From contig NZ_RDBO01000020.1 of assembly GCF_008120935.1 (NCBI RefSeq), forward strand, positions 1-64,000: a stretch of 64,000 nucleotides of DNA, given 5' to 3'. The notes under the pieces were generated by a model that was not told the DNA's origin, did no database searches, and saw nothing but the letters and a program-made list of their open reading frames with translations. Within the stretch, counting starts at the first letter, position 1. The number at the start of each line of letters is the position of its first letter. This stretch comes from Streptomyces sp. sk2.1 (GTDB lineage Bacteria > Actinomycetota > Actinomycetes > Streptomycetales > Streptomycetaceae). Below are positions 1-64,000 of the stretch, piece by piece. Position numbers and translations under genes: made by a program.

Positions 1-385
1 GGCCGAAGAGGAGCAGGTGGCCGGCCGGGGAGCTGAGCGCGTCGGCGAGGCGGACGTCCTGCTCGGCGGCCTCGATCCCGGTCTCCTCGCGCAGTTCCCG
101 GACGACGGCGTGCTTCCATTCCTCGTCGTGGTCGATGAAGCCGCCGGGGAGGGCGATGCCGCCGGGGTGGGGCGGGATGGTGCGGGTGATGACGACGAGT
201 CCGGTGCCGTCCGGGTCGGTGACGGGGAGCAGGGCCACGGCGACCGGCAGCGGGTTGCGGTAGGCGGTGCTGCCGCAGGCGGCGCAGGTGCGGGGCCAGC
301 CGGCGGTCGCGGCGTACGGTGCTCCGCAACCACCGCAGTGGGAGTTGTCGACCGGTGCGTGGGAGTTGCTCGTGGATGCGGACAC
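1..385 (-). CDS. NUDIX hydrolase with N-terminal zinc ribbon (3' end cut by window)
   Basis: Read leftward from a GTG at 385, this gives about 128 residues before the window edge. The N-terminus has a CxxC...CxxC zinc ribbon (CGGC, later CAAC), followed by a NUDIX fold with the visible box GGFIDHDE...RELREETGIE that binds the metal and cleaves nucleoside-diphosphate-X substrates. A zinc ribbon before a NUDIX domain is seen in NudC/NADH-pyrophosphatase relatives, but the substrate cannot be told from this fragment. The gene is divergent from the dipeptidase gene, with only 57 bp between the starts, so the two promoters must lie very close together or overlap. The family assignment is firm; the C-terminus is not visible. 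Confidence 0.85.
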   Translation of the reverse strand, partial: MSASTSNSHAPVDNSHCGGCGAPYAATAGWPRTCAACGSTAYRNPLPVAVALLPVTDPDGTGLVVITRTIPPHPGGIALPGGFIDHDEEWKHAVVRELREETGIEAAEQDVRLADALSSPAGHLLLFG

Positions 386-442
386 GCGCGGACTGTATCC
401 GATCCCCGGGCGCACTCCCCCGCACTCCTGGATTATGTGCTC

Positions 443-1249
443 ATGACAGGTCTCGCTTTCGCTTCCCGTGTCCTGGCGACCGCTGCCGCCACCCTGCTCG
501 CCGTCGTCGCCGCCGTTCCCGTGGCCGGGGCGGCGCCCGAGCCGAAGGCGCCCGAGGAGTTCGTGGCGCTGCGTTCGGTGGATCCGACGATCATCCAGGA
601 GATGCGCTACCCCACCGCGCACAACTTCATGGGCGTTCCGGTGGACGGCTACCGCCAGCCGCTCTGCATCCTGACCCGGCCCGCCGCCCGCGCCCTGCAC
701 CGCGCGCAGGTCCGGCTGCTGCGCCTGGGCTACTCGCTGAAGGTGTACGACTGCTACCGGCCGCAGCGGGCGGTCGACCACTTCGTGCGCTGGGCGAAGG
801 ACCTCGACGACCAGGCGATGAAGCGCGAGTTCTATCCCCGGGTCGACAAGACGCGGCTGTTCGCGGACGGTTACATCGCGGAGAAGTCCGGGCACAGCCG
901 GGGCAGCACGGTGGACCTGACGCTGGTGAGGCTGCCCGCCGCGCCGACCCCGCCGTACCTGCCCGGTCAGGAGCAGGTGCCCTGTCACGCGCCCGCGGCC
1001 GACCGCTTCCCGGACAACTCCGTGGACATGGGCACGGGGTTCGACTGCTTCGACACGCTCTCCCACACCGACGACCCGCGCGTCGGGGGGAAGCAGCGCG
1101 CCCACCGGCAGTTCCTGAAGAAGAGCCTCGCCGACGTCGGCTTCGTCAACCTGGCCGAGGAGTGGTGGCACTACACCTTCAAGCCCGAGACGTTCCCGGA
1201 CACCTACTTCGACTTCCCGGTGGCCAGAAGGTCCGTGGCGGGGCACTGA
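443..1249 (+). CDS. Secreted D-alanyl-D-alanine dipeptidase (VanX/peptidase M15D family)
   Basis: This 268-aa zinc dipeptidase would cleave D-Ala-D-Ala or related peptidoglycan-derived dipeptides. An N-terminal signal peptide (hydrophobic run around residues 5-28, ending GAA) indicates action outside the membrane. The zinc site is visible as SGHSRGSTVD (around residue 149, the SxHxxGxxxD motif) and EEWWHY (around residue 240, the ExxH motif), with a conserved arginine in DCYRPQRAVDH. The ATG at 443 was chosen because it starts directly before the signal peptide; the longer upstream reading frame overlaps the divergent NUDIX gene. There is no vanHA-type ligase next to it, so a role in cell-wall recycling is more likely than glycopeptide resistance. 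That last point is inference. Confidence 0.88.
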   Translation: MTGLAFASRVLATAAATLLAVVAAVPVAGAAPEPKAPEEFVALRSVDPTIIQEMRYPTAHNFMGVPVDGYRQPLCILTRPAARALHRAQVRLLRLGYSLKVYDCYRPQRAVDHFVRWAKDLDDQAMKREFYPRVDKTRLFADGYIAEKSGHSRGSTVDLTLVRLPAAPTPPYLPGQEQVPCHAPAADRFPDNSVDMGTGFDCFDTLSHTDDPRVGGKQRAHRQFLKKSLADVGFVNLAEEWWHYTFKPETFPDTYFDFPVARRSVAGH

Positions 1250-1387
1250 GGACCTGCCGGGCGGCCCCGGGTCCGCTGCGCGGAAGGGGCGGCCGGTAAC
1301 ACCCCCGCGGATTCCGGCCGCCCGCTTCTCCCACTTCGACGCGAACCGGCCGTTTCCGGTTGCCGTTCGAGCCATTACGGTGCCCGT

Positions 1388-1735
1388 ATGTCACAGCAGA
1401 CGTTCGATTCCTACGAAGAGTTCTGGCCCTATTACGTGGCGATGCACTCCAGGGCGGCGACCCGCTGGGTCCATCTGACGGGCACGCTGACGGGGCTCGC
1501 GGTCAGCGCCTACGGCCTGGCACGGGGGCGTCGGAGGTACCTGGCCGCGTTGCCGCTGATCGGTTACGGAACGGCCTGGCCCGCGCACTTCCTGATCGAG
1601 GGGAACAACCCGGCCACCTTCGGGCATCCGGCCTGGTCGCTGCGCGGCGACGTGCAGATGATCCGGATGATGCTGGCGGGGCGCGACCGGGAGCTGGCGG
1701 AGATCGCGGCCAAGTGGCTCGCCGAGCACCGCTGA
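1388..1735 (+). CDS. Mpo1-like / DUF962 family membrane protein
   Basis: This 115-aa protein belongs to the DUF962 family (yeast Mpo1, an iron-dependent 2-hydroxy fatty acid dioxygenase). The conserved pattern is visible: EEFWPYYVAMHS near the N-terminus, then HLTGT, then HFLIEGNNPATFGHP with the histidines expected to bind metal. Two hydrophobic segments (about residues 27-45 and 50-65) suggest it sits in the membrane. Bacterial members have mostly not been tested, so fatty-acid alpha-oxidation is a family-based suggestion. It is transcribed towards the conservon, from which a strong hairpin separates it. Confidence 0.8.
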   Translation: MSQQTFDSYEEFWPYYVAMHSRAATRWVHLTGTLTGLAVSAYGLARGRRRYLAALPLIGYGTAWPAHFLIEGNNPATFGHPAWSLRGDVQMIRMMLAGRDRELAEIAAKWLAEHR

Positions 1736-1808
1736 CGGCAGTCCGGCCGGCGGTCCGCACGACCGGGCCGCCCGGCGGGTGAGGACCGCTCGCCCCGGCA
1801 CCGGTCGG

Positions 1809-1850
1809 CATGTGGCCCGGCCCCCGGTCGGCGGGGGTCCGGGCCACATG
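1809..1850. terminator. Bidirectional terminator between the DUF962 gene and cvnD
   Basis: A perfect 12-bp outer stem (CATGTGGCCCGG at 1809-1820 and its complement at 1839-1850) encloses a second CCCCC/GGGGG pairing. It lies in the gap between two convergent genes, as expected for a shared terminator. It has no U-tract, which is usual in Streptomyces. Confidence 0.75.
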
Positions 1851-1851
1851 T

Positions 1852-1934
1852 CGTGATCCGGACGCGGGGCATCACGTCGTGGCGGTTTCGACGCGGGACG
1901 TCACGTCGTGTTCCGGACGCGGGACGTCACGTCG
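1852..1934. repeat. Degenerate 26-29 bp direct repeats at the 3' end of cvnD
   Basis: About three copies of a unit built around ACGCGGGACGTCACGTCGTG follow the terminator hairpin and run into the cvnD stop codon. The last copies differ by only a few bases. No coding role is apparent. Confidence 0.6.
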
Positions 1935-2532
1935 TGGCGGGTTCGCGGACGCGTTCCGCGCGGGCCAGGGCGTGTTCGACCACCGTGGCCAGGACCTCCC
2001 GCACGGAGGAGCGGTCGCGCGCGTCGCACATGAGCACGGGCACCTCGGGGTCCAGGTCCAGTGCGGCCTGCACCGTCTCGGTGGGGAACCGGTCGGCCCC
2101 CTCGAAGCAGTTCACCGCGACGGCGAACGGGATGGCGCGGCGTTCGAAGTAGTCGACCGCCGCGAAGCAGTCCTCCAGGCGCCGGGTGTCCGCGAGCACG
2201 ACCGCGCCCAGGGCGCCCTGCGCCAGTTCGTCCCACAGGAACCAGAACCGGTCCTGTCCCGGTGTGCCGAAGAGGTAGAGCACCAGGTCCTCGCGGAGGG
2301 TGATCCGGCCGAAGTCCATGGCCACCGTGGTGGTGGTCTTCGCCTCCACCCCGGCCAGGTCGTCCACCGGACGGCCCGCCTCGCTCAGCCTCTCCTCCGT
2401 GCGCAGCGGCCTGATCTCGCTGACCGCGCCGACCAGGGTCGTCTTGCCCACTCCGAAGCCGCCCGCCACCAGGATTTTCAGGGTAACGGGCTCCACGGGC
2501 CGCTTCTTGCGGCTAGAGCGCCCGAAGGCCAT
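1927..2532 (-). CDS. cvnD: Conservon GTP-binding protein CvnD
   Basis: This is a 201-aa Ras-like small GTPase of the conservon type. The P-loop GGFGVGKTT is at about residues 28-36, a TTTTVAMDFG switch follows, and FGTPGQDRFW corresponds to the G3 region. In the known S. coelicolor conservon model, CvnD forms a membrane-associated complex with the sensor kinase-like CvnA, the roadblock protein CvnB and the DUF742 protein CvnC, resembling a eukaryotic G-protein-coupled arrangement. Its start overlaps the end of cvnC by 20 bp, which points to translational coupling. No cytochrome P450 gene follows, unlike some other conservons. Which numbered cvn locus this corresponds to cannot be decided here. 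Confidence 0.92.
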   Translation of the reverse strand: MAFGRSSRKKRPVEPVTLKILVAGGFGVGKTTLVGAVSEIRPLRTEERLSEAGRPVDDLAGVEAKTTTTVAMDFGRITLREDLVLYLFGTPGQDRFWFLWDELAQGALGAVVLADTRRLEDCFAAVDYFERRAIPFAVAVNCFEGADRFPTETVQAALDLDPEVPVLMCDARDRSSVREVLATVVEHALARAERVREPATT

Positions 2533-2935
2533 TGATCACCTCGCGAAGAATGTTCACGTCCGGCAGCTCGGCCGGCGGAACGGGACGGGTCACATGCACC
2601 AGTTCGTCCTCGACGAGGTCGCCGACCAGCACCCGGACCACCCCTACGGGGAGGTCGAGGCCGGCCGCGAGCTCGGCGATCGACTGGGGCACGCCGGAAC
2701 AGAGCTCGATGATCTCCACGTGTTCCGGGGAGAGCGTCTGGTCCCTGCCCGGATCGTCGGCTTCCGGTTCGGGGACGACGATCGCGATCAGGTCGAGCCG
2801 GTGACGGGAGGCGCTGCTGGTACGGCCCCGGGTCATCGCGTACGGACGGACCACCGGCCCCGCTTCGGCGTCGTACCAGTGCGAAGCCCGCGGGTCGGTG
2901 GGCGTTGCCGGAGATCTGGAGGATTCGGCGCTCAC
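2513..2935 (-). CDS. cvnC: Conservon DUF742 protein CvnC
   Basis: This 140-aa protein starts at GTG 2935. DUF742 proteins carry a winged-helix-like fold; the segment SIAELAAGLDLPVGVVRVLVGDLVEDELV (about residues 85-113) is the conserved helix-turn-helix-like core, and VRPYAMTRGRT precedes it. In the conservon model it bridges the GTPase and the roadblock protein. Its start lies 7 bp after the cvnB stop and its end overlaps cvnD, so the four genes form one tight operon. DNA binding has not been established for the family. Confidence 0.9.
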   Translation of the reverse strand: MSAESSRSPATPTDPRASHWYDAEAGPVVRPYAMTRGRTSSASRHRLDLIAIVVPEPEADDPGRDQTLSPEHVEIIELCSGVPQSIAELAAGLDLPVGVVRVLVGDLVEDELVHVTRPVPPAELPDVNILREVINGLRAL

Positions 2936-2942
2936 CGTCCAC

Positions 2943-3386
2943 TCACCCCCCGGCGGCCGAACCGGGCGTCCGTGGGGCGTTGGCCAGGTGTGCGCCGACC
3001 CGCTTGACCATCAGCGTCATCTCGTACGCCACCTGGCCGACGTCGGAGTCGGCGTCGGCCAGCACCGCGAGACAGCTCCCGTCCCCGGCCGCGGTGACGA
3101 AGAGGAACGCCTCGTCGAGTTCGACGACGGTCTGGCGGACCCTGCCCGCGTCGAAGTGCCGCCCGACTCCCTTGGCGAGGCTGTGGAAGCCGGAGGCGAC
3201 GGCCGCCAGGTGCTCGCTGTCCTCGCGGGTCAGGCCCTTCGACGTGCCGGTGGCGAGACCGTCGCTGGAGAGCACCAGCGCCTTGTGGATGCTGGAGACC
3301 CGCTCGACGAGTTCGTCGAGGAGCCAGTTGAGCTGGCCGGAGCCCTGGCGTGCGGCATCGGTCGCAGCGACGTTCGGTGCGGTCAT
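2943..3386 (-). CDS. cvnB: Conservon roadblock/LC7 protein CvnB
   Basis: This 147-aa protein has a roadblock/LC7 domain: LNWLLDELVERVSSIHKALV near the N-terminus, followed by alternating strands and the AVASGFHSLAKGVG helix. Roadblock proteins regulate small GTPases, which fits the neighbouring cvnD. The ATG at 3386 overlaps the stop of cvnA by 4 bp (ATGA), so translation is probably coupled. Confidence 0.92.
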   Translation of the reverse strand: MTAPNVAATDAARQGSGQLNWLLDELVERVSSIHKALVLSSDGLATGTSKGLTREDSEHLAAVASGFHSLAKGVGRHFDAGRVRQTVVELDEAFLFVTAAGDGSCLAVLADADSDVGQVAYEMTLMVKRVGAHLANAPRTPGSAAGG

Positions 3387-6238
3387 GGACCGTCCCCTCC
3401 CGGAGTGGTTCCTTGTGCTGTGTCACCGGGACCGGACACGTCCTCGGCGTTCTGCCGACGTCCGCGCTGCCAGCCGCGTTGGAGCGAAGCCATGCGGCTG
3501 CGTACCTCGTCCGCGTCGCGGTCGAAGTCCTGGGCCGGGTCCGTCCGGGCCGGTTCCGCGTCACGGAGGCCCGAGTCCTCGCGCAGCTGCGGGGCGAGGC
3601 TGGCCTGCCGGACGCGGCGGGGCAGCCCTCCCACGGTCTCGCGGGTGCTCGGGGCCCCGGAGGGAGCGGGCCCTGCGGGGGTGGCGGGCTCGGTGGGTTT
3701 CCGGAAGCCGGTGGGCTGCCGGGGTTCGGTGGCGGCACCGGGGTGCCACGGGGCGGCGGCCGGCGGCGTGCTGCCCGGGTCCGGCGATCCGGCGCCCGGT
3801 CCGGGGCGTGCGGTGTCGAGGGACCTGGGGCCGGAGGTCTCGGCGGGGCCGCGCCCGGCGGCCGCGGAGCGGGCCCGGCCCGCCTCGTCGACCCGGCGGC
3901 CGTTGTCGGCGACCAGGGTCGGCGGCTTGCGGCGGGGCAGCGGCACCGGCCTGCCGGGGTGCGCGTCGGCCGCGGTCCCGGCCGGCCGGTCCGCGGCCTG
4001 CTGGTGCTGGTCGCGGCCGTCGTCGCGGCGCAGCTCGCGGGCCCGGAAGATGCCGCCGCGCTCGCTCTCGGTGTCGTCGAGGTCCGAGGCGCCGCCCAGC
4101 AGGGGGTCGAGCAGCGGGTCGTCGTCGAAGTCCAGTGCTCCGACGGGGCCTTCGAGCTCCACGGGGCCGTCCAGGAGGGCCGGGTCCACGAGGCCGGTCG
4201 GCACGGGGGCGAGGGTGGAGGGCCGGCCGGTCCGGCGGTCCGGCGCGCCGTCGCCGCCCGTCGGCTCCCCGGCCTTCCGTCCGCCCGCTCCGATCGCCCG
4301 CTCGGCCCTGCGGTCCAGGCGGAATCCGGTGCCGTGGGTGTCCGGGGCGTCGGTGAGCAGCGCCGCCGGGATGAAGACGACCGCGGTCGTACCCCCGTAG
4401 GGGGAGGGTTGCAGCGAGACCCGGACGCTCTGGCGCTGCGCGAGGCGGCTGACCACGAACAGGCCGAGCCGGTCGGTGTCGGAGAGTTCGAACTCGGGGG
4501 TCTCGGCGAGCCGCAGATTGGCGTCCAGGAGGACTTCGGGGGGCATGCCCAGGCCGCGGTCGTGGATCTCCAGCGTGAAGCCGTTGGCGACGCGTTCGCC
4601 GTGCACCTGGACCGCGGTGTGCGGGGGCGAGAACACGGTCGCGTTCTCCAGGAGTTCGGCGATCAGATGGGTGAGGTCGGCGACCGCGGGGCCGCCCACG
4701 CCGATGCGGGGCAGTCGGCGGACCTCGATCCGCTCGTAGTCCTCGACCTCGGCGACCGCCGCCCGCACCACGTCCATCAGCTGGATCGGCTTGCGCCACT
4801 GGCGGGAGGGCGCGGCGCCGGAGAGGATCACCAGGCCCTCGGCGTGGCGCCGCATGCGGGTGGTCAGGTGGTCGAGGCGGAAGAGGTCCGCGAGTTCGTC
4901 GGTGTTCTCGGTACGGCGCTCCATCGTGTCCAGGAGCGTCAGCTGGCGGTGCAGCAGCACCTGGTTGCGGCGGGCGAGGTTGACGAACACCTCGGACACT
5001 CCGCGCCGCATGTCGGCCTGCTTGACCGCGGCCTCGACGGCCGCCCGTTGCAGGGTGTTGAGGGCCTGGCCGACCTGGCCGATCTCGTCGCGCTCGTACT
5101 GGAGGTGCGGGGCCTCCGTCTCCACGTCGACCTGCTCCCCCGCGGCCAGGCGGCGCATCACGCTCGGCAGTCGCACGCCGGAGACCTCGTGGGCGTCCTT
5201 GCGGAGCCTGGAGAGGTCGCGGATGAGTTCGCGGCCGATGCGCACGGAGACGAACAGCGAGGCGACCAGGGCGAGGAATCCGAGGACGCCCGCGACGCCG
5301 GCCTTGATCAGGACGCCGTACCCGGCGGGTTTGCCGCGGTCCTGGAAACGGTTTCCCATCTCGGTGGAGTCGTTGGCCAGCCGCTCCAGGACCGGTGCGG
5401 CCGCCTCCTGCCAGCGCTCGGCGTCGACGGCCCGCGGGTCCTGGGTGGGGCCATCCTGGACGAGGGTCCGCTCCGCGGTCCTGAGCGGTTCGCTGTCCGG
5501 GCTCGCCCAGTACTGCTCGATGCGCTGCCGCTCCGACGCGGGAAGCATCTCGGCGTTGATCTCGTAGAGCAGTTCGCGATTGGCCACGAGGTCGGAGACC
5601 TGGCGCAGTTCGGCGGCGGTGAGCCGGCCCGCGATGAGCGACGAGGCGATCAGGGCGTCCTCGCGGGAGAGCATCTCGCGGGCGCGGGAGATCCCGACCA
5701 GGGCCCGGACCTGTTTGTCCATCGACACGTTCTCCATCGTGCGGAGACCGGTCAGAAAGCGGTAGCAGGGATCTATGAGCCGCCCGTAGAACTCCATCGC
5801 CCTGGAACGGTCGATGGTGCGCTCGTCGACCGATTCACGCAGTGCGCCCAGCCCCTCCACGGTGCCCAGGATGGAGTCGAGCTGGGAATCGTCCTCGGAA
5901 CTGAGGGCCTCGCGAATGTCTTTCTGGCGCGCGCCGTCCTTGAGGCCCGTCAGGACGCGGTCGGTGGCAGTGCGTTGACGTTGCAGGAGCGGGAGGGCGT
6001 CGGAGGCCCTGGGGTCGGCGAGGAAGACGAGGGTCTGGCGGCGCTCGTCCTGAATGGCCCGGACCGTGTCCTCCAGCGGATGGCCGACCTTCTCCACGAT
6101 GGTGCTCGCACTCATCAGTTGTCTGGCCTCGCGCCCCGTCAGATAGGTGGCGAATCCCCAGAGTCCGGTGAGGGAGACGAGCGGCACCAGCAGCAGCGCC
6201 ACGATCTTCCTGCGGATGGACTTTCCGCGAAAGCGCAT
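3383..6238 (-). CDS. cvnA: Conservon sensor histidine kinase-like protein CvnA
   Basis: This 951-aa membrane sensor heads the conservon. A first membrane segment (about residues 13-35) and a second (about 303-333) flank a long extracellular helical region of the nitrate/nitrite-sensing (NIT) type. HAMP and dimerisation regions follow, then a HATPase domain with N-box ELLENA, G1 box DRGLGMP and G2 GLFVV. The last 300 residues are Pro/Gly/Arg-rich and probably disordered, as is common in CvnA proteins. No clear phospho-accepting H-box is visible, and no response regulator gene is adjacent, which fits the idea that CvnA signals through the GTPase CvnD. The start at ATG 6238 precedes a basic N-terminus (MRFRGKSIRRK) right before the first membrane helix. 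Confidence 0.92.
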   Translation of the reverse strand: MRFRGKSIRRKIVALLLVPLVSLTGLWGFATYLTGREARQLMSASTIVEKVGHPLEDTVRAIQDERRQTLVFLADPRASDALPLLQRQRTATDRVLTGLKDGARQKDIREALSSEDDSQLDSILGTVEGLGALRESVDERTIDRSRAMEFYGRLIDPCYRFLTGLRTMENVSMDKQVRALVGISRAREMLSREDALIASSLIAGRLTAAELRQVSDLVANRELLYEINAEMLPASERQRIEQYWASPDSEPLRTAERTLVQDGPTQDPRAVDAERWQEAAAPVLERLANDSTEMGNRFQDRGKPAGYGVLIKAGVAGVLGFLALVASLFVSVRIGRELIRDLSRLRKDAHEVSGVRLPSVMRRLAAGEQVDVETEAPHLQYERDEIGQVGQALNTLQRAAVEAAVKQADMRRGVSEVFVNLARRNQVLLHRQLTLLDTMERRTENTDELADLFRLDHLTTRMRRHAEGLVILSGAAPSRQWRKPIQLMDVVRAAVAEVEDYERIEVRRLPRIGVGGPAVADLTHLIAELLENATVFSPPHTAVQVHGERVANGFTLEIHDRGLGMPPEVLLDANLRLAETPEFELSDTDRLGLFVVSRLAQRQSVRVSLQPSPYGGTTAVVFIPAALLTDAPDTHGTGFRLDRRAERAIGAGGRKAGEPTGGDGAPDRRTGRPSTLAPVPTGLVDPALLDGPVELEGPVGALDFDDDPLLDPLLGGASDLDDTESERGGIFRARELRRDDGRDQHQQAADRPAGTAADAHPGRPVPLPRRKPPTLVADNGRRVDEAGRARSAAAGRGPAETSGPRSLDTARPGPGAGSPDPGSTPPAAAPWHPGAATEPRQPTGFRKPTEPATPAGPAPSGAPSTRETVGGLPRRVRQASLAPQLREDSGLRDAEPARTDPAQDFDRDADEVRSRMASLQRGWQRGRRQNAEDVSGPGDTAQGTTPGGDGP

Positions 6239-6713
6239 GGACTCCCCCAGCTCGACCCCGTGTGCCGGGGGTCGTGTTCCGTCAACAAACGGCGCGAGCC
6301 TACTACCGACACGGAGACAACTCGAAGGGACGTCCGGACGATTTTCAGCCGCTCTCCTCGTTATTGATCATGGCTTGTCCCGGTATTCCGGGCAATGAAA
6401 TTCGCGAAAGCGGCAGAAGAGACCCGCCAATGCTTCACCATGTTCGACAGGGCAGTTGGCTGGAATTATTCGCTCCATGACGGATCGGGGGAATCTTCAC
6501 GACCGGTCACTCGTCCGTCTGTACGGGACATCTGTACGAGGTGGGGGCAGCCCGGGGAGAAACGGTGTCCGCGAGGCGGGATCATGGTGGGGGTTGCGAC
6601 TCCGGTCCGCCGGAGGAAACCGGTGGGGCGGGACGGTCCGATCCGCCCGCGTAGAGACGGCGCAGGCCGGGCAGCAACCCTGAAGTCGGACAGTGGTGGG
6701 GAGTTGAGAGTCC
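6239..6713. other. Intergenic region between cvnA and a divergent small gene
   Basis: These 475 bp separate divergent genes and must hold both promoters. I see a short direct repeat (CTGTACG twice, near 6517 and 6533) but no clear promoter boxes, riboswitch or convincing small gene. Frames open across it have poor third-position GC bias. Confidence 0.5.
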
Positions 6714-7184
6714 TTGGAAACGGAAGAGCGTCGGGGTGCGGTGCTGTCGGCACCGGCCGCGGCGGCACGACCTGCGGCGAACGGGGCGAGGATCCCGCGC
6801 CAGCAGCTGTGGGTGGAAGAGCCCGCGGGACGGCGCCGGATGCCGGACCCGGTCCGCACGTCCGCCGTGCGCGCGGTTCTCATCATGTCGCTGACGATCA
6901 TTCAGGCGATGGTGGCGTTCCTGTGCACTCTGACCGGGTCCTGGCTGGCGTTCCCGATGGTGCTGAGCAGCGTGGGCAGCACGGTGGTCGCGACCTGGTC
7001 GGTGCTGGACGTCTGGATCACCCGGCAGGTCTGGAACCAGCGCAACGGCGTGGTCTCCGCGCCGAGCAGTTCGGCACGGCAGCTGCGCCGCGAGCGGCGC
7101 AGGGCACGACGGGCGGCACGGGCCGCGCAGCGGGACGAGGCGCGGATACGCCGCCGGGGCGCGGGAAACCTCTCGCAGGCCTGA
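6714..7184 (+). CDS. Small membrane protein of unknown function
   Basis: This 156-aa protein starts at TTG 6714, preceded by GGGGAG about 10 bp upstream. Two hydrophobic helices (about residues 48-70 and 75-100) are flanked by a disordered Ala/Pro-rich N-terminus and a strongly basic C-terminus (RQLRRERRRARRAARAAQRD), so both ends should be cytoplasmic. No enzymatic motif is seen. It is divergent from the conservon, which could suggest co-regulation but is not evidence of a shared function. I do not recognise a named family. Confidence 0.65.
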   Translation: METEERRGAVLSAPAAAARPAANGARIPRQQLWVEEPAGRRRMPDPVRTSAVRAVLIMSLTIIQAMVAFLCTLTGSWLAFPMVLSSVGSTVVATWSVLDVWITRQVWNQRNGVVSAPSSSARQLRRERRRARRAARAAQRDEARIRRRGAGNLSQA

Positions 7185-7205
7185 GCGCCCCGGCAGGTCC
7201 GCACG

Positions 7206-7235
7206 CCCGGGGAGAGGCCGGGGCCTCTCCCCGGG
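7206..7235. terminator. Bidirectional terminator
   Basis: A perfect 14-bp stem (CCCGGGGAGAGGCC and its complement) with a 2-base centre lies between the convergent small membrane protein gene and the SMC gene. Confidence 0.75.
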
Positions 7236-7355
7236 TCGCGCCGGCCCCCGCGGACCCGGCGCGATCCGGGCGGGAAGTCCGGGGAGCGTGTTCCGAAAGT
7301 TCCCGCCCGCCCGGGAACGCCCTCCGGGCGGACGACGCCACTTCCGCGACGCGCT

Positions 7356-10300
7356 TCAGGCGTCCTGCTCCGCGGGGGTCCGGTCGGTACCGGGCGGTGT
7401 CGTGGCGCGCTTGAACATGCGGGTGGCGGTGATCTCGCCGTGCACCGTCCCGCCGCCCGGGTCCTGCTGCGGCAGGCCGGGGCGCAGGTGCTCCTCCACG
7501 CTGATGTACTTCAGCCCGGCCCGCAGGTCCGCGTCATTGCGCAACCGGATGACCAGCGGGAATTCCGCGAGTGCCGTGGTGTCGAACAGTCCGGTCGTGT
7601 AGAGCAGCTGCACGCCCAGGGCGTCGGACACCGCGCGCTGGAGCTCCAGCAGATAGGTGGCGTTGGCGCGGCCGATGGGGTTGTCCAGGAAGAGGGTGCC
7701 CGCGTGCCGGTGCTGGTGGCGGTCCCGTCCCCGGTCGTTGCTGCGCAGCGCGGCCATGGTGCAGTACAGGGCGATGGCAGCGGTGAGCAGCTGGCCGCCG
7801 GAGAAGACGTCGCCCATCTGTCCGACCGGGACGCGCTCGGCGCGGAGCACCGCGTCCGGCTTGAGGATCTCCACGGCGACGCCCCTGGGCTCCAGCGCCG
7901 CCTGCACACCGCGCAGCAGGAGGGACATGCCGTCCCTGCGCAGGTCGGAGTTCTTCCTCAGCGCGGCGCGGGTGGCCTCGTCGATGACCTCGCCGAGCCG
8001 CTCGGTGAGCGTCGCCTGGTCGGGTTCCTCGAAGCGGATGCGGAGGAATTCCTGACCGGACCACTCCCCCAGCCCCTCCGGCAGCCGGGAGAGCCGCTGG
8101 GCGGAGCGCAGGGTGGTGAGCGCGGACTCCACGAGACCGCGCAGCCGGTCGACGATGGAGTCGCGGTTGCGTTCCAGCTGGGCCAGTTCGTCGGTGAGCA
8201 CGCGGAGCCGGGGCGCGAAGGCGACGGCCCACTTCTCGGCGTGCTCGGGCAGCGCCGCGGCGGGCAGTTCGCGGATCTGCTGGCGCGCGGGGGTGCGGAC
8301 CTGTTCGTAGCGGGTGGAGTTGGCGTGCCGTACGAGGACGTCGCTCGCTTCCCGTACGGCGCTCTCGGCGGCGGAGAGGTCGGTGGCGCAGCCGCGCAGC
8401 GAGCGGCGGGCCTCGGCCGCGGACTGCCGGGCCTCGTCGAGGCTGCCGGGGTACGGCTCGGGGGCCTCGGCGTCGTCGTCCGCGCCGTGGTCCCTGAGCA
8501 GGTCCCGCAGGAGCGCGGCCGTCTCGTCGAAGCCGCCCGCCGAGTCCTCGGCGGTGCGGTGGGCGTGCAGCAGCTCGGCGTGGGCGGCGCGGGCGGTGTC
8601 CAGCGTCGCGGTGGCGGAGGCCAGTTCGGCCGTGGCGGTGCGCAGGAGGGCCTGGGCCTGCTCGGCATCGGCGGGGACCAGCTCGTCGGGGAGTTCGGTG
8701 TGGTGGGACTCGCCGTCGGCCGGGGCCAGGCGCTCGGCCTCGCCGCGCAGCCGGCCCAGTTGCTCGCTCGCCGTGGAGGCCCGGGTCTCCAGGAGCTGCA
8801 CCAGGGACTCGGCACGGGCCGCGGCGGCCTGCCGGGAGGGCCCGTCGGCTCCGTCGGTTCCTTCGAGGAGCTGGGCGGCCCGGGTGCGGACCTTGTTGGT
8901 GAGCCGGTCCAGTTCGGCGAGGGCGGCGCTCTCGTCGCTCTCGGCGCGGGCCTGCTCGGCGCGCAGGTCCGCGCCGACGCCCACCTTCTCGTACAGCTGG
9001 GAGGCGGCCCGGTACGCCTCGCGCAGGGCGGGGAGCGCGGGGCGCGGGGCGTCGCCGTCGGGCTCCGGGAGCTGCTCGGGGGCGCCCGCGATCTCGGCGC
9101 GTTCGGCGCGCAGGGCGCGGGCCGTGCGCCGGGCGTCGTCGGCGGCGCGCTGCGCGGCCCTGCGGTCCTCGTCGGCGGCGCGGGCCCGCTCCAGGCAGAC
9201 GGTGGCGCGGGCCTCGGACTCGGCCGCCTCGTCGGTCAGTTCGCGGAGCTTCGCCTGCCAGCCGGCGCGTTCACGGAGCCGGTACGCCAGGCCCGCGAGG
9301 GCGTCGGCGGCCCGGCGGGCGCGCTGGGCCGCCTCCTGGCGCTCGTCGCGGACGCGGGCGGTGTCCGCGGCCGCCTCGTCGGCCTCGGCGCGCACCGTAC
9401 GGGCTTCCGCGAGTTCGGCCTCGGCCGTCTCCGCTGCGGTGCGGGCGGTGCCGGCGGCCTCGGCGAGTTCGGCGAGCATGCCGGGCGGGCAGTCGGCGCG
9501 CCAGGAACCGATGCGGGCGGCGAGGGCGCGGTCCGCGGCGAGCCGGGCGGCGAGGGCGCGGATGTCCTCGTCGCGCGCCGCGGCCCGGGTCCTGAGGGCC
9601 TGTCGTTCCTCGTCGGCCGCGTGCTCGTCGTGCATCGCCGGGTTCGGCGGGACGAGGAACACGCCCTCGGTGTGGGGGCCCGCGGCCGGGACGGGGGCGA
9701 GCAGGGCCGCGGCGGTGCCGACGGCGACCGCGGAACGCGGCAGCAGGGCGGCGCCGTCGAGGACCTCGCGGGCGCGGGCGTGCGAGTCGGGGTCGGTGAT
9801 GACCACGCCGTCGACCAGCTCGGGGCGGGTCGCGAGGACCGCCGCGTGGTCGGCGGGGTCCACGGCCTGGGCGAGGTACCGCCAGCCGGGCAGGGCGGGG
9901 ATGCCGTGCTCGCCGAGGTACTCGACGGTGGCCAGGACGTCGGGCCCGGGAGGCAGCAGACCCCCGTCGCCGAGCGCGCCGAGGATCCGCGCGTCGTCGG
10001 CGGCCGCCGTGCGCAGCTCGAAGAGGCGTCGTTCGGCGGAGCCGATGCCCTGGTCGAGCAGCTCCCGCAGTTCGTCGGCGCTGCGGTCGAACTCCTGGGC
10101 CGTGAGCGACCGTTCGCGAACGCCGGGCTGCTGCCCGGGGCCGGTGGGCGCCCGGTCGTCCCGCTCTCCCCCGGCGGGGCGCGAGCCCGTTCCGGCCGGG
10201 CCGGTTTCGGTGCCGTCCGTGCCGTGCGGTGCGGGAAGGCCCAGCAGGTCGGCCAGCCGGTGGTCGGCGGCGATCGACTCGGCGGCCCTGAACTCGGCCT

Positions 10301-12074
10301 CGTACGACTGCTCCGCGGCCTGTGCGGCGTCGGCGGCACGGGCCGCGGCGAGTTCGGCGCGGCTCTCGGCGGCCGCGGCCTCCCTGGCCCGGTCGGCCGC
10401 CGTGCGGGCGGCCTCCCTGGCGGTGTCCCAGGCGGCGACGGCGGACTGCTCGGCGTCGCTCGCGGCGAGGGCGGCGCGCGCCGGGTCGGCGTCGGGCGCG
10501 GTGTCGTCGAGCCAGCCGGCCCGTACCGCCTGGGCCGTCTCCTGTTCGACCTCGGCGAGGCGCTGGCGCAGGTGTCCGGCCTCGCTGCGGGCGCGCTGGG
10601 CCTCGGTGGCGGCGGTGGTGGCGTCCCGGTGGGCGGTCTCGCCCGCGCTCTGCAGGGCGTCGGAACGCTCCTCCTCCTCGTTGGCCAGGTTCTCCCCGGC
10701 CTCCGCGGCGATGTGCAGGGCCTGTACCAGGTCGGCGGCGGCCTCGGCACGGGCGGCGAGCGCGGGCGCGGCGTCCCGTTCGGCCTCCCGGATCGCGGCG
10801 GCCACCCGTGCGGAGCGGTCGCCGGCCGCGCGGTGCCGCAGCACGGCCTCGGCGGCCTGCCAGGCGGAGTGCAGGGTGCGGGCGTCGACCAGTTCGCGGC
10901 GCTGGGCGGCGGCGCCCTTCTCCGCAGCGGCCAGGGCCAGGGAGGCGTGCCGGTAGGCCAGTTCGGCGGCGGCCAGGGCGCTGCGGCCGCGTGCTTCTTC
11001 GGCCGTGGTGACGGTGTGGGCGGCGCCCGTCACCTGCTGGGCGAGTTCGGTGCTGCGGCCGCGTTCCTGACCGGCCCGGACGGAGAGCCTGCGGGCGAGC
11101 GTACGGGTGCGGCGCTCGGCGCCGGCGTGGATGTCCCGGGCGCGGGAGCGGGTGCCCGCGGCCTCCACGATCCGTCCGAGCAGGTCGACCGAGCCCGCCG
11201 TGAAGTCCCGTTCGGCGGTCAGCTCGGCCCGGCGGCCCAGTTTGTTGCCGAAGCCGCCGACCAGGTCCGCGAGGCCGTCCGTGTCCCGGGTGTCGGTGAC
11301 GGCCCGCAGCAGCAGGTCGGTGAAGTCGGAGTCCTTCTTGACCGCGAAGAGGCCCGCCGCCTCGCCCTCGTCGGCGTTCATCTCGCGCTGGTAGCGGAAG
11401 AGTTCGGGGTCGAGTCCGAGGTCCCCGAGGTGTTCGTTCCACCGGTCGTGGATCTCTTCCCAGTGCACGTCGAGGTGCTGGTAGAACTTGCCCGCCTCGG
11501 TCAGGGCGTCGCGGAAGCCCTTCATCGTGCGCCGTCGGCCCCGTGCGCCGGAGGCGCCTTCGGCGGACGGGCGTACGGAGGTGGCCTCGGCGACCGGCAG
11601 GGAGTCCAGGCTGAGTCCGGGTCCGGGCCGGAAGGAGTACCAGGCCTCGGCGAACTTCCTCGGGTCGTTGGAGACCTGCCGGCCGCGCCATTCGCTGACC
11701 TTGCCGACGACCACGCACTCGCCGGTGAGGGTGTGCTGCCACTCCAGGGCGACGTGTCCGCAGTCGTCGGCGAGGAGGAACTTGCGCAGCACGCCGGAGC
11801 TGGCCCCGCCGAGGGTGTTGCGGTGGCCGGGCAGCATCACCGAGAAGATCAGCTTCAGCAGCACCGACTTGCCGCCGCCGTTCTCCAGGAAGAGCACACC
11901 GGCGGGTGCCGGGCGGCGCGGCGGGCCGACCGGCTCCTCCTCGAAGAACTCCGCCTGGGCCGGCGCGGGGTTGGGCACGGGCTCGCCCACTCCGCGCAGG
12001 TCAAGCACGGTGTCGGCGTAGCGCGCACCGGCAGGCCCGATGGAGTAGAGGCGGACCCGGGACAGCTCGTACAT
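7356..12074 (-). CDS. MukB/JetC-like SMC ATPase
   Basis: This 1572-aa protein has the layout of an SMC ATPase. The N-terminal half-domain has Walker A ENGGGKS (residues 64-70). A long Ala/Glu/Arg-rich coiled coil runs to about 680, a globular hinge-like region spans about 680-820 (with PGWRYLAQ and VDGVVITDPD), a returning coil follows, and the C-terminal half has signature FSGGQ (about 1424) and Walker B TLFLDNPIG (about 1460). The size matches MukB (about 1490 aa) and JetC more than canonical SMC. The residue after the Walker B aspartate is Asn (codon at 7680-7682), where the catalytic Glu normally sits. It is the last gene of a leftward three-gene set, 75 bp after its partner, and no JetD-like nuclease follows. 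DNA loop extrusion is the family role; plasmid defence is not shown. Confidence 0.82.
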   Translation of the reverse strand: MYELSRVRLYSIGPAGARYADTVLDLRGVGEPVPNPAPAQAEFFEEEPVGPPRRPAPAGVLFLENGGGKSVLLKLIFSVMLPGHRNTLGGASSGVLRKFLLADDCGHVALEWQHTLTGECVVVGKVSEWRGRQVSNDPRKFAEAWYSFRPGPGLSLDSLPVAEATSVRPSAEGASGARGRRRTMKGFRDALTEAGKFYQHLDVHWEEIHDRWNEHLGDLGLDPELFRYQREMNADEGEAAGLFAVKKDSDFTDLLLRAVTDTRDTDGLADLVGGFGNKLGRRAELTAERDFTAGSVDLLGRIVEAAGTRSRARDIHAGAERRTRTLARRLSVRAGQERGRSTELAQQVTGAAHTVTTAEEARGRSALAAAELAYRHASLALAAAEKGAAAQRRELVDARTLHSAWQAAEAVLRHRAAGDRSARVAAAIREAERDAAPALAARAEAAADLVQALHIAAEAGENLANEEEERSDALQSAGETAHRDATTAATEAQRARSEAGHLRQRLAEVEQETAQAVRAGWLDDTAPDADPARAALAASDAEQSAVAAWDTAREAARTAADRAREAAAAESRAELAAARAADAAQAAEQSYEAEFRAAESIAADHRLADLLGLPAPHGTDGTETGPAGTGSRPAGGERDDRAPTGPGQQPGVRERSLTAQEFDRSADELRELLDQGIGSAERRLFELRTAAADDARILGALGDGGLLPPGPDVLATVEYLGEHGIPALPGWRYLAQAVDPADHAAVLATRPELVDGVVITDPDSHARAREVLDGAALLPRSAVAVGTAAALLAPVPAAGPHTEGVFLVPPNPAMHDEHAADEERQALRTRAAARDEDIRALAARLAADRALAARIGSWRADCPPGMLAELAEAAGTARTAAETAEAELAEARTVRAEADEAAADTARVRDERQEAAQRARRAADALAGLAYRLRERAGWQAKLRELTDEAAESEARATVCLERARAADEDRRAAQRAADDARRTARALRAERAEIAGAPEQLPEPDGDAPRPALPALREAYRAASQLYEKVGVGADLRAEQARAESDESAALAELDRLTNKVRTRAAQLLEGTDGADGPSRQAAAARAESLVQLLETRASTASEQLGRLRGEAERLAPADGESHHTELPDELVPADAEQAQALLRTATAELASATATLDTARAAHAELLHAHRTAEDSAGGFDETAALLRDLLRDHGADDDAEAPEPYPGSLDEARQSAAEARRSLRGCATDLSAAESAVREASDVLVRHANSTRYEQVRTPARQQIRELPAAALPEHAEKWAVAFAPRLRVLTDELAQLERNRDSIVDRLRGLVESALTTLRSAQRLSRLPEGLGEWSGQEFLRIRFEEPDQATLTERLGEVIDEATRAALRKNSDLRRDGMSLLLRGVQAALEPRGVAVEILKPDAVLRAERVPVGQMGDVFSGGQLLTAAIALYCTMAALRSNDRGRDRHQHRHAGTLFLDNPIGRANATYLLELQRAVSDALGVQLLYTTGLFDTTALAEFPLVIRLRNDADLRAGLKYISVEEHLRPGLPQQDPGGGTVHGEITATRMFKRATTPPGTDRTPAEQDA

Positions 12075-12149
12075 GGCGGCGGACTCTCGTCGTTCGGGCG
12101 GTGAAGGCGGTGGGGCGGTGGAGGCGGTGGGGTTGCGAAGGAGAGGTGG

Positions 12150-13076
12150 TCAGGAGTGGAAGGGCAGACCGGCGTCGGCGACCAGTTCCAGGTCGTCGGG
12201 GTCGGGCGGCGGGAGGAGCGTCGCCGTGCCGTCGGTGACCGGGACGACGCCGAGTTCCAGCAGTTCGGCCATGGCGGCGCCGCCGGCCATGTCGCGCACC
12301 TGGAGCTGGTAGCGGGCGGTGGTGCGGAAGGCGCCGCCGGCGTCGTCCCCGGTGCGCTGGAGGAAACCGGAGTCGGTGAGGAAGGCGACGGCCTTCCCGA
12401 CGATGCCGGTGGTGGAACCGGCCAGCCGGCGGGCGTCCTTCGTCGCGCCGGTGGCGCTGCGCCGGGCGTAGATCCGCCATGCGGCTTCGAGTCCGGGGGC
12501 GTCGGTGGCCGGGTCGGTGTTGTCCCCGTGCTCCTCCGCGCGCTCCTCCAGCCGGCGGCACGCCTGACGTACGAAGGAGTCGACGCCGTTGACCGTGATG
12601 CGGCCGATGTACGCGTCGTCGGCGAGGTCCTCGGGGCGGGGGAAGGCCATCGTGGCGACGGCGAGGTGCGCGAGCCCGTGCAGGAAGCGGTCGGCGGAGT
12701 CGGAGGAGGCGCGGCGGGCGTAGTCGCCCATGCGGACGGCGAAGACGGAGTCCTCCCCCGCCGTCACGGCCATGCCCGCGCGGGTCGACACCTCCAGCAC
12801 GACCAGGCCCAGCCCGGTCGCCACCGCGTCGGCGAGCCGGGCGAAGGCGGGCTCCTCCCGGTAGCGGCGGAGCAGTTCGGCGTACTCGGCGTCGCGGGCG
12901 GGCAGCAGTTTGGGCTGGAGGCCGAAGGCGACGAGCCGGGCGGCGTCCGCGGCGTCGGCCGGGGTGACGGACGCGGTGGTGGGGCCCGTCGGGGCGGCGG
13001 GCGCCGCGCCCTCGGTGACGTACGCGGCGGCCGGCTCGCCCCACGCGTCGGCGTGCTGTGCGCGGTGGTCGCTCAC
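12150..13076 (-). CDS. Putative MukE/JetB-like (KITE) partner of the SMC protein
   Basis: This protein of 308 aa starts at GTG 13076, chosen because AAGGAG lies 8 bp upstream (13085-13090); a longer frame to 13217 would translate a 45-bp repeat and is unlikely. The C-terminal half reads like a winged helix (VGKAVAFLTDSGFLQRT, then FRTTARYQLQVRDM), which is the fold expected of MukE/JetB/KITE subunits. Its place between a kleisin-size gene and the SMC gene supports this. No catalytic motif is visible. Assignment rests on gene order, size and secondary-structure impression, not on a strong motif. Confidence 0.55.
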   Translation of the reverse strand: MSDHRAQHADAWGEPAAAYVTEGAAPAAPTGPTTASVTPADAADAARLVAFGLQPKLLPARDAEYAELLRRYREEPAFARLADAVATGLGLVVLEVSTRAGMAVTAGEDSVFAVRMGDYARRASSDSADRFLHGLAHLAVATMAFPRPEDLADDAYIGRITVNGVDSFVRQACRRLEERAEEHGDNTDPATDAPGLEAAWRIYARRSATGATKDARRLAGSTTGIVGKAVAFLTDSGFLQRTGDDAGGAFRTTARYQLQVRDMAGGAAMAELLELGVVPVTDGTATLLPPPDPDDLELVADAGLPFHS

Positions 13077-13106
13077 GACTGTCGCTCCTTGCTGCGGAAA
13101 CTCTTC

Positions 13107-13218
13107 GGTACGGGGCGGACGGCACGGACTCTCGCGACCGCGGTCCGGGACGGTACGGGGCGGGCGGCACGGGCTCTCGCCGTGGGCGTCCGGGGCGGTA
13201 CGGGGCGGGCGGCGCACG
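13107..13218. repeat. 45-bp tandem repeat (2.5 copies)
   Basis: Units run 13107-13151, 13152-13196 and a partial copy 13197-13218, each beginning GGTACGGGGCGG. They fill the gap between the two SMC partner genes, just upstream of the ribosome binding site of the downstream one. The repeat keeps a reading frame open (15-aa period) but is probably non-coding. Confidence 0.75.
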
Positions 13219-13317
13219 TGCCGACGGATGTCATATGCCCGCCGACGGGCCGGGGGCGCCCCCGGCCGGTCGACGCCGTCCGGGAGAGCGGGTGGCGGGC
13301 CGGGCGCGCCGCGCCGG

Positions 13318-14844
13318 TCATGACGCCTCCGAGCGGTCCGCGGCCATCCCGACCGCGTCGAGCAGGGCCGTGCCCACGATCAGGTCGGCGCCGCCGAACT
13401 CCGGGTCGTCGAGCTGCGTCCCGTCGTCCACGGAGAACAGCAGGCGCTGCTCCCCCTGCCGGTAGGCCGTGCCGACCGGCGGGCTCGCGGCGTGCACCGC
13501 GAGCAGGGCGACCAGGTAGGGAAGTTCCGGATCGCGGCGGCGGGCCTCGGCGAGGAGTCCGGAGAGCCGTCTCGGGGCGTCGTGCTCCAGGTCGAGGAGC
13601 TCCATGGCGCTCGCGAGCTGCTCCTCGCTGAACCGGCTGTCGTCCGGGGTGGCGATCAGATCGGGCTCGGGCATCTCGGCGCCCAGGTGCTCCCGCTCCA
13701 GGGGCGGGGTGAGCAGCAGGCCGACGAGGTCGCCCATCCGCACCGAGGAGGGGGTGCGCAGCCCGGTGCCGCGGGCGAAGAAGGCGTCGGTGACGCGGAT
13801 GGCCCGTTCCACGGGGAGCGGCAGCAGCGGGGCGACGAGCTGGCCGTAGAGGTCGAGGCCGGTGCGGGCGGCGGGGGTGGCGAACGCCTGCCGGTCCTGT
13901 TCGGCGCGGAAGAGCGGGCCGGCCTCCAGCAGTCGGGACTGCAGCTGGGTGTGGCGGCGGATGCAGTCCTTGACGATGTCGACGAGTTCGGCGGCGCGCC
14001 TCTTGTGCTCGGGCTCCTCGGCCTCGTCACGGGCCTTGCGGATGTTGGTGAGGATCGCGTTCTCGTGGCGGTAGCGGTCGGCCACGTGGTCCAGCGCCTC
14101 GGCGATCATGTCGGGCACCGCGTTGAGCCAGTCGACCGCCCGGACGTTGCGCCGGGTGGCCTCCAGCGTCTTGCGGAGGGTCTCCGCGTACTGGACGGTG
14201 CGGTAGCGGGCCTGTTCGGCGGCGAGCTGCGCGTCCGCGAGGCGGCCCCGGCTGATGAGGACCTCCAGCTTGACCTCGGCGGCGATCTGGGCGCTGGTGA
14301 CGTCCGTGTCGAGGGCGCCGACCAGGACGTTGACGGCCTCGTCGGTGGTGCGGAGGTAGACCGCGCCGCCGTGGCCCGGGACCTCCTCGATCAGTTTGAA
14401 GTCGTAGTCCCTGCGGGTGTAGAGGCCGTCGGCGCCGAAGGTGCCGTACACGGCGCGGAATCCGCGGTCCACGCTGCCGACGTTGATCAGGTTCTCCAGC
14501 ACCCAGCGGGCCACCCGCTCGTGCTCGGCGGCCGGGCGGGCCGGGGCCTGGGCGGCGACGCGGGGAAGCAGCCTGGCCACTATCTGGTCGTGGTCGGCAC
14601 CGGTGTCGAAGTCCATGTTGAGCGTCACGAGGTCGATCGCGGCGAGCGCCACCTCGGCCATCGCGTAGACCGTGTACTCCCCGGCCAGATTCGCCTTGCG
14701 CACATCGAGGTCGTGCAGCGGCGCCGTGCAGGCGAGCGCGCGCAGCCGCCGCGCGAGCCCCTCGTCGGCGGCCGGACCCGGGGCGGGTCGCGGCCCCGCG
14801 CTGAGCTGGGGCGCAGCGTTGTCCGTGTAGGCAGGCGAAGTCAC
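13318..14844 (-). CDS. Putative MukF/JetA-like (kleisin-type) subunit
   Basis: This 508-aa protein starts at GTG 14844. It is largely helical, with a long central helical stretch (about residues 205-300, e.g. AEQARYRTVQYAETLRKTLE) and a C-terminal part rich in short hydrophobic strands. MukF/JetA/MksF kleisins are of this size, are helical in the middle and are encoded first in the cassette, as here. No motif proves it, so the call depends on the SMC and KITE-like genes downstream. The three genes run in one direction with gaps of 241 and 73 bp, so an operon is likely though not overlapping. Confidence 0.5.
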   Translation of the reverse strand: MTSPAYTDNAAPQLSAGPRPAPGPAADEGLARRLRALACTAPLHDLDVRKANLAGEYTVYAMAEVALAAIDLVTLNMDFDTGADHDQIVARLLPRVAAQAPARPAAEHERVARWVLENLINVGSVDRGFRAVYGTFGADGLYTRRDYDFKLIEEVPGHGGAVYLRTTDEAVNVLVGALDTDVTSAQIAAEVKLEVLISRGRLADAQLAAEQARYRTVQYAETLRKTLEATRRNVRAVDWLNAVPDMIAEALDHVADRYRHENAILTNIRKARDEAEEPEHKRRAAELVDIVKDCIRRHTQLQSRLLEAGPLFRAEQDRQAFATPAARTGLDLYGQLVAPLLPLPVERAIRVTDAFFARGTGLRTPSSVRMGDLVGLLLTPPLEREHLGAEMPEPDLIATPDDSRFSEEQLASAMELLDLEHDAPRRLSGLLAEARRRDPELPYLVALLAVHAASPPVGTAYRQGEQRLLFSVDDGTQLDDPEFGGADLIVGTALLDAVGMAADRSEAS

Positions 14845-15003
14845 GGTGCACAGATTAGGTCCTCACACTGACACCGGTCGAAACGACGCAGAAGCGACCC
14901 CCGCCCGGGGTCGTCGCCCGGCGGCCCGGCGGCCGCCGTCACCGTCGTCGTGCGGGGCTCCGGCGGTGCGGTCGGCGCCGTCGCGCGAAGCCCCGCGGCG
15001 CGG

Positions 15004-18000
15004 TCACGGCCGTTCGCCGGGGTGTTCGGGTGCGGGGGCGTCGCGGTCGGGTTCCGGGGTGCCGTATCCCCCGCCGCCGGGGGTGCGGAGCACCAGTACG
15101 TCGCCCGGTTCCAGGTCGGCCGTGTCGCAGCCGCGCAGCGGGGTGGGCGGGCGGCCGTCCGGGTGCTCGACGCACTGGTCCCCCAGGGCGCCCGGTCCGC
15201 CGCCCGCCATGCCGTAGGGGCGGACCCTGCGGTGGCCGGAGAGCAGGGCCACGGTGACGGGTTCCAGGAAGCGGATCCGCCGCTCCACCCCGCAGCCGCC
15301 GTGCCGTCGGCCGGCGCCCCCGCTGCCCTCCCGCACCCGGAAGTCCTCCAGCAGCACGGGGTAGCGCCATTCGAGGACCTCGGGGTCGGTGAGGCGGGAG
15401 TTGGTCATGTGGGTCTGCACGGCGTCGGCCCCGTCGAAGTCCTCGCCCGCGCCCGAGCCGCTCGCCACGGTCTCGTAGTACTGGATCCGTTCGTTGCCGA
15501 AGGTGAGGTTGTTCATGGTGCCCGAGCCCTCGGCCTGGACGCCGAGGGCGGCGTACAGGGCGCCGGTGACGGCCTGGGACGTCTCCACGTTTCCCGCGAC
15601 GGTGGCCGCGGGATGGACGGGGGCCAGCATGGAACCCTCCGGAATCCTCACTTCCAGGGGCTTGAGGCAGCCGCTGTTGAGCGGGATGTCGTCGTCGACC
15701 AGGGTCCGGAAGACGTACAGCACGGCCGCCATGACCACGGACTTCGGCGCGTTGAAGTTGTCCGGCCGCTGCGGCGACGTGCCGGTGAAGTCGATGACCG
15801 CGCCGCGGGCGGCCCGGTCCACGGTGAGGGAGACCTCGATGACCGCGCCGCTGTCGGTCTCGTAGCGGTAGGAGCCGTCGTGCAGTGCGGCGACGGTCCG
15901 GCGGACGGACTCCTCGGCGTTGTCCTGCACGTGGCCCATGTACGCGGCGACGGTCTCGCGTCCGAACTGGTCGACCATGCGCCGGAGTTCGGCGATGCCC
16001 TTCTCGTTGGCGGCGATCTGGGCGCGCAGGTCGGCGATGTTGGTGTCGGGGTCGCGGGAGGGGTGTGCGGCGGTGGTGAGCAGTTCGCGCGTCTCGGCCT
16101 CGCGGAACCTGCCGTCCCGTACCAGCAGCCAGTTGTCGAACAGCACGCCCTCCTCGTGGACGGTGCGGCTGAAGGCGGGCATGGAGCCGGGGCTGATGCC
16201 GCCGATCTCGGCGTGGTGTCCGCGCGAGGCCACGAGGAAGACCGGTTTCCCGCCGTCGTCCCGGTCGTCGAAGACCGGTGTCACGACGGTGACGTCGGGC
16301 AGATGGGTGCCGCCGTGGTACGGGTCGTTGACGGCGTACACGTCCCCGGGCCGCATCGACCCGGCGTTGCGGCGCAGCACCTCCTTGATGGACTCCCCCA
16401 TCGAGCCGAGGTGGACCGGGATGTGCGGGGCGTTGGCGATCAGGTTGCCGTCCGCGTCGAAGAGCGCGCAGGAGAAGTCCAGCCGTTCCTTGATGTTGAC
16501 GGAGTGGGCCGTGTTCTCCAGACGCACACCCATCTGTTCGGCGATCGACATGAAGAGGTTGTTGAAGACCTCCAGCATGACGGGGTCGACACGGGTGCCG
16601 ACGGCCGTGCGCTCCGGTCGCGGGCTCGCCCGGGTGAGCAGCAGGTGGCCGGTGTCGGCGAGCGAGGCCCGCCAGCCCGGGGCGACGACGGTGGTGGCGT
16701 CCGCCTCGGTGATCACGGCGGGGCCGGTCACGGTGTCCCGGGGGCGCAGCTCGTCGCGGCGGTGGAGGGGGGTGTCGTGCCAGTGTCCGTCGGCGAACAT
16801 CCGTACGGTGTCGTGCGGTCGCGGTGGTGCGCCGCCTCGGCGCGGGCGGCCGGCCGGCCTCGGCCGGTGCCTGCCCGCCGTTCCGGCCGCCTCGACCGAG
16901 ACCGCCTCGACGACCAGGGGCTTGTCCATGGTGAACGAGTAGCGGGCGCGGTGCTCGGTGGTGAACGCCTCGGCCATGGCGGGGGCGGTGTCCAGGTCGA
17001 CGGGCAGGCTCGCGTCCGTACCGGCGTAACGCAGGAGCACCCGGGCGCGGGTGCTGATCGCACTGTCGGGGATGGCGTCGGCGCGCAGTTCGGCGCGGGT
17101 GCGGGCGGCCAGTTCGGCGCAGAGCTCGCCCACCTCCTCGCGGGTCGTCGGGTTCAGTTCCGCCTCCACGGACCGTTCGCGCATGGCGGTGGCGTCGGCG
17201 AGGCCGATGCCGTACGCGGAGAGCACACCGGCGAGCGGGGGCACCAGGACCGTGTCGATGCCCAGGGAGTCGGCGACGGCGCAGACGTGCTGGCCACCGG
17301 CACCGCCGAAGCCGGTGAGGGCGTAGCGGGTGATGTCGTGTCCGCGCTGCACGGAGATCCTCTTGACCGCGTTCGCCATGTTGAGCACGGCGATCTCCAG
17401 GAATCCGGCGGCGACCCCGGCGGCGGTGGGCCGGGTCCCGGTGGCGTGCGCGATCTCGTCGGCGAGCGCGTCGAAGCGTTCGCGCACGAGGCCGGCGTCG
17501 AGCGGCAGGTCGCCGTCCGGTCCGAAGACGGCCGGGAAGTACGCGGGCTGGACGCGGCCGAGCATCACGTTGGCGTCGGTGACGGTCAGCGGTCCGCCGC
17601 GGCGGTAGCAGGCCGGGCCGGGGATCGCGCCCGCCGAGTCGGGACCGACCCGGTAGCGCCGGCCGTCGAAGTGCAGGACGGAGCCGCCGCCGGCCGCGAC
17701 GGTGTGGATGCTCATCATGGGGGCGCGCATCCGGACACCGGCCACCTGGGTGCCCAGTTCGCGCTCGAACGCGCCCGCGTAGTGCGACACGTCGGTGGAC
17801 GTGCCGCCCATGTCGAAGCCGATGACGCGGTCGAAGCCGGCCTGTCGGGAGGTGCGGGCCATGCCGACCACGCCGCCGGCGGGCCCGGAGAGCACCGCGT
17901 CCTTCCCCCGGAAGTGGGAGGCCTCGCGCAGCCCGCCGTTGGACTGCATGAACATCAGCCGGATGCCGTCGAGCTCCTCGGCGATCCCCTCGACGTACCG

Positions 18001-18660
18001 GCGCAGGATCGGCGACAGGTAGGCGTCGACGACGGTGGTGTCGCCGCGCGGTACGAGTTTGATCAGCGGGCTCACCTCGTGCGAGCAGCTGATCCGGGTG
18101 AAGCCCGCGGCGCGGGCCGCGTCGGCCACGGCGCGTTCGTGCGCGGGGTGGCGGTAGCCGTGCATCAGGACCACGGCGGCGGCGCTCAGTCCGTCGGCCC
18201 GCGCGGCCGCCAGGGGCGCGGTCAGGGCGTCCGGGTCCAACGGGGTCACGACCCGGCCCCGGGCGTCGATCCGCTCGGGCACCTCGATCACCCGTTCGTA
18301 GAGGGCCTCGGGCAGCAGGATGCGGCGGTCGAAGAGCTTCGGCCGGTTCTGGTACGCGATGCGCAGGGCGTCGCGGAAGCCCCGCGTGATGACCAGGGCG
18401 GTCGGCTCGCCGCGCCGTTCCAGCAGGGCGTTGGTGGCGACCGTCGTGCCGATCCGCACCGTGTCCACCCGGTCGGCGGGGACCGGTTCGCCGGGGCCGA
18501 GGCCCAGCAGTGCCCTGATCCCGGCCACGCCGGCGTCGCGGTAGCGGTCCGGGTCGTGGGAGAGGAGTTTGCGGGTGACCAGCCGCCCGGCCGGGTCCCG
18601 GCCCACGACATCGGTGAACGTGCCGCCCCGGTCGATCCAGAAATCCCAGCGTCCGCTCAT
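15004..18660 (-). CDS. 5-oxoprolinase (ATP-hydrolysing), HyuA-HyuB fusion
   Basis: This 1218-aa enzyme hydrolyses 5-oxo-L-proline to glutamate at the cost of ATP, closing the gamma-glutamyl/pyroglutamate salvage route. Residues 1 to about 690 form the HyuA part with the ATPase-like motifs [13 protein letters not shown] at the N-terminus, [12 protein letters not shown] (about 270), [13 protein letters not shown] and [11 protein letters not shown]. From about 700 on is the HyuB part ([20 protein letters not shown]). The full-length fusion is typical of 5-oxoprolinase rather than split hydantoinases. The ATG at 18660 fits the conserved [13 protein letters not shown] start, although the GGAGGG lies unusually close to it. 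The gene follows a repeat tract and may share a transcript with the helical-repeat gene upstream. Confidence 0.9.
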
Positions 18661-18750
18661 CCCTCCATGGTGGCCCGCGGAGCGGGCCGGGGGCCGGGCG
18701 GCGCGGCGGGTCCGGGGCATGGTCGGCCCGGACGGCGGGTGACGGGCCGT

Positions 18751-19069
18751 CGGGCACCGGGCCGGTACGGCGGAGTGCGCGACCGGGCGCCGACCCGGTA
18801 CGACAGGGTGCCCAGCCGGGCATCGACCCGGTTCAGCGGAGTGCGCGACCGGGCACCGGGCCGGTACGACAGAGTGTCCGGCCGGGTGTCGACCCGATGC
18901 GTCGAGGTGTCCGGCAGGGCGTCCGGCCAGGCATCGCCCCGATACGGCGGGGTGTGCGTCCGGGTGCCGACCCGGTACGGCAAGGTGCCCAGCCGGGTGT
19001 CGACCCTATGCGTCGAGGTGTCCGGCCAGGCATCGGGCCGGTACGGCGGAGTGCGCGACCGGGTGCCGG
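18751..19069. repeat. 33-bp minisatellite, nine units
   Basis: Nine 33-bp units can be aligned: 18751, 18784, 18817, 18850 and 18883, then a 12-bp partial duplication at 18916-18927, then 18928, 18961, 18994 and 19027, with a decayed tenth copy to 19069. A typical unit runs CGGGCACCGGGCCGGTACGG then CGGAGTGCGCGAC. Units diverge by up to roughly a third. The 11-codon period keeps frames open on both strands, which makes it look coding, but it lies between the stop of one gene and the start of the next. Confidence 0.9.
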
Positions 19070-19086
19070 GGCCGCGCCCCGCGCGG

Positions 19087-20505
19087 TCAGACCGCGGGGG
19101 CGTCGGGGCCGATCCGGCTGCGGACCGCCGTCTGCACCTCGGCCTCCTCGGCCGGGTCCGCGGCGAGGCGGCGCAGGCGTTCGGCGACCTTGATGTCGCC
19201 GGTCTCCGCGTGGAGTGCGGCGACCTCCCGGGTGGTCTCCTCGCAGTCCCACAGGCATTCGACGGCGAAGCCGGTGGCGAAGGAGGGGTCGGTGGCGGCC
19301 AGTGCGCGGGCCGTCCGGCCGCGCAGGTGCGACGAGGACGTCTCCCGGTAGACGTGCCTGAGCACGGGGGCGGCGCAGGCGATGCCGAGCCGGCCCGCGC
19401 CGTCGACGAGGGTCCACAGCCGCGGGGTGTCCGGTCCCTCGCCCCGTACGGCCTCGCGGAGCGCGCCGAGGACCAGGGACGCGTCCTGGGCGCCGCCCCG
19501 GCAGGCGAGCACTCCGGCGGCGGAGGCACCGAGCGCGTCGGGCCGCCGGGCCCAGCGCCGGGCCCGGTCCACGGCCGCCTCGCCGCACATCCGCTCGAAG
19601 GCGGCGACGGACGCCTCGGCGACGGTGTGCGAGGAGCTCGCCGCCCCGGTCTCGATCAGATCGAGCACGGCCGGATCCCTGGCCTCCGCCAGGTAGTGCA
19701 GGGCGGCGCAGCGCGCGCCGTCGGGGCCGCTGCGGGCAGCCTCGACGATCGCGGGCCGGTCCTCCGGGCCCGCGACGGCGTTGAGGCAGCGGGCGGCGGG
19801 CACGTGCAGGGCGCTGCCGCGCTCGTGTCCCTGCTGGGCCCAGTCGAAGACGGCCTGGACGCTCCAGCCGGGGCGGGGGCCGCCGGGTCGCATCTGGCGC
19901 TGCCAGCGGTCGAACGAGCCGCGTTCCGACGCGGCCCTGACCCGGCCGCCGACCGCCTCGCGCGGGTCGTCCGCCCAGAGCCGCCAGGGGCGGGGCTCGT
20001 AGGCGTCCCGTACGGTGGCGGCCAGTTCGGCGGCGCCCTCCTCGGTGTCCGGGAACCTGCCGAGCACGGGCACGGCGAGGGCGCGGAGCCCCGCGTCGTC
20101 GTCGCGCAGGGCGAGCTCGTCCAGGGCCCAGGCCCAGTTGGCGCCGGTCGCGGCGTACCGCCGCAGCAGGGCCAGGGCGTCCTCGCGTCCGTACGAGGCG
20201 AGGTGGCCGAGCACGGAGAGGGCCAGGCCGGTGCGCGAGTCGTCGGTGTCGAGGTGGTCGTCGGGACCGCACAGGTGCCGTTCGATCTCCTCGATGCCGC
20301 CGTCGAGGTCGAGATAAAGGCGTGCGTAGTAGAGGGAGCGGTTCTCCACCTGCCAGTCGTGACGCGGGTCGCTCAGGACGCAGTGGTTGAGGGCCGCCAG
20401 GGCTTCGGGGCGCGGTGCGGCGAGCGCGTGGAGCGTGCCGTCGCCGCGGCCTCTCTGCAGCAGGCCGAGCAGGGTGCCGCTCGGCGCTATGAACGGATCG
20501 AACAT
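19087..20505 (-). CDS. HEAT-like helical-repeat protein of unknown function
   Basis: This 472-aa soluble protein starts at ATG 20505 with GAGG about 9 bp upstream. The sequence is a series of short paired helices with repeated patterns such as ALAVPVLGRFP, AARCLNAVAG, AALHYLAEARDPAVLDLI and ARALAATDPSFA, typical of HEAT/armadillo-like solenoids that bind proteins. No catalytic motif, signal peptide or membrane segment is seen. In the DUF-type families that look like this, function is unknown. It runs towards the 5-oxoprolinase gene, separated by the minisatellite. Confidence 0.75.
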   Translation of the reverse strand: MFDPFIAPSGTLLGLLQRGRGDGTLHALAAPRPEALAALNHCVLSDPRHDWQVENRSLYYARLYLDLDGGIEEIERHLCGPDDHLDTDDSRTGLALSVLGHLASYGREDALALLRRYAATGANWAWALDELALRDDDAGLRALAVPVLGRFPDTEEGAAELAATVRDAYEPRPWRLWADDPREAVGGRVRAASERGSFDRWQRQMRPGGPRPGWSVQAVFDWAQQGHERGSALHVPAARCLNAVAGPEDRPAIVEAARSGPDGARCAALHYLAEARDPAVLDLIETGAASSSHTVAEASVAAFERMCGEAAVDRARRWARRPDALGASAAGVLACRGGAQDASLVLGALREAVRGEGPDTPRLWTLVDGAGRLGIACAAPVLRHVYRETSSSHLRGRTARALAATDPSFATGFAVECLWDCEETTREVAALHAETGDIKVAERLRRLAADPAEEAEVQTAVRSRIGPDAPAV

Positions 20506-20724
20506 GGAAAGAGCCTCACATCAAGCTGTCGACGCAACCGGGACTGTGCAGTTCCAAGTGCCGGGTGGGCACTACGCCGCGCAGCGACATGATCGGCCGA
20601 CCGCCGTCTTCTGCTTGGTGTAGACCATCTTCCTCTACCTCTCGTCGGTGGCCCGAACCAGGGCCCGCGACGTCATGATGACCCAGCCATTTCGCCACCG
20701 CGACCACATTTACGGCGTACCCGG

Positions 20725-21117
20725 TCAGCGGGAGCCGAAGAGTTCCAGCAGGTCGGCCTTGCCGAACATGCGGGCCGTGTCCAGGGCGGAGGGCGTTCCG
20801 GCGGCCGGGTCGGCCCCCGCCGCGAGCAGGGCCCCGATCACCGCGTCCTCACCCTTGAAGACCGCGCCGGCGAGCGGCGTCTGCCCCCGGTCGTTGGCCC
20901 GGTCCGGGTCGGCCCCGCGGTCGACGAGGGCCGTGACCGCGGCGGCGTGCCCGTGGTACGCGGCGAGCATCAGCAGCGAGTCCCCGCGGTCGTTGGTGAG
21001 GTCGGCGGGCACGCCGGCGTCGACGTACGCGGCGAGCGTCTCCGTCTCGCCCCGGCGGGCGAGGTCGAAGATCTTCGTCGCCAGCTCGATCACCTCGGGA
21101 TCGGGGGTTTCGCTCAT
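20725..21117 (-). CDS. Ankyrin-repeat protein
   Basis: This 130-aa protein consists of about three ankyrin repeats: TNDRGDSLLMLAAYHGHAAAVTALVDRGADPDRAN, then DRGQTPLAGAVFKGEDAVIGALLAAGADP and a partial third. Ankyrin repeats mediate protein binding, and the partner is unknown. ATG 21117 (MSETPDPEV) was chosen because the upstream extension is low-quality basic sequence. It is divergent from smeA. Confidence 0.85.
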   Translation of the reverse strand: MSETPDPEVIELATKIFDLARRGETETLAAYVDAGVPADLTNDRGDSLLMLAAYHGHAAAVTALVDRGADPDRANDRGQTPLAGAVFKGEDAVIGALLAAGADPAAGTPSALDTARMFGKADLLELFGSR

Positions 21118-21311
21118 CAGAGGGGCCGCCTTCCGTTTTCCGGTCCCGACTGCCGCCGAACCGCCTGGACGCACGCCGTGAAGGCCGTGCGAATGAACCG
21201 ACAGGGTACTGCCCGTCCGGCCGGACGGACCGGCCCACCCGGAACGGGGAATCGAACGCGACGCCCCTGCCACGCATTCCGCTTCGCCGGAACCATCCTG
21301 CGGCCATTCAA

Positions 21312-21332
21312 GTGAAAATAACGACTTTTCAC
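21312..21332. promoter_or_regulatory. Inverted repeat GTGAAAA-N7-TTTTCAC upstream of smeA
   Basis: A perfect 7-bp inverted repeat with a 7-bp centre lies 86 bp before the smeA start in a locally AT-rich stretch of an otherwise GC-rich region. This is the form of a dimeric regulator's operator. Which regulator binds is unknown; it could serve smeA or the divergent ankyrin gene. Confidence 0.5.
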
Positions 21333-21417
21333 CCGAATGCAGCTTTTATCGAATGGATACTTCCGGTGAACCTGGAAGGACTCATGGTGACCGTCCCCCC
21401 AACCAGGAGAACCTCTC

Positions 21418-21612
21418 ATGATCCTGTCCATGTCAGGCGTCGTCATTCTCGGCATCATCGTCTTCCTGTTCTTCAGGAAGGACGGCCTCAAGGCGTCCCA
21501 CGCCCTCGTCACCGCCCTGTTCGGCTTCTACCTGGCGGGCACCGCCATCGCACCGAGCATCACCGCGGGCGGCGCGAGCCTCGCCGGCCTCCTGGGCGGG
21601 ATCAAGTTCTGA
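21418..21612 (+). CDS. smeA: Small sporulation membrane protein SmeA
   Basis: This 64-aa protein has two hydrophobic helices (about residues 2-18 and 28-47) and little else. Size, topology and the downstream SpoIIIE/FtsK-like gene match SmeA of S. coelicolor, a small membrane protein that locates to sporulation septa and recruits SffA. The ATG has AGGAGA 7 bp upstream. The gap of 37 bp to sffA indicates an operon. Identification is by synteny and resemblance and is strong. Confidence 0.85.
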   Translation: MILSMSGVVILGIIVFLFFRKDGLKASHALVTALFGFYLAGTAIAPSITAGGASLAGLLGGIKF

Positions 21613-21649
21613 CCCTCCTCGACCGCTCCCACCCCTTCAGGAGACAGAC

Positions 21650-23284
21650 GTGGCCCGGCGACCACTCCCCCGCATTCTGAGCAGCGGCAGCGCCTCGATC
21701 ACTCGCAGTCGCGAGTTCGCGCGCACGGCCGCCGACAACGCCACCGACGTCCTCCATCCGCTGTTCACGGTCACCCGTGGCCTGCGGCTGCTGGTCGGCA
21801 CCGGACGGCAGAGGTGGGCCGCGACGCCCAAGGACCGGCGTGGTCCCACGCTGTTCCTCGTCGCGGCCTGCGTCCTGGTGTTCGCGGTCATCCCGTACGG
21901 GGGGCTGATCGCCCTGGTCACGGTGATGGGCGCGGCAGCCTGGGCGGGGCGGGAGCGGACCCCGGTGAAGACCGGCCCCGACGAGGCGGAGACCACGCGG
22001 CTCCGTTCCCTGTACGAGGCGCTCGTGCCGTACTTCTCCGTGGCCGACGACCCCGACCCGCTGTTCGCCCACGGCGGCGACTGGGCGAAGGTCCTCGACG
22101 AGTACCGGTTCGACGACAACGGACGGCTGACCCGCCTCCAGGTGACGTACCCCGCCCATTTCACCGACAGCGAGGCCGCCTCCCGGGCCCGGATCGAGCA
22201 GCTGCTGCACACCAAGTCCGGCCGCGGCCGCGAGTACCGCTTCTCCTGGGACGAGGAGGCGAACCGGCTCGTCATGGAGGTCCTCGCCCCCCTGCCCACC
22301 TCGATCTGCGCCCAGCGGTTCGTGACCGCGCCCGGCGAGACCGTGCTGGGCTTCACCGACGACGACGCGGTGCAGCGCACGGTCCCCGTGCAGGACGGCG
22401 ACACGATGCGCGACGCCCCTCCGGTCGTCTGGCGGACGGGCGCCCGCTCCACCGAGCCGCACCTGCTGGTCGTCGGACAGCCCGGCAGCGGCACCACGAC
22501 CCTGATGCGCTCCATCGCCCTCCAGGCGCTCCAGCACGGCGACGTACTGATCGTCGAGGGCGGCGGAGCGGGCGAGTACGCCTTCCTGGCCGGACGCGAC
22601 GGCGTACTGGCCCTGGAGTGCGGCCCGGCCGGCGCGTCGGCGATCCTGGAGTGGGCGGTCCACGAGACGGAACGGCGGCTGCTCGCCGCCAACCGGGCCC
22701 GGCAGGCCGGCCACCCCGCCCCCGACGACGTCAGGCGCCCGCTGTGGATCCTGCTGGACCGGCCCGGCGTCCTCGGCCACCTGGCCGCCGCCGAGAACCG
22801 GCCCGACCCGCGGGACCTGCTCCAGGTGCCGCTGCGGCACGGCAGGGCCGCCAACGTCACCGTGGTGCTGGCCGACCAGTTCGACGGCCTGGACTCCCTC
22901 GGCGAGACCGTCCTGGCCCACACCCGGGCCCGGGTGGTGCTCGGCCACTGCTCCCCCGAGCAGATCGGGACGGTGCTCGGCGCCGAACCCCCCACCACCC
23001 CGCCGCCCGGCGTCCCGGCCGGCCGCGGCTACGCCCGGCTCGGCACCGGTCCGGTGCTCCGGCTCCAGGTGCCCGCCACGCCCGACCCCTACGACGAGGC
23101 GACCGGCGAGGCGCAGCGGCAGTCGGTGCTCTGTCTGCTCCCGGAGCCGCAGGACCCGGCCGGAGCCGCCGCACCGGCCGGAGCGGACACGGCGGACACC
23201 GGGCCGGACGTCCCGGAGGGCGTCCCGGAACCGGTCCTGCCGCGCACCATGACCGCCGCCGTGGCCGCCGAGGCGGTCGACTGA
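21650..23284 (+). CDS. sffA: SpoIIIE/FtsK-like septal ATPase SffA
   Basis: This 544-aa protein starts at GTG 21650 with CAGGAG 6 bp upstream. Two membrane helices lie near residues 65-95, followed by a RecA-type motor domain with Walker A GQPGSGTTTLMRS at about residues 278-290 and Walker B-like LWILLDRPG at about 366. FtsK proteins usually have a longer motor; this short version with a single N-terminal membrane hairpin fits SffA, which in S. coelicolor is brought to sporulation septa by SmeA and helps chromosome segregation into spores. The Walker A has TTT where many FtsK proteins have KS, so the invariant lysine appears to be replaced by threonine (GSGTTT). Whether it hydrolyses ATP is therefore uncertain. 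Confidence 0.85.
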   Translation: MARRPLPRILSSGSASITRSREFARTAADNATDVLHPLFTVTRGLRLLVGTGRQRWAATPKDRRGPTLFLVAACVLVFAVIPYGGLIALVTVMGAAAWAGRERTPVKTGPDEAETTRLRSLYEALVPYFSVADDPDPLFAHGGDWAKVLDEYRFDDNGRLTRLQVTYPAHFTDSEAASRARIEQLLHTKSGRGREYRFSWDEEANRLVMEVLAPLPTSICAQRFVTAPGETVLGFTDDDAVQRTVPVQDGDTMRDAPPVVWRTGARSTEPHLLVVGQPGSGTTTLMRSIALQALQHGDVLIVEGGGAGEYAFLAGRDGVLALECGPAGASAILEWAVHETERRLLAANRARQAGHPAPDDVRRPLWILLDRPGVLGHLAAAENRPDPRDLLQVPLRHGRAANVTVVLADQFDGLDSLGETVLAHTRARVVLGHCSPEQIGTVLGAEPPTTPPPGVPAGRGYARLGTGPVLRLQVPATPDPYDEATGEAQRQSVLCLLPEPQDPAGAAAPAGADTADTGPDVPEGVPEPVLPRTMTAAVAAEAVD

Positions 23285-23357
23285 CCGGGCCGGGTGGGCC
23301 CGGTCGCCGGACCGGGCCCACCCTGGCCCCGCTCCGACCCGCCCGGCCCCGTCCCGG

Positions 23358-24857
23358 TCAGGCGACGAACGTCCGCGGTGTCTCGACCCCCGCACCGGCG
23401 CCCGACCCCACCAGCTGCGCGGCCGCCGCGAGCCGTACCGCCGCCTCGTCCGCCACCGGCCCGGTGACCGTGAACGGCAGCCGCACGTACCCCTCGAAGG
23501 CGCCGTCGACCCCGAAGCGGGGGCCGGAGGGGACCCGGATGCCGACCCGCTCGCCGGCCACCGCGAGCCGGGAACCGGAGAGGCCGCCGGTGCGCACCCA
23601 GAGCGTGAGACCGCCGCTCGGCACGGAGAACTCCCAGTCGGGCAGTTCCCGGCGGACCGCGGCGACGAGCGAGTCCCGGTTCTCCCGCGCCTGCTCGCGC
23701 CTCAGCCGGACGGCCTCCTCCCAGCCGCCGGTGCGCATCAGCCAGTTGACCGCGAGCTGTTCCAGGACGGGCGTCCCCATGTCGGCGTAGGCGCGGGCGG
23801 CCACCAGGCTGCGGATCACGTCCGGGGCGGCGCGCACCCAGCCGATCCGCATGCCCGCCCAGAACGCCTTGCTGGCCGACCCGACGGTGAGCACGGTGGA
23901 GCCCGCCGGGTCGAAGGCGCAGACCCGGCGCGGCATCCGCACGTCGTCGTCGAGGCGGAGCTCGTTCATCGTCTCGTCGACGACCAGGACCGTGCCCGCG
24001 GAACGGGCGGCGTCCACCAGGTCCCGCCGCCGGTCCTCGTCGGCGAGCGCGCCGGTCGGGTTGTGGAAGTCGGCGACGACGTAGGCGAGCCGCGGCGCCG
24101 CGTCACGCAGCACCTGCCGCCACCGGTTCATGTCCCAGCCGCCGAGCCCCTCCTCCATCGCCACCGGCACCAGCCGGGCGCCCGTCTCCCGCATCAGCTG
24201 CAGGATGTTGGCGTAGCTCGGGGACTCCACCGCGATCCGCTCGCCGCGGCCCGCGAAGAGGTGGCAGATCGCGTCGATCGCGCCCATCGCCCCGGTGGTG
24301 ACCATGATCTGTTCGGGCATGGTCGGAATGCCGTGCCCGGTGTACCGGTCGGCGATCATCTGCCGCAGGGCGGGCAGTCCGGCCGGGTAGTCGCCGTGGG
24401 TGTGGGCGTACGGCGCGAGCTCCTCGATGGCGCCCTGCACGGCCCGGGTCAGCCAGGGTTCGGGCGCGGGCAGCGAGGCGCAGCCCAGGTCGATCATCGA
24501 ACCGAGCGACTCCGGGGGCAGCGGCTCCAGGCCGCGCGCGGGCAGCGGGTTGCCCGCGGGCACGGCGGTCCAGCTGCCGGCCCCCCGCCGGGACTCCAGG
24601 AACCCCTCGCTCCGCAGCGCCTCGTAGGCGGCGGCGACGGTGGTGCGGCTGACGGACAGCGCGAGCGCCAGTTCACGCTCGGCGGGCAGCCGGGCGGCGA
24701 CCGGCACCCGGCCCTCCAGGACCAGGAGACGGATGCCGTCGGCCAGTGCACGATAGGCGGGCGGGCGACGGGTGCCCGGCCCGGCGGGCCGGGACTGCTG
24801 CGCCTGGAGCTGCCGGGCGAGCTGAGCCGCACCCACCGCCGAGGTCCACTGAGCCAT
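23358..24857 (-). CDS. MocR-type GntR/aminotransferase-like transcription regulator
   Basis: This 499-aa protein has a GntR winged helix (about residues 32-100, with LPAERELALALSVSRTTVAAAYEAL) fused to a fold-type I aminotransferase-like domain. The PLP lysine is visible in VGSASKAFWAG (about residue 323), and DFHNPTG is the conserved aminotransferase loop. MocR proteins sense PLP or amino-acid adducts and commonly control a divergent transporter. Here the divergent neighbour is a YczE-family membrane protein, the same pairing as Bacillus yczR-yczE. ATG 24857 was chosen by the usual MocR N-terminal spacing. Confidence 0.88.
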   Translation of the reverse strand: MAQWTSAVGAAQLARQLQAQQSRPAGPGTRRPPAYRALADGIRLLVLEGRVPVAARLPAERELALALSVSRTTVAAAYEALRSEGFLESRRGAGSWTAVPAGNPLPARGLEPLPPESLGSMIDLGCASLPAPEPWLTRAVQGAIEELAPYAHTHGDYPAGLPALRQMIADRYTGHGIPTMPEQIMVTTGAMGAIDAICHLFAGRGERIAVESPSYANILQLMRETGARLVPVAMEEGLGGWDMNRWRQVLRDAAPRLAYVVADFHNPTGALADEDRRRDLVDAARSAGTVLVVDETMNELRLDDDVRMPRRVCAFDPAGSTVLTVGSASKAFWAGMRIGWVRAAPDVIRSLVAARAYADMGTPVLEQLAVNWLMRTGGWEEAVRLRREQARENRDSLVAAVRRELPDWEFSVPSGGLTLWVRTGGLSGSRLAVAGERVGIRVPSGPRFGVDGAFEGYVRLPFTVTGPVADEAAVRLAAAAQLVGSGAGAGVETPRTFVA

Positions 24858-24880
24858 GGAAATCAGTCCACCTTCCTCGG

Positions 24881-24903
24881 ATTGGCCATAGTTGGCCACC
24901 AAT
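24881..24903. promoter_or_regulatory. Probable MocR operator with direct repeats TTGGCCA
   Basis: TTGGCCA occurs at 24882-24888 and again at 24892-24898, a 10-bp period that places both on the same DNA face. The outer ATTGG (24881-24885) and CCAAT (24899-24903) also form an inverted repeat. The block sits between the divergent MocR and YczE genes, as MocR operators usually do. Confidence 0.5.
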
Positions 24904-24958
24904 CCCCTGCCACAGAGTGACATGCGGCAGTCCACATCCACCACACCAGGGGGCATCC

Positions 24959-25669
24959 TTGTCCGTCACCGCGGCCCCTCGCGGGGCCCTCCTCACCCGT
25001 CGGCTGATCCAGCTGTACGTCGGGCTCGCGCTGTACGGGGCCAGCTCCGCACTCCTGGTACGGGCCGGTCTGGGCCTGGAACCCTGGGGCGTGCTGCACC
25101 AGGGGCTGGCCGAACGCACCGGGCTGTCCATCGGGGTCGTCTCGATCGTCGTCGGCGCCGTCGTCCTGCTGCTGTGGATACCGCTCCGGCAGCGGCCCGG
25201 ACTGGGCACCGTCTCCAACGTCTTCGCCGTCGGCGTGGCCATGGACGGCACGCTCGCGCTCGTGCCCGCGCCGGACGGTCTCGTGGTGCGGGGCGCCCTG
25301 CTGGTCGCGGGGGTCGTCGTCAACGGGATCGCGACGGGCCTGTACATCGCGGCGCGCTTCGGCCCGGGGCCGCGCGACGGGCTCATGACCGGACTGCACC
25401 GGCGCACCGGCCGCTCCGTCCGGCTGGTGCGCACCCTGCTGGAGGTGGCGGTCGTGGTGACCGGCTTCCTGCTCGGCGGTTCCCTCGGGGTGGGCACGGT
25501 CCTGTACGCCCTGGCCATCGGCCCGCTCGCCCAGCTCTTCCTGCGTCTGTTCGAGGTCGGCGGGGCACCGGCCGGGGAACCCGCCGGGACATCCGTCGCG
25601 TCCGCGCCGGACGACGGAGACGGGGCCGTCACCGACCGGACACCGGGGCAGGCCATACTTCCGCAGTGA
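24959..25669 (+). CDS. YczE-family membrane protein
   Basis: This 236-aa protein starts at TTG 24959, with AGGGGG 5 bp upstream; longer frames overlap the MocR gene. It has about five hydrophobic helices (about residues 12-30, 50-68, 75-95, 105-125 and 155-190) and the family signature GLGLEPWGVLHQGLAERTGLS plus GPRDGLMTGLHRRTG. YczE/YitT-like proteins are suspected transporters with unknown substrates; the PLP-sensing regulator next door suggests a link to vitamin B6, amino acids or sulfur, which is inference. Its stop overlaps the next gene's start by 4 bp. Confidence 0.8.
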   Translation: MSVTAAPRGALLTRRLIQLYVGLALYGASSALLVRAGLGLEPWGVLHQGLAERTGLSIGVVSIVVGAVVLLLWIPLRQRPGLGTVSNVFAVGVAMDGTLALVPAPDGLVVRGALLVAGVVVNGIATGLYIAARFGPGPRDGLMTGLHRRTGRSVRLVRTLLEVAVVVTGFLLGGSLGVGTVLYALAIGPLAQLFLRLFEVGGAPAGEPAGTSVASAPDDGDGAVTDRTPGQAILPQ

Positions 25670-26430
25670 CCTCCGTACGCCACCCCTATCTGGACCATCC
25701 CGCGACGATCCCCTTCGCCCACCGAGGCGGTGCGGCGGACGGGATCGAGAACACCGCGGCCGCGTTCCGCCGGGCCGCCGACGCCGGGTACCGCTATTTC
25801 GAGACCGATGTGCACACCACGTCGGACGGCCGTCTGGTGGCCTTCCACGACGCCACCCTGGACCGGGTGACGGACGTCCGCGGCCGGATCGCCGAACTGC
25901 CGTGGAGCGAGGTGGGCCGGGCCCGGGTGGCGGGCCGGGAGCCGCTGCCGCTCTTCGAGGAGCTGCTGGAGGAGTTTCCCGGGGCCCGGTGGAACGTGGA
26001 CATCAAGGCCGGGTCCGCCCTGGAACCGCTGATCGGACTGATCCGCCGGACCAATGCCTGGGACCGGGTGTGCGTCGGCTCGTTCTCGGAGGCCAGGGTC
26101 GCCAGGGCCCACCGGCTGGCGGGCCCCCGGCTGGCCACCTCCTACGGCGTCCGCGGCGTGCTGGGGCTGCGGCTGCGCTCGTACGGCATACCGGCGGCGC
26201 TGCGGGCGGGGGCGGTGTGCGCCCAGGTGCCGGAGAGCCAGAACGGGGTCCGGGTGGTCGACCGCCGCTTCGTGCGCGCGGCGCACGCGCGCGGGCTCCA
26301 GGTGCACGTATGGACCGTGAACGAACCGGAACGGATGGCGGCGCTCCTCGACCTCGGCGTGGATGGCATCATGACCGATCACATCGAGACGCTGCGCACG
26401 GTGTTGGGCGAACGGGGAGCCTGGGCCTGA
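25666..26430 (+). CDS. Glycerophosphodiester phosphodiesterase
   Basis: This 254-aa enzyme cleaves glycerophosphodiesters into glycerol-3-phosphate and an alcohol. Visible active-site motifs are HRGG (about residue 19), the metal-binding FETDVHTT (about 45) and FHDATLDRVTD, with VDIKAG and a C-terminal HVWTVNEPE typical of the GDPD TIM barrel. No signal peptide is seen, so it should act on lipid head groups in the cytoplasm. The GTG start at 25666 overlaps the preceding stop (GTGA), so translation is coupled to the YczE gene. Confidence 0.92.
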   Translation: MTSVRHPYLDHPATIPFAHRGGAADGIENTAAAFRRAADAGYRYFETDVHTTSDGRLVAFHDATLDRVTDVRGRIAELPWSEVGRARVAGREPLPLFEELLEEFPGARWNVDIKAGSALEPLIGLIRRTNAWDRVCVGSFSEARVARAHRLAGPRLATSYGVRGVLGLRLRSYGIPAALRAGAVCAQVPESQNGVRVVDRRFVRAAHARGLQVHVWTVNEPERMAALLDLGVDGIMTDHIETLRTVLGERGAWA

Positions 26431-26476
26431 TGCCGCCGCGCGGGGTCTTCACGGGGAGAGATGAGGGGGTTGCGGC

Positions 26477-27850
26477 TTGAACGCCGAGACCGCGGACACC
26501 ACCGAGCCGACCGGACCGACCGAGGGGTCCGACGGCGCCGCGAGCCGCAGACGCGAACAACGCGGCTGGTACTTCTACGACTTCGCCTGCTCGGTCTACT
26601 CGACGAGCGTGCTGACGGTGTTCATCGGGCCCTATCTCACCTCGATCGCCAAGGCCTCCGCCGACGCCGACGGCTTCGTGCACCCGCTCGGCATCCCGGT
26701 GCGCGCCGGTTCGCTGTTCCCCTACGCGATCTCCGTGTCCGTCGTGATCGCGGTGATCCTGATGCCGATCGCGGGGGCCGCGGCGGACCGCACGGGCCGG
26801 AAGAAGCCGCTGCTCGCGGCCGCCGCCTACGTGGGGGCCGCCGCGACCACCGGCATGTTCTTCCTGGACGGCCACCGCTATCTGCTCGGCGCCTTCCTGC
26901 TGATCGTGGCGAACGCGTCGGTCTCGGTGTCGATGGTGCTCTACAACGCCTATCTGCCGCAGATCGCCGAGCCCGACGAACGGGACGCGGTCTCCTCGCG
27001 GGGCTGGGCCTTCGGATACACCTCGGGCGCGTTCGTCCTGGTCCTGAACCTGGTCCTGTACACGGGCCACGACTCGTTCGGCCTCTCCGAGTCCGACGCG
27101 GTGCGGATCTGCCTGGCCTCGGCCGGTGTCTGGTGGGGCGCCTTCACGATCGTGCCCCTGCGCAGACTGCGCGACCGGAAGGTGGCGCCGAGCGGCGAGG
27201 GGGCGGTCGGCTCGGGGTGGCGTCAGCTCCTGGCCACCCTGCGCGACATGCGCCGCCATCCGCTGACGCTCTCCTTCCTGCTGGCGTACCTCGTGTACAA
27301 CGACGGGGTCCAGACGGTGATCTCCCAGGCGTCGGTGTACGGCTCGGAGGAGCTGGGCCTCGACCAGACGACGCTGATCACGGCGGTGCTGCTGGTGCAG
27401 GTGCTCGCGGTGGCCGGAGCACTGGGAATGGGCCGGCTGGCCCGGACGTACGGCGCGAAGCGCACGATCCTCGGCTCGCTCGTGGTCTGGACGCTGATCC
27501 TGCTCGCCGGTTATTTCCTGCCGGCCGGCAAACCCGCCTTCTTCTACGCGCTGGCCGCGGCGATCGGTCTGGTGCTCGGCGGCAGCCAGGCGCTGTCGCG
27601 CTCACTTTTCTCCCATCTGGTGCCGCGCGGCAAGGAGGCCGAGTACTTCTCCGCGTACGAGATGAGCGACCGCGGCCTGAGCTGGCTGGGGCCGCTGGTG
27701 TTCGGGCTCGCGTACCAGCTGACCGGCAGCTATCGGGACGCGATCGTCTCGCTGGTGGCCTTCTTCGCGATCGGTTCCGTACTGCTCGCGAGGGTGCCGA
27801 TCCGGCGCGCCGTGGCGGCCGCGGGCAATCCCGTGCCGGAACGGATTTAG
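26477..27850 (+). CDS. MFS transporter, UMF1/Atg22 type
   Basis: This 457-aa protein has 12 predicted membrane helices, starts at TTG 26477 and is preceded by GAGGGGG about 7 bp upstream. WYFYDFACSVYSTSVLTVFI near the N-terminus and the GRKKPLL loop after helix 2 mark the UMF1/Atg22 branch of the major facilitator superfamily. Relatives export amino acids from vacuoles in yeast; the bacterial substrate is unknown. It follows the phosphodiesterase gene by 46 bp and may be in the same transcript. Confidence 0.88.
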   Translation: MNAETADTTEPTGPTEGSDGAASRRREQRGWYFYDFACSVYSTSVLTVFIGPYLTSIAKASADADGFVHPLGIPVRAGSLFPYAISVSVVIAVILMPIAGAAADRTGRKKPLLAAAAYVGAAATTGMFFLDGHRYLLGAFLLIVANASVSVSMVLYNAYLPQIAEPDERDAVSSRGWAFGYTSGAFVLVLNLVLYTGHDSFGLSESDAVRICLASAGVWWGAFTIVPLRRLRDRKVAPSGEGAVGSGWRQLLATLRDMRRHPLTLSFLLAYLVYNDGVQTVISQASVYGSEELGLDQTTLITAVLLVQVLAVAGALGMGRLARTYGAKRTILGSLVVWTLILLAGYFLPAGKPAFFYALAAAIGLVLGGSQALSRSLFSHLVPRGKEAEYFSAYEMSDRGLSWLGPLVFGLAYQLTGSYRDAIVSLVAFFAIGSVLLARVPIRRAVAAAGNPVPERI

Positions 27851-27968
27851 ACGTCGAAGTGAAAGGCCGGTAGTGTACGCCTTTGGCCTGCCCGGAGGAC
27901 CGTTACTGCGAGTGGAAGAAGCCGAACCGTTGGGTGACAACTACCGCCAGATGTGACAAACCGGGCAT

Positions 27969-27985
27969 GGGTGGGTACCCCACCC
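27969..27985. other. Short hairpin between the MFS gene and rbpA
   Basis: GGGTGGG and CCCACCC pair perfectly around TAC. It lies 119 bp after the MFS stop and 59 bp before the -10 of the rbpA promoter, so it may terminate the upstream transcript. There is no U-tract. Confidence 0.4.
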
Positions 27986-28027
27986 CTGAAAAAGCAGCGG
28001 CACGACGGGCGACGCAGACCGGCAACG

Positions 28028-28053
28028 GGAATCTTTGCCGCCGACCGGACGTT
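28028..28053 (+). promoter_or_regulatory. SigR-type promoter of rbpA
   Basis: GGAAT at 28028-28032 and GTT at 28051-28053 are separated by exactly 18 bp, matching the disulfide-stress sigma factor SigR consensus (GGAAT-N18-GTT). The start point would fall about 55 bp before the rbpA start codon. rbpA is a known SigR target in S. coelicolor, which agrees. Confidence 0.8.
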
Positions 28054-28114
28054 GACCGGATGACGACGACAGCGACACCTGTCCTGTGGGCGACAAGCCC
28101 GGGAGGCACGATTC

Positions 28115-28489
28115 ATGAGTGAGCGAGCTCTCCGCGGTACGCGCCTCGTGGTTACCAGCTACGAGACGGACCGCGGCATCGATCTGGCCCCGCGCCAGGC
28201 GGTGGAGTACGCATGCCAGAACGGACATCGTTTTGAGATGCCGTTCTCGGTAGAGGCGGAAATTCCGCCGGAGTGGGAGTGCAAGGCGTGCGGCGCCATG
28301 GCACTCCTGGTGGACGGGGATGGCCCCGAGGAGAAGAAGGGCAAGCCCGCGCGTACGCATTGGGACATGCTCATGGAGCGGCGCACCCGCGAGGAGCTGG
28401 AGGAGGTGCTGGCCGAGAGGCTGGCGGTCCTGCGTTCCGGAGCCATGAACATCGCCGTGCATCCGCGGGACAGCAGGAAGTCCGCCTGA
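28115..28489 (+). CDS. rbpA: RNA polymerase-binding protein RbpA
   Basis: This 124-aa protein matches actinobacterial RbpA throughout. The N-terminal MSERALRGTRLVVTSYETDRG tail, a zinc-binding core with C-x3-H...CKAC (about residues 34-58), the basic linker GKPARTHWDMLMERRT and the C-terminal sigma-interaction helix REELEEVLAERLAVLR are all visible. RbpA binds RNA polymerase with the housekeeping sigma HrdB, stabilises open complexes and changes rifampicin sensitivity. The ATG has GGGAGG 8 bp upstream. It stands alone behind its own SigR-type promoter. Confidence 0.96.
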   Translation: MSERALRGTRLVVTSYETDRGIDLAPRQAVEYACQNGHRFEMPFSVEAEIPPEWECKACGAMALLVDGDGPEEKKGKPARTHWDMLMERRTREELEEVLAERLAVLRSGAMNIAVHPRDSRKSA

Positions 28490-28508
28490 CCGCACAGCAA
28501 CCCAGCAG

Positions 28509-28560
28509 CACAGAGCCGCGGGCCGCGACACACATGTGTGTCGCGGCCCGCGGCTCTGTG
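28509..28560. terminator. 52-bp perfect inverted repeat, terminator of rbpA
   Basis: The sequence is a perfect palindrome with its centre between 28534 and 28535 (26 bp each side) and begins 20 bp after the rbpA stop. It lies between convergent genes and should stop transcription from both sides. It has no U-tract. Confidence 0.85.
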
Positions 28561-28569
28561 GCGTGCCTC

Positions 28570-28625
28570 CGCGCCCGGATCCGTCGGTCCCGTCCGGCCG
28601 GACGGGACCGACGGATCCGGGCGCG
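28570..28625. terminator. 56-bp perfect inverted repeat, terminator of the FxsA-family gene
   Basis: A second perfect palindrome, centred between 28597 and 28598 with 28-bp arms, follows the first after 9 bp and ends 5 bp from the stop of the convergent FxsA-family gene. Its sequence is unrelated to the first. Confidence 0.85.
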
Positions 28626-28630
28626 TGCGG

Positions 28631-29218
28631 TCAGGGGATCAGCGGCGGGCGGGGGCTCCCGTCGGGCCGCGCGTCGGACGGCGCGTCGTCCTGGTGGATG
28701 ACCTCACCCTGGATGATCTTTCCGTCCGGCCGGTGGATACGGGCCTGCTGGAAGGCGTCGGAAAGGCTGCCGGGGCTCGCGGCGCTCATCCGGCGCTCCA
28801 GCGAGCGCTCCGCGTACCGTCCCAGCCGCGTGCGGACCGGCGGCACCAGCAGCAGGAGCCCCGCCACGTCCGAGATCATCCCCGGCACCATCAGCAGCAG
28901 CCCGCCGAGCATCAGGAAGCCGTTGCCCTCGCTCCCCGAGGGGGCGGGCGGCTCGGCTTCGGCCCCGGGCCGGCCCGGCACCCGCTGGAGGGTCTCGGTG
29001 AGGTTGCGGAAGGCCCGGCGGCCGGCCCGCTTCACCACCGCGGCCCCGAGCACGATCCCCGCCACCAGGAGCAGCAGCACGGTGATCCCGCCCGCCGCGT
29101 CGGCCACGAGGATGAACAGCCAGATCTCCAGCACCGCCCAGGCGGCGACGGCGAGCGGGACGAGGGTACGGGCGCGAGAGCGCCGGGGGGCGGTCGGGGG
29201 CGGTGTGCCGGTCGTCAT
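28631..29218 (-). CDS. FxsA-family membrane protein
   Basis: This 195-aa protein has the FxsA core: two adjacent hydrophobic helices (about residues 20-62, LVPLAVAAWAVLEIWLFILV and ITVLLLLVAGIVLGAAVVK) and a third block (LMLGGLLLMVPGMISDVAGLLLLVPP) before a charged tail. E. coli FxsA affects phage exclusion when overproduced; its normal role is unknown. ATG 29218 was chosen because the longer frame overlaps upstream sequence with poor codon bias. The gene converges on rbpA. Confidence 0.88.
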   Translation of the reverse strand: MTTGTPPPTAPRRSRARTLVPLAVAAWAVLEIWLFILVADAAGGITVLLLLVAGIVLGAAVVKRAGRRAFRNLTETLQRVPGRPGAEAEPPAPSGSEGNGFLMLGGLLLMVPGMISDVAGLLLLVPPVRTRLGRYAERSLERRMSAASPGSLSDAFQQARIHRPDGKIIQGEVIHQDDAPSDARPDGSPRPPLIP

Positions 29219-29308
29219 GGTCCCCAGTGTGCCTGTACGACGGTCCGGGCGGCACGAGGGGGTGATCGCACCGGGCGGCGGACCGGCGTCCACCGCCGCG
29301 GGCCCGGG

Positions 29309-30076
29309 TCAGATCGCCTTGCGGCCCAGGACCCGGTTCGTGCGGGAGGCGACCCCCCAGGCGGTGACCCGCCAGAGCGCCTCGACCAGGATGTCGCGGC
29401 TCATCTTGGAGTCGCCGATCTCCCGGTCGACGAAGGTGATCGGGACCTCGACGACGTGGTAGCCGGCCTCGACGGCCCTGCGGGCCAGGTCGACCTGGAA
29501 GCAGTAGCCCTGCGAGGCGACCTGGTCGAGGCCCAGGCCGTCCAGGGTCTCCGCCCGGAAGGCCCGGAAGCCGCCGGTGACGTCCCGGGTCCGCAGCCCG
29601 AGCAGGAGCCGGGAGTACGTGCTGCCGCCGCGGGAGATCATCTCGCGGGACTTGGGCCAGTTGACCACCCGGCCGCCCGGCACCCAGCGGGAGCCGAGCA
29701 CCAGGTCGGCGCCCTTGAGCGCGGTGAGCAGCCTGGGCAGTTCCTCGGGCTGGTGGGAGCCGTCCGCGTCCATCTCCACGAGCACGCCGTACCCGTGCTC
29801 GGTGCCCCAGCGGAAGCCCGCGAGATAGGCCGCTCCGAGCCCCTCCTTGCCCTTGCGGTGCAGCACCCGGACCTGGCTGTCCTCGGCGGCCAGTTCGTCG
29901 GCGACCTTGCCGGTGCCGTCGGGGCTGTTGTCGTCGGCGACCAGGATGTCGGCCTCCGGCACAGCGGCTCGCACCCGGCTGACGATCGGCTTGATGTTCT
30001 CGGCCTCGTTGTAGGTCGGAATGATCACCAGGATCCTGCCGAGCGGGCCGTACCGCCGCTGACCGCCGTCGTTCAC
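29309..30076 (-). CDS. Polyprenol-phosphate mannosyltransferase (Ppm1/Dpm1-like)
   Basis: This 255-aa GT2 enzyme would transfer mannose from GDP-mannose to polyprenyl phosphate, supplying the donor for protein O-mannosylation and lipoglycans. The motifs IPTYNEAENI, ADDNSPDGT and EMDADGSHQPEEL, and the GGFRAFR loop, are all in place. The protein ends after the catalytic domain with no membrane domain and no fused apolipoprotein N-acyltransferase, which some actinobacteria have. The start is GTG 30076, with AGGGGCA upstream. Confidence 0.9.
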   Translation of the reverse strand: MNDGGQRRYGPLGRILVIIPTYNEAENIKPIVSRVRAAVPEADILVADDNSPDGTGKVADELAAEDSQVRVLHRKGKEGLGAAYLAGFRWGTEHGYGVLVEMDADGSHQPEELPRLLTALKGADLVLGSRWVPGGRVVNWPKSREMISRGGSTYSRLLLGLRTRDVTGGFRAFRAETLDGLGLDQVASQGYCFQVDLARRAVEAGYHVVEVPITFVDREIGDSKMSRDILVEALWRVTAWGVASRTNRVLGRKAI

Positions 30077-30625
30077 TTACTGCCCCTTAAGTCCGTACGC
30101 AGGTGCACACCATATCCAGCGGGCGGACACCGATCGCCGACCCGGTCGCGGGTGGCCGGGCGGCGTCGGGGACAGAAGGAGGGAAGTGGGGACAGAAACC
30201 CTGTCGCGACCGCGGACGGGAACTGCGGGTGGGGGCCCAGCGCCCTTCGGGCCGACCTGGGACCCGCTGGCTGCGGGTCGACCGAGAGCCGTTGTCTACT
30301 GAACGTCCGGGCCCCACCCGGGTCGCACCGCCGTCCGGCTGAAACCTTCCCTCGCCCCGAGGCGCGGACGCTGAACCTGGCTGTCAGTGGCGCTGTGCCG
30401 GTGCGGCACAGCCCCCCGTGACCCAGCGGCATTCGACGACTGCGTGGAGGTTCGACCGGTCGGACGTCCTTGGTGGACTTTGCCGAACCTACCGGCCGTT
30501 GGGCGCTTTCTGTCAATAGCCGTCTGACCTGCGACCTTTATGGAACTTGCCTGGTCAGTAGCGAAGATCCGCAGGTCGCGGCGGAAGGGGCCCCGCCGCG
30601 GCCCGCGGTGCGAAATGTCCGCACG
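30077..30625 (-). other. Long intergenic region upstream of the mannosyltransferase gene
   Basis: This 549-bp gap has no convincing gene. It contains a leftward promoter candidate, TTGACA (complement of 30511-30516) and TAGGTT (complement of 30486-30491), 19 bp apart, and an 8-bp hairpin (GCTGTGCC...GGCACAGC at 30393-30413). If the promoter is real, the mannosyltransferase mRNA would have a leader of roughly 400 nt. I recognise no riboswitch class in it. Confidence 0.5.
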
Positions 30626-32272
30626 TCACTCGTTCGGACGCTCGTGGACGGTCCGCCCCCCGACCACGGTCCGCAGGCAGACCGGCAGTTCGGCGCCGGG
30701 GCTGAGGTCCGGCAGCCCGGGCGTCCCCGAGCGCGGGTCCGTCGACCAGCGGGCGACCCGGTCGTCCGGGGCCTGGACCACCAGGTCTGCGGTGCGCCAG
30801 ACCGCGTAGTCGGCCGGGGCGCCGGGCACCAGGGTCCCCGCGTCGTCACGGCCGACGGCGCGCCAGCCGCCCCTGGTGTGGGCGGCGAAACCGGCCCGTA
30901 CGGAGATCCGGTGCTCGGGCGTGCGGTGGAAGGCCGCGGCCCGCACGGTGCCCCACGGGTCGAGCGGGGTCACCGGGCTGTCCGAGCCGAAGGCCAGGGG
31001 CACTCCGGCCCGCAGCAGCGCCGCGTACGGGTTCAGGGTCCTGGCCCGTTCGGCCCCGAGCCGGCGCGCGTACATGCCCTCCTCGCCGCCCCAGGCCGCG
31101 TCGAAGGCGGGCTGGACGGAGGCTGTCAGGCCCAGTTCCGCGAACGCGGCGACGGTCTCGGGGGTGAGCATCTCGGCGTGTTCGACGCGGTGCCGGGCGG
31201 CCCTGATCCGGGCGAGGCCGAGCGTCTCGGCGGCGGCCCGGACGCCCTCCACCACGGCGGAGACCGCCGCGTCCCCGATGGCGTGGAAGCCGGCCTGCAG
31301 CCCCGCTCCGGTGCACGCCGTGACATGGGCGGCGATCTGCGCCGCGTCCAGGTGGGCGGTGCCCGTGTGCCCGGCCGGACCGTCGGCGTACGGCTCGTGC
31401 AGGCAGGCGGTGTGCGAGCCGAGCGAGCCGTCCACGAACAGGTCGCCGGCCGCCCCGATCGCGCCGAGTTCCCTGATCCGGCGGGCGTCCTTCTCATCGG
31501 CGACCCGCTCGGCCCAGTAGCCGAGGACCCGCGGTCCGTCCTGCTCGCCGGCAAGCTTCAGCAGACCGGCGAAGTCCTCCTCGTCGGAGATGTCCGGGCC
31601 GCCGCACTCGTGGACGGTGCCGATGCCGAGCGCCGCGGCACGGCGCAGGGCGGCGCGCTGGGCCCCGGCCCGCTGGAGCGGCGAGACGGCGCCGTGGGCG
31701 GCGGCGCGGACCGCGTGGTGGGCGGCGTCGGTCAGCGGTGCGTCGGGGTGGTACCCGACCAGCCCGGTGACGCCCGGGACGAGGTCGAGCAGGGCGGTGG
31801 TGACGACGGCGGAGTGCACGTCGACCCGGGGCAGGTAGACGGGGCGTCCGCCGGCCGCCGCGTCGAGTTCGGCCCGCGACGGCGGGCGCTGCTCCGGCCA
31901 GCGCGTGGCGTCCCAGCCGTGGCCGAGGACGACCCGGTCCCCGGGGTGCCCGGCCACGTACGCGCGCAGCAGGCCGAGCGCCCCGTCGAGGGTCCGGGCG
32001 CCGGAGAGGTCGAGGCCGGTGAGGGCCAGGCCGGTCGACGTGGTGTGGACGTGGGCGTCGGTGAACGCGGGGGTGACCAGCGCGCCGTCGAGGTCGACCA
32101 CCTCGTCGACGCCGCTCGCGAAGGCGTCGGCGGCCCCTTCCGAGCCCACCCAGGCGACATGGCCGCGTTCGACCACCATGGCGGTGGCGAAGGGGTCGGC
32201 GGGGCTGTGGACGTCTCCACCGCGCAGCAGCACGGTGCGGTGTTCGCTCTGGGGGGCGGTGCTCTCGGTCAT
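30626..32272 (-). CDS. Amidohydrolase (YtcJ-like)
   Basis: This 548-aa protein belongs to the amidohydrolase superfamily, YtcJ branch. The metal-binding DAHVHTT is at about residue 73, with HAIGDAA, HRVEHAEML and FGSDSPVTPLDPW further on, so all usual metal ligands appear present. Substrates of the branch are poorly known and often exoenzyme-like, so no specific reaction can be given. ATG 32272 (MTESTAPQ) was chosen; the longer frame runs into the upstream Lrp gene. It lies 91 bp downstream of that gene in the same direction. Confidence 0.85.
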   Translation of the reverse strand: MTESTAPQSEHRTVLLRGGDVHSPADPFATAMVVERGHVAWVGSEGAADAFASGVDEVVDLDGALVTPAFTDAHVHTTSTGLALTGLDLSGARTLDGALGLLRAYVAGHPGDRVVLGHGWDATRWPEQRPPSRAELDAAAGGRPVYLPRVDVHSAVVTTALLDLVPGVTGLVGYHPDAPLTDAAHHAVRAAAHGAVSPLQRAGAQRAALRRAAALGIGTVHECGGPDISDEEDFAGLLKLAGEQDGPRVLGYWAERVADEKDARRIRELGAIGAAGDLFVDGSLGSHTACLHEPYADGPAGHTGTAHLDAAQIAAHVTACTGAGLQAGFHAIGDAAVSAVVEGVRAAAETLGLARIRAARHRVEHAEMLTPETVAAFAELGLTASVQPAFDAAWGGEEGMYARRLGAERARTLNPYAALLRAGVPLAFGSDSPVTPLDPWGTVRAAAFHRTPEHRISVRAGFAAHTRGGWRAVGRDDAGTLVPGAPADYAVWRTADLVVQAPDDRVARWSTDPRSGTPGLPDLSPGAELPVCLRTVVGGRTVHERPNE

Positions 32273-32363
32273 GGGACCAGTCTCGCGCCTGCCCGGAGCC
32301 GCGTGGTCCGCGCCCCCTCGGAAGTCCACCGGCCGGCCCTCCGGGGGCGGTTGTCCGGCTCCC

Positions 32364-32804
32364 TCAGATCCGCGGCGGCCTGGCCTCGTAGGGCGTGGAC
32401 AGGACGACGGTGGTCCGGGTGGAGACACCGGCCAGCGAGCGGATCCTGGTGAGCAGGTGCTCCAGCTCCAGCGGCGTGGCGACGCGCACCTTGAGGATGT
32501 AGTTCTCGTCGCCCGCGACGCTGTGGCACGCCTCCAGCTCCGGGACGCCCGCGAGCCGCTCCGCGATGTCGTCCGGCGCGCTCGGGTCGAAGGGTTTCAC
32601 CGAGATGAACGCGGTGAGCGGCAGGCCGACGGCCTCGGGGTCGACGACCGCGGCGTACCCCCGGATCACCCCGCGCTGCTCCAGCCTGCGGACACGCTGA
32701 TGAACGGCCGACGTGGACAGGCCCGTGGCCTTGCCCAGGTCGGTGTAGCTCATCCGCCCGTCCTTGACGAGCAACTCCACGATCTGTCGGTCCAGCTCCT
32801 CCAT
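32364..32804 (-). CDS. Lrp/AsnC-family transcription regulator
   Basis: This 146-aa protein has an N-terminal helix-turn-helix (ELDRQIVELLVKDGRMSYTDLGKATGLSTSAVHQRVRRLE) and a C-terminal RAM ligand-binding domain. It is of usual length for the family. It precedes the amidohydrolase gene and may control it in response to an amino acid; that is inference. ATG 32804 fits the family start (MEELDRQI). Confidence 0.9.
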   Translation of the reverse strand: MEELDRQIVELLVKDGRMSYTDLGKATGLSTSAVHQRVRRLEQRGVIRGYAAVVDPEAVGLPLTAFISVKPFDPSAPDDIAERLAGVPELEACHSVAGDENYILKVRVATPLELEHLLTRIRSLAGVSTRTTVVLSTPYEARPPRI

Positions 32805-33007
32805 ACGGATCAACCTATTGCCCCGAGTCCCTCCAGGCACAGTCGGCGTACGCGCGGAGGGGCACCTGCGGCGGGCATGTGACGAATGCCACAGGTTTAC
32901 GGATGGGTAGCCGCCCACCTCGCGGTTACGGCCGATGCGCGACGGGAAGTGCTTGGTGTGGCCGAGGCGACGTCGCCCAGTCGGCCCACCCGAGGGGGGA
33001 ATTTCCC

Positions 33008-33406
33008 ATGCAGAGCCTGAAGCTCACCGGCCGTACCGAACCGGAGCCTGCCGATCCCGTCGAGGACACCGCTCCCGACGCGTACGACATGTTCGACATG
33101 TACCGGGTGATCTGCCCGGACTGCTCGCAGCCGATCGCGCTGCCGGCGGGCGAGGACGTGCTGCCCGAGCACGCGCTGTGCCCGACGCCGTGGAATCCGT
33201 TCGTGCTGACCGTCTGCGCCGGTACCGGCCGGCCGGCGTCGCTGTCGCGGCCCGCCGACGAGTCGCTCGACACCCAGGAGCAGGAGACGGGCCTGCTGTT
33301 GACGCTCCCCCAGGGACTCGACTGGCGGATGCAGCCGTTCTCGCACGCCGGAGGCCCCGGCTCGCGTCCGCTGCGGGTACCGCGGATGCGCCGCAGCGCC
33401 GCCTGA
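33008..33406 (+). CDS. Conserved small protein with a CxxC zinc-like motif
   Basis: This 132-aa protein starts at ATG 33008 with GAGGGGGG 8 bp upstream. A cysteine motif (VICPDCSQ at about residue 37, then LCPTPWNP and VCAGTG) could bind a metal. The rest is polar and probably flexible. I do not recognise a family and no function can be given. It is divergent from the Lrp gene. Confidence 0.7.
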   Translation: MQSLKLTGRTEPEPADPVEDTAPDAYDMFDMYRVICPDCSQPIALPAGEDVLPEHALCPTPWNPFVLTVCAGTGRPASLSRPADESLDTQEQETGLLLTLPQGLDWRMQPFSHAGGPGSRPLRVPRMRRSAA

Positions 33407-33640
33407 CGGCGACTCCCGCGTCCGAACAGGGGACGGCCCGGCCACGTCCGGGCCCGACCGGCGAGACCCGCACCGCACCACGACGGTCCGACCGGCGTGG
33501 TGCCCGCGAACCGCGGCCGGACCACCGACCGGGACGCCGGCACGCACCGCCCGAACGAGGAGCCCGCCCGGGGACATGGCGAACGGGCTCTCGAATCGGT
33601 CGGACAGTGACCGGGAACCGCTCCGCGGCGTTGCCCATGC

Positions 33641-33940
33641 ATGACCCCGCCGTACCCGACGGTCGGCGCCGACCGCCGTCGCCTCGCCGCACCGACTGCC
33701 GAAGAATCGGTTCCGCAGCCGGTGCCCCAGTCCGCGTCCCCCCGCTCCGCGTCGCGCCCGGGGCCGCACTTCGCCGATCCGCCCATCTACCGGGCCCTGC
33801 TGCGCCACTGGGAGAGCACGGACCGGACCCTGCCGGGCCGTCATGACCAGGAGTGGAACCGGATCATGACGACGCCCGTGTGGTCGGACCGGCCGTCGCG
33901 GGTCAGCGCGTCTCGGGACCCGCGAGGTGGCGGGCGATGA
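33641..33940 (+). CDS. Small conserved hypothetical protein
   Basis: This 99-aa frame has strong third-position GC in its second half (HFADPPIYRALLRHWESTDR...HDQEWNRIMTTPVW), which looks like a genuine short Streptomyces protein. Its first 40 residues are Pro/Ser-rich and the true start could be downstream. Its 3' end overlaps the convergent acyl-CoA dehydrogenase gene by 38 bp. No function is apparent. Confidence 0.55.
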   Translation: MTPPYPTVGADRRRLAAPTAEESVPQPVPQSASPRSASRPGPHFADPPIYRALLRHWESTDRTLPGRHDQEWNRIMTTPVWSDRPSRVSASRDPRGGGR

Positions 33941-35075
33941 CCATGCGCTGGATCTGATTGGTGCCCTCGACGATCTGGAGCACCTTGGCCTCGCGCATCA
34001 GCCGCTCGACCGGGAAGTCGAGGGTGTAGCCGTATCCGCCGAGCACCTGGACGGCGTCGACGGTGACCCGCATGGCCGTGTCCGTGCAGAACAGCTTGGC
34101 CATGGCCGCCTGGCGCGAGAAGGGCTTGCCCTCGTCGCGCAGCCGCGCCGCCTCCAGGTAGAGCGCCCGGCCCGCCTCGATCTGGGTGGCCATGTCGGCG
34201 AGCATGAAGCGCAGCCCCTGGAAGTCCGCGATGGGGCGGCCGAACTGCTGCCGTCCCGCCGCGTAGCCGAGCGCCTCGGTCAGGGCCGCCTGGGCGACAC
34301 CGATCGCGCAGGCGGCGATGCCCAGACGTCCGGAGTCGAGGGCGGACAGGGCGATCGCGAAGCCCTGGCCCTCCTCGCCGATCCGGCGCGCGTCGGAGAC
34401 CCGTACGCCGTCGAAGTTCAGCTGGGCGGTGGGCGAGCCCTTCATGCCCATCTTCTTCTCGGGGACGGCCGCGCTCAGCCCCTCGGCGTCGCCGGGAACC
34501 AGGAAGGCGGTGATGCCGCGGGCACCCTCGACCCCGGTACGGGCCAGGACGGTGTAGAAGTCGGCGATGCCGCCGTGGGTGATCCACGCCTTGGTGCCGG
34601 TGAGGACCCAGTCGTCACCGTCCCGGACGGCCTTCGTGCGCAGCGAGGCGGCATCGGAGCCCGAGGCGGGCTCGGAGAGGCAGTAGGCACCCAGCAGGCC
34701 CCCTCCCAGCATCGCCGGGAGGTGCTCGGCCTGCTGCTCCTTCGTGCCGTATCCGGCGACCGCGTGGCAGGCGAGGGAGTGGACGCTGACGCCGAGGCCG
34801 ACGGTGAGCCGGGCCGCGGCGAGCTCCTCCAGGACCTGGAGGTACACCTCGTACGGCTGGTCGCCGCCGCCGTGGGCGGAGTCGTAGGGCAGTCCGAGCA
34901 GGCCGGACTCGGAGAGCAGGGAGAAGACCTCGCGCGGGAACAGGCCCGCTTCCTCCTCCTCCGCGGCCCGGGGCGCGATCTCCCGCTGGGCGATGTCGCG
35001 GACGAGCGCGACGAGTTGCCTGGACTCCTCGGTGGGCAGACGGCGTTCCACCACATGCAAGGCACGGTCGGACAT
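33903..35075 (-). CDS. Acyl-CoA dehydrogenase
   Basis: This 390-aa flavoenzyme has the standard length and motifs: AYCLSEPASGSDAASLRTKA (FAD/substrate loop, about residue 125), WITHGG, and near the C-terminus the catalytic-base region VQVLGGYGYTLDFPVERLMREAKVLQIVEGTNQIQR. The glutamate of QIVEGTN is the usual catalytic base position. It would oxidise acyl-CoAs in beta-oxidation or branched-chain amino acid breakdown; substrate length is not determinable. The start at ATG 35075 has GGAGG about 11 bp upstream. Confidence 0.93.
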   Translation of the reverse strand: MSDRALHVVERRLPTEESRQLVALVRDIAQREIAPRAAEEEEAGLFPREVFSLLSESGLLGLPYDSAHGGGDQPYEVYLQVLEELAAARLTVGLGVSVHSLACHAVAGYGTKEQQAEHLPAMLGGGLLGAYCLSEPASGSDAASLRTKAVRDGDDWVLTGTKAWITHGGIADFYTVLARTGVEGARGITAFLVPGDAEGLSAAVPEKKMGMKGSPTAQLNFDGVRVSDARRIGEEGQGFAIALSALDSGRLGIAACAIGVAQAALTEALGYAAGRQQFGRPIADFQGLRFMLADMATQIEAGRALYLEAARLRDEGKPFSRQAAMAKLFCTDTAMRVTVDAVQVLGGYGYTLDFPVERLMREAKVLQIVEGTNQIQRMVIARHLAGPETR

Positions 35076-35312
35076 GACGGCGCTCTCCTCCCTGTCGGGC
35101 GTTGCGACGGTCGCGCGCGAGGGGGTGTGGGCGGCGCCGCCGGGGGTTTCCGGGTGAGCCCGGACAAGCACTGCTGCCCAACCGGTGCCGGCCCTCCCGG
35201 ATTACGAGAGTTGCTGGCCAGCGGCTGTGGCGGGTCGAGTATGCCCGATCGGACGATATCCGTCACGGGGCGGCCGGGCCACTCGGCCGCGGACGGGGCG
35301 ATCGCTCCGAAT

Positions 35313-35354
35313 TGGTCCGAACCATTGACCCAACTGGTCTAGTCCTTCTACGGT
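35313..35354 (+). promoter_or_regulatory. chiD promoter with two DasR-like elements
   Basis: A -35 TTGACC (35325-35330) and -10 TACGGT (35349-35354) are 18 bp apart. The palindromic element TGGTCCGAACCA (35313-35324) abuts the -35, and ACTGGTCTAGTCC (35333-35345) lies in the spacer. Both resemble the DasR-responsive element and the direct repeats known from Streptomyces chitinase promoters, so repression by DasR, relieved by amino sugars, is likely. Confidence 0.75.
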
Positions 35355-35449
35355 TCCAGGCAGACCGGCCTTTCCGCGTTCATGCCAAATCCATGCGGTG
35401 GTCGGCCGTACACCCCACATGTACGTTCCCTCCCCCACGAGGAGCAAAG

Positions 35450-36715
<1,266 letters not shown>

Positions 36716-36728
36716 TCACGGGAACCGG

Positions 36729-36766
36729 GGGCGGGGTGGCGGGCCGGTCGGCCTTCCGCCCCGCCC
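36729..36766. terminator. Terminator after chiD
   Basis: GGGCGGGG (36729-36736) pairs with CCCCGCCC (36759-36766), with a further GGCCGG...GGCC pairing inside. It lies 14 bp after the chiD stop and faces the convergent small gene. Confidence 0.65.
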
Positions 36767-36793
36767 TGTCCGTTCCTCGCATGAGGTCGTTCC

Positions 36794-36955
36794 TCACATG
36801 AGGCCGGCCCGGGTGACGAACACGGCGACCACCACGACGAGCGTCCAGCCCAGCACGGTCTCCAGGATCTTCGGGCCGTCCTGGGGGCCGCCGGTGCGCG
36901 CGCGGAGGCGGGCGGCGAAGTGGGTGGTGACGGTTTCGGCAGCAGTCGCAGTCAT
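36794..36955 (-). CDS. 53-aa single-pass membrane peptide
   Basis: This short frame reads MTATAAETVTTHFAARLRAR, then GGPQDGPKILETVLGW, then a hydrophobic helix (TLVVVVAVFVTRAGLM). It starts at ATG 36955 and stops at 36794. The amphipathic N-terminal half plus single C-terminal helix suggest a tail-anchored peptide. Codon third positions are GC-rich throughout, which supports it being coding. No homologous family comes to mind. Confidence 0.6.
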   Translation of the reverse strand: MTATAAETVTTHFAARLRARTGGPQDGPKILETVLGWTLVVVVAVFVTRAGLM

Positions 36956-37188
36956 GGCATCTCGCTCGGTTCGGCCGGCATGTGGTGTCCCCCGAGGACC
37001 CGACCACAGTGCCAGTACGACCGGCTCCCGGGGTAGAGACGTGCGTCACCGCCCCGGGCGGGACCGTCCTCCGGGGCCGTACGCCGACGGCGTCCGGGGC
37101 CCGCCCGCGCCCCGGCGCCGGGGCTCCCGGGAGCGAGTGCCGCGGGCGGGCCCCGTGCCGGAGACCACACGGCCGCGCACGGCGTTCA
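36956..37188. other. Intergenic stretch before the DHA2 transporter terminator
   Basis: This 233-bp GC-rich stretch shows no convincing gene. It must hold the promoter of the 53-aa peptide near its left end, but I cannot pick out boxes with confidence. Confidence 0.4.
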
Positions 37189-37244
37189 CGCGGTACGGGA
37201 CCGGCGGACATCGATCACCCGATGTCCGCCGGTCCCGTACCGCG
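37189..37244 (-). terminator. Terminator with a 25-bp perfect stem
   Basis: Arms 37189-37213 and 37220-37244 pair perfectly around a 6-base loop, 31 bp downstream of the transporter stop codon. This is an unusually long stem for an intrinsic terminator. Confidence 0.8.
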
Positions 37245-37275
37245 TCGATGCCCTTCGCGCATCCGCGCGCCGTGG

Positions 37276-38718
37276 TCACACGCCGACCGATTCGCCGCCC
37301 TTCCGCGGTGCGGCGTCCCGGCCCGAGGCCGGTTCGCTCCTCTCGCCCCGCATCAGGGCCAGGGTGAGCAGTCCGCCCGCCGCCGCGATCGCCGCCGCCG
37401 CGGTGAAGGCCGAGGCGAACCCGTCGGTGAGGGCGGGCAGATCGCCGAGCCTGCCGGCGCCCCGGGACGTCGCCAGTGCGGTGAGAGCGGCGAGACCGAG
37501 GGCCGAACCCACCTGGTAGGTGGTGTTGACGATGCCGGAGGCGAGGCCCGCCTGCTCCTGGGGCGCTCCCGACATGGCGGTCATCATCGCCGGGATGTAG
37601 GCGAGGGACATGCCGAGCGCGGCGACCAGCGACGCGGGCAGGACGTCGATCAGGAAGGTGCCGGTCGGCTCGACGGCGGACAGCCACACCAGCCCGGCGG
37701 CCAGGACGAACAGCCCGCCCGCGACGAGCGGCTTGGCACCGAACCGGGCGAGGAGACGGGCGGTGATCGTCGTCATGAAGATCATCAGCAGGACCGTCAT
37801 GGGCAGGAGCGCCGCACCGCTGGCGAAGGCGCCGTATCCGAGCACCTGCTGCAGGTAGAGGTTGAGGAAGTACCACATCGGGATCCAGGCGGCGCCGAGC
37901 AGGGCCATGGCCAGGTTGGACGCCCCGAGCCTCGGGGTCCGCCAGATGCCGAGCGGCATGAGCGGGCTGCGGACGGAGCGCTGGATCACCAGGAAGAGCG
38001 CCAGGAGCACCGCCGCCCCGCCGAGTTCGAGCAGGGTCGAGGTCGCGCCCCAGCCGATCTCGGGTGCGCGCACGACGGCGAGGACCGCGAGTGCGAGTCC
38101 CGCGGTGACCGCGGTCGCGCCCAGGACGTCGACCGAGCCCCTGCGCCCCTGGACGGCGGGCAGCAGGCCGGTGGCCGCGAGGGTCACGAGGCCGATGGGG
38201 ACGTAGATGATGAAGACCCAGGGCCAGCTGGCCCATTCCGTGAAGACGCCGCCGAGGAACACACCGGCCGTGCCGCCCGCGGGGGCCGCCGCGCCGTAGA
38301 AGGCGAGCGCCTTGCCGAGCTCCTTCGGGTTGTGCCCGAAGAGCATCATCAGCAGCGTCATCGAGGCGGGCGCGATGAGGGCACCGCCCACGCCCTGCAC
38401 GGCACGCCCCACGATCTCGGTGGTGGCGTCACCCGCGGCCGCGGCCACGACGGAGCCCGCGACGAGGATCACCCAGCCGCCCGCGAACACCTTCCGGGCA
38501 CCGAGCAGATCGGAGAGGCGGCCGCCGAGCAGCAGGAGTCCGCCGAAGGCGATGACGTACGCGTTGAAGACCCATTGCAGGTCCCCCTGGGTGAAGCCGA
38601 GATCGCGCTGCATCTCGGGAAGCGCGACCCCGATGATCGAAGTGTCCATGATGACCATGAACTGGGCGGTGGCCAGCACGGCCAGTGCCCACCACCGCCG
38701 AGGGTTGATAGCCGACAT
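37276..38718 (-). CDS. DHA2-family multidrug efflux transporter (EmrB/QacA type)
   Basis: This 480-aa MFS exporter has 13-14 hydrophobic helices. Family marks are the first-helix motif FMVIMDTSIIGVALP, the motif A region GGRLSDLLGARKVFAGG and motif C-like PAGGTAGVFLGGV. Such proteins expel toxic organic compounds or antibiotics. ATG 38718 is the usual N-terminus (MSAINPRRWWALAVL). Two identical-form palindromes upstream resemble binding sites of CsoR-family repressors, so expression may be induced by copper, formaldehyde or another CsoR-family ligand. The substrate is not determinable from sequence. Confidence 0.9.
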   Translation of the reverse strand: MSAINPRRWWALAVLATAQFMVIMDTSIIGVALPEMQRDLGFTQGDLQWVFNAYVIAFGGLLLLGGRLSDLLGARKVFAGGWVILVAGSVVAAAAGDATTEIVGRAVQGVGGALIAPASMTLLMMLFGHNPKELGKALAFYGAAAPAGGTAGVFLGGVFTEWASWPWVFIIYVPIGLVTLAATGLLPAVQGRRGSVDVLGATAVTAGLALAVLAVVRAPEIGWGATSTLLELGGAAVLLALFLVIQRSVRSPLMPLGIWRTPRLGASNLAMALLGAAWIPMWYFLNLYLQQVLGYGAFASGAALLPMTVLLMIFMTTITARLLARFGAKPLVAGGLFVLAAGLVWLSAVEPTGTFLIDVLPASLVAALGMSLAYIPAMMTAMSGAPQEQAGLASGIVNTTYQVGSALGLAALTALATSRGAGRLGDLPALTDGFASAFTAAAAIAAAGGLLTLALMRGERSEPASGRDAAPRKGGESVGV

Positions 38719-38742
38719 CACTTGCTCCCTGATCGGACCTTG

Positions 38743-38796
38743 ATACCCCTGGGGGGTATTTCGTCGACCGGAACGTAACATACCCCGGCGGGGTAT
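38743..38796. promoter_or_regulatory. Paired CsoR-family-type operators
   Basis: ATACCCC-TGG-GGGGTAT (38743-38759) and ATACCCC-GGC-GGGGTAT (38780-38796) are perfect 7-3-7 palindromes with centres 37 bp apart, just upstream of the transporter. The form is that of CsoR/RcnR/FrmR-family (DUF156) operators. Confidence 0.7.
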
Positions 38797-39101
38797 GGAA
38801 GAGGGGTTGTGCACCCCGCACCCGGCACGGAGCGACCAGGGCGGACGAACACGCACGAAAGGGGTGACGGGCGGTCACTCGCCGGAGCTCCGGCCGGGGT
38901 TGCGGGTCGCGCCGAGCGGTGCGCGTTCCGGCGAACGGGCCGGCGCCGGGACGGGAGGCACCGGAGCGCGACGGCCCGGCGGCGGATGCGGACGGCGGGG
39001 GACAGCGGCATCCCCCTTCCCGCGCCCGCTGTGCGTTCGCCGCCGGGGCACCGGACGCGCACCCTGATGAGGAGACCGCCCCCTGCCGTCAGGTTCCTCC
39101 C

Positions 39102-39968
39102 ATGGCGTCCACCCCGAGCCCGCCCAAGCCCCACGGTTCCCCGGCGCATGCCGCCGTGCGAGGCGGCTGCACCGTCGGTGCGCCCTGCTGGGCGAGCCTC
39201 GCCACGCCCGACGCCGAGGCCGCGCAGCGCTTCTACGGGGCCGTGCTGGGGTGGGCCTTCCGGCGCACCTCGCTGGGCGAGGACTTCCGGATGGCGCTGT
39301 CGGGGGGCGTGCCCACCGCGAGCCTGGGGTGCACGGCGCCGGCGTTGCAGGTGGCCCTCGACTGGACGCCCTACTTCTCCGTCCCGGACGCCGACGGGAC
39401 GGCGGCCCGCATCATGGAGCGCAGCGGCACCGTCGCGGTGGGCCCGGTCCGCCTCCCCCTGGGTCGCGGCGCCCTCGCGGCCGACCGGGAGGGCAACCGC
39501 TTCGGCATCTGGGAGGGGCCGCTGATCACCGACTGGGAGTCGTGGCGCGCCCGTCGCCCGTGGCGGCTGGAACTGCACGCGGGCGACATGTTCGAGGCCG
39601 CCATCTTCTACGGCGAGGTGCTGGAGTGGGCCTGCGGCCGGCCCGGCTGCTGCGAGGTCCGGTACGAGAGGGGCGGCGTCACGCTCCGGGACGTCGGCGG
39701 CGCGGCGGCCAGGATCGTACCGGTGGGCTCACCGCTGAGCGGTGAACGGGCACGTCCGGGGTGGCACCTCTACTTCCCGGTGCCGGACGCCGAATCGGCG
39801 GCGGTCGCCGCGTGCCGGTACGGCGGCGGGGTCGTCGGCCGGTCGGCGGAGAAGAACCGCCGCACGGTCCTGCTGCACGACCTGCACGGCGCGGTCTTCG
39901 GTGCCGATTCCCCCGGCAGGACGGTGGTCGCTCCCCGCGGGGCCGTCCCTCCCCCGGCCCCCGGGTGA
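39102..39968 (+). CDS. Two-domain VOC (glyoxalase-like) protein
   Basis: This 288-aa protein contains two tandem vicinal-oxygen-chelate domains. The first begins GAPCWASLATPDAEAAQRFYGAVLGWAF and the second WRLELHAGDMFEAAIFYGEVLEWACG. Such twin-VOC proteins are common in Streptomyces, sometimes annotated as hydroxylases without proof. Metal ligands cannot be confirmed by eye, so binding or catalysis is open. ATG 39102 was chosen since the upstream frame is low-complexity. Confidence 0.8.
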   Translation: MASTPSPPKPHGSPAHAAVRGGCTVGAPCWASLATPDAEAAQRFYGAVLGWAFRRTSLGEDFRMALSGGVPTASLGCTAPALQVALDWTPYFSVPDADGTAARIMERSGTVAVGPVRLPLGRGALAADREGNRFGIWEGPLITDWESWRARRPWRLELHAGDMFEAAIFYGEVLEWACGRPGCCEVRYERGGVTLRDVGGAAARIVPVGSPLSGERARPGWHLYFPVPDAESAAVAACRYGGGVVGRSAEKNRRTVLLHDLHGAVFGADSPGRTVVAPRGAVPPPAPG

Positions 39969-40013
39969 CGGGACGCCCGGCACGGACCCGCCGCACGGGC
40001 GCCGACGGAATCG

Positions 40014-40188
40014 GGACGGCAGCGGGATCCGGACGGCAGCGGCATCCCGGCGTCACCGGGACCCGGGCGTCAGCAGGATCCAGGCACGTCACCGGGACCC
40101 GGGCGTCGGCGGAGTCCCGGTGTCACTGCGGTCCGGACCTCGGCGGAATCCCGGCTTCACCGGGTTCCGTGCGTCACTGGTGTCCCGG
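40014..40188. repeat. Degenerate 34-36 bp tandem repeat
   Basis: Four units follow one another at about 40050, 40085, 40121 and 40155, preceded by two shorter GACGGCAGCGG copies. The run CGTCACCGGGACCCGGGCGT is repeated exactly at 40051 and 40087. The last unit overlaps the 3' end of the zinc-ribbon gene. Confidence 0.75.
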
Positions 40189-40374
40189 GCTCCCGCCCAC
40201 CGGCTCCTCCAGGTATTCGGGGCAGTCGGGATTGCCGCAGGGGCCTGCGGCCCGCACGGGCACGAAGACCCCGAGGGTCTTGTGCCGCCTGGTGATGGTG
40301 ACGGGGAGGGGCTGCTTGCAGACCGGGCACACAAGCGCCCCCTGGGGACCGGTCTCATGCTCGGTTTTGCTCAT
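40174..40374 (-). CDS. Small zinc-ribbon protein
   Basis: This 66-aa protein contains VCPVCKQPLPV (CxxC) and AGPCGNPDCPEYLEE (CxxxxC), a probable single zinc ribbon. The remainder is basic and polar. Third-position GC is strong, which supports coding. It is divergent from the secreted FN3 protein gene; a role in nucleic-acid or protein binding is only a family-level guess. Confidence 0.7.
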   Translation of the reverse strand: MSKTEHETGPQGALVCPVCKQPLPVTITRRHKTLGVFVPVRAAGPCGNPDCPEYLEEPVGGSPGHQ

Positions 40375-40512
40375 TCTTTAACCATATGTCGTATGAACCC
40401 GGACCGTGGGGCCGAAATCCGACCCCACGGCCTACAACCAAGCCCGTTCCTCGCGAGTCTTGATCGTCGGCAGTCACGTCCTGCCGCAGAAGACCGAGAT
40501 CGAAGGAACGAA

Positions 40513-42567
40513 TTGAACCGACCCAGAGGCACAACGGTCGCCGCCGCCGGCGCCGTCGTACTCGCCACCGCGGGGGGTCTGCTCAGCGTGGCCGCCCCCG
40601 CCTCCGCCGCCGTGACCTGCGCGTCCCCCGTCTTCAAGCGGACGTTCTACGCGAACACCACGTTCTCCGGGACCCCCAAGGGCACGGACTGCGACTCGGT
40701 GATCGACCAGAACTGGGGAACCGGCGCGCCCGGCGTCAAGGGCATGCCCGCCAACAACTTCGGCGTCCGCTGGTCCATGACCCGCGACTTCGGCTCGGGC
40801 GGCCCCTTCACGTTCGCCGCCTCCTCCCGTGACGGCATCCGCGTCTACCTCGACGGGGTCCGCAAGGTCGACGTGTGGAAGAACGTCTCCACCACCGTCT
40901 CCAAGACCGTCCAGGTGACCGTCCCGTCGGGCCGGCACAGCCTCCGCGTCGACTTCGTGAACTGGACCGGCGCCGCCGACGTCAAATTCTCCTACACCCC
41001 CCGCACCTCGGCGACCGTCGACAAGGTCAAGCCGCTCGTGCCGACCGGGACCACCGTCGTCTACAGCCCGACGGCCATGTCCACGAAGATCGGCTGGGCC
41101 GGGAACAAGGAGATGGACCTCGCCGGGTACCGCGTCTACCGGCGGCTGAAGGGCACCTCCTACCCCACGAAGCCGATCGCGACCACGACGTCCACCTCGT
41201 ACACCGACACGACCGTCCCGAAGGACGGCAACGTCTACTACTACGAGGTCCGCGCCCACGACAAGGCCGGCAACGTCTCCTCCGGCACCGCCGACCTGGC
41301 CGTCACCACCGTCGACCGCACCGCTCCCGCCGCCCCGAAGGGCGTCGAGGACAACTGGTCCATGGACTTCCCGACCGAGATCACCCTCTACTGGGACAGC
41401 AACACGGAGCCGGACCTCGCCGGGTACCGCGTCTACCGCTCGACGTCCACCCCGGTCGCCCTCACCCCCGAGAACCTCCTCACCGGCGACAAGCTGTCGC
41501 CCGGCGGGTACACCGGCCCGCTGCCGCCGACCGGCGACGTCCACTACTACGTCGTCACCGCCGTCGACACCCACGGGCTGGAGTCCCCGGCCTCGGCCGC
41601 GGCGATGTACTACACCCGTGACCTGACGGGCCCCGTGGACACCGCCCTCAACGTGCGGGCCGTCGAGAGCGAGGCGGGCGTCACCCTGGACTGGGACGCC
41701 TCCGAGCGGACCAGTGACGACTTCGCGGGCTACTCGGTCTTCCGGAAGACCGTGCGGGGCACCACCGTCGGCGTGAGCGAGGAGGTCGGCAAGGGCGTGC
41801 GGGGCACCACCTTCACCGACGCCGCCCCGCCGCCCGGCTTCACGTACCGCTACCGGGTGGTGGCCCTGGACCACGCGAGGAACGGGGGCGTCCCCTCCCA
41901 GGAGCTCACCCTCGACGTCGTCGGCAACACGACCGCGCCGGCCGCGGTCGCCGACCTGACCGCCACCCCGAAGGAGAACGGCGTCACGCTCTCCTGGGAC
42001 GCGAACGACGAACCGGGCTTCGATCACTACCGCGTGCTGCGCGGCACCCTCGCCGACGGCGGGTGGACCTACACCCCGGTGCAGGACCCCTGGACCCTGA
42101 AGCCGCGGGAGATCACGGCGACGACGTTCCACGACGCCGTGCCCGCCGACGGCCAGCAGGTGCGCTACGCCGTCGTCGCCGTCGACCAGTACGGCAACCG
42201 GCTCGCCCCGGAGACCGGCGCGTCCGTCGCCGACGTCACCGAGCTGGATCTCCGCCCGACCGCCCCGCCCGCGACCGGCGCGCCGCTCGGCCACCTCGCC
42301 GCCGACGCCTCCGGCTGGATCTCCTGGTTCCTGTCCAGCGACAGGAACGAGAACGGCAGCCCGGTCTCCGGCTTCGCCATCCACCGCTGGAACCCGCGGA
42401 CCGCGACGTTCGAGCGGATCGGCACCGAGCCCGAGGACAACGCCGGCAGCGGCGACTGGACGGACCTCGACCAGCCGGCCGCCACCACGGTGTACTACCG
42501 CGTCACGGTCCTCTACGCGGACGGCACCGAGTCCGGCGCGAGCGAGACGGTCACCGTGACCGACTGA
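40513..42567 (+). CDS. Secreted multi-domain FN3 protein with PA14-like N-terminal domain
   Basis: This 684-aa protein starts at TTG 40513 with AAGGA about 5 bp upstream. A signal peptide (about residues 1-33, ending ASAA) is followed by a PA14-like domain (RTFYANTTFSG...FAASSRDGIRVYLDGVRKVD, about 40-170) that may bind sugars, then four to five fibronectin type III repeats. The repeats share patterns such as DLAGYRVYR (twice) and FAGYSVFRK, with (Y/V)YYxVxAxD motifs. No catalytic domain is seen. It is most likely a cell-surface or secreted binding/adhesion protein; it has no sortase motif. Confidence 0.82.
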   Translation: MNRPRGTTVAAAGAVVLATAGGLLSVAAPASAAVTCASPVFKRTFYANTTFSGTPKGTDCDSVIDQNWGTGAPGVKGMPANNFGVRWSMTRDFGSGGPFTFAASSRDGIRVYLDGVRKVDVWKNVSTTVSKTVQVTVPSGRHSLRVDFVNWTGAADVKFSYTPRTSATVDKVKPLVPTGTTVVYSPTAMSTKIGWAGNKEMDLAGYRVYRRLKGTSYPTKPIATTTSTSYTDTTVPKDGNVYYYEVRAHDKAGNVSSGTADLAVTTVDRTAPAAPKGVEDNWSMDFPTEITLYWDSNTEPDLAGYRVYRSTSTPVALTPENLLTGDKLSPGGYTGPLPPTGDVHYYVVTAVDTHGLESPASAAAMYYTRDLTGPVDTALNVRAVESEAGVTLDWDASERTSDDFAGYSVFRKTVRGTTVGVSEEVGKGVRGTTFTDAAPPPGFTYRYRVVALDHARNGGVPSQELTLDVVGNTTAPAAVADLTATPKENGVTLSWDANDEPGFDHYRVLRGTLADGGWTYTPVQDPWTLKPREITATTFHDAVPADGQQVRYAVVAVDQYGNRLAPETGASVADVTELDLRPTAPPATGAPLGHLAADASGWISWFLSSDRNENGSPVSGFAIHRWNPRTATFERIGTEPEDNAGSGDWTDLDQPAATTVYYRVTVLYADGTESGASETVTVTD

Positions 42568-43070
42568 TCGCCCCGGCGCGGGAGTTCCCCGCGACCGCGG
42601 ATCCGCCCTCCGGTCGGCCCCTGGGGCCGACCGGAGGGAATCGGGACGCCACCGGTGCCGCCGGGAAGTGCATCGACGCCGTGTGCCCTTCCCCGTTTCC
42701 CCGCACCGCTCGTGTGGCGGGCGGCGGGCCCGTTCGGGCGAGGCCGAGTCGTCGAGCAGGACCTCCGCCCGCGACCCCGGGTCCTCGTACGAACGAGGCG
42801 GTCGACGTTCGCACAGCGGATCGCGGCGGCCCACCCGGGACCGGCTTACAAAAAAGCCAGGCAAAAGGGCGCCGAGGGCCGCTCGTCCATGAACAAGGCA
42901 GGAACTGCGCCGGGCTCCCGGGCACTGAGGCGGTACGACGTGCGGATCACCGTCCGGCCGCATCGGTGAGGGCAACCCCTTCTGCCCGTGTGCGGCAACG
43001 CCGGGCATGGCGGCCCTCGACGAATTCGTCGATGCCGCGCCTCCAGGGGCGAAGGCCCCGCCCGAAGTCG
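42568..43070. other. Intergenic region after the FN3 protein
   Basis: I see no supported gene in these 503 bp. A weak stem GGCTT...AAGCC around an A-rich loop (about 42843-42858) could be a terminator. Open frames here have irregular codon bias and end in proline/arginine-rich noise. Confidence 0.5.
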
Positions 43071-43226
43071 CTACCAGTAGTGCCTTCGCCCCGCGACGGC
43101 GTGCCCCATCCCGCCCAGGATCCACAGGATCAGGCCGACCACGGCCAGAATGATTCCGATGGTCCACAGGATGGAAATACCGGTGACGAAACCGATGACG
43201 AGCAGTATGACTCCCAGAATGATCAC
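43071..43226 (-). CDS. 51-aa two-helix membrane protein (DUF6131-like)
   Basis: This tiny protein is two adjacent hydrophobic helices (VIILGVILLVIGFVTGIS, then WTIGIILAVVGLILWILG) followed by a basic tail (GRRHYW). Proteins of this form are common in actinobacteria and are annotated DUF6131; the role is unknown. GTG 43226 has GGAG 7 bp upstream; longer frames upstream are not credible. Confidence 0.75.
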   Translation of the reverse strand: MIILGVILLVIGFVTGISILWTIGIILAVVGLILWILGGMGHAVAGRRHYW

Positions 43227-43609
43227 AGCACGCTCCGATCTCGTGTGTGTTCTTCTCCTTTCACTCTGTCCCCCCTGAGCCGTTGCGGCAACTGCCCAGG
43301 TTCTCAAGTCGGCTCGGGCGTGGCGCAGGCCGCCGCCGCTCACCGCGCGGGAGCCCCTCAGCCCCGGCGACTGCTCCTCCCTCGCCGGGGCATCGCCTTC
43401 CCGGAACTCAACGCGCTGTTCCCCGAACCCCATTGCCCCCGGGTGGAGCGGGCTCCCCCGGGGCCGGAGGGCGACGAGCGCGAGAGAACCTCCTCCGCCC
43501 CCGGCACCGGGCGGGTGTCGCACCGCAACCGGACCGCCACGGCCACCCGCCCAGGACGGTCGGGAGCGCTGCCGTCAGGTGGGCGGGGCGGCCGCGGCGC
43601 CGCATGGGC

Positions 43610-44962
43610 TCACAGCAGGTCGAACGACCTCAGGACGCGGCGCTGGGCCGGGGTCGGCCGCGCGGGCCAGTAGACGTAGCAGACACCGCCCGTACCGCTT
43701 CTGACCTTGCCGTTCGCGTCGTAGCGCTTGGTGCGGAGCCAGATGTTCTCCCATTCCGTGCGCCGGTAGACCCGGCGCACGGCCTCGTTGTCCGGCGAGG
43801 CCGGGTCGTTGGCGATCACGTCGCCGTCCGCGGTGAACCCGATCACGGTCATCAGGTGGCCGGAGGTGCCGTACCCCGCCCCGGTCAGCTCCTCCTTGAG
43901 GAAGGACTGGGACGTGATGACCGGGATGCCCGCGCGGATCAGCGTCTCCACGTCCGTGAGCGAGGTCAGCCGGGTCACCGCCGCGCGCATGTCGTCGTAC
44001 GTGGCGGCGTACGCGGCGTTGAACGGCCAGTTGCCGCAGCCCTCGTACTGGTAGTCGTAGGTGAACCGGGCGGCGTGGCAGACCTGCGGGTCGGCCAGTT
44101 CCGGCCTGACCCAGGCGAGGTCCTCGGCGGTGGGCCTGCGCCCCCAGTACTCGATGATCATCTGGGACGAGGTGGGGCTGCACCAGGCCTCGCCGCCGTT
44201 GTCGTACTCCGGGTACTCGCCCGCGTGGACGTTCTGCGAGTAGCGCGGCACCGCCAGCTCCCGGACCAGGCCGGGGGTGCTGGCCGGCACGGTGAAGCGG
44301 TCCGGGACGTCGGAGGCCATCGCCCCGAGCCGCCGGACGACGGGGGTGAGGCGGGTGCCCGGGGTGCGGTGGAGGGTGAGGCGCAGCCGGTACGCGGTCA
44401 GCCGCAGCCCGCTCGTCGCGTCGTCCATCGAGAGGGTGTCGGTCCAGACGGAGCTCCTGCCGTCGCTCTGGTCGTCGACGGACGTGCGGCGGATGTCCCC
44501 GTCGCCCGCGGCCCAGCGGCCCATCACGTACCAGGGGGTCCGCGTGGCGTCCGAGTAGTGGCCCTGCAGCTCGACCTGGATCCAGGTGCCCGCCGGGGTC
44601 TCGGCGTTCCAGGAGGCGATCACCTCGGTCGCCGGGACGGCGGACCGGTGGACCGGGGAGGTCCAGGTGGCGTACTCCCAGGAGGCGGTCGTACCGGTGT
44701 GCGGGTCGGTGTAGTCGGTGCTTCCCTCGGCGTGGCCGATCACCAGACCGGGCCGGAGGCCGGACACGACGCGCGTCCCGGCGCCGAGGCCACTGTGCCA
44801 GTCGACGAAGGTGTGCCAGAAGTGGTTGTCCACGGTGGAGGCCGCCGGGGAGGTGCGGGACGGGGTCGTGGAGCGCGCGGCGGCGGACGACGCCGAGCCG
44901 GCGGTGGCCGCCACCGCGAGCGCGGCGGTCAGCACGGTCCTGCGTGAGGTCGGTCTGTTCAT
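43610..44962 (-). CDS. Secreted C39-like cysteine peptidase
   Basis: This 450-aa protein has a twin-arginine-type signal (MNRPTSRRTVLTAALAVAAT) and a signal-peptidase site near residue 28. The C-terminal half is papain-like/C39-like: the nucleophile in GEAWCSPTSSQMIIEYWG, the catalytic His in SGHLMTVIGF and the Asp in NDPASPD. The first half (residues about 50-230) is beta-rich with an unknown fold. C39-like peptidases of this type are secreted and some act on cell-wall or peptide substrates; the substrate is unknown. Confidence 0.82.
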   Translation of the reverse strand: MNRPTSRRTVLTAALAVAATAGSASSAAARSTTPSRTSPAASTVDNHFWHTFVDWHSGLGAGTRVVSGLRPGLVIGHAEGSTDYTDPHTGTTASWEYATWTSPVHRSAVPATEVIASWNAETPAGTWIQVELQGHYSDATRTPWYVMGRWAAGDGDIRRTSVDDQSDGRSSVWTDTLSMDDATSGLRLTAYRLRLTLHRTPGTRLTPVVRRLGAMASDVPDRFTVPASTPGLVRELAVPRYSQNVHAGEYPEYDNGGEAWCSPTSSQMIIEYWGRRPTAEDLAWVRPELADPQVCHAARFTYDYQYEGCGNWPFNAAYAATYDDMRAAVTRLTSLTDVETLIRAGIPVITSQSFLKEELTGAGYGTSGHLMTVIGFTADGDVIANDPASPDNEAVRRVYRRTEWENIWLRTKRYDANGKVRSGTGGVCYVYWPARPTPAQRRVLRSFDLL

Positions 44963-45143
44963 GGGCGGGACCCCCGGTCGTAGTCGTAAGCGGAATGGGG
45001 CTGCGGATGCACGACAGTGCGCCAACTATCGCGGGTCGCGGCCGGATTCGGCCAGTGATTCGACCTGCGCCGGGAAAGCAATATTGGTCTGGTCCACTGG
45101 CGTGACCTGCGTCTGTTCCGGAACGGCTCGTAGGCTGGTGCGC

Positions 45144-45746
45144 ATGAACGCCCTCTCGCTCCTCGCCGCGCGGCTGCCCGCCCTGGCGCCGTCCTGCGGC
45201 CCGGTGCGGCTGATCGCCGTCGACGGCCACGCGGGATCGGGGAAGAGCACCTTCGCCGCCCGGCTGGCCGCCGCGCTCGGCGACGCCCCCGTCCTGCACC
45301 TGGACGACCTGGCCTCCCACGACTCCTTCTTCACCTGGACGGACCGGCTGCGGGAGCAGGTGACCGGGCCGCTGGAGCGCGGCGAGTGCGCGCGCTACGC
45401 GCCGTACGACTGGACCGCGCGGCGATTCGGGACGCCGCGCGTCCTGGAACCGGCGCCGGTGGTCGTCGTCGAGGGGGTCGGGGCCGGGCGGCGGGCGCTG
45501 CGGCCGCATCTGGCGCGACTCCTGTGGATGGACCTCGACGCCGCGGCGTCCTGGCGGCGCGGCCGTCGTCGGGACGGCCCGGCGCTCTCGGGCTTCTGGG
45601 ACGGGTGGATGGCGGCCGAGACGGAGCACTTCTCGGCCGATCCTTCACGGCCTCACGCGGACACGCTGGTACGGCAGTTGCCAGTGGGGTACGAGTTGCT
45701 GGAGGGACCTCGAACGGCAGCAGGAACGAACCATTCCATCACGTAG
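45144..45746 (+). CDS. Uridine kinase-like P-loop protein
   Basis: This 200-aa protein has Walker A VDGHAGSGKSTF (about residues 27-38), VLHLDDL with an aspartate pair and a PYDWTARRFG substrate loop, as in uridine/phosphoribulokinase-like kinases. VVVVEGVGAGRRALRP follows the usual pattern. It is a likely nucleoside or small-metabolite kinase; the substrate is not proven. ATG 45144 fits the family length. It is divergent from the C39 peptidase gene and upstream of the small RNA. Confidence 0.85.
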   Translation: MNALSLLAARLPALAPSCGPVRLIAVDGHAGSGKSTFAARLAAALGDAPVLHLDDLASHDSFFTWTDRLREQVTGPLERGECARYAPYDWTARRFGTPRVLEPAPVVVVEGVGAGRRALRPHLARLLWMDLDAAASWRRGRRRDGPALSGFWDGWMAAETEHFSADPSRPHADTLVRQLPVGYELLEGPRTAAGTNHSIT

Positions 45747-45810
45747 AGTGAGCACATCGCGCCGTCGTATCGAATGGTGAGAAAACACCCCGGAAGTACC
45801 CCAACTCCGC

Positions 45811-45840
45811 TTGACCCGGGGGCGGTACAGGTCTTACGTT
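45811..45840 (+). promoter_or_regulatory. Promoter of the 6C-type small RNA
   Basis: TTGACC (45811-45816) and TACGTT (45835-45840) are 18 bp apart, close to the HrdB consensus, and point at the small RNA. Transcription should start near 45847. Confidence 0.7.
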
Positions 45841-45846
45841 CTCAAT

Positions 45847-45917
45847 GTGCGGCTTTTCGGAGCCCCCATGGACACGAAGCCCCCGGTTGTTCCCCCGTGA
45901 TCGGGGGCTTCGTTCTG
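45847..45917 (+). ncRNA. Probable 6C RNA
   Basis: A roughly 70-nt RNA is predicted from its own promoter to an intrinsic terminator. It carries two C-runs (CCCCC at 45863-45867 and in the loop at 45892-45896), the second inside a hairpin (GAAGCCCCCG 45876-45885 pairing with 45902-45911) ending in a T-rich tail. Two hairpins with cytosine-rich loops in an actinobacterium match the 6C RNA class, whose role is unclear. A 10-codon frame (MDTKPPVVPP) also fits inside. The class assignment is by memory of the motif. Confidence 0.6.
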
Positions 45918-46132
45918 TCCCCACACCCCTCCCCCACCCCGGAACGACCCGTTCCGATCACCCTGGGTCACGGGCTTCCTTCCGTCTGCGGTGCCCTTAG
46001 TCGTGCACTCCCCGCGCAGGTACGATGCCTCTCGGTGCGGTCAATTCCCGTCCGTGGCACATCGATTCGGCGCGCCCCGGCGATCCGGTCGGGCGGCGGG
46101 ACATCCTGGGGGCACGGTTTGTGGGGGACCAG
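45918..46132. other. Spacer between the small RNA and the AAA+ gene
   Basis: These 215 bp hold the promoter region of the AAA+ gene. I see no additional gene and no boxes I would assign. Confidence 0.4.
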
Positions 46133-48052
46133 ATGGACATCGGCACGCAGGGCGCTCAGGCCCCGGCCGACCTCGCCTGGCTGCGCGGCGTGGACGCCTA
46201 CACCATGGGCGCCTATCCGCAGGCCGAGGAGGAATTCGGAACCGCGGTACGCCTCGATCCGGGCATGGCGGACGGCTGGCTCGGTCTCCACGCGCTGAGG
46301 GTCGACACGACGACGGCGCTGTTGCGCATGCACCGCCACCGCGAGCGCTTCGGCGAGCAGCGCACCCGGCACCGGCGCACGCTCAACTCCTGGTACTGGC
46401 TGGGCTGGTGGGTGCAGCCGGTGCTGGAGAGCCCGCGCGACCTGCTGCTCGCGCACGCCTCGCACTGGCTGGACGGCCGCCACGTCCCCGAGCTGGACCG
46501 GGCGCTCGCGGGCCTGCCGCCGGTGGACACGGACCCGCAGGTGCGCTTCCTGCACGCCTGCCGCTCCTACCTGGTCAAGGACTGGGAGCAGCTCGTCCGC
46601 AACACCGATCAGCTGACGGACGACCCGCTGCTCGGCATCGAGGCGGGGCTGTTCGGCGGGATGGCCCGGGTGCGGCTGGAGATGTACGGGCAGGCAGAAC
46701 CGCTGCTCGCCACCGCCCTGATGCGCTGCCGCAGTGAGCAGCCCCAGCGCAAGGAGCTGCGCTACTGGCTGGCCCGCGCGTACGAGGGCACCGGCCGCAG
46801 CGCCGCCGCCCTGCCGCTCTACCGGGCGGTGCACCGGGTCGACCCGGCGTTCATGGACACCTCGGCGCGGCTGGCCGCGATCGCGGACTACGACGGTCTC
46901 GAGGGCGCCGAGGAGGCCTCCGGTCTGGCCGCCGTGTCCCTGGTGGGCACGGACAACACCGTGTCGGGGACGGACGGCACCGGGTCGGAGCCCCCGCCGG
47001 ACATCGATCCGCCGCTCGGCACCGATCTGGTGGACGGCCGGGAGCTGCGGCCCGGCGGCGAGCCCTCGGGGCTCACGGGCCTCGGGGTGCCGCCGCCCGG
47101 CGGGGTGCGACGCAAGAGCGCGATGCAGCCGCCGTCGCCCTTCCCGGCGGGGCCCAGCGACCCGGTGCTGCTCGCCGAGGCGCTGGCCGAGCTGGAGCGG
47201 ATGGTGGGTCTGGAGCCGGTCAAACGCCAGGTCAAGGCGTTGTCCGCACAGCTGAACATGGCGCGGCTGCGGGCCGGGCAGGGGCTACCCGTCCAGCCTC
47301 CGAAGCGCCATTTCGTCTTCTCGGGTCCTTCCGGCACCGGCAAGACCACGGTGGCGCGCATCCTGGGCCGGGTCTTCTACGCGCTGGGGCTGCTCGGCGG
47401 CGACCATCTGGTCGAGGCCCAACGGGCCGATCTGGTGGGCGAGTTCCTCGGCCAGACCGCGGTCAAGGCCAATGAGCTGATCGACTCGGCGCTCGGCGGG
47501 GTGCTCTTCGTGGACGAGGCGTACAGCCTCTCCAACAGCGGCTACAGCAAGGGCGACGCGTACGGCGACGAGGCCCTCCAGGTCCTCCTCAAGCGCGCGG
47601 AGGACAACCGGGACCATCTGGTCGTCATCCTCGCCGGCTATCCGGAGGGCATGGACCGGCTGCTGGCCACCAACCCCGGGCTCTCCTCGCGCTTCACCAC
47701 CCGGGTGGACTTCCCGAGCTACCGGCCGCTGGAGCTCACCTCGATCGGCGAGGTGCTGGCGGCGGAGAACGGCGACGTGTGGGACGAGGAGTCGCTCGAC
47801 GAGCTGCGTTCCATCAGCGGCCACGTCGTCGAGCAGGGCTGGATCGACGAGCTGGGCAACGGACGGTTCCTGCGCACCCTGTACGAGAAGAGCTGTGCCT
47901 ACCGGGACCTGCGGCTCTCCGGGTACACCGCCGTACCGGGCCGGGACGACCTGGCCACGCTGCGGCTGCCGGACCTGATGCAGGCGTACGGCGAGGTCCT
48001 GTCCGGCCGGGGCCCGGTGGACCGGGGACAGCAGGAGCCGCCGGCCCCGTGA
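46133..48052 (+). CDS. AAA+ ATPase, CbxX/EccA-like
   Basis: This 639-aa cytoplasmic protein has an N-terminal TPR-like helical half (residues about 10-250), a Gly/Pro-rich linker and a C-terminal AAA+ module of the CbxX/CfxQ type: Walker A FSGPSGTGKTTVARILG (about residue 392), Walker B GVLFVDEAYSLSNSGYSKGD (about 457), and SSRFTTRVDFP. EccA of type VII secretion systems has the same layout, but no other ESX gene is nearby, so an EccA role is only a possibility. GGGGGA precedes ATG 46133; a GTG 12 bp upstream is an alternative. Confidence 0.82.
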   Translation: MDIGTQGAQAPADLAWLRGVDAYTMGAYPQAEEEFGTAVRLDPGMADGWLGLHALRVDTTTALLRMHRHRERFGEQRTRHRRTLNSWYWLGWWVQPVLESPRDLLLAHASHWLDGRHVPELDRALAGLPPVDTDPQVRFLHACRSYLVKDWEQLVRNTDQLTDDPLLGIEAGLFGGMARVRLEMYGQAEPLLATALMRCRSEQPQRKELRYWLARAYEGTGRSAAALPLYRAVHRVDPAFMDTSARLAAIADYDGLEGAEEASGLAAVSLVGTDNTVSGTDGTGSEPPPDIDPPLGTDLVDGRELRPGGEPSGLTGLGVPPPGGVRRKSAMQPPSPFPAGPSDPVLLAEALAELERMVGLEPVKRQVKALSAQLNMARLRAGQGLPVQPPKRHFVFSGPSGTGKTTVARILGRVFYALGLLGGDHLVEAQRADLVGEFLGQTAVKANELIDSALGGVLFVDEAYSLSNSGYSKGDAYGDEALQVLLKRAEDNRDHLVVILAGYPEGMDRLLATNPGLSSRFTTRVDFPSYRPLELTSIGEVLAAENGDVWDEESLDELRSISGHVVEQGWIDELGNGRFLRTLYEKSCAYRDLRLSGYTAVPGRDDLATLRLPDLMQAYGEVLSGRGPVDRGQQEPPAP

Positions 48053-48083
48053 GGGCGGCGGCTCCCGGTCCGGGCGAAGGCCC

Positions 48084-49181
48084 CTAGCGGGCCGACGTGG
48101 CGAGTTCGCCGGTGCCGGACGTCGTCTCCGCCGCCCGGCGCGGCACCGATACCCGGTGGGCCGGGTCGCGCACCTCGCCGACGAGCATCTCCAGGACGTC
48201 CTCCATGGCGACCAGGCCGAGGATCCGGCCCGACGCGTCGGCGACCTGGGCCAGGTGGGTCGCCGCCCTGCGCATCACGGTCAGGGCGTCGTCCAGGGGC
48301 AGTTCGGCCCGCACCGTCGCCATCGGGCGCCACACCTGCTGCGGAACGGCCCGTTCGCCGTCCTCCAGGTCCAGGACGTCCTTGACGTGCAGATAGCCCA
48401 TGAACGGGCCGCCGCCCTCGGCACACACCGGGAAGCGCGAGTAGCCGGTCCGTACGGTCAGCTCCTCGATCCGGCGCGGGGTGACGGACGGGTCCACCGT
48501 CACCAGGGAGGCCCGCTTGAGCAGCACGTCGGTGACGGGCCTGCTGCCCAGCTCCAGCGCGTCCTCCAGCCGCTCCTGGGCCTCCGGCTCCAGCAGACCG
48601 GCCTGGCCGGAGTCCTCGACGAGGCGGTTGAGCTGCTCGCTGGTGAAGACGGCCTCCACCTCGTCCTTGGGTTCCACGCCGAAGAGCCGGAGCACCAGCC
48701 GGGCGCAGGCGCCCAGTGCGGAGGTGACCGGCCGGCACAGGCGGGCGAAGCCCACCAGGCCGGGGCTGAGCCAGAGCGCGGTCCGCTCCGGCGCCGCCAT
48801 CGCGAGGTTCTTCGGGACCATCTCGCCGATGACGAGGTGGAGGAAGACCACGAGGGCGAGCGCCAGGACGTAGCCGAGCGGATGGACGAGCCCCTCGGGC
48901 AGGTGGACCGCGTGGAAGACCGGCTCCAGCAGATGGGCGACGGTCGGTTCGGCCACGGCGCCGAGGGTCAGCGAGCAGACGGTGATGCCGAACTGGGCGG
49001 CGGCCATCATCTGCGGCAGGTTCTCCAGGCCGTACAGCACCTTGTGGGCACGGCCCGACCCGGCCGCCGCCAGGGGTTCGACCTGGCTGCGCCGTACGGA
49101 CACGAGGGCGAACTCCGCGCCGACGAAGAAGCCGTTCGCCAGCACGAGGAACCCCGCGAGGAGCAACTGGACCAGGCTCAT
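48084..49181 (-). CDS. CNNM/CorC-type membrane protein with CBS pair (short)
   Basis: This 365-aa protein has the CNNM/DUF21 membrane domain (FVGAEFALVSVRRSQVEPLA start; about four helices) followed by two CBS domains (LLKRASLVTVDPSVTP..., MGYLHVKDVL, ILGLVAMEDVLEML). It lacks the C-terminal CorC/HlyC domain that its neighbour has. Such proteins are linked to divalent-metal (Mg/Co) transport. Its ATG overlaps the stop of the longer paralogue by 4 bp. Confidence 0.9.
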   Translation of the reverse strand: MSLVQLLLAGFLVLANGFFVGAEFALVSVRRSQVEPLAAAGSGRAHKVLYGLENLPQMMAAAQFGITVCSLTLGAVAEPTVAHLLEPVFHAVHLPEGLVHPLGYVLALALVVFLHLVIGEMVPKNLAMAAPERTALWLSPGLVGFARLCRPVTSALGACARLVLRLFGVEPKDEVEAVFTSEQLNRLVEDSGQAGLLEPEAQERLEDALELGSRPVTDVLLKRASLVTVDPSVTPRRIEELTVRTGYSRFPVCAEGGGPFMGYLHVKDVLDLEDGERAVPQQVWRPMATVRAELPLDDALTVMRRAATHLAQVADASGRILGLVAMEDVLEMLVGEVRDPAHRVSVPRRAAETTSGTGELATSAR

Positions 49182-50551
49182 CGCACGGCCTCCAGGACCT
49201 CGTGGGTCACCGGTGCCCCGGCGACGGGGACGGTGACCGGGGCGGTCGTGCGCACGAAGCGGACCCGCTCGGCGCGGTAGTGGCCGACCTGGCGGACGGA
49301 GAGCCGCCAGCCGGGCAGTTCGGCCCGGTCGCCGGGGGCCGGGATGCGGCCCAGCAGGTCGGCGACGAGCCCGGCCACGGTCTCGTACGGGCCGTCGGGG
49401 ACGTCGAGTCCTATCCGGCGCAGGCTCAGGACGCGGCAGCTGCCCTCGACGTCCCAGGCCGGGCGGCCGTCCTCGGGAGCGGCGGGGACCAGTTCGGGCC
49501 GGTCGGCGCCCTCGGCGTCGTGCTCGTCGCGGACCTCGCCGACGAGCTCCTCGATGATGTCCTCCAGGGTGACGACGCCGGCGGTGCCGCCGTACTCGTC
49601 GACCACGACGGCGATCGGCTGCTCGTTGCGCAGCCGCTGGAGCAGCTGCTCGACGGGCAGGGTCTCGGGGACCAGCAGCGGCGGCACGGCGATCCGGCCG
49701 GCCGGGGTGCGCAGCCGGTCGGCGGCGGGCACGGCGAGCGCGTCCTTGAGGTGGACCATGCCGACGACCTCGTCGATGCGCTCCCGGTAGACCGGGAAGC
49801 GGGAGAGGCCGGTGGCGCGGGTGAGGTTGAGGACGTCCGCCGCGGTCGCCGAGGACTGCAGGGCGCTGACCTTCACCCGGGGGGTCATGACGTGCTGGGC
49901 GGTGAGCCCGGCGAGCGACAGGGTCCGTACGAAGAGGTCCGCGGTGTCCTGTTCGAGGGTGCCGGCCTCGGCCGAGTGCCGGGCCAGGGAGACCAGCTCA
50001 CCGGGGGTGCGGGCGGAGGCCAGCTCCTCGGTGGGTTCCACGCCCAGCAGCCGCACCAGCCGGTTGGCCACGGTGTTCAGCAGGCTGATCACCGGCCGGA
50101 ACACGGCGGAGAAGCGGTGCTGGGGGCCGGCGACGAACCGGGCGACCTGGAGCGGCCGGGAGACCGCCCAGTTCTTGGGCACGAGTTCGCCGATCACCAT
50201 CTGGACGGCGGAGGCCACCAGCATCCCGATGACCACGCTGATGCCGGGGACGGCGCCGTCGGGCAGTCCGGTCGCGGTGAGGGGGCCGTCCAGCAACTGG
50301 GCGAGTGCCGGTTCGGCGAGCATGCCGACGACCAGTGAGGTGATGGTGATGCCCAGCTGGGTGCCGGAGAGCTGGAAGGAGAGTTCACGGAGGGCTTCGA
50401 CGACGGTACGGGCCCGCCGGTCGCCCTCGGCGGCGGCGCGCTCGGCGTCCGGCCGCTCCACCGTGACGAGGCCGAACTCGGCCGCCACGAAGAATCCGTT
50501 GGCGAGGATGAGAAGGAATGCCGCGCTCAGCAGCAGCAAGGGGGTGGTCAT
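49178..50551 (-). CDS. CNNM/CorC-type membrane protein with CBS pair and CorC_HlyC domain
   Basis: This 457-aa protein has a CNNM membrane domain with NGFFVAAEFGLVTVERPDAERAA, two CBS domains (VKVSALQSSATAADVL, VVGMVHLKDALAVP, PIAVVVDEYGGTAGVVTLEDIIEELVGEVRDE) and a C-terminal CorC_HlyC domain. Relatives take part in magnesium/cobalt homeostasis. It is cotranscribed with the short paralogue (4-bp overlap), and such pairs may form heteromers. Confidence 0.92.
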   Translation of the reverse strand: MTTPLLLLSAAFLLILANGFFVAAEFGLVTVERPDAERAAAEGDRRARTVVEALRELSFQLSGTQLGITITSLVVGMLAEPALAQLLDGPLTATGLPDGAVPGISVVIGMLVASAVQMVIGELVPKNWAVSRPLQVARFVAGPQHRFSAVFRPVISLLNTVANRLVRLLGVEPTEELASARTPGELVSLARHSAEAGTLEQDTADLFVRTLSLAGLTAQHVMTPRVKVSALQSSATAADVLNLTRATGLSRFPVYRERIDEVVGMVHLKDALAVPAADRLRTPAGRIAVPPLLVPETLPVEQLLQRLRNEQPIAVVVDEYGGTAGVVTLEDIIEELVGEVRDEHDAEGADRPELVPAAPEDGRPAWDVEGSCRVLSLRRIGLDVPDGPYETVAGLVADLLGRIPAPGDRAELPGWRLSVRQVGHYRAERVRFVRTTAPVTVPVAGAPVTHEVLEAVR

Positions 50552-50738
50552 GCCGCCGCCTCCGGGGAGGGGGCGGCGCAGGTACTACCGGACGATCCGT
50601 CCATTGCTGGAAGGAGTCACTCCTTGGGTCGCAGGAAGGCCCCGCCGGTCTCGGGGACCTTCCGGTGCGGGGCGGGGGCGCACAGGGGCGCCGCCGTCCT
50701 CCAGAGTAATCAAGAAGAGCCCGCGGGGGGCAGGGGGC
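50552..50738. other. Short region between CorC-type and bPH genes
   Basis: A 187-bp gap between two leftward genes that must hold the promoter of the CorC pair. Nothing else is supported. Confidence 0.4.
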
Positions 50739-51134
50739 TCAGCCGATGTCCTTGCCGGTGCCGCGGTTCTCGGCGAGGGCCCGCAGCGCTCGGGCGTCCC
50801 GGATGGCCTGCTGTTTGGCGACGCCCGGCTGGATGCCGAGGGCGGGCATGCTCGTCCCGTCGCTGAGGTCGAGGAAGACCCAGGGGTCGCCGGCGCGCAG
50901 GTTGACGCGGAGGATCTCCGCCCAGGACAGCCTGCGCGTCCGGGTGATGTTGACCACCGTCACCCCCTCCTCGTCCGCGACCACCTTCGGGCGGCTGAGC
51001 AGGGCGAGCACGCCGAGGAACAGCAGCGCGGTGAAGACGAAGCTGATCCGCTCCCCCCCGCTCAGCCGTTCCAGTGTCAGGGCGACGGCGGTGATGACGA
51101 GGAACATCACCGTGCCCACGGTCAGCAGGACCAC
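50739..51134 (-). CDS. Bacterial PH-domain membrane protein; 5' end uncertain
   Basis: From GTG 51134 this is a 131-aa protein with two membrane helices (about residues 1-20 and 30-48) and a bPH domain (RPKVVADEEGVTVVNITRTRRLSWAEIL, WVFLDLSDGTSMPALGIQPG). The usual N-terminal strand before the first helix (LPVTFRPTRTRVVLL) is visible upstream in the same frame, but no start codon is available there; the nearest ATG (51216) is in another frame, so a frameshift between 51216 and 51150 is likely. It follows hisG in the same direction. Confidence 0.75.
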   Translation of the reverse strand: MVLLTVGTVMFLVITAVALTLERLSGGERISFVFTALLFLGVLALLSRPKVVADEEGVTVVNITRTRRLSWAEILRVNLRAGDPWVFLDLSDGTSMPALGIQPGVAKQQAIRDARALRALAENRGTGKDIG

Positions 51135-51271
51135 CCGGGTTCGGGTCGGCCGGAACGTGACCGGGAGGGTGGGGAGGGTGGGTGGGGAGTTCGGGCCGGG
51201 GCGCGGGGGCGGACATGGTGTTCTTCTGTCTTCCGGGGGCTTTTCTGCTGTCTTCCGGGGACGCCTGGCCG

Positions 51272-52120
51272 TCAGAGGCGGCAGGCGTGGATGGCGGTGG
51301 TGAGGATGGCGCGGGCGCCGAGGTCGTACAGGTCGTCCATGATCCGCTGCGCCTCCCGGGCGGCGACCATGGAGCGGACGGCGACCCAGCCCTCGTGGTG
51401 CAGCGGGGAGATGGTCGGCGACTCCAGGCCCGGGGTGAGGGCGACCGCGCGCTCCAGGTGCTCGACGCGGCAGTCGTAGTCCATCATCACGTAGGAGCGG
51501 GCGACCAGGACGCCCTGTAGGCGGCGCAGGAACTGCTGCACCTTGGGGTCGTCGTCCGGGGCGCCGGCGCGGCGGATGACGACGGCCTCCGACTTCATGA
51601 TCGGCTCGCCGATGACTTCGAGGCCGGCGTTGCGCAGGCTGGTGCCGGTCTCCACGACGTCGGCGATGACCTGGGCGACGCCGAGCTCGATGGCGGTCTC
51701 GACCGCGCCGTCGAGGTGGACGACGGAGGCGTTGATGCCGGCGTCGGCGAGGTGCTTGGCGACGATGCCCTCGTAGGAGGTGGCGATCGTCTTGCCGTCG
51801 AAGTCCTGCGGGCCCTGGGCCGTGCCGGGCTTGGTGGCGTAGCGGAAGGTGGAGCGGGCGAAGCCGAGCTGGAGGATCTCCTCGGCGTCGGCCCCGGAGT
51901 CGAGCAGCAGGTCGCGGCCGGTGATGCCGATGTCGAGGCGGCCGGAGCTGACGTAGATCGCGATGTCGCGGGGGCGCAGGTAGAAGAACTCGACCTCGTT
52001 CTCGGGGTCGACGAGGACGAGTTCCTTGGACTCCTTGCGCTGCTGGTACCCGGCCTCATGGAGCATCGCCATCGCAGGCCCGGAGAGTGAACCCTTGTTG
52101 GGGACGGCGATGCGCAGCAT
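51272..52120 (-). CDS. hisG: ATP phosphoribosyltransferase (histidine step 1)
   Basis: This 282-aa enzyme joins ATP and PRPP at the first, feedback-controlled step of histidine biosynthesis. MLRIAVPNKGSLSGPAMAML at the start and the GITGRDLLLDSG and DVVETGTSLRNAGLEV motifs identify the fold. It is the long form with a C-terminal ACT-like regulatory domain (about residues 210-282), so it does not need HisZ. It is the last histidine gene of the rib-his transcript, 65 bp after hisE. Confidence 0.96.
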   Translation of the reverse strand: MLRIAVPNKGSLSGPAMAMLHEAGYQQRKESKELVLVDPENEVEFFYLRPRDIAIYVSSGRLDIGITGRDLLLDSGADAEEILQLGFARSTFRYATKPGTAQGPQDFDGKTIATSYEGIVAKHLADAGINASVVHLDGAVETAIELGVAQVIADVVETGTSLRNAGLEVIGEPIMKSEAVVIRRAGAPDDDPKVQQFLRRLQGVLVARSYVMMDYDCRVEHLERAVALTPGLESPTISPLHHEGWVAVRSMVAAREAQRIMDDLYDLGARAILTTAIHACRL

Positions 52121-52185
52121 GAGGTCGGCTTCCTTTGCGAGGAGAGGTGCGGGATGCGGAAGGGGCGGGTGGTGCGGGGTCCTGC

Positions 52186-52458
52186 TCAGAGGTGGGCGTA
52201 GACGTCGTCGAGCGAGATCCCGCGGGCGACCATCATCACCTGAACGTGGTACAGCAGCTGGGAGATCTCCTCGGCGGCGGCGTCCTTGCTCTCGTGCTCG
52301 GCGGCCATCCAGACTTCGGCGGCCTCCTCGACGACCTTCTTGCCGATGGCATGGACGCCCTTGCCCACCAGTTCGGCGGTGCGGGAGGTGGAGGGGTCGC
52401 CGTTGGCGGCCTTGAGCTGCAGCTCGGCGAAGAGCTCTTCGAAGGTTTTGTTCGCCAT
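52186..52458 (-). CDS. hisE: Phosphoribosyl-ATP pyrophosphatase
   Basis: This 90-aa enzyme hydrolyses phosphoribosyl-ATP to phosphoribosyl-AMP, the second histidine step. The helical MazG-like pattern with metal ligands [11 protein letters not shown] (about residues 43-53) and the following [14 protein letters not shown] is clear. It is a separate HisE without a HisI domain. It lies between ribH and hisG in the same direction. Confidence 0.95.
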
Positions 52459-52493
52459 GATGGTTCTTAGCCTACGGGGTCCGCGCGCCCCAC

Positions 52494-52979
52494 TCAGCGC
52501 CAGGGCTCGCTGACGGTGCGCAGCGTGGCGGCGGTGGCGACGGCCGCGGTGACCGCTTCGTGCCCCTTGTCCTCGTTGGAGCCCTCCAGGCCGGCCCGGT
52601 CGAGCGCCTGCTCCTCGGTGTCGCAGGTGAGCACCCCGAAGCCGACGGGCACCCCGGTGTCGACGGCGACCTGGGTGAGGCCGCTGGTGACGCCCTGGGA
52701 GACGTACTCGAAGTGCGGGGTGCCGCCGCGGATGATGACGCCGAGGGCGACGACCGCGTCGTAGCCGCGGCCCGCGAGGACCTTGGCCACGACCGGGAGT
52801 TCGAAGCTGCCGGGGACCCGGAGCAGGGTCGGCTCGTCGATGCCGAGCTCGTGCAGGGCGCGCAGCGCGCCGTCGACGAGTCCGTCCATGACCTTCTCGT
52901 GCCACTGCGCGGCGACGACCGCCACGCGCAGGTCACCGCAGTTGCGTACGGACAGTTCGGGTGCGCCCTTGCCGCTCAT
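52494..52979 (-). CDS. ribH: 6,7-dimethyl-8-ribityllumazine synthase
   Basis: This 161-aa enzyme makes lumazine from the pyrimidine and dihydroxybutanone phosphate precursors. Motifs include [49 protein letters not shown] and the C-terminal [12 protein letters not shown] 52979 is 29 bp after the ribAB stop. Lumazine synthases form capsid-like oligomers. Confidence 0.96.
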
Positions 52980-53008
52980 GTCTCTCCTGTCGCTCGTTTC
53001 CGTGATCG

Positions 53009-54307
53009 TCACTGGTTGCCGCAGGTCGACGCCTTGGCGGTGTCGAGCCAGGGCAGGTCGTGCCCCATGCGGTCGCGCTTGGTGCGCAGGTAGCGCAGAT
53101 TGTGCTCGCCGGCCTGGACGGGCATCGGCTCGCGGCCGGTGACGGCCAGTCCGTGTCGCAGGATCGCGGCCGTCTTGTCGGGGTTGTTGGTCATCAGCCG
53201 GAGGCTGCGGACGCCGAGGTCCTTGAGGATCTGGGCGCCGGCCGCGTAGTCGCGGGCGTCGGCGGGCAGGCCGAGTTCCAGGTTGGCGTCGAGGGTGTCG
53301 ACGCCGCGTTCCTGGAGTTCGTAGGCGCGCAGTTTGGACAGCAGGCCGATGCCCCGGCCCTCGTGGCCGCGGAGGTAGACGACGACGCCGCGGCCCTCCT
53401 CGGTGATCCGGCGCATGGACGCGTGCAGCTGGGGGCCGCAGTCGCAGCGCTGGGACTGGAAGATGTCGCCGGTCAGGCACTCGGAGTGGACCCGGACCAG
53501 GATGTCGTCGCCGTCGCCGAGGTCGCCGTGGACGAGCGCGACGTGTTCGACGCCGTCGGTCGTGGAGCGGTAGCCGTAGGCGGTGAACGGGCCGAAGCCG
53601 GTCGGCAGCCGCACCTCGGCCTCGCGGCGCACGGTCGGTTCCGAGCTGCGGCGGTAGGCGATCAGGTCCTCGATGGAGATGATCGTGAGGCCGTGCTTGC
53701 GGGCGAACGGGACCAGCTGCGGCAGCCGCAGCATCTCGCCGTCCTCGCCGGCGATCTCGACGATGGCGCCGGCGGGCCGCAGGCCGGCGAGCCGGGCGAG
53801 GTCGACGGCGGCCTCGGTGTGGCCGTTGCGCACCAGTACGCCGCCGGAGCGGGCGCGGAGCGGGAAGACGTGGCCGGGCCGTACGAAGTCGGCGGGTCCG
53901 GCCTCGCCGCCCGCCAGCAGCCGGAGGGTGGTGGCCCGGTCGGCGGCGGAGATCCCGGTGGTCACGCCGTGGGCCGCCGAGGCGTCGACGGAGACGGTGA
54001 ACGCGGTCCGCATCGACTCGGTGTTGCGGCCGACCATCTGCGGGAGTTCGAGCCGTTCCAGCTCGTCGTTCTCCATGGGGGCGCAGATCAGGCCGCGGCA
54101 CTCGCTCATCATGAACGCGACGATCTCGGGGGTGGCCTTCTCGGCGGCGACGACGAGGTCGCCCTCGTTCTCCCGGTCCTCGTCGTCGACGACCACGACG
54201 GGCCGGCCGGCGGCGATGTCGCGGATCGCCTGTTCGACGGGGTCGAGCGAGAGGTCCTCCAGGTCCCTCCCGCGGTCCGGGTGCAGCCAGGTGGGCTGGG
54301 CAGTCAT
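53009..54307 (-). CDS. ribAB: Bifunctional DHBP synthase / GTP cyclohydrolase II
   Basis: This 432-aa fusion catalyses both entry reactions of riboflavin synthesis. The first half is 3,4-dihydroxy-2-butanone-4-phosphate synthase ([31 protein letters not shown]). The second half is GTP cyclohydrolase II with zinc site [19 protein letters not shown] (about residue 265-283) and [12 protein letters not shown]. Its start overlaps the end of ribM by 4 bp (ATGA). Confidence 0.96.
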
Positions 54308-54948
54308 GCCGTGGCTCCTTCCAGAGCGGGTGTCCGCGAGCGCAGCCACCAGTCGCGCATGCCCCACAGGACGAGGGCGCCGTACACGACGTAGATGAGA
54401 CCGGAGAAGGCGAGGCCGCTGTGGAAGTTCAGCGGTACGCCGACGAGGTCGACCAGCAGCCAGGCGAACCAGAACTCGACCATGCCGCGGGCCTGGGCGA
54501 GCATCGCGACGAGGGTGCCCGCGAAGATGTACGCGTCCGCCCACGGGCTCCAGGACAGCGAGGGGAACGCGGTGAACAGGCCGCCGACCGCGAGGGTGCC
54601 GAGCGCGGCGCCGCCCAGCAGGTATCCGCGCTCGCGCCAGGTGGCGAACCGCACGGCGATGGAGCCGTCCTGGGCCTGCTGCCTGCCCCGGGTCCACTGC
54701 TGCCAGCCCCAGACGGCCACGGCGATGACGACGACCTGCTTGCCGACGCTGCCCGCCTGCTGCACCGAGGCGTTGGCCGCGACGAGGACGACGCCGGACA
54801 GGAGCTGGGCGGGCCAGGTCCAGACCGAGCGGAGCCAGCCCAGGGTGAGGGCGATCAGACCGACCGTGTTGCCGATCATGTCGGACCAGATGATGTGCTG
54901 CCCGAGGACGGTGAACGCCTCCGAGTTCAGCCAGTTCAGGGCGGTCAC
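54304..54948 (-). CDS. ribM: Riboflavin transporter of the PnuC family (RibM)
   Basis: This 214-aa membrane protein has about six to seven helices and the PnuC-family WxxW and Q/N motifs ([40 protein letters not shown]). PnuC proteins carry vitamins such as nicotinamide riboside; the copy inside rib operons of actinobacteria is RibM, a riboflavin facilitator. Context decides this. Start GTG 54948 overlaps ribE's stop by 4 bp. Confidence 0.88.
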
Positions 54949-55562
54949 TTCACCGGCTCCTCGGTCTCCTGCGCGGTGTGGCCGAGCAGCCGCTCGACGT
55001 ACTTCGCGATGACGTCCACCTCCAGGTTGACCGGGTCGCCGGGCTCCTTGATGCCGAGCGTGGTCAGGGCGAGGGTGGTGGGGATGAGGCTGATGGTGAA
55101 GTAGTCGGGTCCGGCGTCCACGACGGTGAGGCTGACGCCGTCGACGGTGATGGATCCCTTCTCGACCACGTAGCGGCTCAGGTGCGCGGGGAGGGAGACC
55201 TTCACGATCTCCCAGTTCTCGGAGATCCGGCGCTCGACGATGCGGCCGGTGCCGTCGACGTGGCCCTGGACGATGTGCCCGCCGAGCCGGCCGCCGACCG
55301 CCATCGGGCGCTCCAGGTTGACCCGGGAGCCCGCGGCCAGGGCGCCGAGGCTGGACCGGTTCAGGGTCTCGGCCATCACGTCGGCGGTGAACTCGCCGTC
55401 GCCGAGGTCGACGACGGTGAGGCAGACGCCGTTGACGGCGATGGAGTCTCCGTGCTTGGCGCCCTCGGTGACCACTCGGCCGCGCAGGCGGAAGCGGGAG
55501 GCGTCGTCGAGCTTCTCGACGGCGGTGACCTCACCCAGTTCTTCGACAATTCCGGTGAACAA
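54945..55562 (-). CDS. ribE: Riboflavin synthase (alpha)
   Basis: This 205-aa enzyme dismutates lumazine to riboflavin. Two similar halves are visible: [12 protein letters not shown]...[15 protein letters not shown] and [16 protein letters not shown]...[15 protein letters not shown], the classic duplicated fold. It starts at TTG 55562, one base after the ribD stop, so translation is coupled. Confidence 0.95.
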
Positions 55563-55563
55563 C

Positions 55564-56664
55564 TCAGTTTCCCTTCCGGTCGGTGCCGGGGACGGCGGTG
55601 ATGCGCAGATCGGGGCCGATGCGGACGGTCTCGGTCACATCGAGGCGCAACGCCTCTGCGATGGTGGAGATTCCGGCGTCGGCGAGGGCCGCCGGACCGG
55701 CGCCGAGGAGCACGGGGGCGAGGTAGCCGACGACCTTGTCGACCGTTCCCGCGGCGACGAAGGCCCCGGCCAGGGTCGGGCCGCCTTCGAGGAGTACGGA
55801 GCGGATGCCGCGCCCGTGCAGGGCGTCGAGCAGGGCGGGGATGTCGAGGCCGGGGCCGGTGGCGGCGCGCGGCAGCCGCAGGACGGCCCCTTCGGGGAGG
55901 TGGCGGGCGTCGGCGTCGTCGGCGACGGCGATCAGGGTGGGCGCGCCGTCGTCGAGGACGCGGGCGCCGGGGCGTACGGCGGTGGCGGTGGTGTCCACGA
56001 CCACCCGCAGGGGCTGCGCGGCGCCGTCGATGCCCCGGACGCCGAGCTGCGGGTCGTCGGTGCGGGCGGTGCCGGAGCCGACCACGACGGCGTCGGCCTC
56101 GGCGCGCAGCCGGTGGACGTCGGCGCGGGACTCGGCGGAGGTGATCCAGCGGCTGGTGGCGTCGGCGGCCGCGATCCGGCCGTCGAGGCTCGCCGCGTAC
56201 TTCCACAGGACGTACGGGCGGCCGAGCCGCACCGAGGTCAGCCAGGCGGTGTTGCCCGCTTCGGCCTCGGCGGCGAGGAGCCCCCCTCCGACCTCGGTCC
56301 CGGCCGCGCGCAGGGTGTCCGCACCGCCGGTGGCCTGCGGGTTCGGGTCGCCGACCGCGTAGACGACCCGGGCGACGCCGGCCTCGATCAGCGCCTGGGC
56401 GCAGGGGCCGGTGCGACCGGTGTGGTTGCAGGGTTCGAGGGTGACGTAGGCGGTGCCGCCGCGGGCCCGGTCGCCCGCGGCGCGCAGGGCGTGGATCTCG
56501 GCGTGCGGGCCGCCGGCCCGCTGGTGGAAGCCCTCGCCCGCGAGGCGGCCCGCGGCGTCGAGGACGACACAGCCGACGACGGGGTTGGGGCTGGTGGAGC
56601 CGAGGCCGCGGGCGGCGAGCTCGATCGCTCGGCGCATGGCGGTGATGTCGGCTGCGGTGTCCAC
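55564..56664 (-). CDS. ribD: Bifunctional riboflavin deaminase/reductase
   Basis: This 366-aa protein joins a zinc deaminase (HAEIHAL, then PCNHTGRTGPC, the catalytic site) to a reductase (RPYVLWKYAASLDGRIAA, VVVGSGTARTDDPQL, SVLLEGGPTLAGAF). It performs the second and third steps after GTP cyclohydrolase. GTG 56664 has GGAGG just upstream; the longer frame runs into the FMN riboswitch. It is the first gene of the operon. Confidence 0.95.
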   Translation of the reverse strand: MDTAADITAMRRAIELAARGLGSTSPNPVVGCVVLDAAGRLAGEGFHQRAGGPHAEIHALRAAGDRARGGTAYVTLEPCNHTGRTGPCAQALIEAGVARVVYAVGDPNPQATGGADTLRAAGTEVGGGLLAAEAEAGNTAWLTSVRLGRPYVLWKYAASLDGRIAAADATSRWITSAESRADVHRLRAEADAVVVGSGTARTDDPQLGVRGIDGAAQPLRVVVDTTATAVRPGARVLDDGAPTLIAVADDADARHLPEGAVLRLPRAATGPGLDIPALLDALHGRGIRSVLLEGGPTLAGAFVAAGTVDKVVGYLAPVLLGAGPAALADAGISTIAEALRLDVTETVRIGPDLRITAVPGTDRKGN

Positions 56665-56819
56665 CGGGTCCTCCTGCCTCTTCGGGCACGGACTCCGGGG
56701 CTGTCGATGACGACAGAAGAGCGGGAACGCGACAGGGGAACGCCGAATGCCGGAAGAACGGACGGATCGGTCGCCCGAAACCATCCGCCGACGGCGGCGT
56801 ACCCGTGAAACGGCCCGCC

Positions 56820-56946
56820 GCGCACTGCCTCCCATCCGGACTTTAACCGTCGGTCCAGGAATTTCACCTGGTCAACCGGCCGCTGGATGCGGACGGGTCG
56901 CGGACTTTAACCGCCGGCTCGGAATTTCACCGACCCCGGAGTGCGC
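56820..56946 (-). promoter_or_regulatory. FMN riboswitch (RFN element)
   Basis: Read leftward, the sequence carries the RFN signature: GGGGTCGGTGAAATTCC, then CGGCGGTTAAAGTCCGCGAC, then GACCAGGTGAAATTCCTGG and GACGGTTAAAGTCCGGATGG, closed by a GCGCAC...GTGCGC basal stem. It sits about 155 bp before ribD. FMN binding is expected to shut off the operon, by hiding the start or by early termination. Confidence 0.95.
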
Positions 56947-57063
56947 TGCTACTGGTACAGGGTTCAGTGTGCCACGCCCGCCGCTGGGCCATGCGGGTGA
57001 GCGGCTGTGGACTGGCTCACAAGGGGGCGCACGGCGGGGCGCAAACGGACAGCCGCCCCCTAA

Positions 57064-57105
57064 AGGTCCAGACCTATTGACTCACTGGTCTAGTCCTCTT
57101 AATCT
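57064..57105 (+). promoter_or_regulatory. Promoter of the second chitinase with DasR-like elements
   Basis: TTGACT (57077-57082) and TAATCT (57100-57105) are 17 bp apart. AGGTCCAGACCT (57064-57075) precedes the -35 and ACTGGTCTAGTCC (57084-57096) lies in the spacer. The 13-mer in the spacer is identical to that of the chiD promoter. Confidence 0.8.
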
Positions 57106-57216
57106 CTGCGTCACCTCCGAGGAGTCGTCCCGCGGTGTGCGCACACCCGGGGCATCAACCCGACCCACCCCCTTGCCAGTTGCGTTTTTGCCGAACCTCC
57201 CCGGGAGGAACCGAAC

Positions 57217-59556
57217 GTGCTGTCCCCCACCCGTGCGAGAGCCACCCTGCTCGCGGCCGGTGCCACCGTCGCCGCACTGCTGCTGGGCTCGCTCGCCACC
57301 ACCCCGTCGGCCGCCGCCGACCAGGAGTCCTGTCGCCCCGACGGTCTCTACGAGACCCCCGGCGTCCAGGTCCCCTACTGCTCCGTCTACGACACCGAGG
57401 GCCGCGAGAAGATGGGCGCCGACCATCAGCGGCGGGTCATCGGGTACTTCACCAACTGGCGTACCGGGAAGGACGGCAAGCCCGCCTACCTCGTCCCCGA
57501 CATCCCCTGGGACAAGGTCACCCATCTGAATTACGCCTTCGCCCACGTCGACGGCGGCAACAAGCTCTCCGTGGGTGCCGACGGCCCGGACAACGCCTCG
57601 ACCGGCATGACCTGGCCGGGTGTCGCGGGCGCCGAGATGGACCCCGAACTCCCCTACAAGGGCCATTTCAACCTGCTCACCAAGTTCAAGAAGAAGCACC
57701 CGAACGTGAAGACCATGGTGTCGGTGGGCGGCTGGGCCGAGACCGGCGGCTACTTCGGCGCCGACGGCGAGCGGGTGGACTCCGGCGGCTTCTACTCGAT
57801 GGCGACCAACGCCGACGGGTCGGTCAACCAGGCCGGCATCGACACCTTCGCGGACTCGGCCGTCGACTTCGTCAGGAAGTACGGCTTCAACGGCGTCGAC
57901 ATCGACTACGAGTACCCGACGACCATGAAGGACGCGGGCAACCCGCTGGACTGGACCCTGTCCAACGCCCGCCGGGCCGGTCTGGTCAAGGGCTACTCCG
58001 CGCTGATGAAGACCCTGCGCGAGAAGCTCGACCGCGCGTCCGCCGCCGACGGCACCCACTACCTGCTGAGCGTGGCCGCCCCCTCGTCGGGCTATCTGCT
58101 GCGCGGCATGGAGACCTTCCAGGTCCAGAAGTACCTGGACTACGTCAACATCATGTCGTACGACCTGCACGGCGCGTGGAACGAGTACGTCGGTCCGAAC
58201 GCCGCGCTGTACGACGACGGCAAGGACGCCGAACTCGCCCAGGCGAGCGTCTACTCGACCTCCCAGTACGGCGGCACCGGCTACCTCAACACCGACTGGG
58301 CGTACCACTACTTCCGCGGCTCGATGCCGTCCGGCCGGATCAACATCGGCCTGCCGTATTACACCCGCGGTTTCAAGAACGTGCAGGGCGGCACGGACGG
58401 GCTGTGGGGCAGGGCCGCCACCACCGACTGCCCGGCCGGCGCGGGGCTGACCAAGTGCGGCGACGGCGCCGTCGGCATCGACAACCTCTGGCACGACCTG
58501 GACACCGCGGGCAAGGAGTCGCCCGCCGGTTCCAACCCCATGTGGCACGCGAAGAACCTGGAGAAGGGGGTCGTCGGCGACTACGTCACCGACTACGGCT
58601 TCCCCGCCGACACCGAACTGACCGGCACCTACGCCCGCAAGTACGACTCGACGCTGGTCGCGCCCTGGCTGTGGAACGCCGAGAAGAAGGTCTTCCTGTC
58701 CACCGAGGACGAGCAGTCGGTCGCCGCGAAGGCGGACTACGTCGTCGACAAGGGCATCGGCGGAGCCATGATCTGGGAGCTCGCGGGCGACTACGGCTGG
58801 AACGCCGCCAAGGGCCAGTACGAGCCGGGCTCCACACTCACCTCGACGATGTACGAGAAGTTCAAGTCGGCGGCCCCGTACGGCGCGAAGCGCTCCACCG
58901 TCGGCCTGCCCACCGAGGCACTCGACATCGACGTGTCCTTCGACCAGTTCCCGCTCGGTGACTCCAACTACCCGATCAGCCCCAAGCTGAAGATCACCAA
59001 CAATACGAAGACGACGCTGCCCGGCGGCACCGAGTTCCAGTTCGACTACGCGACCTCGGCCCCCGCCAACGCCAAGGACCAGTCCGGCTTCGGCACCACG
59101 ATCGTGCGCAGCGACCACACCGCCGCCGACAACATCGGCGGGCTGAAGGGCGACTACAACCGCGTCTCGCTGAAGCTGCCCGGCTGGCAGAGCCTGGCGC
59201 CCGGCGCCTCGGTGCAGGTGGACTTCGTGTACTACCTGCCCACCTCCACCCCGTCGAACTGGACGGTGACCTTCGGCGGGAAGTCGTACGCCCTCGCCGC
59301 CGACCTGGCGCGCGGCACCACGGTGGTCGAGCCGGGCACGGGCACCTCGCCCACGCCGGACCCGTCGACCAGCCCGACCCCGGGCCCCGGCGGCGGCAGC
59401 TGCACCGCGCCCGCCTGGTCGGCGACCGGTGAGTACGGCGCGGGCACGACCGTCGCCCACGACGGGCACCAGTGGAAGTCCAAGTGGTGGACGAAGGGCG
59501 AGACGCCCGGCTCCACCGGTGACTGGGGCGTCTGGCAGGACCTCGGCGCCTGCTGA
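57217..59556 (+). CDS. chiE: Secreted multidomain chitinase, GH18 (ChiE-like)
   Basis: This 779-aa secreted enzyme starts at GTG 57217 with GGGAGGA about 7 bp upstream. A signal peptide (about residues 1-34) is followed by a GH18 domain (residues about 65-545) with [14 protein letters not shown] and catalytic [14 protein letters not shown] (DxxDxDxE, intact). Next comes a beta-sandwich domain (about 565-700, [12 protein letters not shown]...[18 protein letters not shown]) and, after a Pro/Thr linker, a C-terminal chitin-binding module ([22 protein letters not shown]...). It releases chito-oligosaccharides. The symbol follows its position divergent from the rib operon, as I recall for chiE in S. 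coelicolor. Confidence 0.93.
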
Positions 59557-60053
59557 CCCGCCCCCTCGACCGCCCGGCGGTGACCGGTTCGCCCCCGGTC
59601 ACCGCCGGGTCCACGGCCGTCCCGGCCCCTGTCGGGCGGGCACGGCTCCCGGCCGGGCACGGCCGGGGTGTTCCGGCAGGCGGTCAGCGGCCGTCGGCCG
59701 TCGGCGTGCTTCGGGACCACGTACGGCGGGGCGCCCCCGCTCTCCGCTGCCGGGGCCGCGTGGCACCGGCGGACCTCGACCGCGGCGACGTCGGGGCGGA
59801 TGAAGAGCACGTGGTCGACCGCGTGGGCGACCTCGCCGTCCCGGTCCGCCGCCGGGAGGACCCGGCGGGTGAAGTCCGTGATCGCGTCGAGGCCGACGAG
59901 GACCTCGCCGTGGGCCGTCGTCCGGACGACGTCGGGGTGGAAGAGGCCGAGGAGCTCCTCGGGGTCCTCGTTCCGCCGGAAGTCCTCGACCGCAAGGACG
60001 AGCCGGCCGATCGCTTCGACGTCCGCCGCGCGGGACGTGGTTTCGGTGGTCAC
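59232..60053 (-). CDS. SnoaL-like protein, probably with a displaced stop
   Basis: From GTG 60053 the first about 125 residues form a SnoaL/NTF2-like cone domain ([47 protein letters not shown]... ending PLTACRNT). Relatives normally stop there. Here the frame continues 145 codons through the chiE terminator and antisense to its 3' end, with proline/arginine-rich text that does not look like a protein. The true protein probably ends near 59650 after a lost stop or frameshift. Such folds are used by small cyclases, hydrolases and stress proteins; no function can be given. Confidence 0.6.
59573..59609. terminator. Terminator after chiE
   Basis: Arms 59573-59587 and 59595-59609 pair perfectly (15 bp) around a 7-base loop, 16 bp after the chiE stop codon. 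Confidence 0.85.
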
Positions 60054-60087
60054 GCGGATCGGCGTCCCTCCTCGACCGCGATCGGGG

Positions 60088-61305
60088 TCAAGCGCCCGAC
60101 CGGCCGGGCGTCCCCTGCGCCGACGGGCCGAACAGGTCGTCCTGGGCCGCCTCGCGGGCGGCCAGGAGGGCGCCGCGGAGCACCGCCGCGCCGCCCAGCC
60201 GCCCGGCCCTGACCTCGGTGCGCAGCGGCGACATGGTGACCAGCCGCTCCTCGACCCGGGCCGCGAGCGCGTCGCCGCCCGCGTGGCCGACCTCGCCCGC
60301 CAGCACCACGCAGCCCGGGTCGAGGACCGAGGCGATGGCGGCGGCGCCCAGCGCGAGACGTTCGGCCAGGACGTCCAGGAACGCCTCGTGCCGGCCCTCC
60401 CCCGCCAGCGCGGCCCGCACGGCCGACGCCGCGCCCGGTTCCTTCTCGCCCCCGGCCGTGCCCGGCGGCACGACGATGCCGTGGGCGGCGGCCAGTTCGC
60501 AGACCGGGGCGGAGCCGACCAGCGAGTGGAAGCCGCCGTCGCAGTTGAGCGCCGAGGGGACCCCGACCGCGCCGGGCACCGGCAGGAAGCCGATCTCGCC
60601 CGCGCCGCCGGAGGCCCCGCGGCGGAGCGCGCCGTCCAGCATGACGGCGGCGCCGACGCCGTGGCCGAGCCAGAAGAGCACGAAGGTGTCGCGGTCGCGG
60701 GCCGCGCCGCTGCGGTGCTCGGCCACGGCGGCGAGGTTGGTCTCGTTCTCGACCAGTACGGTCGCGGGCAGCCGCTCCTGGAGGACCCGCACCAGCCGCC
60801 GGTGCCAGGCGGGCAGCCCGGTGGTGTCGCGCAGTTCGCCGGTGACCGGGTCGATCAGTCCGGGCGCGCCGATGCCGACGCTGTGCAGGGGGGCGGGGCC
60901 GGCCTCGCGCGCGATGCGCTCCAGCAGGGCGGCGGCCTGTTCCGCGGTGGTGTCGGCGTCCGTGTCGCCGTCCACGGGCAGGGTGGCCTCGGCGAGCGTG
61001 TTGCCCAGCAGGTCGGCGACGGCCATGGCGACGCCGCGGGTGCGCACGTCGAGGGCGGCGAGGTGGGCGCGGTCGGCGACGATCCCGTACAGCCGGGCGT
61101 TGGGGCCGCGCCGCTCGGCGCCGGCCTCTCCGACCACCTCGACCAGTCCGGCCTCCCGGAGCCGTTCGACGAGGTCGGCGACGGTCGGCCGGGACAGGCC
61201 GGTCAGTTTCTTCAGCTGGGCGGCCGTCAGCGGGCCCTCCTGCTGGAGCAGTCGCAGGGCGAGCCGGTCGTTGAGGGCTCGGGCGGTGCTCGGTGATGCG
61301 GGCAT
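60088..61305 (-). CDS. ROK-family transcription regulator
   Basis: This 405-aa protein has an N-terminal winged helix (LTAAQLKKLTGLSRPTVADLVERLREAGLVE, about residues 26-56) fused to a ROK sugar-kinase-like domain (GIGAPGLIDPVTG, WLGHGVGAAVMLDG). The ROK zinc motif (HxGHx...CxCGxxGC) is degenerate: EIGF replaces the EIGH motif and NCDGGF the CxCG. It may therefore not bind the usual zinc or phosphorylate a sugar, and probably acts only as a ligand-responsive repressor. It is divergent from an MFS gene. Confidence 0.88.
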   Translation of the reverse strand: MPASPSTARALNDRLALRLLQQEGPLTAAQLKKLTGLSRPTVADLVERLREAGLVEVVGEAGAERRGPNARLYGIVADRAHLAALDVRTRGVAMAVADLLGNTLAEATLPVDGDTDADTTAEQAAALLERIAREAGPAPLHSVGIGAPGLIDPVTGELRDTTGLPAWHRRLVRVLQERLPATVLVENETNLAAVAEHRSGAARDRDTFVLFWLGHGVGAAVMLDGALRRGASGGAGEIGFLPVPGAVGVPSALNCDGGFHSLVGSAPVCELAAAHGIVVPPGTAGGEKEPGAASAVRAALAGEGRHEAFLDVLAERLALGAAAIASVLDPGCVVLAGEVGHAGGDALAARVEERLVTMSPLRTEVRAGRLGGAAVLRGALLAAREAAQDDLFGPSAQGTPGRSGA

Positions 61306-61355
61306 GCCGGGATCCTTCCAGATCTCCGCCGGACCGGACGCTCGGGCGGACTATT

Positions 61356-61376
61356 TATCAGGCAGGGTTCCTGATA
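61356..61376. promoter_or_regulatory. Inverted repeat TATCAGG-N7-CCTGATA, likely ROK operator
   Basis: A perfect 7-bp inverted repeat lies in the 146-bp gap between the divergent ROK and MFS genes, in an AT-richer patch suited to a -10 region. The divergent regulator is the natural candidate to bind it. Confidence 0.6.
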
Positions 61377-61451
61377 GTTTACGGCCCGCACGGCCGACAA
61401 CGAGCGCCGGGCCACCGGCGGCGGAAGAATTCCAGGGGAGGGCACGGCGGC

Positions 61452-62684
61452 ATGACAACGGATTCCACCGAGACGGTCTTCGGCGCGGAGCAGGTGAGGC
61501 GGGCCAGGTTCGCCATCGCCACGGTCTTCACCGTCCACGGCGCCGTGACCGGCAGCTTCGCCACCCGGGTTCCCTGGATCCAGGACCACGCCGGGGTCAG
61601 CGCCGGGCAGCTCGGCCTGGCCCTGGCCTTCCCGGCGATCGGCGCCTCGCTCGCGATGCCGCTGGCCGGCGCGATCAGCCACCGCTTCGGGGCCCGGACC
61701 GCGCTGCGCGGACTGCTCGCCCTCTGGACGCTGGCGCTGGTCCTGCCCGCGCTGGCGCCCGGTCTGCCGACGCTGTGCGCGGCCCTCCTCGTCTACGGGG
61801 CGACGGCCGGCATGTCGGACGTGGCGATGAACGCCCTCGGCGTCGAGGTGGAGAACCGCCTGAACAAGTCGATCATGTCCGGGCTGCACGGGATGTGGAG
61901 CGTGGGCGCCCTGATCGGTTCGGCGGCGGGCACCCTGGCCGCGCACCTGGGCACCGACGCCCGGCTGCACCACGCCCTGGCCGCCCTGGTGCTCACCGTG
62001 CTCGGCCTGCTGGCCTGCCAGGGCGTGCTCGACCTGCGCAGCGAGCCGGACGAGGAGCCGCCGCCGCGCTTCACCCTGCCGCCGAAGTCGGCGCTGATCA
62101 TCGGCGCGGTGGGCTTCTGCGCGGTGTTCGCCGAGGGGGCCAGCCTGGACTGGTCGGCGGTCTACCTCCGGGACGTGATGGACACCTCCGCCGGGCTCGC
62201 CGCGGCCTCCACCACGGCGTTCGCACTGACCATGGCGGTCGCCCGGATCGCCGGCGACAAGGTCGTCGACCGCTTCGGCGCGGTGCGCACCGTGCGGGTC
62301 GGCGGGGTCCTCGCGACGGTGGGCGGCGTGCTCGTGGTCGCCTCGCCGAGCGCGGTGCTCGCCATGTGCGGCTTCGGGCTCATCGGCCTCGGGGTCGCCG
62401 TGGTCGTCCCGCTCGCCTTCGCGGCGGCGGGGCGCAGCGGCCCGAACCCGAGCCAGGCGATCGCGGGGGTCGCCACGATCACGTACACCTCCGGGCTCAT
62501 CGCCCCGTCGGCGATCGGCTCGCTGGCCGAGGCGACCTCGCTGGTCGTCTCCTTCGGCCTGGTGACGGTGCTGGCGTTCGGTCTGGTGCTGGGGGCCGGG
62601 GTGCTGCGGGCGGGCGACCGCCGGGCCACGTCGTCCCCGGACGCGGGCGCCACGAAGGCGGCGTCGGCCGAGCCGGGAGCCTGA
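61452..62684 (+). CDS. MFS transporter
   Basis: This 410-aa protein has 12 hydrophobic segments. VHGAVTGSFATRVPWIQDHAGVSAGQLGLALAFPAIG begins helices 1-2; AGDKVVDRFGAVRTVRVGG is the second-half motif A. The branch resembles the sugar/fucose-permease-like MFS proteins often regulated by ROK proteins, so a sugar or glycoside may be carried; that is inference from the neighbour. ATG 61452 was chosen for family length. Confidence 0.88.
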   Translation: MTTDSTETVFGAEQVRRARFAIATVFTVHGAVTGSFATRVPWIQDHAGVSAGQLGLALAFPAIGASLAMPLAGAISHRFGARTALRGLLALWTLALVLPALAPGLPTLCAALLVYGATAGMSDVAMNALGVEVENRLNKSIMSGLHGMWSVGALIGSAAGTLAAHLGTDARLHHALAALVLTVLGLLACQGVLDLRSEPDEEPPPRFTLPPKSALIIGAVGFCAVFAEGASLDWSAVYLRDVMDTSAGLAAASTTAFALTMAVARIAGDKVVDRFGAVRTVRVGGVLATVGGVLVVASPSAVLAMCGFGLIGLGVAVVVPLAFAAAGRSGPNPSQAIAGVATITYTSGLIAPSAIGSLAEATSLVVSFGLVTVLAFGLVLGAGVLRAGDRRATSSPDAGATKAASAEPGA

Positions 62685-62908
62685 GCCGGGGCCGGGTGCC
62701 CGAGCCGGGAGCCCTGAGCCGGGAGCCGGGGGCCGGGCCGTGGCCCGGGCGGGGTCCGCACCGGCCGGGCCGGGGCCGGGCAGGCTCCCGACCTGCGGCC
62801 CGGCCGAGAGGTCCCCGCGATCCGGCATTACCATGGCGCTGATCATTTCGGCGGAAGCGCCACGCCCATCGGGGCGGTGGGCTCCGTATCTACCCCCAGG
62901 GAGCGACC
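62685..62908. repeat. Low-complexity intergenic stretch
   Basis: From about 62684 to 62735 the phrase GAGCCGGG is repeated four to five times with small changes. The rest carries no gene; the promoter of the permease must lie here. Confidence 0.55.
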
Positions 62909-64000
62909 ATGGACCTCGGCGTGCGCTGGACTCTGCACGGCGACGGGAAGACCCCCGCGCCGGGGGCCGTGGTCCGTCCGGACGAACGGCTCTCCTGGCC
63001 CCGTACGTTCGGCCTCGGCGCCCAGCACGTAGTCGCGATGTTCGGCGCCTCGTTCGTCGCGCCGGTGCTGATGGGGCTGGACCCCAACCTGGCGATCATG
63101 ATGTCGGGTGTCGCCACGGCCATCTTCCTGCTGGCCACCCGCGGTCGGGTGCCCAGCTACCTCGGCTGCTCGCTCTCCTTCGTCGGGGTCGCGGCGACGA
63201 TCCGGGCGAGCGGCGGCAGCAGCGCCGTGGTCACCGGCGCGGTGTTCGTCGTCGGTGTGGTGCTCTTCCTCGCCGGTCTCGCGGTGCAGCGCTTCGGTGC
63301 CCGGATCATCCACGCGGCCATGCCGCCGGTGGTCACCGGTGCCGTCGTCATGCTGATCGGCTTCAACCTGGCGCCGGTGACCGCCTCGACGTACTGGCCG
63401 CAGGACCAGTGGACGGCGCTGCTGGTCATGCTGTTCACCGGTTTGGCCGTAGTGTGCCTGCGCGGATTCTTCTCGCGCATCGCGATCTTCCTGGGCCTGG
63501 TCTTCGGATACGTCCTGTCCTGGGTCCTCGACCAGGTCTTCGGCAAGATCCACTCCCCGGCGGGCGGCGCGGAGGCCGTGGACCACTGGCGGCTCGACCT
63601 GTCGGGCGTCTCCAAGGCCGACTGGATCGGGCTGCCGTCCTTCCACGCGCCGAGCTTCGAGTGGTCGGCGATCCTGGTCGCGCTGCCGGTGGTCATCGCG
63701 CTGATCGCCGAGAACGCCGGGCACGTGAAGGCCGTGGGCGAGATGACCGGCTCCTCGCTGGACGACAAGCTGGGCACCGCGATCGCCGCCGACGGCGCCG
63801 CGTCGATGCTGTCGACCGCGGTGGGCGGCCCGCCGAACACCACGTACTCGGAGAACATCGGCGTCATGGCCGCGACCCGGGTCTACTCCACCGCCGCGTA
63901 CTGGGCCGCCGCCTGCTTCGCCCTGCTCTTCGGCCTCTGCCCCAAGTTCGGCGCGGTCGTCGCCGCGGTCCCCGGCGGGGTGCTCGGCGGCATCACCGTC
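62909..64000 (+). CDS. Uracil-xanthine permease (NCS2 family), cut by window end
   Basis: From ATG 62909 (AGGGAG 5 bp upstream) the frame stays open to the window end, giving 364 residues of a nucleobase/cation symporter-2 protein. FGLGAQHVVAMFGASFVAPVLMGLDPNLAI at the N-terminus and VALPVVIALIAENAGHVKAVG plus GGPPNTTYSENIGVMAATRVYS near the end match the substrate-binding motif region (ENxGxxxxT/VxG and NxxTYSEN). It would import uracil or xanthine. The C-terminus is outside the window. Confidence 0.92.
   Translation, partial: MDLGVRWTLHGDGKTPAPGAVVRPDERLSWPRTFGLGAQHVVAMFGASFVAPVLMGLDPNLAIMMSGVATAIFLLATRGRVPSYLGCSLSFVGVAATIRASGGSSAVVTGAVFVVGVVLFLAGLAVQRFGARIIHAAMPPVVTGAVVMLIGFNLAPVTASTYWPQDQWTALLVMLFTGLAVVCLRGFFSRIAIFLGLVFGYVLSWVLDQVFGKIHSPAGGAEAVDHWRLDLSGVSKADWIGLPSFHAPSFEWSAILVALPVVIALIAENAGHVKAVGEMTGSSLDDKLGTAIAADGAASMLSTAVGGPPNTTYSENIGVMAATRVYSTAAYWAAACFALLFGLCPKFGAVVAAVPGGVLGGITV

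What the first reader, a model, noticed from the sequence alone, without database searches (positions are those of the whole stretch)
7356..14844. A Wadjet/Mks-like condensin cassette without the nuclease gene
Three leftward genes have the order and sizes of a kleisin (508 aa), KITE (308 aa) and MukB/JetC-like SMC (1572 aa) cassette, the core of Wadjet and MksBEF systems. Known defence versions add JetD/MksG, a topoisomerase VI-like nuclease. None is present: the gene after the SMC is a convergent two-helix membrane protein. The set may be a nuclease-less condensin serving chromosome folding, or a defence system using an unlinked effector. Gene order and the SMC are seen; the partner assignments and role are inference.
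Basis: partly seen in the sequence, partly recalled or inferred. Interest (0 to 1): 0.7.

Follow-up and report, generated by a model that had tools for sequence, protein, structure and literature searches.

The report
Family-wide Wadjet motor without its nuclease
Nearly all Streptomyces examined carry the three DNA-motor genes of an anti-plasmid defence system but not its DNA-cutting gene beside them, which suggests that a defence machine was turned into a household DNA-folding machine early in this bacterial family.

Summary
The three leftward genes are JetA, JetB and JetC of Wadjet type III: JetA3 621 bits, JetC3 1405 bits; JetB by position and homology to JetB of complete operons (30-53% identity). 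No JetD lies in the window, and no type III JetD in the host genome. A type II JetD elsewhere follows its own type II JetC.

It is not a local loss. JetA3 is in 147 of 150 sampled Streptomyces and 14 of 14 of a sister genus. A clear type III JetD (E<1e-40) is in 11 of the 150, all with a second, divergent JetA; 0 of 134 single-copy genomes have one. Core copies form one clade (100/100) among relatives of which 16 of 18 carry JetD (two contigs too short to tell). They are under purifying selection (dN/dS 0.06-0.19), keep ATPase motifs, and were not found on plasmids or phages. No JetD family tested is co-inherited with the core copy.

Best reading: a type III Wadjet that lost JetD in the streptomycete ancestor and was kept as an auxiliary condensin beside SMC-ScpAB. 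Loss and retention are well supported; the chromosome role is inferred. Precedent: Pseudomonas MksBEF. My literature searches listed no description of the streptomycete case.

The parts
13318..14844 (-). jetA-like kleisin gene, 508 aa, first gene of the cassette
   Evidence: PADLOC JetA3 PDLC00567, 621 bits, E 3e-187; 89-96% identical (best segment) in the 80 loci kept of 546 relatives found
13077..13317 (.). jetA-jetB spacer, 241 bp, holding a 45-bp unit repeated 2.4 times (13106-13213)
   Evidence: core loci have a median A-B gap of 130 bp (extremes -1534 and 988, some from misplaced starts); 9 of 12 accessory loci listed have a 4-bp overlap, the other three a longer one
12150..13076 (-). 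jetB-like KITE gene, 308 aa
   Evidence: no own family hit; 30-53% identical to 15 accessory relatives; weak PADLOC JetB3 hits of relatives; AlphaFold2 model of low confidence, mean pLDDT 46
7356..12074 (-). jetC-like SMC ATPase gene, 1572 aa
   Evidence: PADLOC JetC3 PDLC00588, 1405 bits
11835..11900 (-). JetC Walker A region (FLENGGGKSVLL), residues 59-80
   Evidence: LENGGGKS in frame in 72 of 72 core JetC with a complete end: 68 in the ORF as extracted, 4 upstream of a misplaced start; NGGGK in 11 of 12 accessory JetC, the twelfth (L094) being cut short
7743..7808 (-). JetC ABC signature (FSGGQ), residues 1423-1444
   Evidence: present in 72 of 72 core JetC
7629..7703 (-). JetC Walker B region (LFLDNPIG), residues 1458-1482; Asn where most SMC proteins have catalytic Glu (recalled)
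   Evidence: LDNPIG in 72 of 72 core and 12 of 12 accessory JetC, so a type III trait, not decay
6714..7184 (+). convergent two-helix membrane protein, 156 aa; neighbour, not judged part of the complex
   Evidence: downstream of jetC in 55 of 72 loci with room, none of 5 sister-genus loci
15004..18720 (-). 5-oxoprolinase/hydantoinase gene upstream, shared by part of the genus; not part of the complex
   Evidence: Pfam hits; found in 36 of 80 loci

Best explanation
The cassette is a Wadjet type III JetABC complex whose JetD nuclease was lost in the ancestor of the Streptomycetaceae and which has since been kept as a core, vertically inherited SMC complex. Proposed mechanism: two JetC coiled-coil ATPases, bridged by the JetA kleisin and JetB KITE subunits, bind and extrude DNA with ATP as Wadjet does, but with no JetD to cut when extrusion stalls or completes. 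They would therefore compact or link the host's own DNA, as an auxiliary condensin beside SMC-ScpAB, as MksBEF does in Pseudomonas aeruginosa. Shown here: family membership of JetA and JetC, absence of JetD, family-wide retention, monophyly, purifying selection, intact motor motifs. Inferred: JetB's KITE fold, complex assembly, loop extrusion, the direction of the change (loss, not lack from the start), and action on the chromosome.
For: JetA3/JetC3 matches and a homologous JetB. No type III JetD in the own genome even at E<=1; none in the window, 80 core loci or 5 sister-genus core loci by a six-frame profile search that found JetD at 16 of 18 accessory loci; 72 of 80 core loci have the jetC stop plus at least 1.5 kb downstream. 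JetA3 in 147 of 150 Streptomyces and 14 of 14 of a sister genus. JetD3 (E<1e-40) in 11 of 150, all among the 13 genomes with two or more JetA3 matches, 0 of 134 single-copy genomes. Core JetA is one clade, 100/100; same for concatenated JetABC, SH-aLRT 100. Three of three plasmid copies inspected are four-gene operons ending in JetD. Core copy not found on plasmids (0 of 72,556 records at 60% identity or more; 4 weaker matches) or phages (0 of 50,697). dN/dS: JetA 0.06-0.12, JetB 0.13-0.19, JetC 0.12-0.19 in a few close pairs. All 72 core JetC with a complete end keep Walker A, signature and Walker B. Median JetA identity exceeds that of the hydantoinase, HEAT and ankyrin neighbours by 10-12 points. 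The genome has its own canonical SMC, 916 bits. In 27 of 31 single-contig chromosomes the core copy lies 0.2-2.4 Mb from one end and reads towards it. Precedents: a review says P. [quoted passage not shown] Mks of M. smegmatis was found near replisomes (PMC13121528, passage).
Against: No functional data. The core copy keeps nearly every residue conserved in accessory relatives (core fixed to another residue at 0 of 52 JetA, 0 of 16 JetB and 2 of 104 JetC conserved columns; two accessory subclades of 2-4 rows gave 5/3/12 and 0/2/4), so there is no sign that a JetD-binding surface was released; an unknown partner could still use it. C. glutamicum MksBEFG, which has its nuclease, showed no chromosome role (PMC7083940, passages). 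Both AlphaFold2 models have low confidence, and sequence searches of solved structures found nothing relevant. JetB identity rests on homology and weak model scores. In the sister genus only 1 of 5 core loci showed a window neighbour (HEAT, L144), so one ancestral site for the whole family is not shown; in two of eight core copies from genomes that also have an accessory copy no window neighbour was found (L097, L099). Two of 18 accessory JetA rows (L108, L109) lie on stretches too short to show JetD. Outside the 150, one genome (G169) has JetD3 but a single JetA match. The neighbouring GntR gene is as conserved as JetA, and JetB and JetC are 6 points less conserved than JetA. G128 and G141 have two JetA matches without JetD3.
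Confidence: 0.6

Rival explanations
1. Non-cutting defence: JetABC still recognises small circular DNA by extruding it completely but only compacts and silences it, as Smc5/6 is thought to do with viral circles in eukaryotes.
For: The motor is conserved, including residues shared with JetD-bearing systems. The review describes compaction of circular DNA by Smc5/6 as a way to prevent viral gene expression (PMC10586767, passage).
Against: Presence in 147 of 150 genomes, shared neighbours in much of the genus and no copy on plasmids or phages are unlike the patchy distribution of the JetD-bearing copies.
Confidence: 0.15
2. Defence with an unlinked effector: JetABC recruits a nuclease encoded elsewhere, either a JetD of another type or an unrelated protein.
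For: The own genome encodes a type II JetD. Residues conserved in JetD-bearing relatives are kept.
Against: The type II JetD directly follows its own JetC2 and such JetD occur in 58 of 150 genomes only. 79 of 147 JetA-positive genomes have none of PF09983, JetD3 or JetD2. An unrelated effector was not searched for and is not excluded.
Confidence: 0.13
3. Decaying remnant of a defence system without function.
For: The defining nuclease is missing.
Against: 72 of 72 core JetC with a complete end keep the three ATPase motifs; dN/dS 0.06-0.19; 147 of 150 genomes.
Confidence: 0.03
4. A JetD is present but missed, because the assembly is incomplete or JetD has diverged beyond recognition.
For: 309 contigs. 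PF09983 did not list 4 of the 11 genomes with clear JetD3 (G007, G022, G090, G094).
Against: The cassette lies inside a long contig. The actinobacterial JetD3 model finds nothing in the own genome at E<=1. 72 of 80 core loci have room downstream and no JetD there. Single-contig genomes such as G005, G013, G015 and G031 also have the core JetA and no JetD3 match.
Confidence: 0.05

Closest known systems
Wadjet type III (JetABCD)
   Same: JetA3 and JetC3 families, order A-B-C, ATPase motifs including LDNP
   Different: No JetD; near-universal in the genus rather than patchy; jetA and jetB usually spaced instead of overlapping; extra segments in JetB (residues 4-12, 17-26) and JetC (164-177, 617-651)
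Pseudomonas aeruginosa MksBEF
   Different: The window's JetA and JetC hit type III PADLOC models only, so probably a separate loss. MksBEF itself was not fetched or aligned here.
Corynebacterium glutamicum MksBEFG / Mycobacterium smegmatis Mks (Ept)
   Same: Actinobacterial second SMC complex with kleisin and KITE (PMC7083940, PMC10123090 passages)
   Different: The C. glutamicum operon carries MksG/JetD, acts on plasmids and not on chromosome architecture
Streptomyces SMC-ScpAB
   Same: SMC complex of the same cell; canonical smc at G000:C285:1210163-1213819
   Different: Different family; the window JetC is not among the seven SMC_prok_B matches. ScpA and ScpB were not searched for.

Membership tests
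Wadjet type III | JetA3 kleisin-like subunit | tested here: met
   PDLC00567, 621 bits, residues 24-506
Wadjet type III | JetC3 SMC ATPase | tested here: met
   PDLC00588, 1405 bits; motifs present
Wadjet type III | JetB3 KITE subunit | tested here: inconclusive
   No own hit; 30-53% identical to the gene in JetB position of 15 accessory loci; weak JetB3 hits of relatives, best E 0.00076; poor structure model
Wadjet type III | JetD nuclease in the operon | tested here: not met
   None in the window or 80 core loci; none in the own genome at E<=1
Wadjet type III | Restriction of circular plasmids | not testable with these tools
   Needs an experiment
MksBEF-type auxiliary condensin (works like) | SMC-kleisin-KITE genes without a nuclease, beside a canonical SMC | tested here: met
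   (KITE assignment by homology only)
MksBEF-type auxiliary condensin (works like) | Sequence membership of the Mks/type I family | tested here: not met
   JetC and JetA match only type III PADLOC models at E<=1; not compared with MksBEF sequences directly
MksBEF-type auxiliary condensin (works like) | Contribution to chromosome organization | not testable with these tools
   Needs deletion, Hi-C and microscopy
SMC-ScpAB | Match to SMC_prok_B (TIGR02168) | tested here: not met
   Own-genome matches at E<=0.001 do not include the window's JetC

The most novel reading that the evidence does not exclude
A bacterial counterpart of Smc5/6: a disarmed Wadjet motor, kept by a whole bacterial family known for linear chromosomes, that reels in small circular DNA completely and holds it silent without cutting it, while leaving the large linear chromosome and linear plasmids free or gently organised.
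Probability: 0.15. Interest if true: 0.85.

Novelty: new variant of a known kind. Interest (0 to 1): 0.66.

Why it matters
It gives a natural separation of the Wadjet motor from its cutter, in genetically tractable bacteria. Some strains carry both the core JetABC and a complete accessory JetABCD. That makes it possible to ask directly whether Wadjet-type motors act on chromosomes, how a defence SMC becomes a household condensin, and whether Streptomyces chromosome folding depends on an SMC complex that two Streptomyces SMC papers do not mention (word 'Wadjet' absent from both main texts). It also cautions that counting JetA or JetC alone would overstate Wadjet immunity in this family.

Tried and rejected
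Searching JetD with Pfam PF09983 or PF11795 alone was rejected as insufficient: PF09983 did not list 4 of 11 genomes with clear JetD3, so PADLOC JetD3 and an own profile were used. A test for a released JetD surface found no excess of core-specific changes, so it gives no support for or against JetD binding. AlphaFold2 models of JetB and JetA were too poor (mean pLDDT 46 and 50) to search structures with, and no fold search was run. Sequence searches of solved structures for JetA, JetB and JetC found nothing relevant. The membrane protein as a fourth subunit was rejected as not obligatory. Walker B Asn as a sign of a dead core ATPase was rejected because JetD-linked relatives share it. One dN/dS pair for JetB (L033-L042) was dropped because the ORF was misparsed to 21 aa; two JetC pairs used only the part of L001 on its contig. 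Four core JetC (L011, L015, L058, L064) had their start misplaced by my script; their frames do hold Walker A, and the three with a recognised start are about 1,695-1,750 aa, the other 68 being 1539-1653 aa. The 80 loci are the best of at least 546, so they are biased to close relatives; prevalence figures come from evenly drawn samples. Of the 147 JetA-positive genomes, G081 has a weaker (E 4e-101) and G121 a much weaker match (E 1e-30). JetD3 at E<=1 gives 51 of 150, but below the 11 clear genomes (E<1e-40) the next best is E 2e-7, and the ten genomes whose best hit lies between 2e-7 and 8e-4 are all listed by PF09983 too, i.e. probably have other JetD types. L094's accessory JetC ORF is short (1067 aa), perhaps broken.
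Full report
Observation. The largest is JetC and the 508-aa protein JetA of Wadjet type III by PADLOC models; Pfam has no family for them, and NCBIfam gives JetA only three chance-level hits far below cut-off. The middle gene, 12150-13076, was first read in wrong frames or with a wrong start and then correctly. It has no hit of its own but is 32-49% identical to JetB of the eight accessory loci first fetched, and 30-53% to 15 accessory loci. Relatives hit JetB3 models weakly. The order A-B-C is that of Wadjet.

Absence of JetD. The own genome has no match to PF11795 (E<=0.001), PF09983 at E<=1 or actinobacterial JetD3 PDLC00594 at E<=1. It does have a DUF2399 protein, a type II JetD, directly after a type II JetC on another contig, i.e. 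part of a separate Wadjet of another type; two upstream ORFs tested as its A and B genes had no hits. A profile of eight JetD3 proteins searched in six frames found JetD at 16 of the 18 accessory loci used in the tree but none in the window, L001-L080 or the sister-genus core loci L143-L147. The two others, L108 and L109, hold too little sequence beyond JetA to tell.

Distribution. JetA3: 147 of 150 Streptomyces (146 of 147 of good quality), 14 of 14 in a sister genus, 185 of 197 in an order-wide sample made up mostly of Streptomyces, but 3 of 14 in a neighbouring family, one of them very weak; the two stronger ones group with accessory copies. JetD3 at E<1e-40: 11 of 150, all within the 13 genomes that have two or more JetA3 matches and none of 134 single-copy genomes (Fisher p 7e-15, which ignores phylogeny). 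All 11 second copies were fetched and are divergent. Outside this sample, G169 has JetD3 with a single JetA match and only a jetC fragment beside it. Across JetD3, PF09983 and type II JetD together, 79 of 147 JetA-positive genomes have none. So JetD travels with the second, divergent copy and not with the core copy.

Two kinds of copy. In eight genomes with both kinds, the core copy is 80-91% identical to the window's proteins, and in six of the eight at least one window neighbour was found beside it. Accessory copies are 25-59% identical, the accessory genes measured at their ends have lower third-position GC (0.66-0.87 in JetC and JetD ORFs), their jetA and jetB overlap, and JetD follows JetC. 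Four plasmid records carry a JetA relative, all under 60% identity; the three inspected are four-gene operons whose last gene is JetD. No phage record matched.

Phylogeny and selection. JetA: 32 core rows form one clade, 100/100, with 18 accessory rows outside. JetABC concatenated: 13 core rows one clade, SH-aLRT 100 (quick method; several long accessory branches meet, L001 is two-thirds gaps). With JetD in every relative where it could be seen, one loss in the streptomycete ancestor is the simplest history; rooting is by midpoint, so direction is inferred. dN/dS is 0.06-0.12 (JetA, 7 pairs), 0.13-0.19 (JetB, 6 pairs), 0.12-0.19 (JetC, 7 pairs), against 0.13-0.32 in three accessory pairs. All 72 core JetC with a complete end keep Walker A, signature and Walker B. 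Of 31 single-contig chromosomes, 27 have the core copy 0.2-2.4 Mb from one end, pointing outward; four do not (sizes rounded to 0.1 Mb). In Streptomyces the neighbours HEAT, membrane protein and sensor kinase were found in 57, 55 and 53 of 80 loci (contig ends and the 10-kb flank limit these), but only 1 of 5 sister-genus loci showed any.

Literature. Passages of a review state that P. [quoted passage not shown] In C. glutamicum, MksBEFG with its nuclease acts on plasmids and not on chromosome architecture (PMC7083940, passages; PMC10123090, passages). A survey of actinobacterial defence reports Wadjet in 42% of Actinobacteria and enriched towards Streptomyces chromosome ends, without JetD-less sets in the passages seen (PMC10482375). 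Two Streptomyces SMC papers do not hold the word Wadjet; one cites Mks of Mycobacterium smegmatis near replisomes (PMC13121528, PMC8410768; passages). Searches for Wadjet or JetC with Streptomyces, actinobacteria, JetD loss and similar terms (some lists capped) listed no title or abstract start on a JetD-less type III Wadjet. Most subscription papers are not held, and Doron et al. 2018, which defined the types (recalled), was not read here.

Interpretation. A gene set present in nearly every member of a genus and in its sister genus, under strong constraint, with intact motor motifs and no cutter, is best read as a household SMC complex derived from a defence system. The step from conserved to chromosome-organising is inference, backed by the MksBEF precedent. 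Retention of the residues shared with JetD-bearing relatives leaves a silencing role or an unknown partner open.

Noticed in passing
window 7629-7703 (-): Type III JetC, core (72 of 72) and accessory (12 of 12), has LDNPIG at Walker B where most SMC proteins have a catalytic Glu after the Asp (recalled); ATP hydrolysis of type III Wadjet may be unusual.
   Followed up: partly
window 13106-13213: A 45-bp unit repeated 2.4 times in the spacer between jetA and jetB; the median spacer of core loci is shorter.
   Followed up: partly
L151:4179-9961 (own genome, contig C285): A separate type II Wadjet JetC-JetD pair in the same genome.
   Followed up: partly
G090:C1:15696-16697 and 9222617-9223438: Type III JetD matches lie about 16 kb from both ends of a Streptomyces chromosome, on opposite strands: probably an accessory Wadjet in terminal inverted repeats.
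   Followed up: partly
L132 (G169): JetD3 beside a jetC fragment without a recognisable second jetA: probably a degraded accessory system.
   Followed up: no
window 22862-22957 (+): ARAGORN calls a tRNA-Arg inside the long AAA-domain ORF 21650-23284; probably a false call.
   Followed up: no
window 1927-6238 (-): A sensor kinase with NIT domain, a roadblock protein and a small GTPase-like protein close together, like the conservons of Streptomyces (recalled name).
   Followed up: no
alignment A4 (JetB relatives): 6 of 22 JetB relatives match Pfam DUF6063 weakly (best E 0.0074), a possible link of that family to KITE subunits.
   Followed up: no
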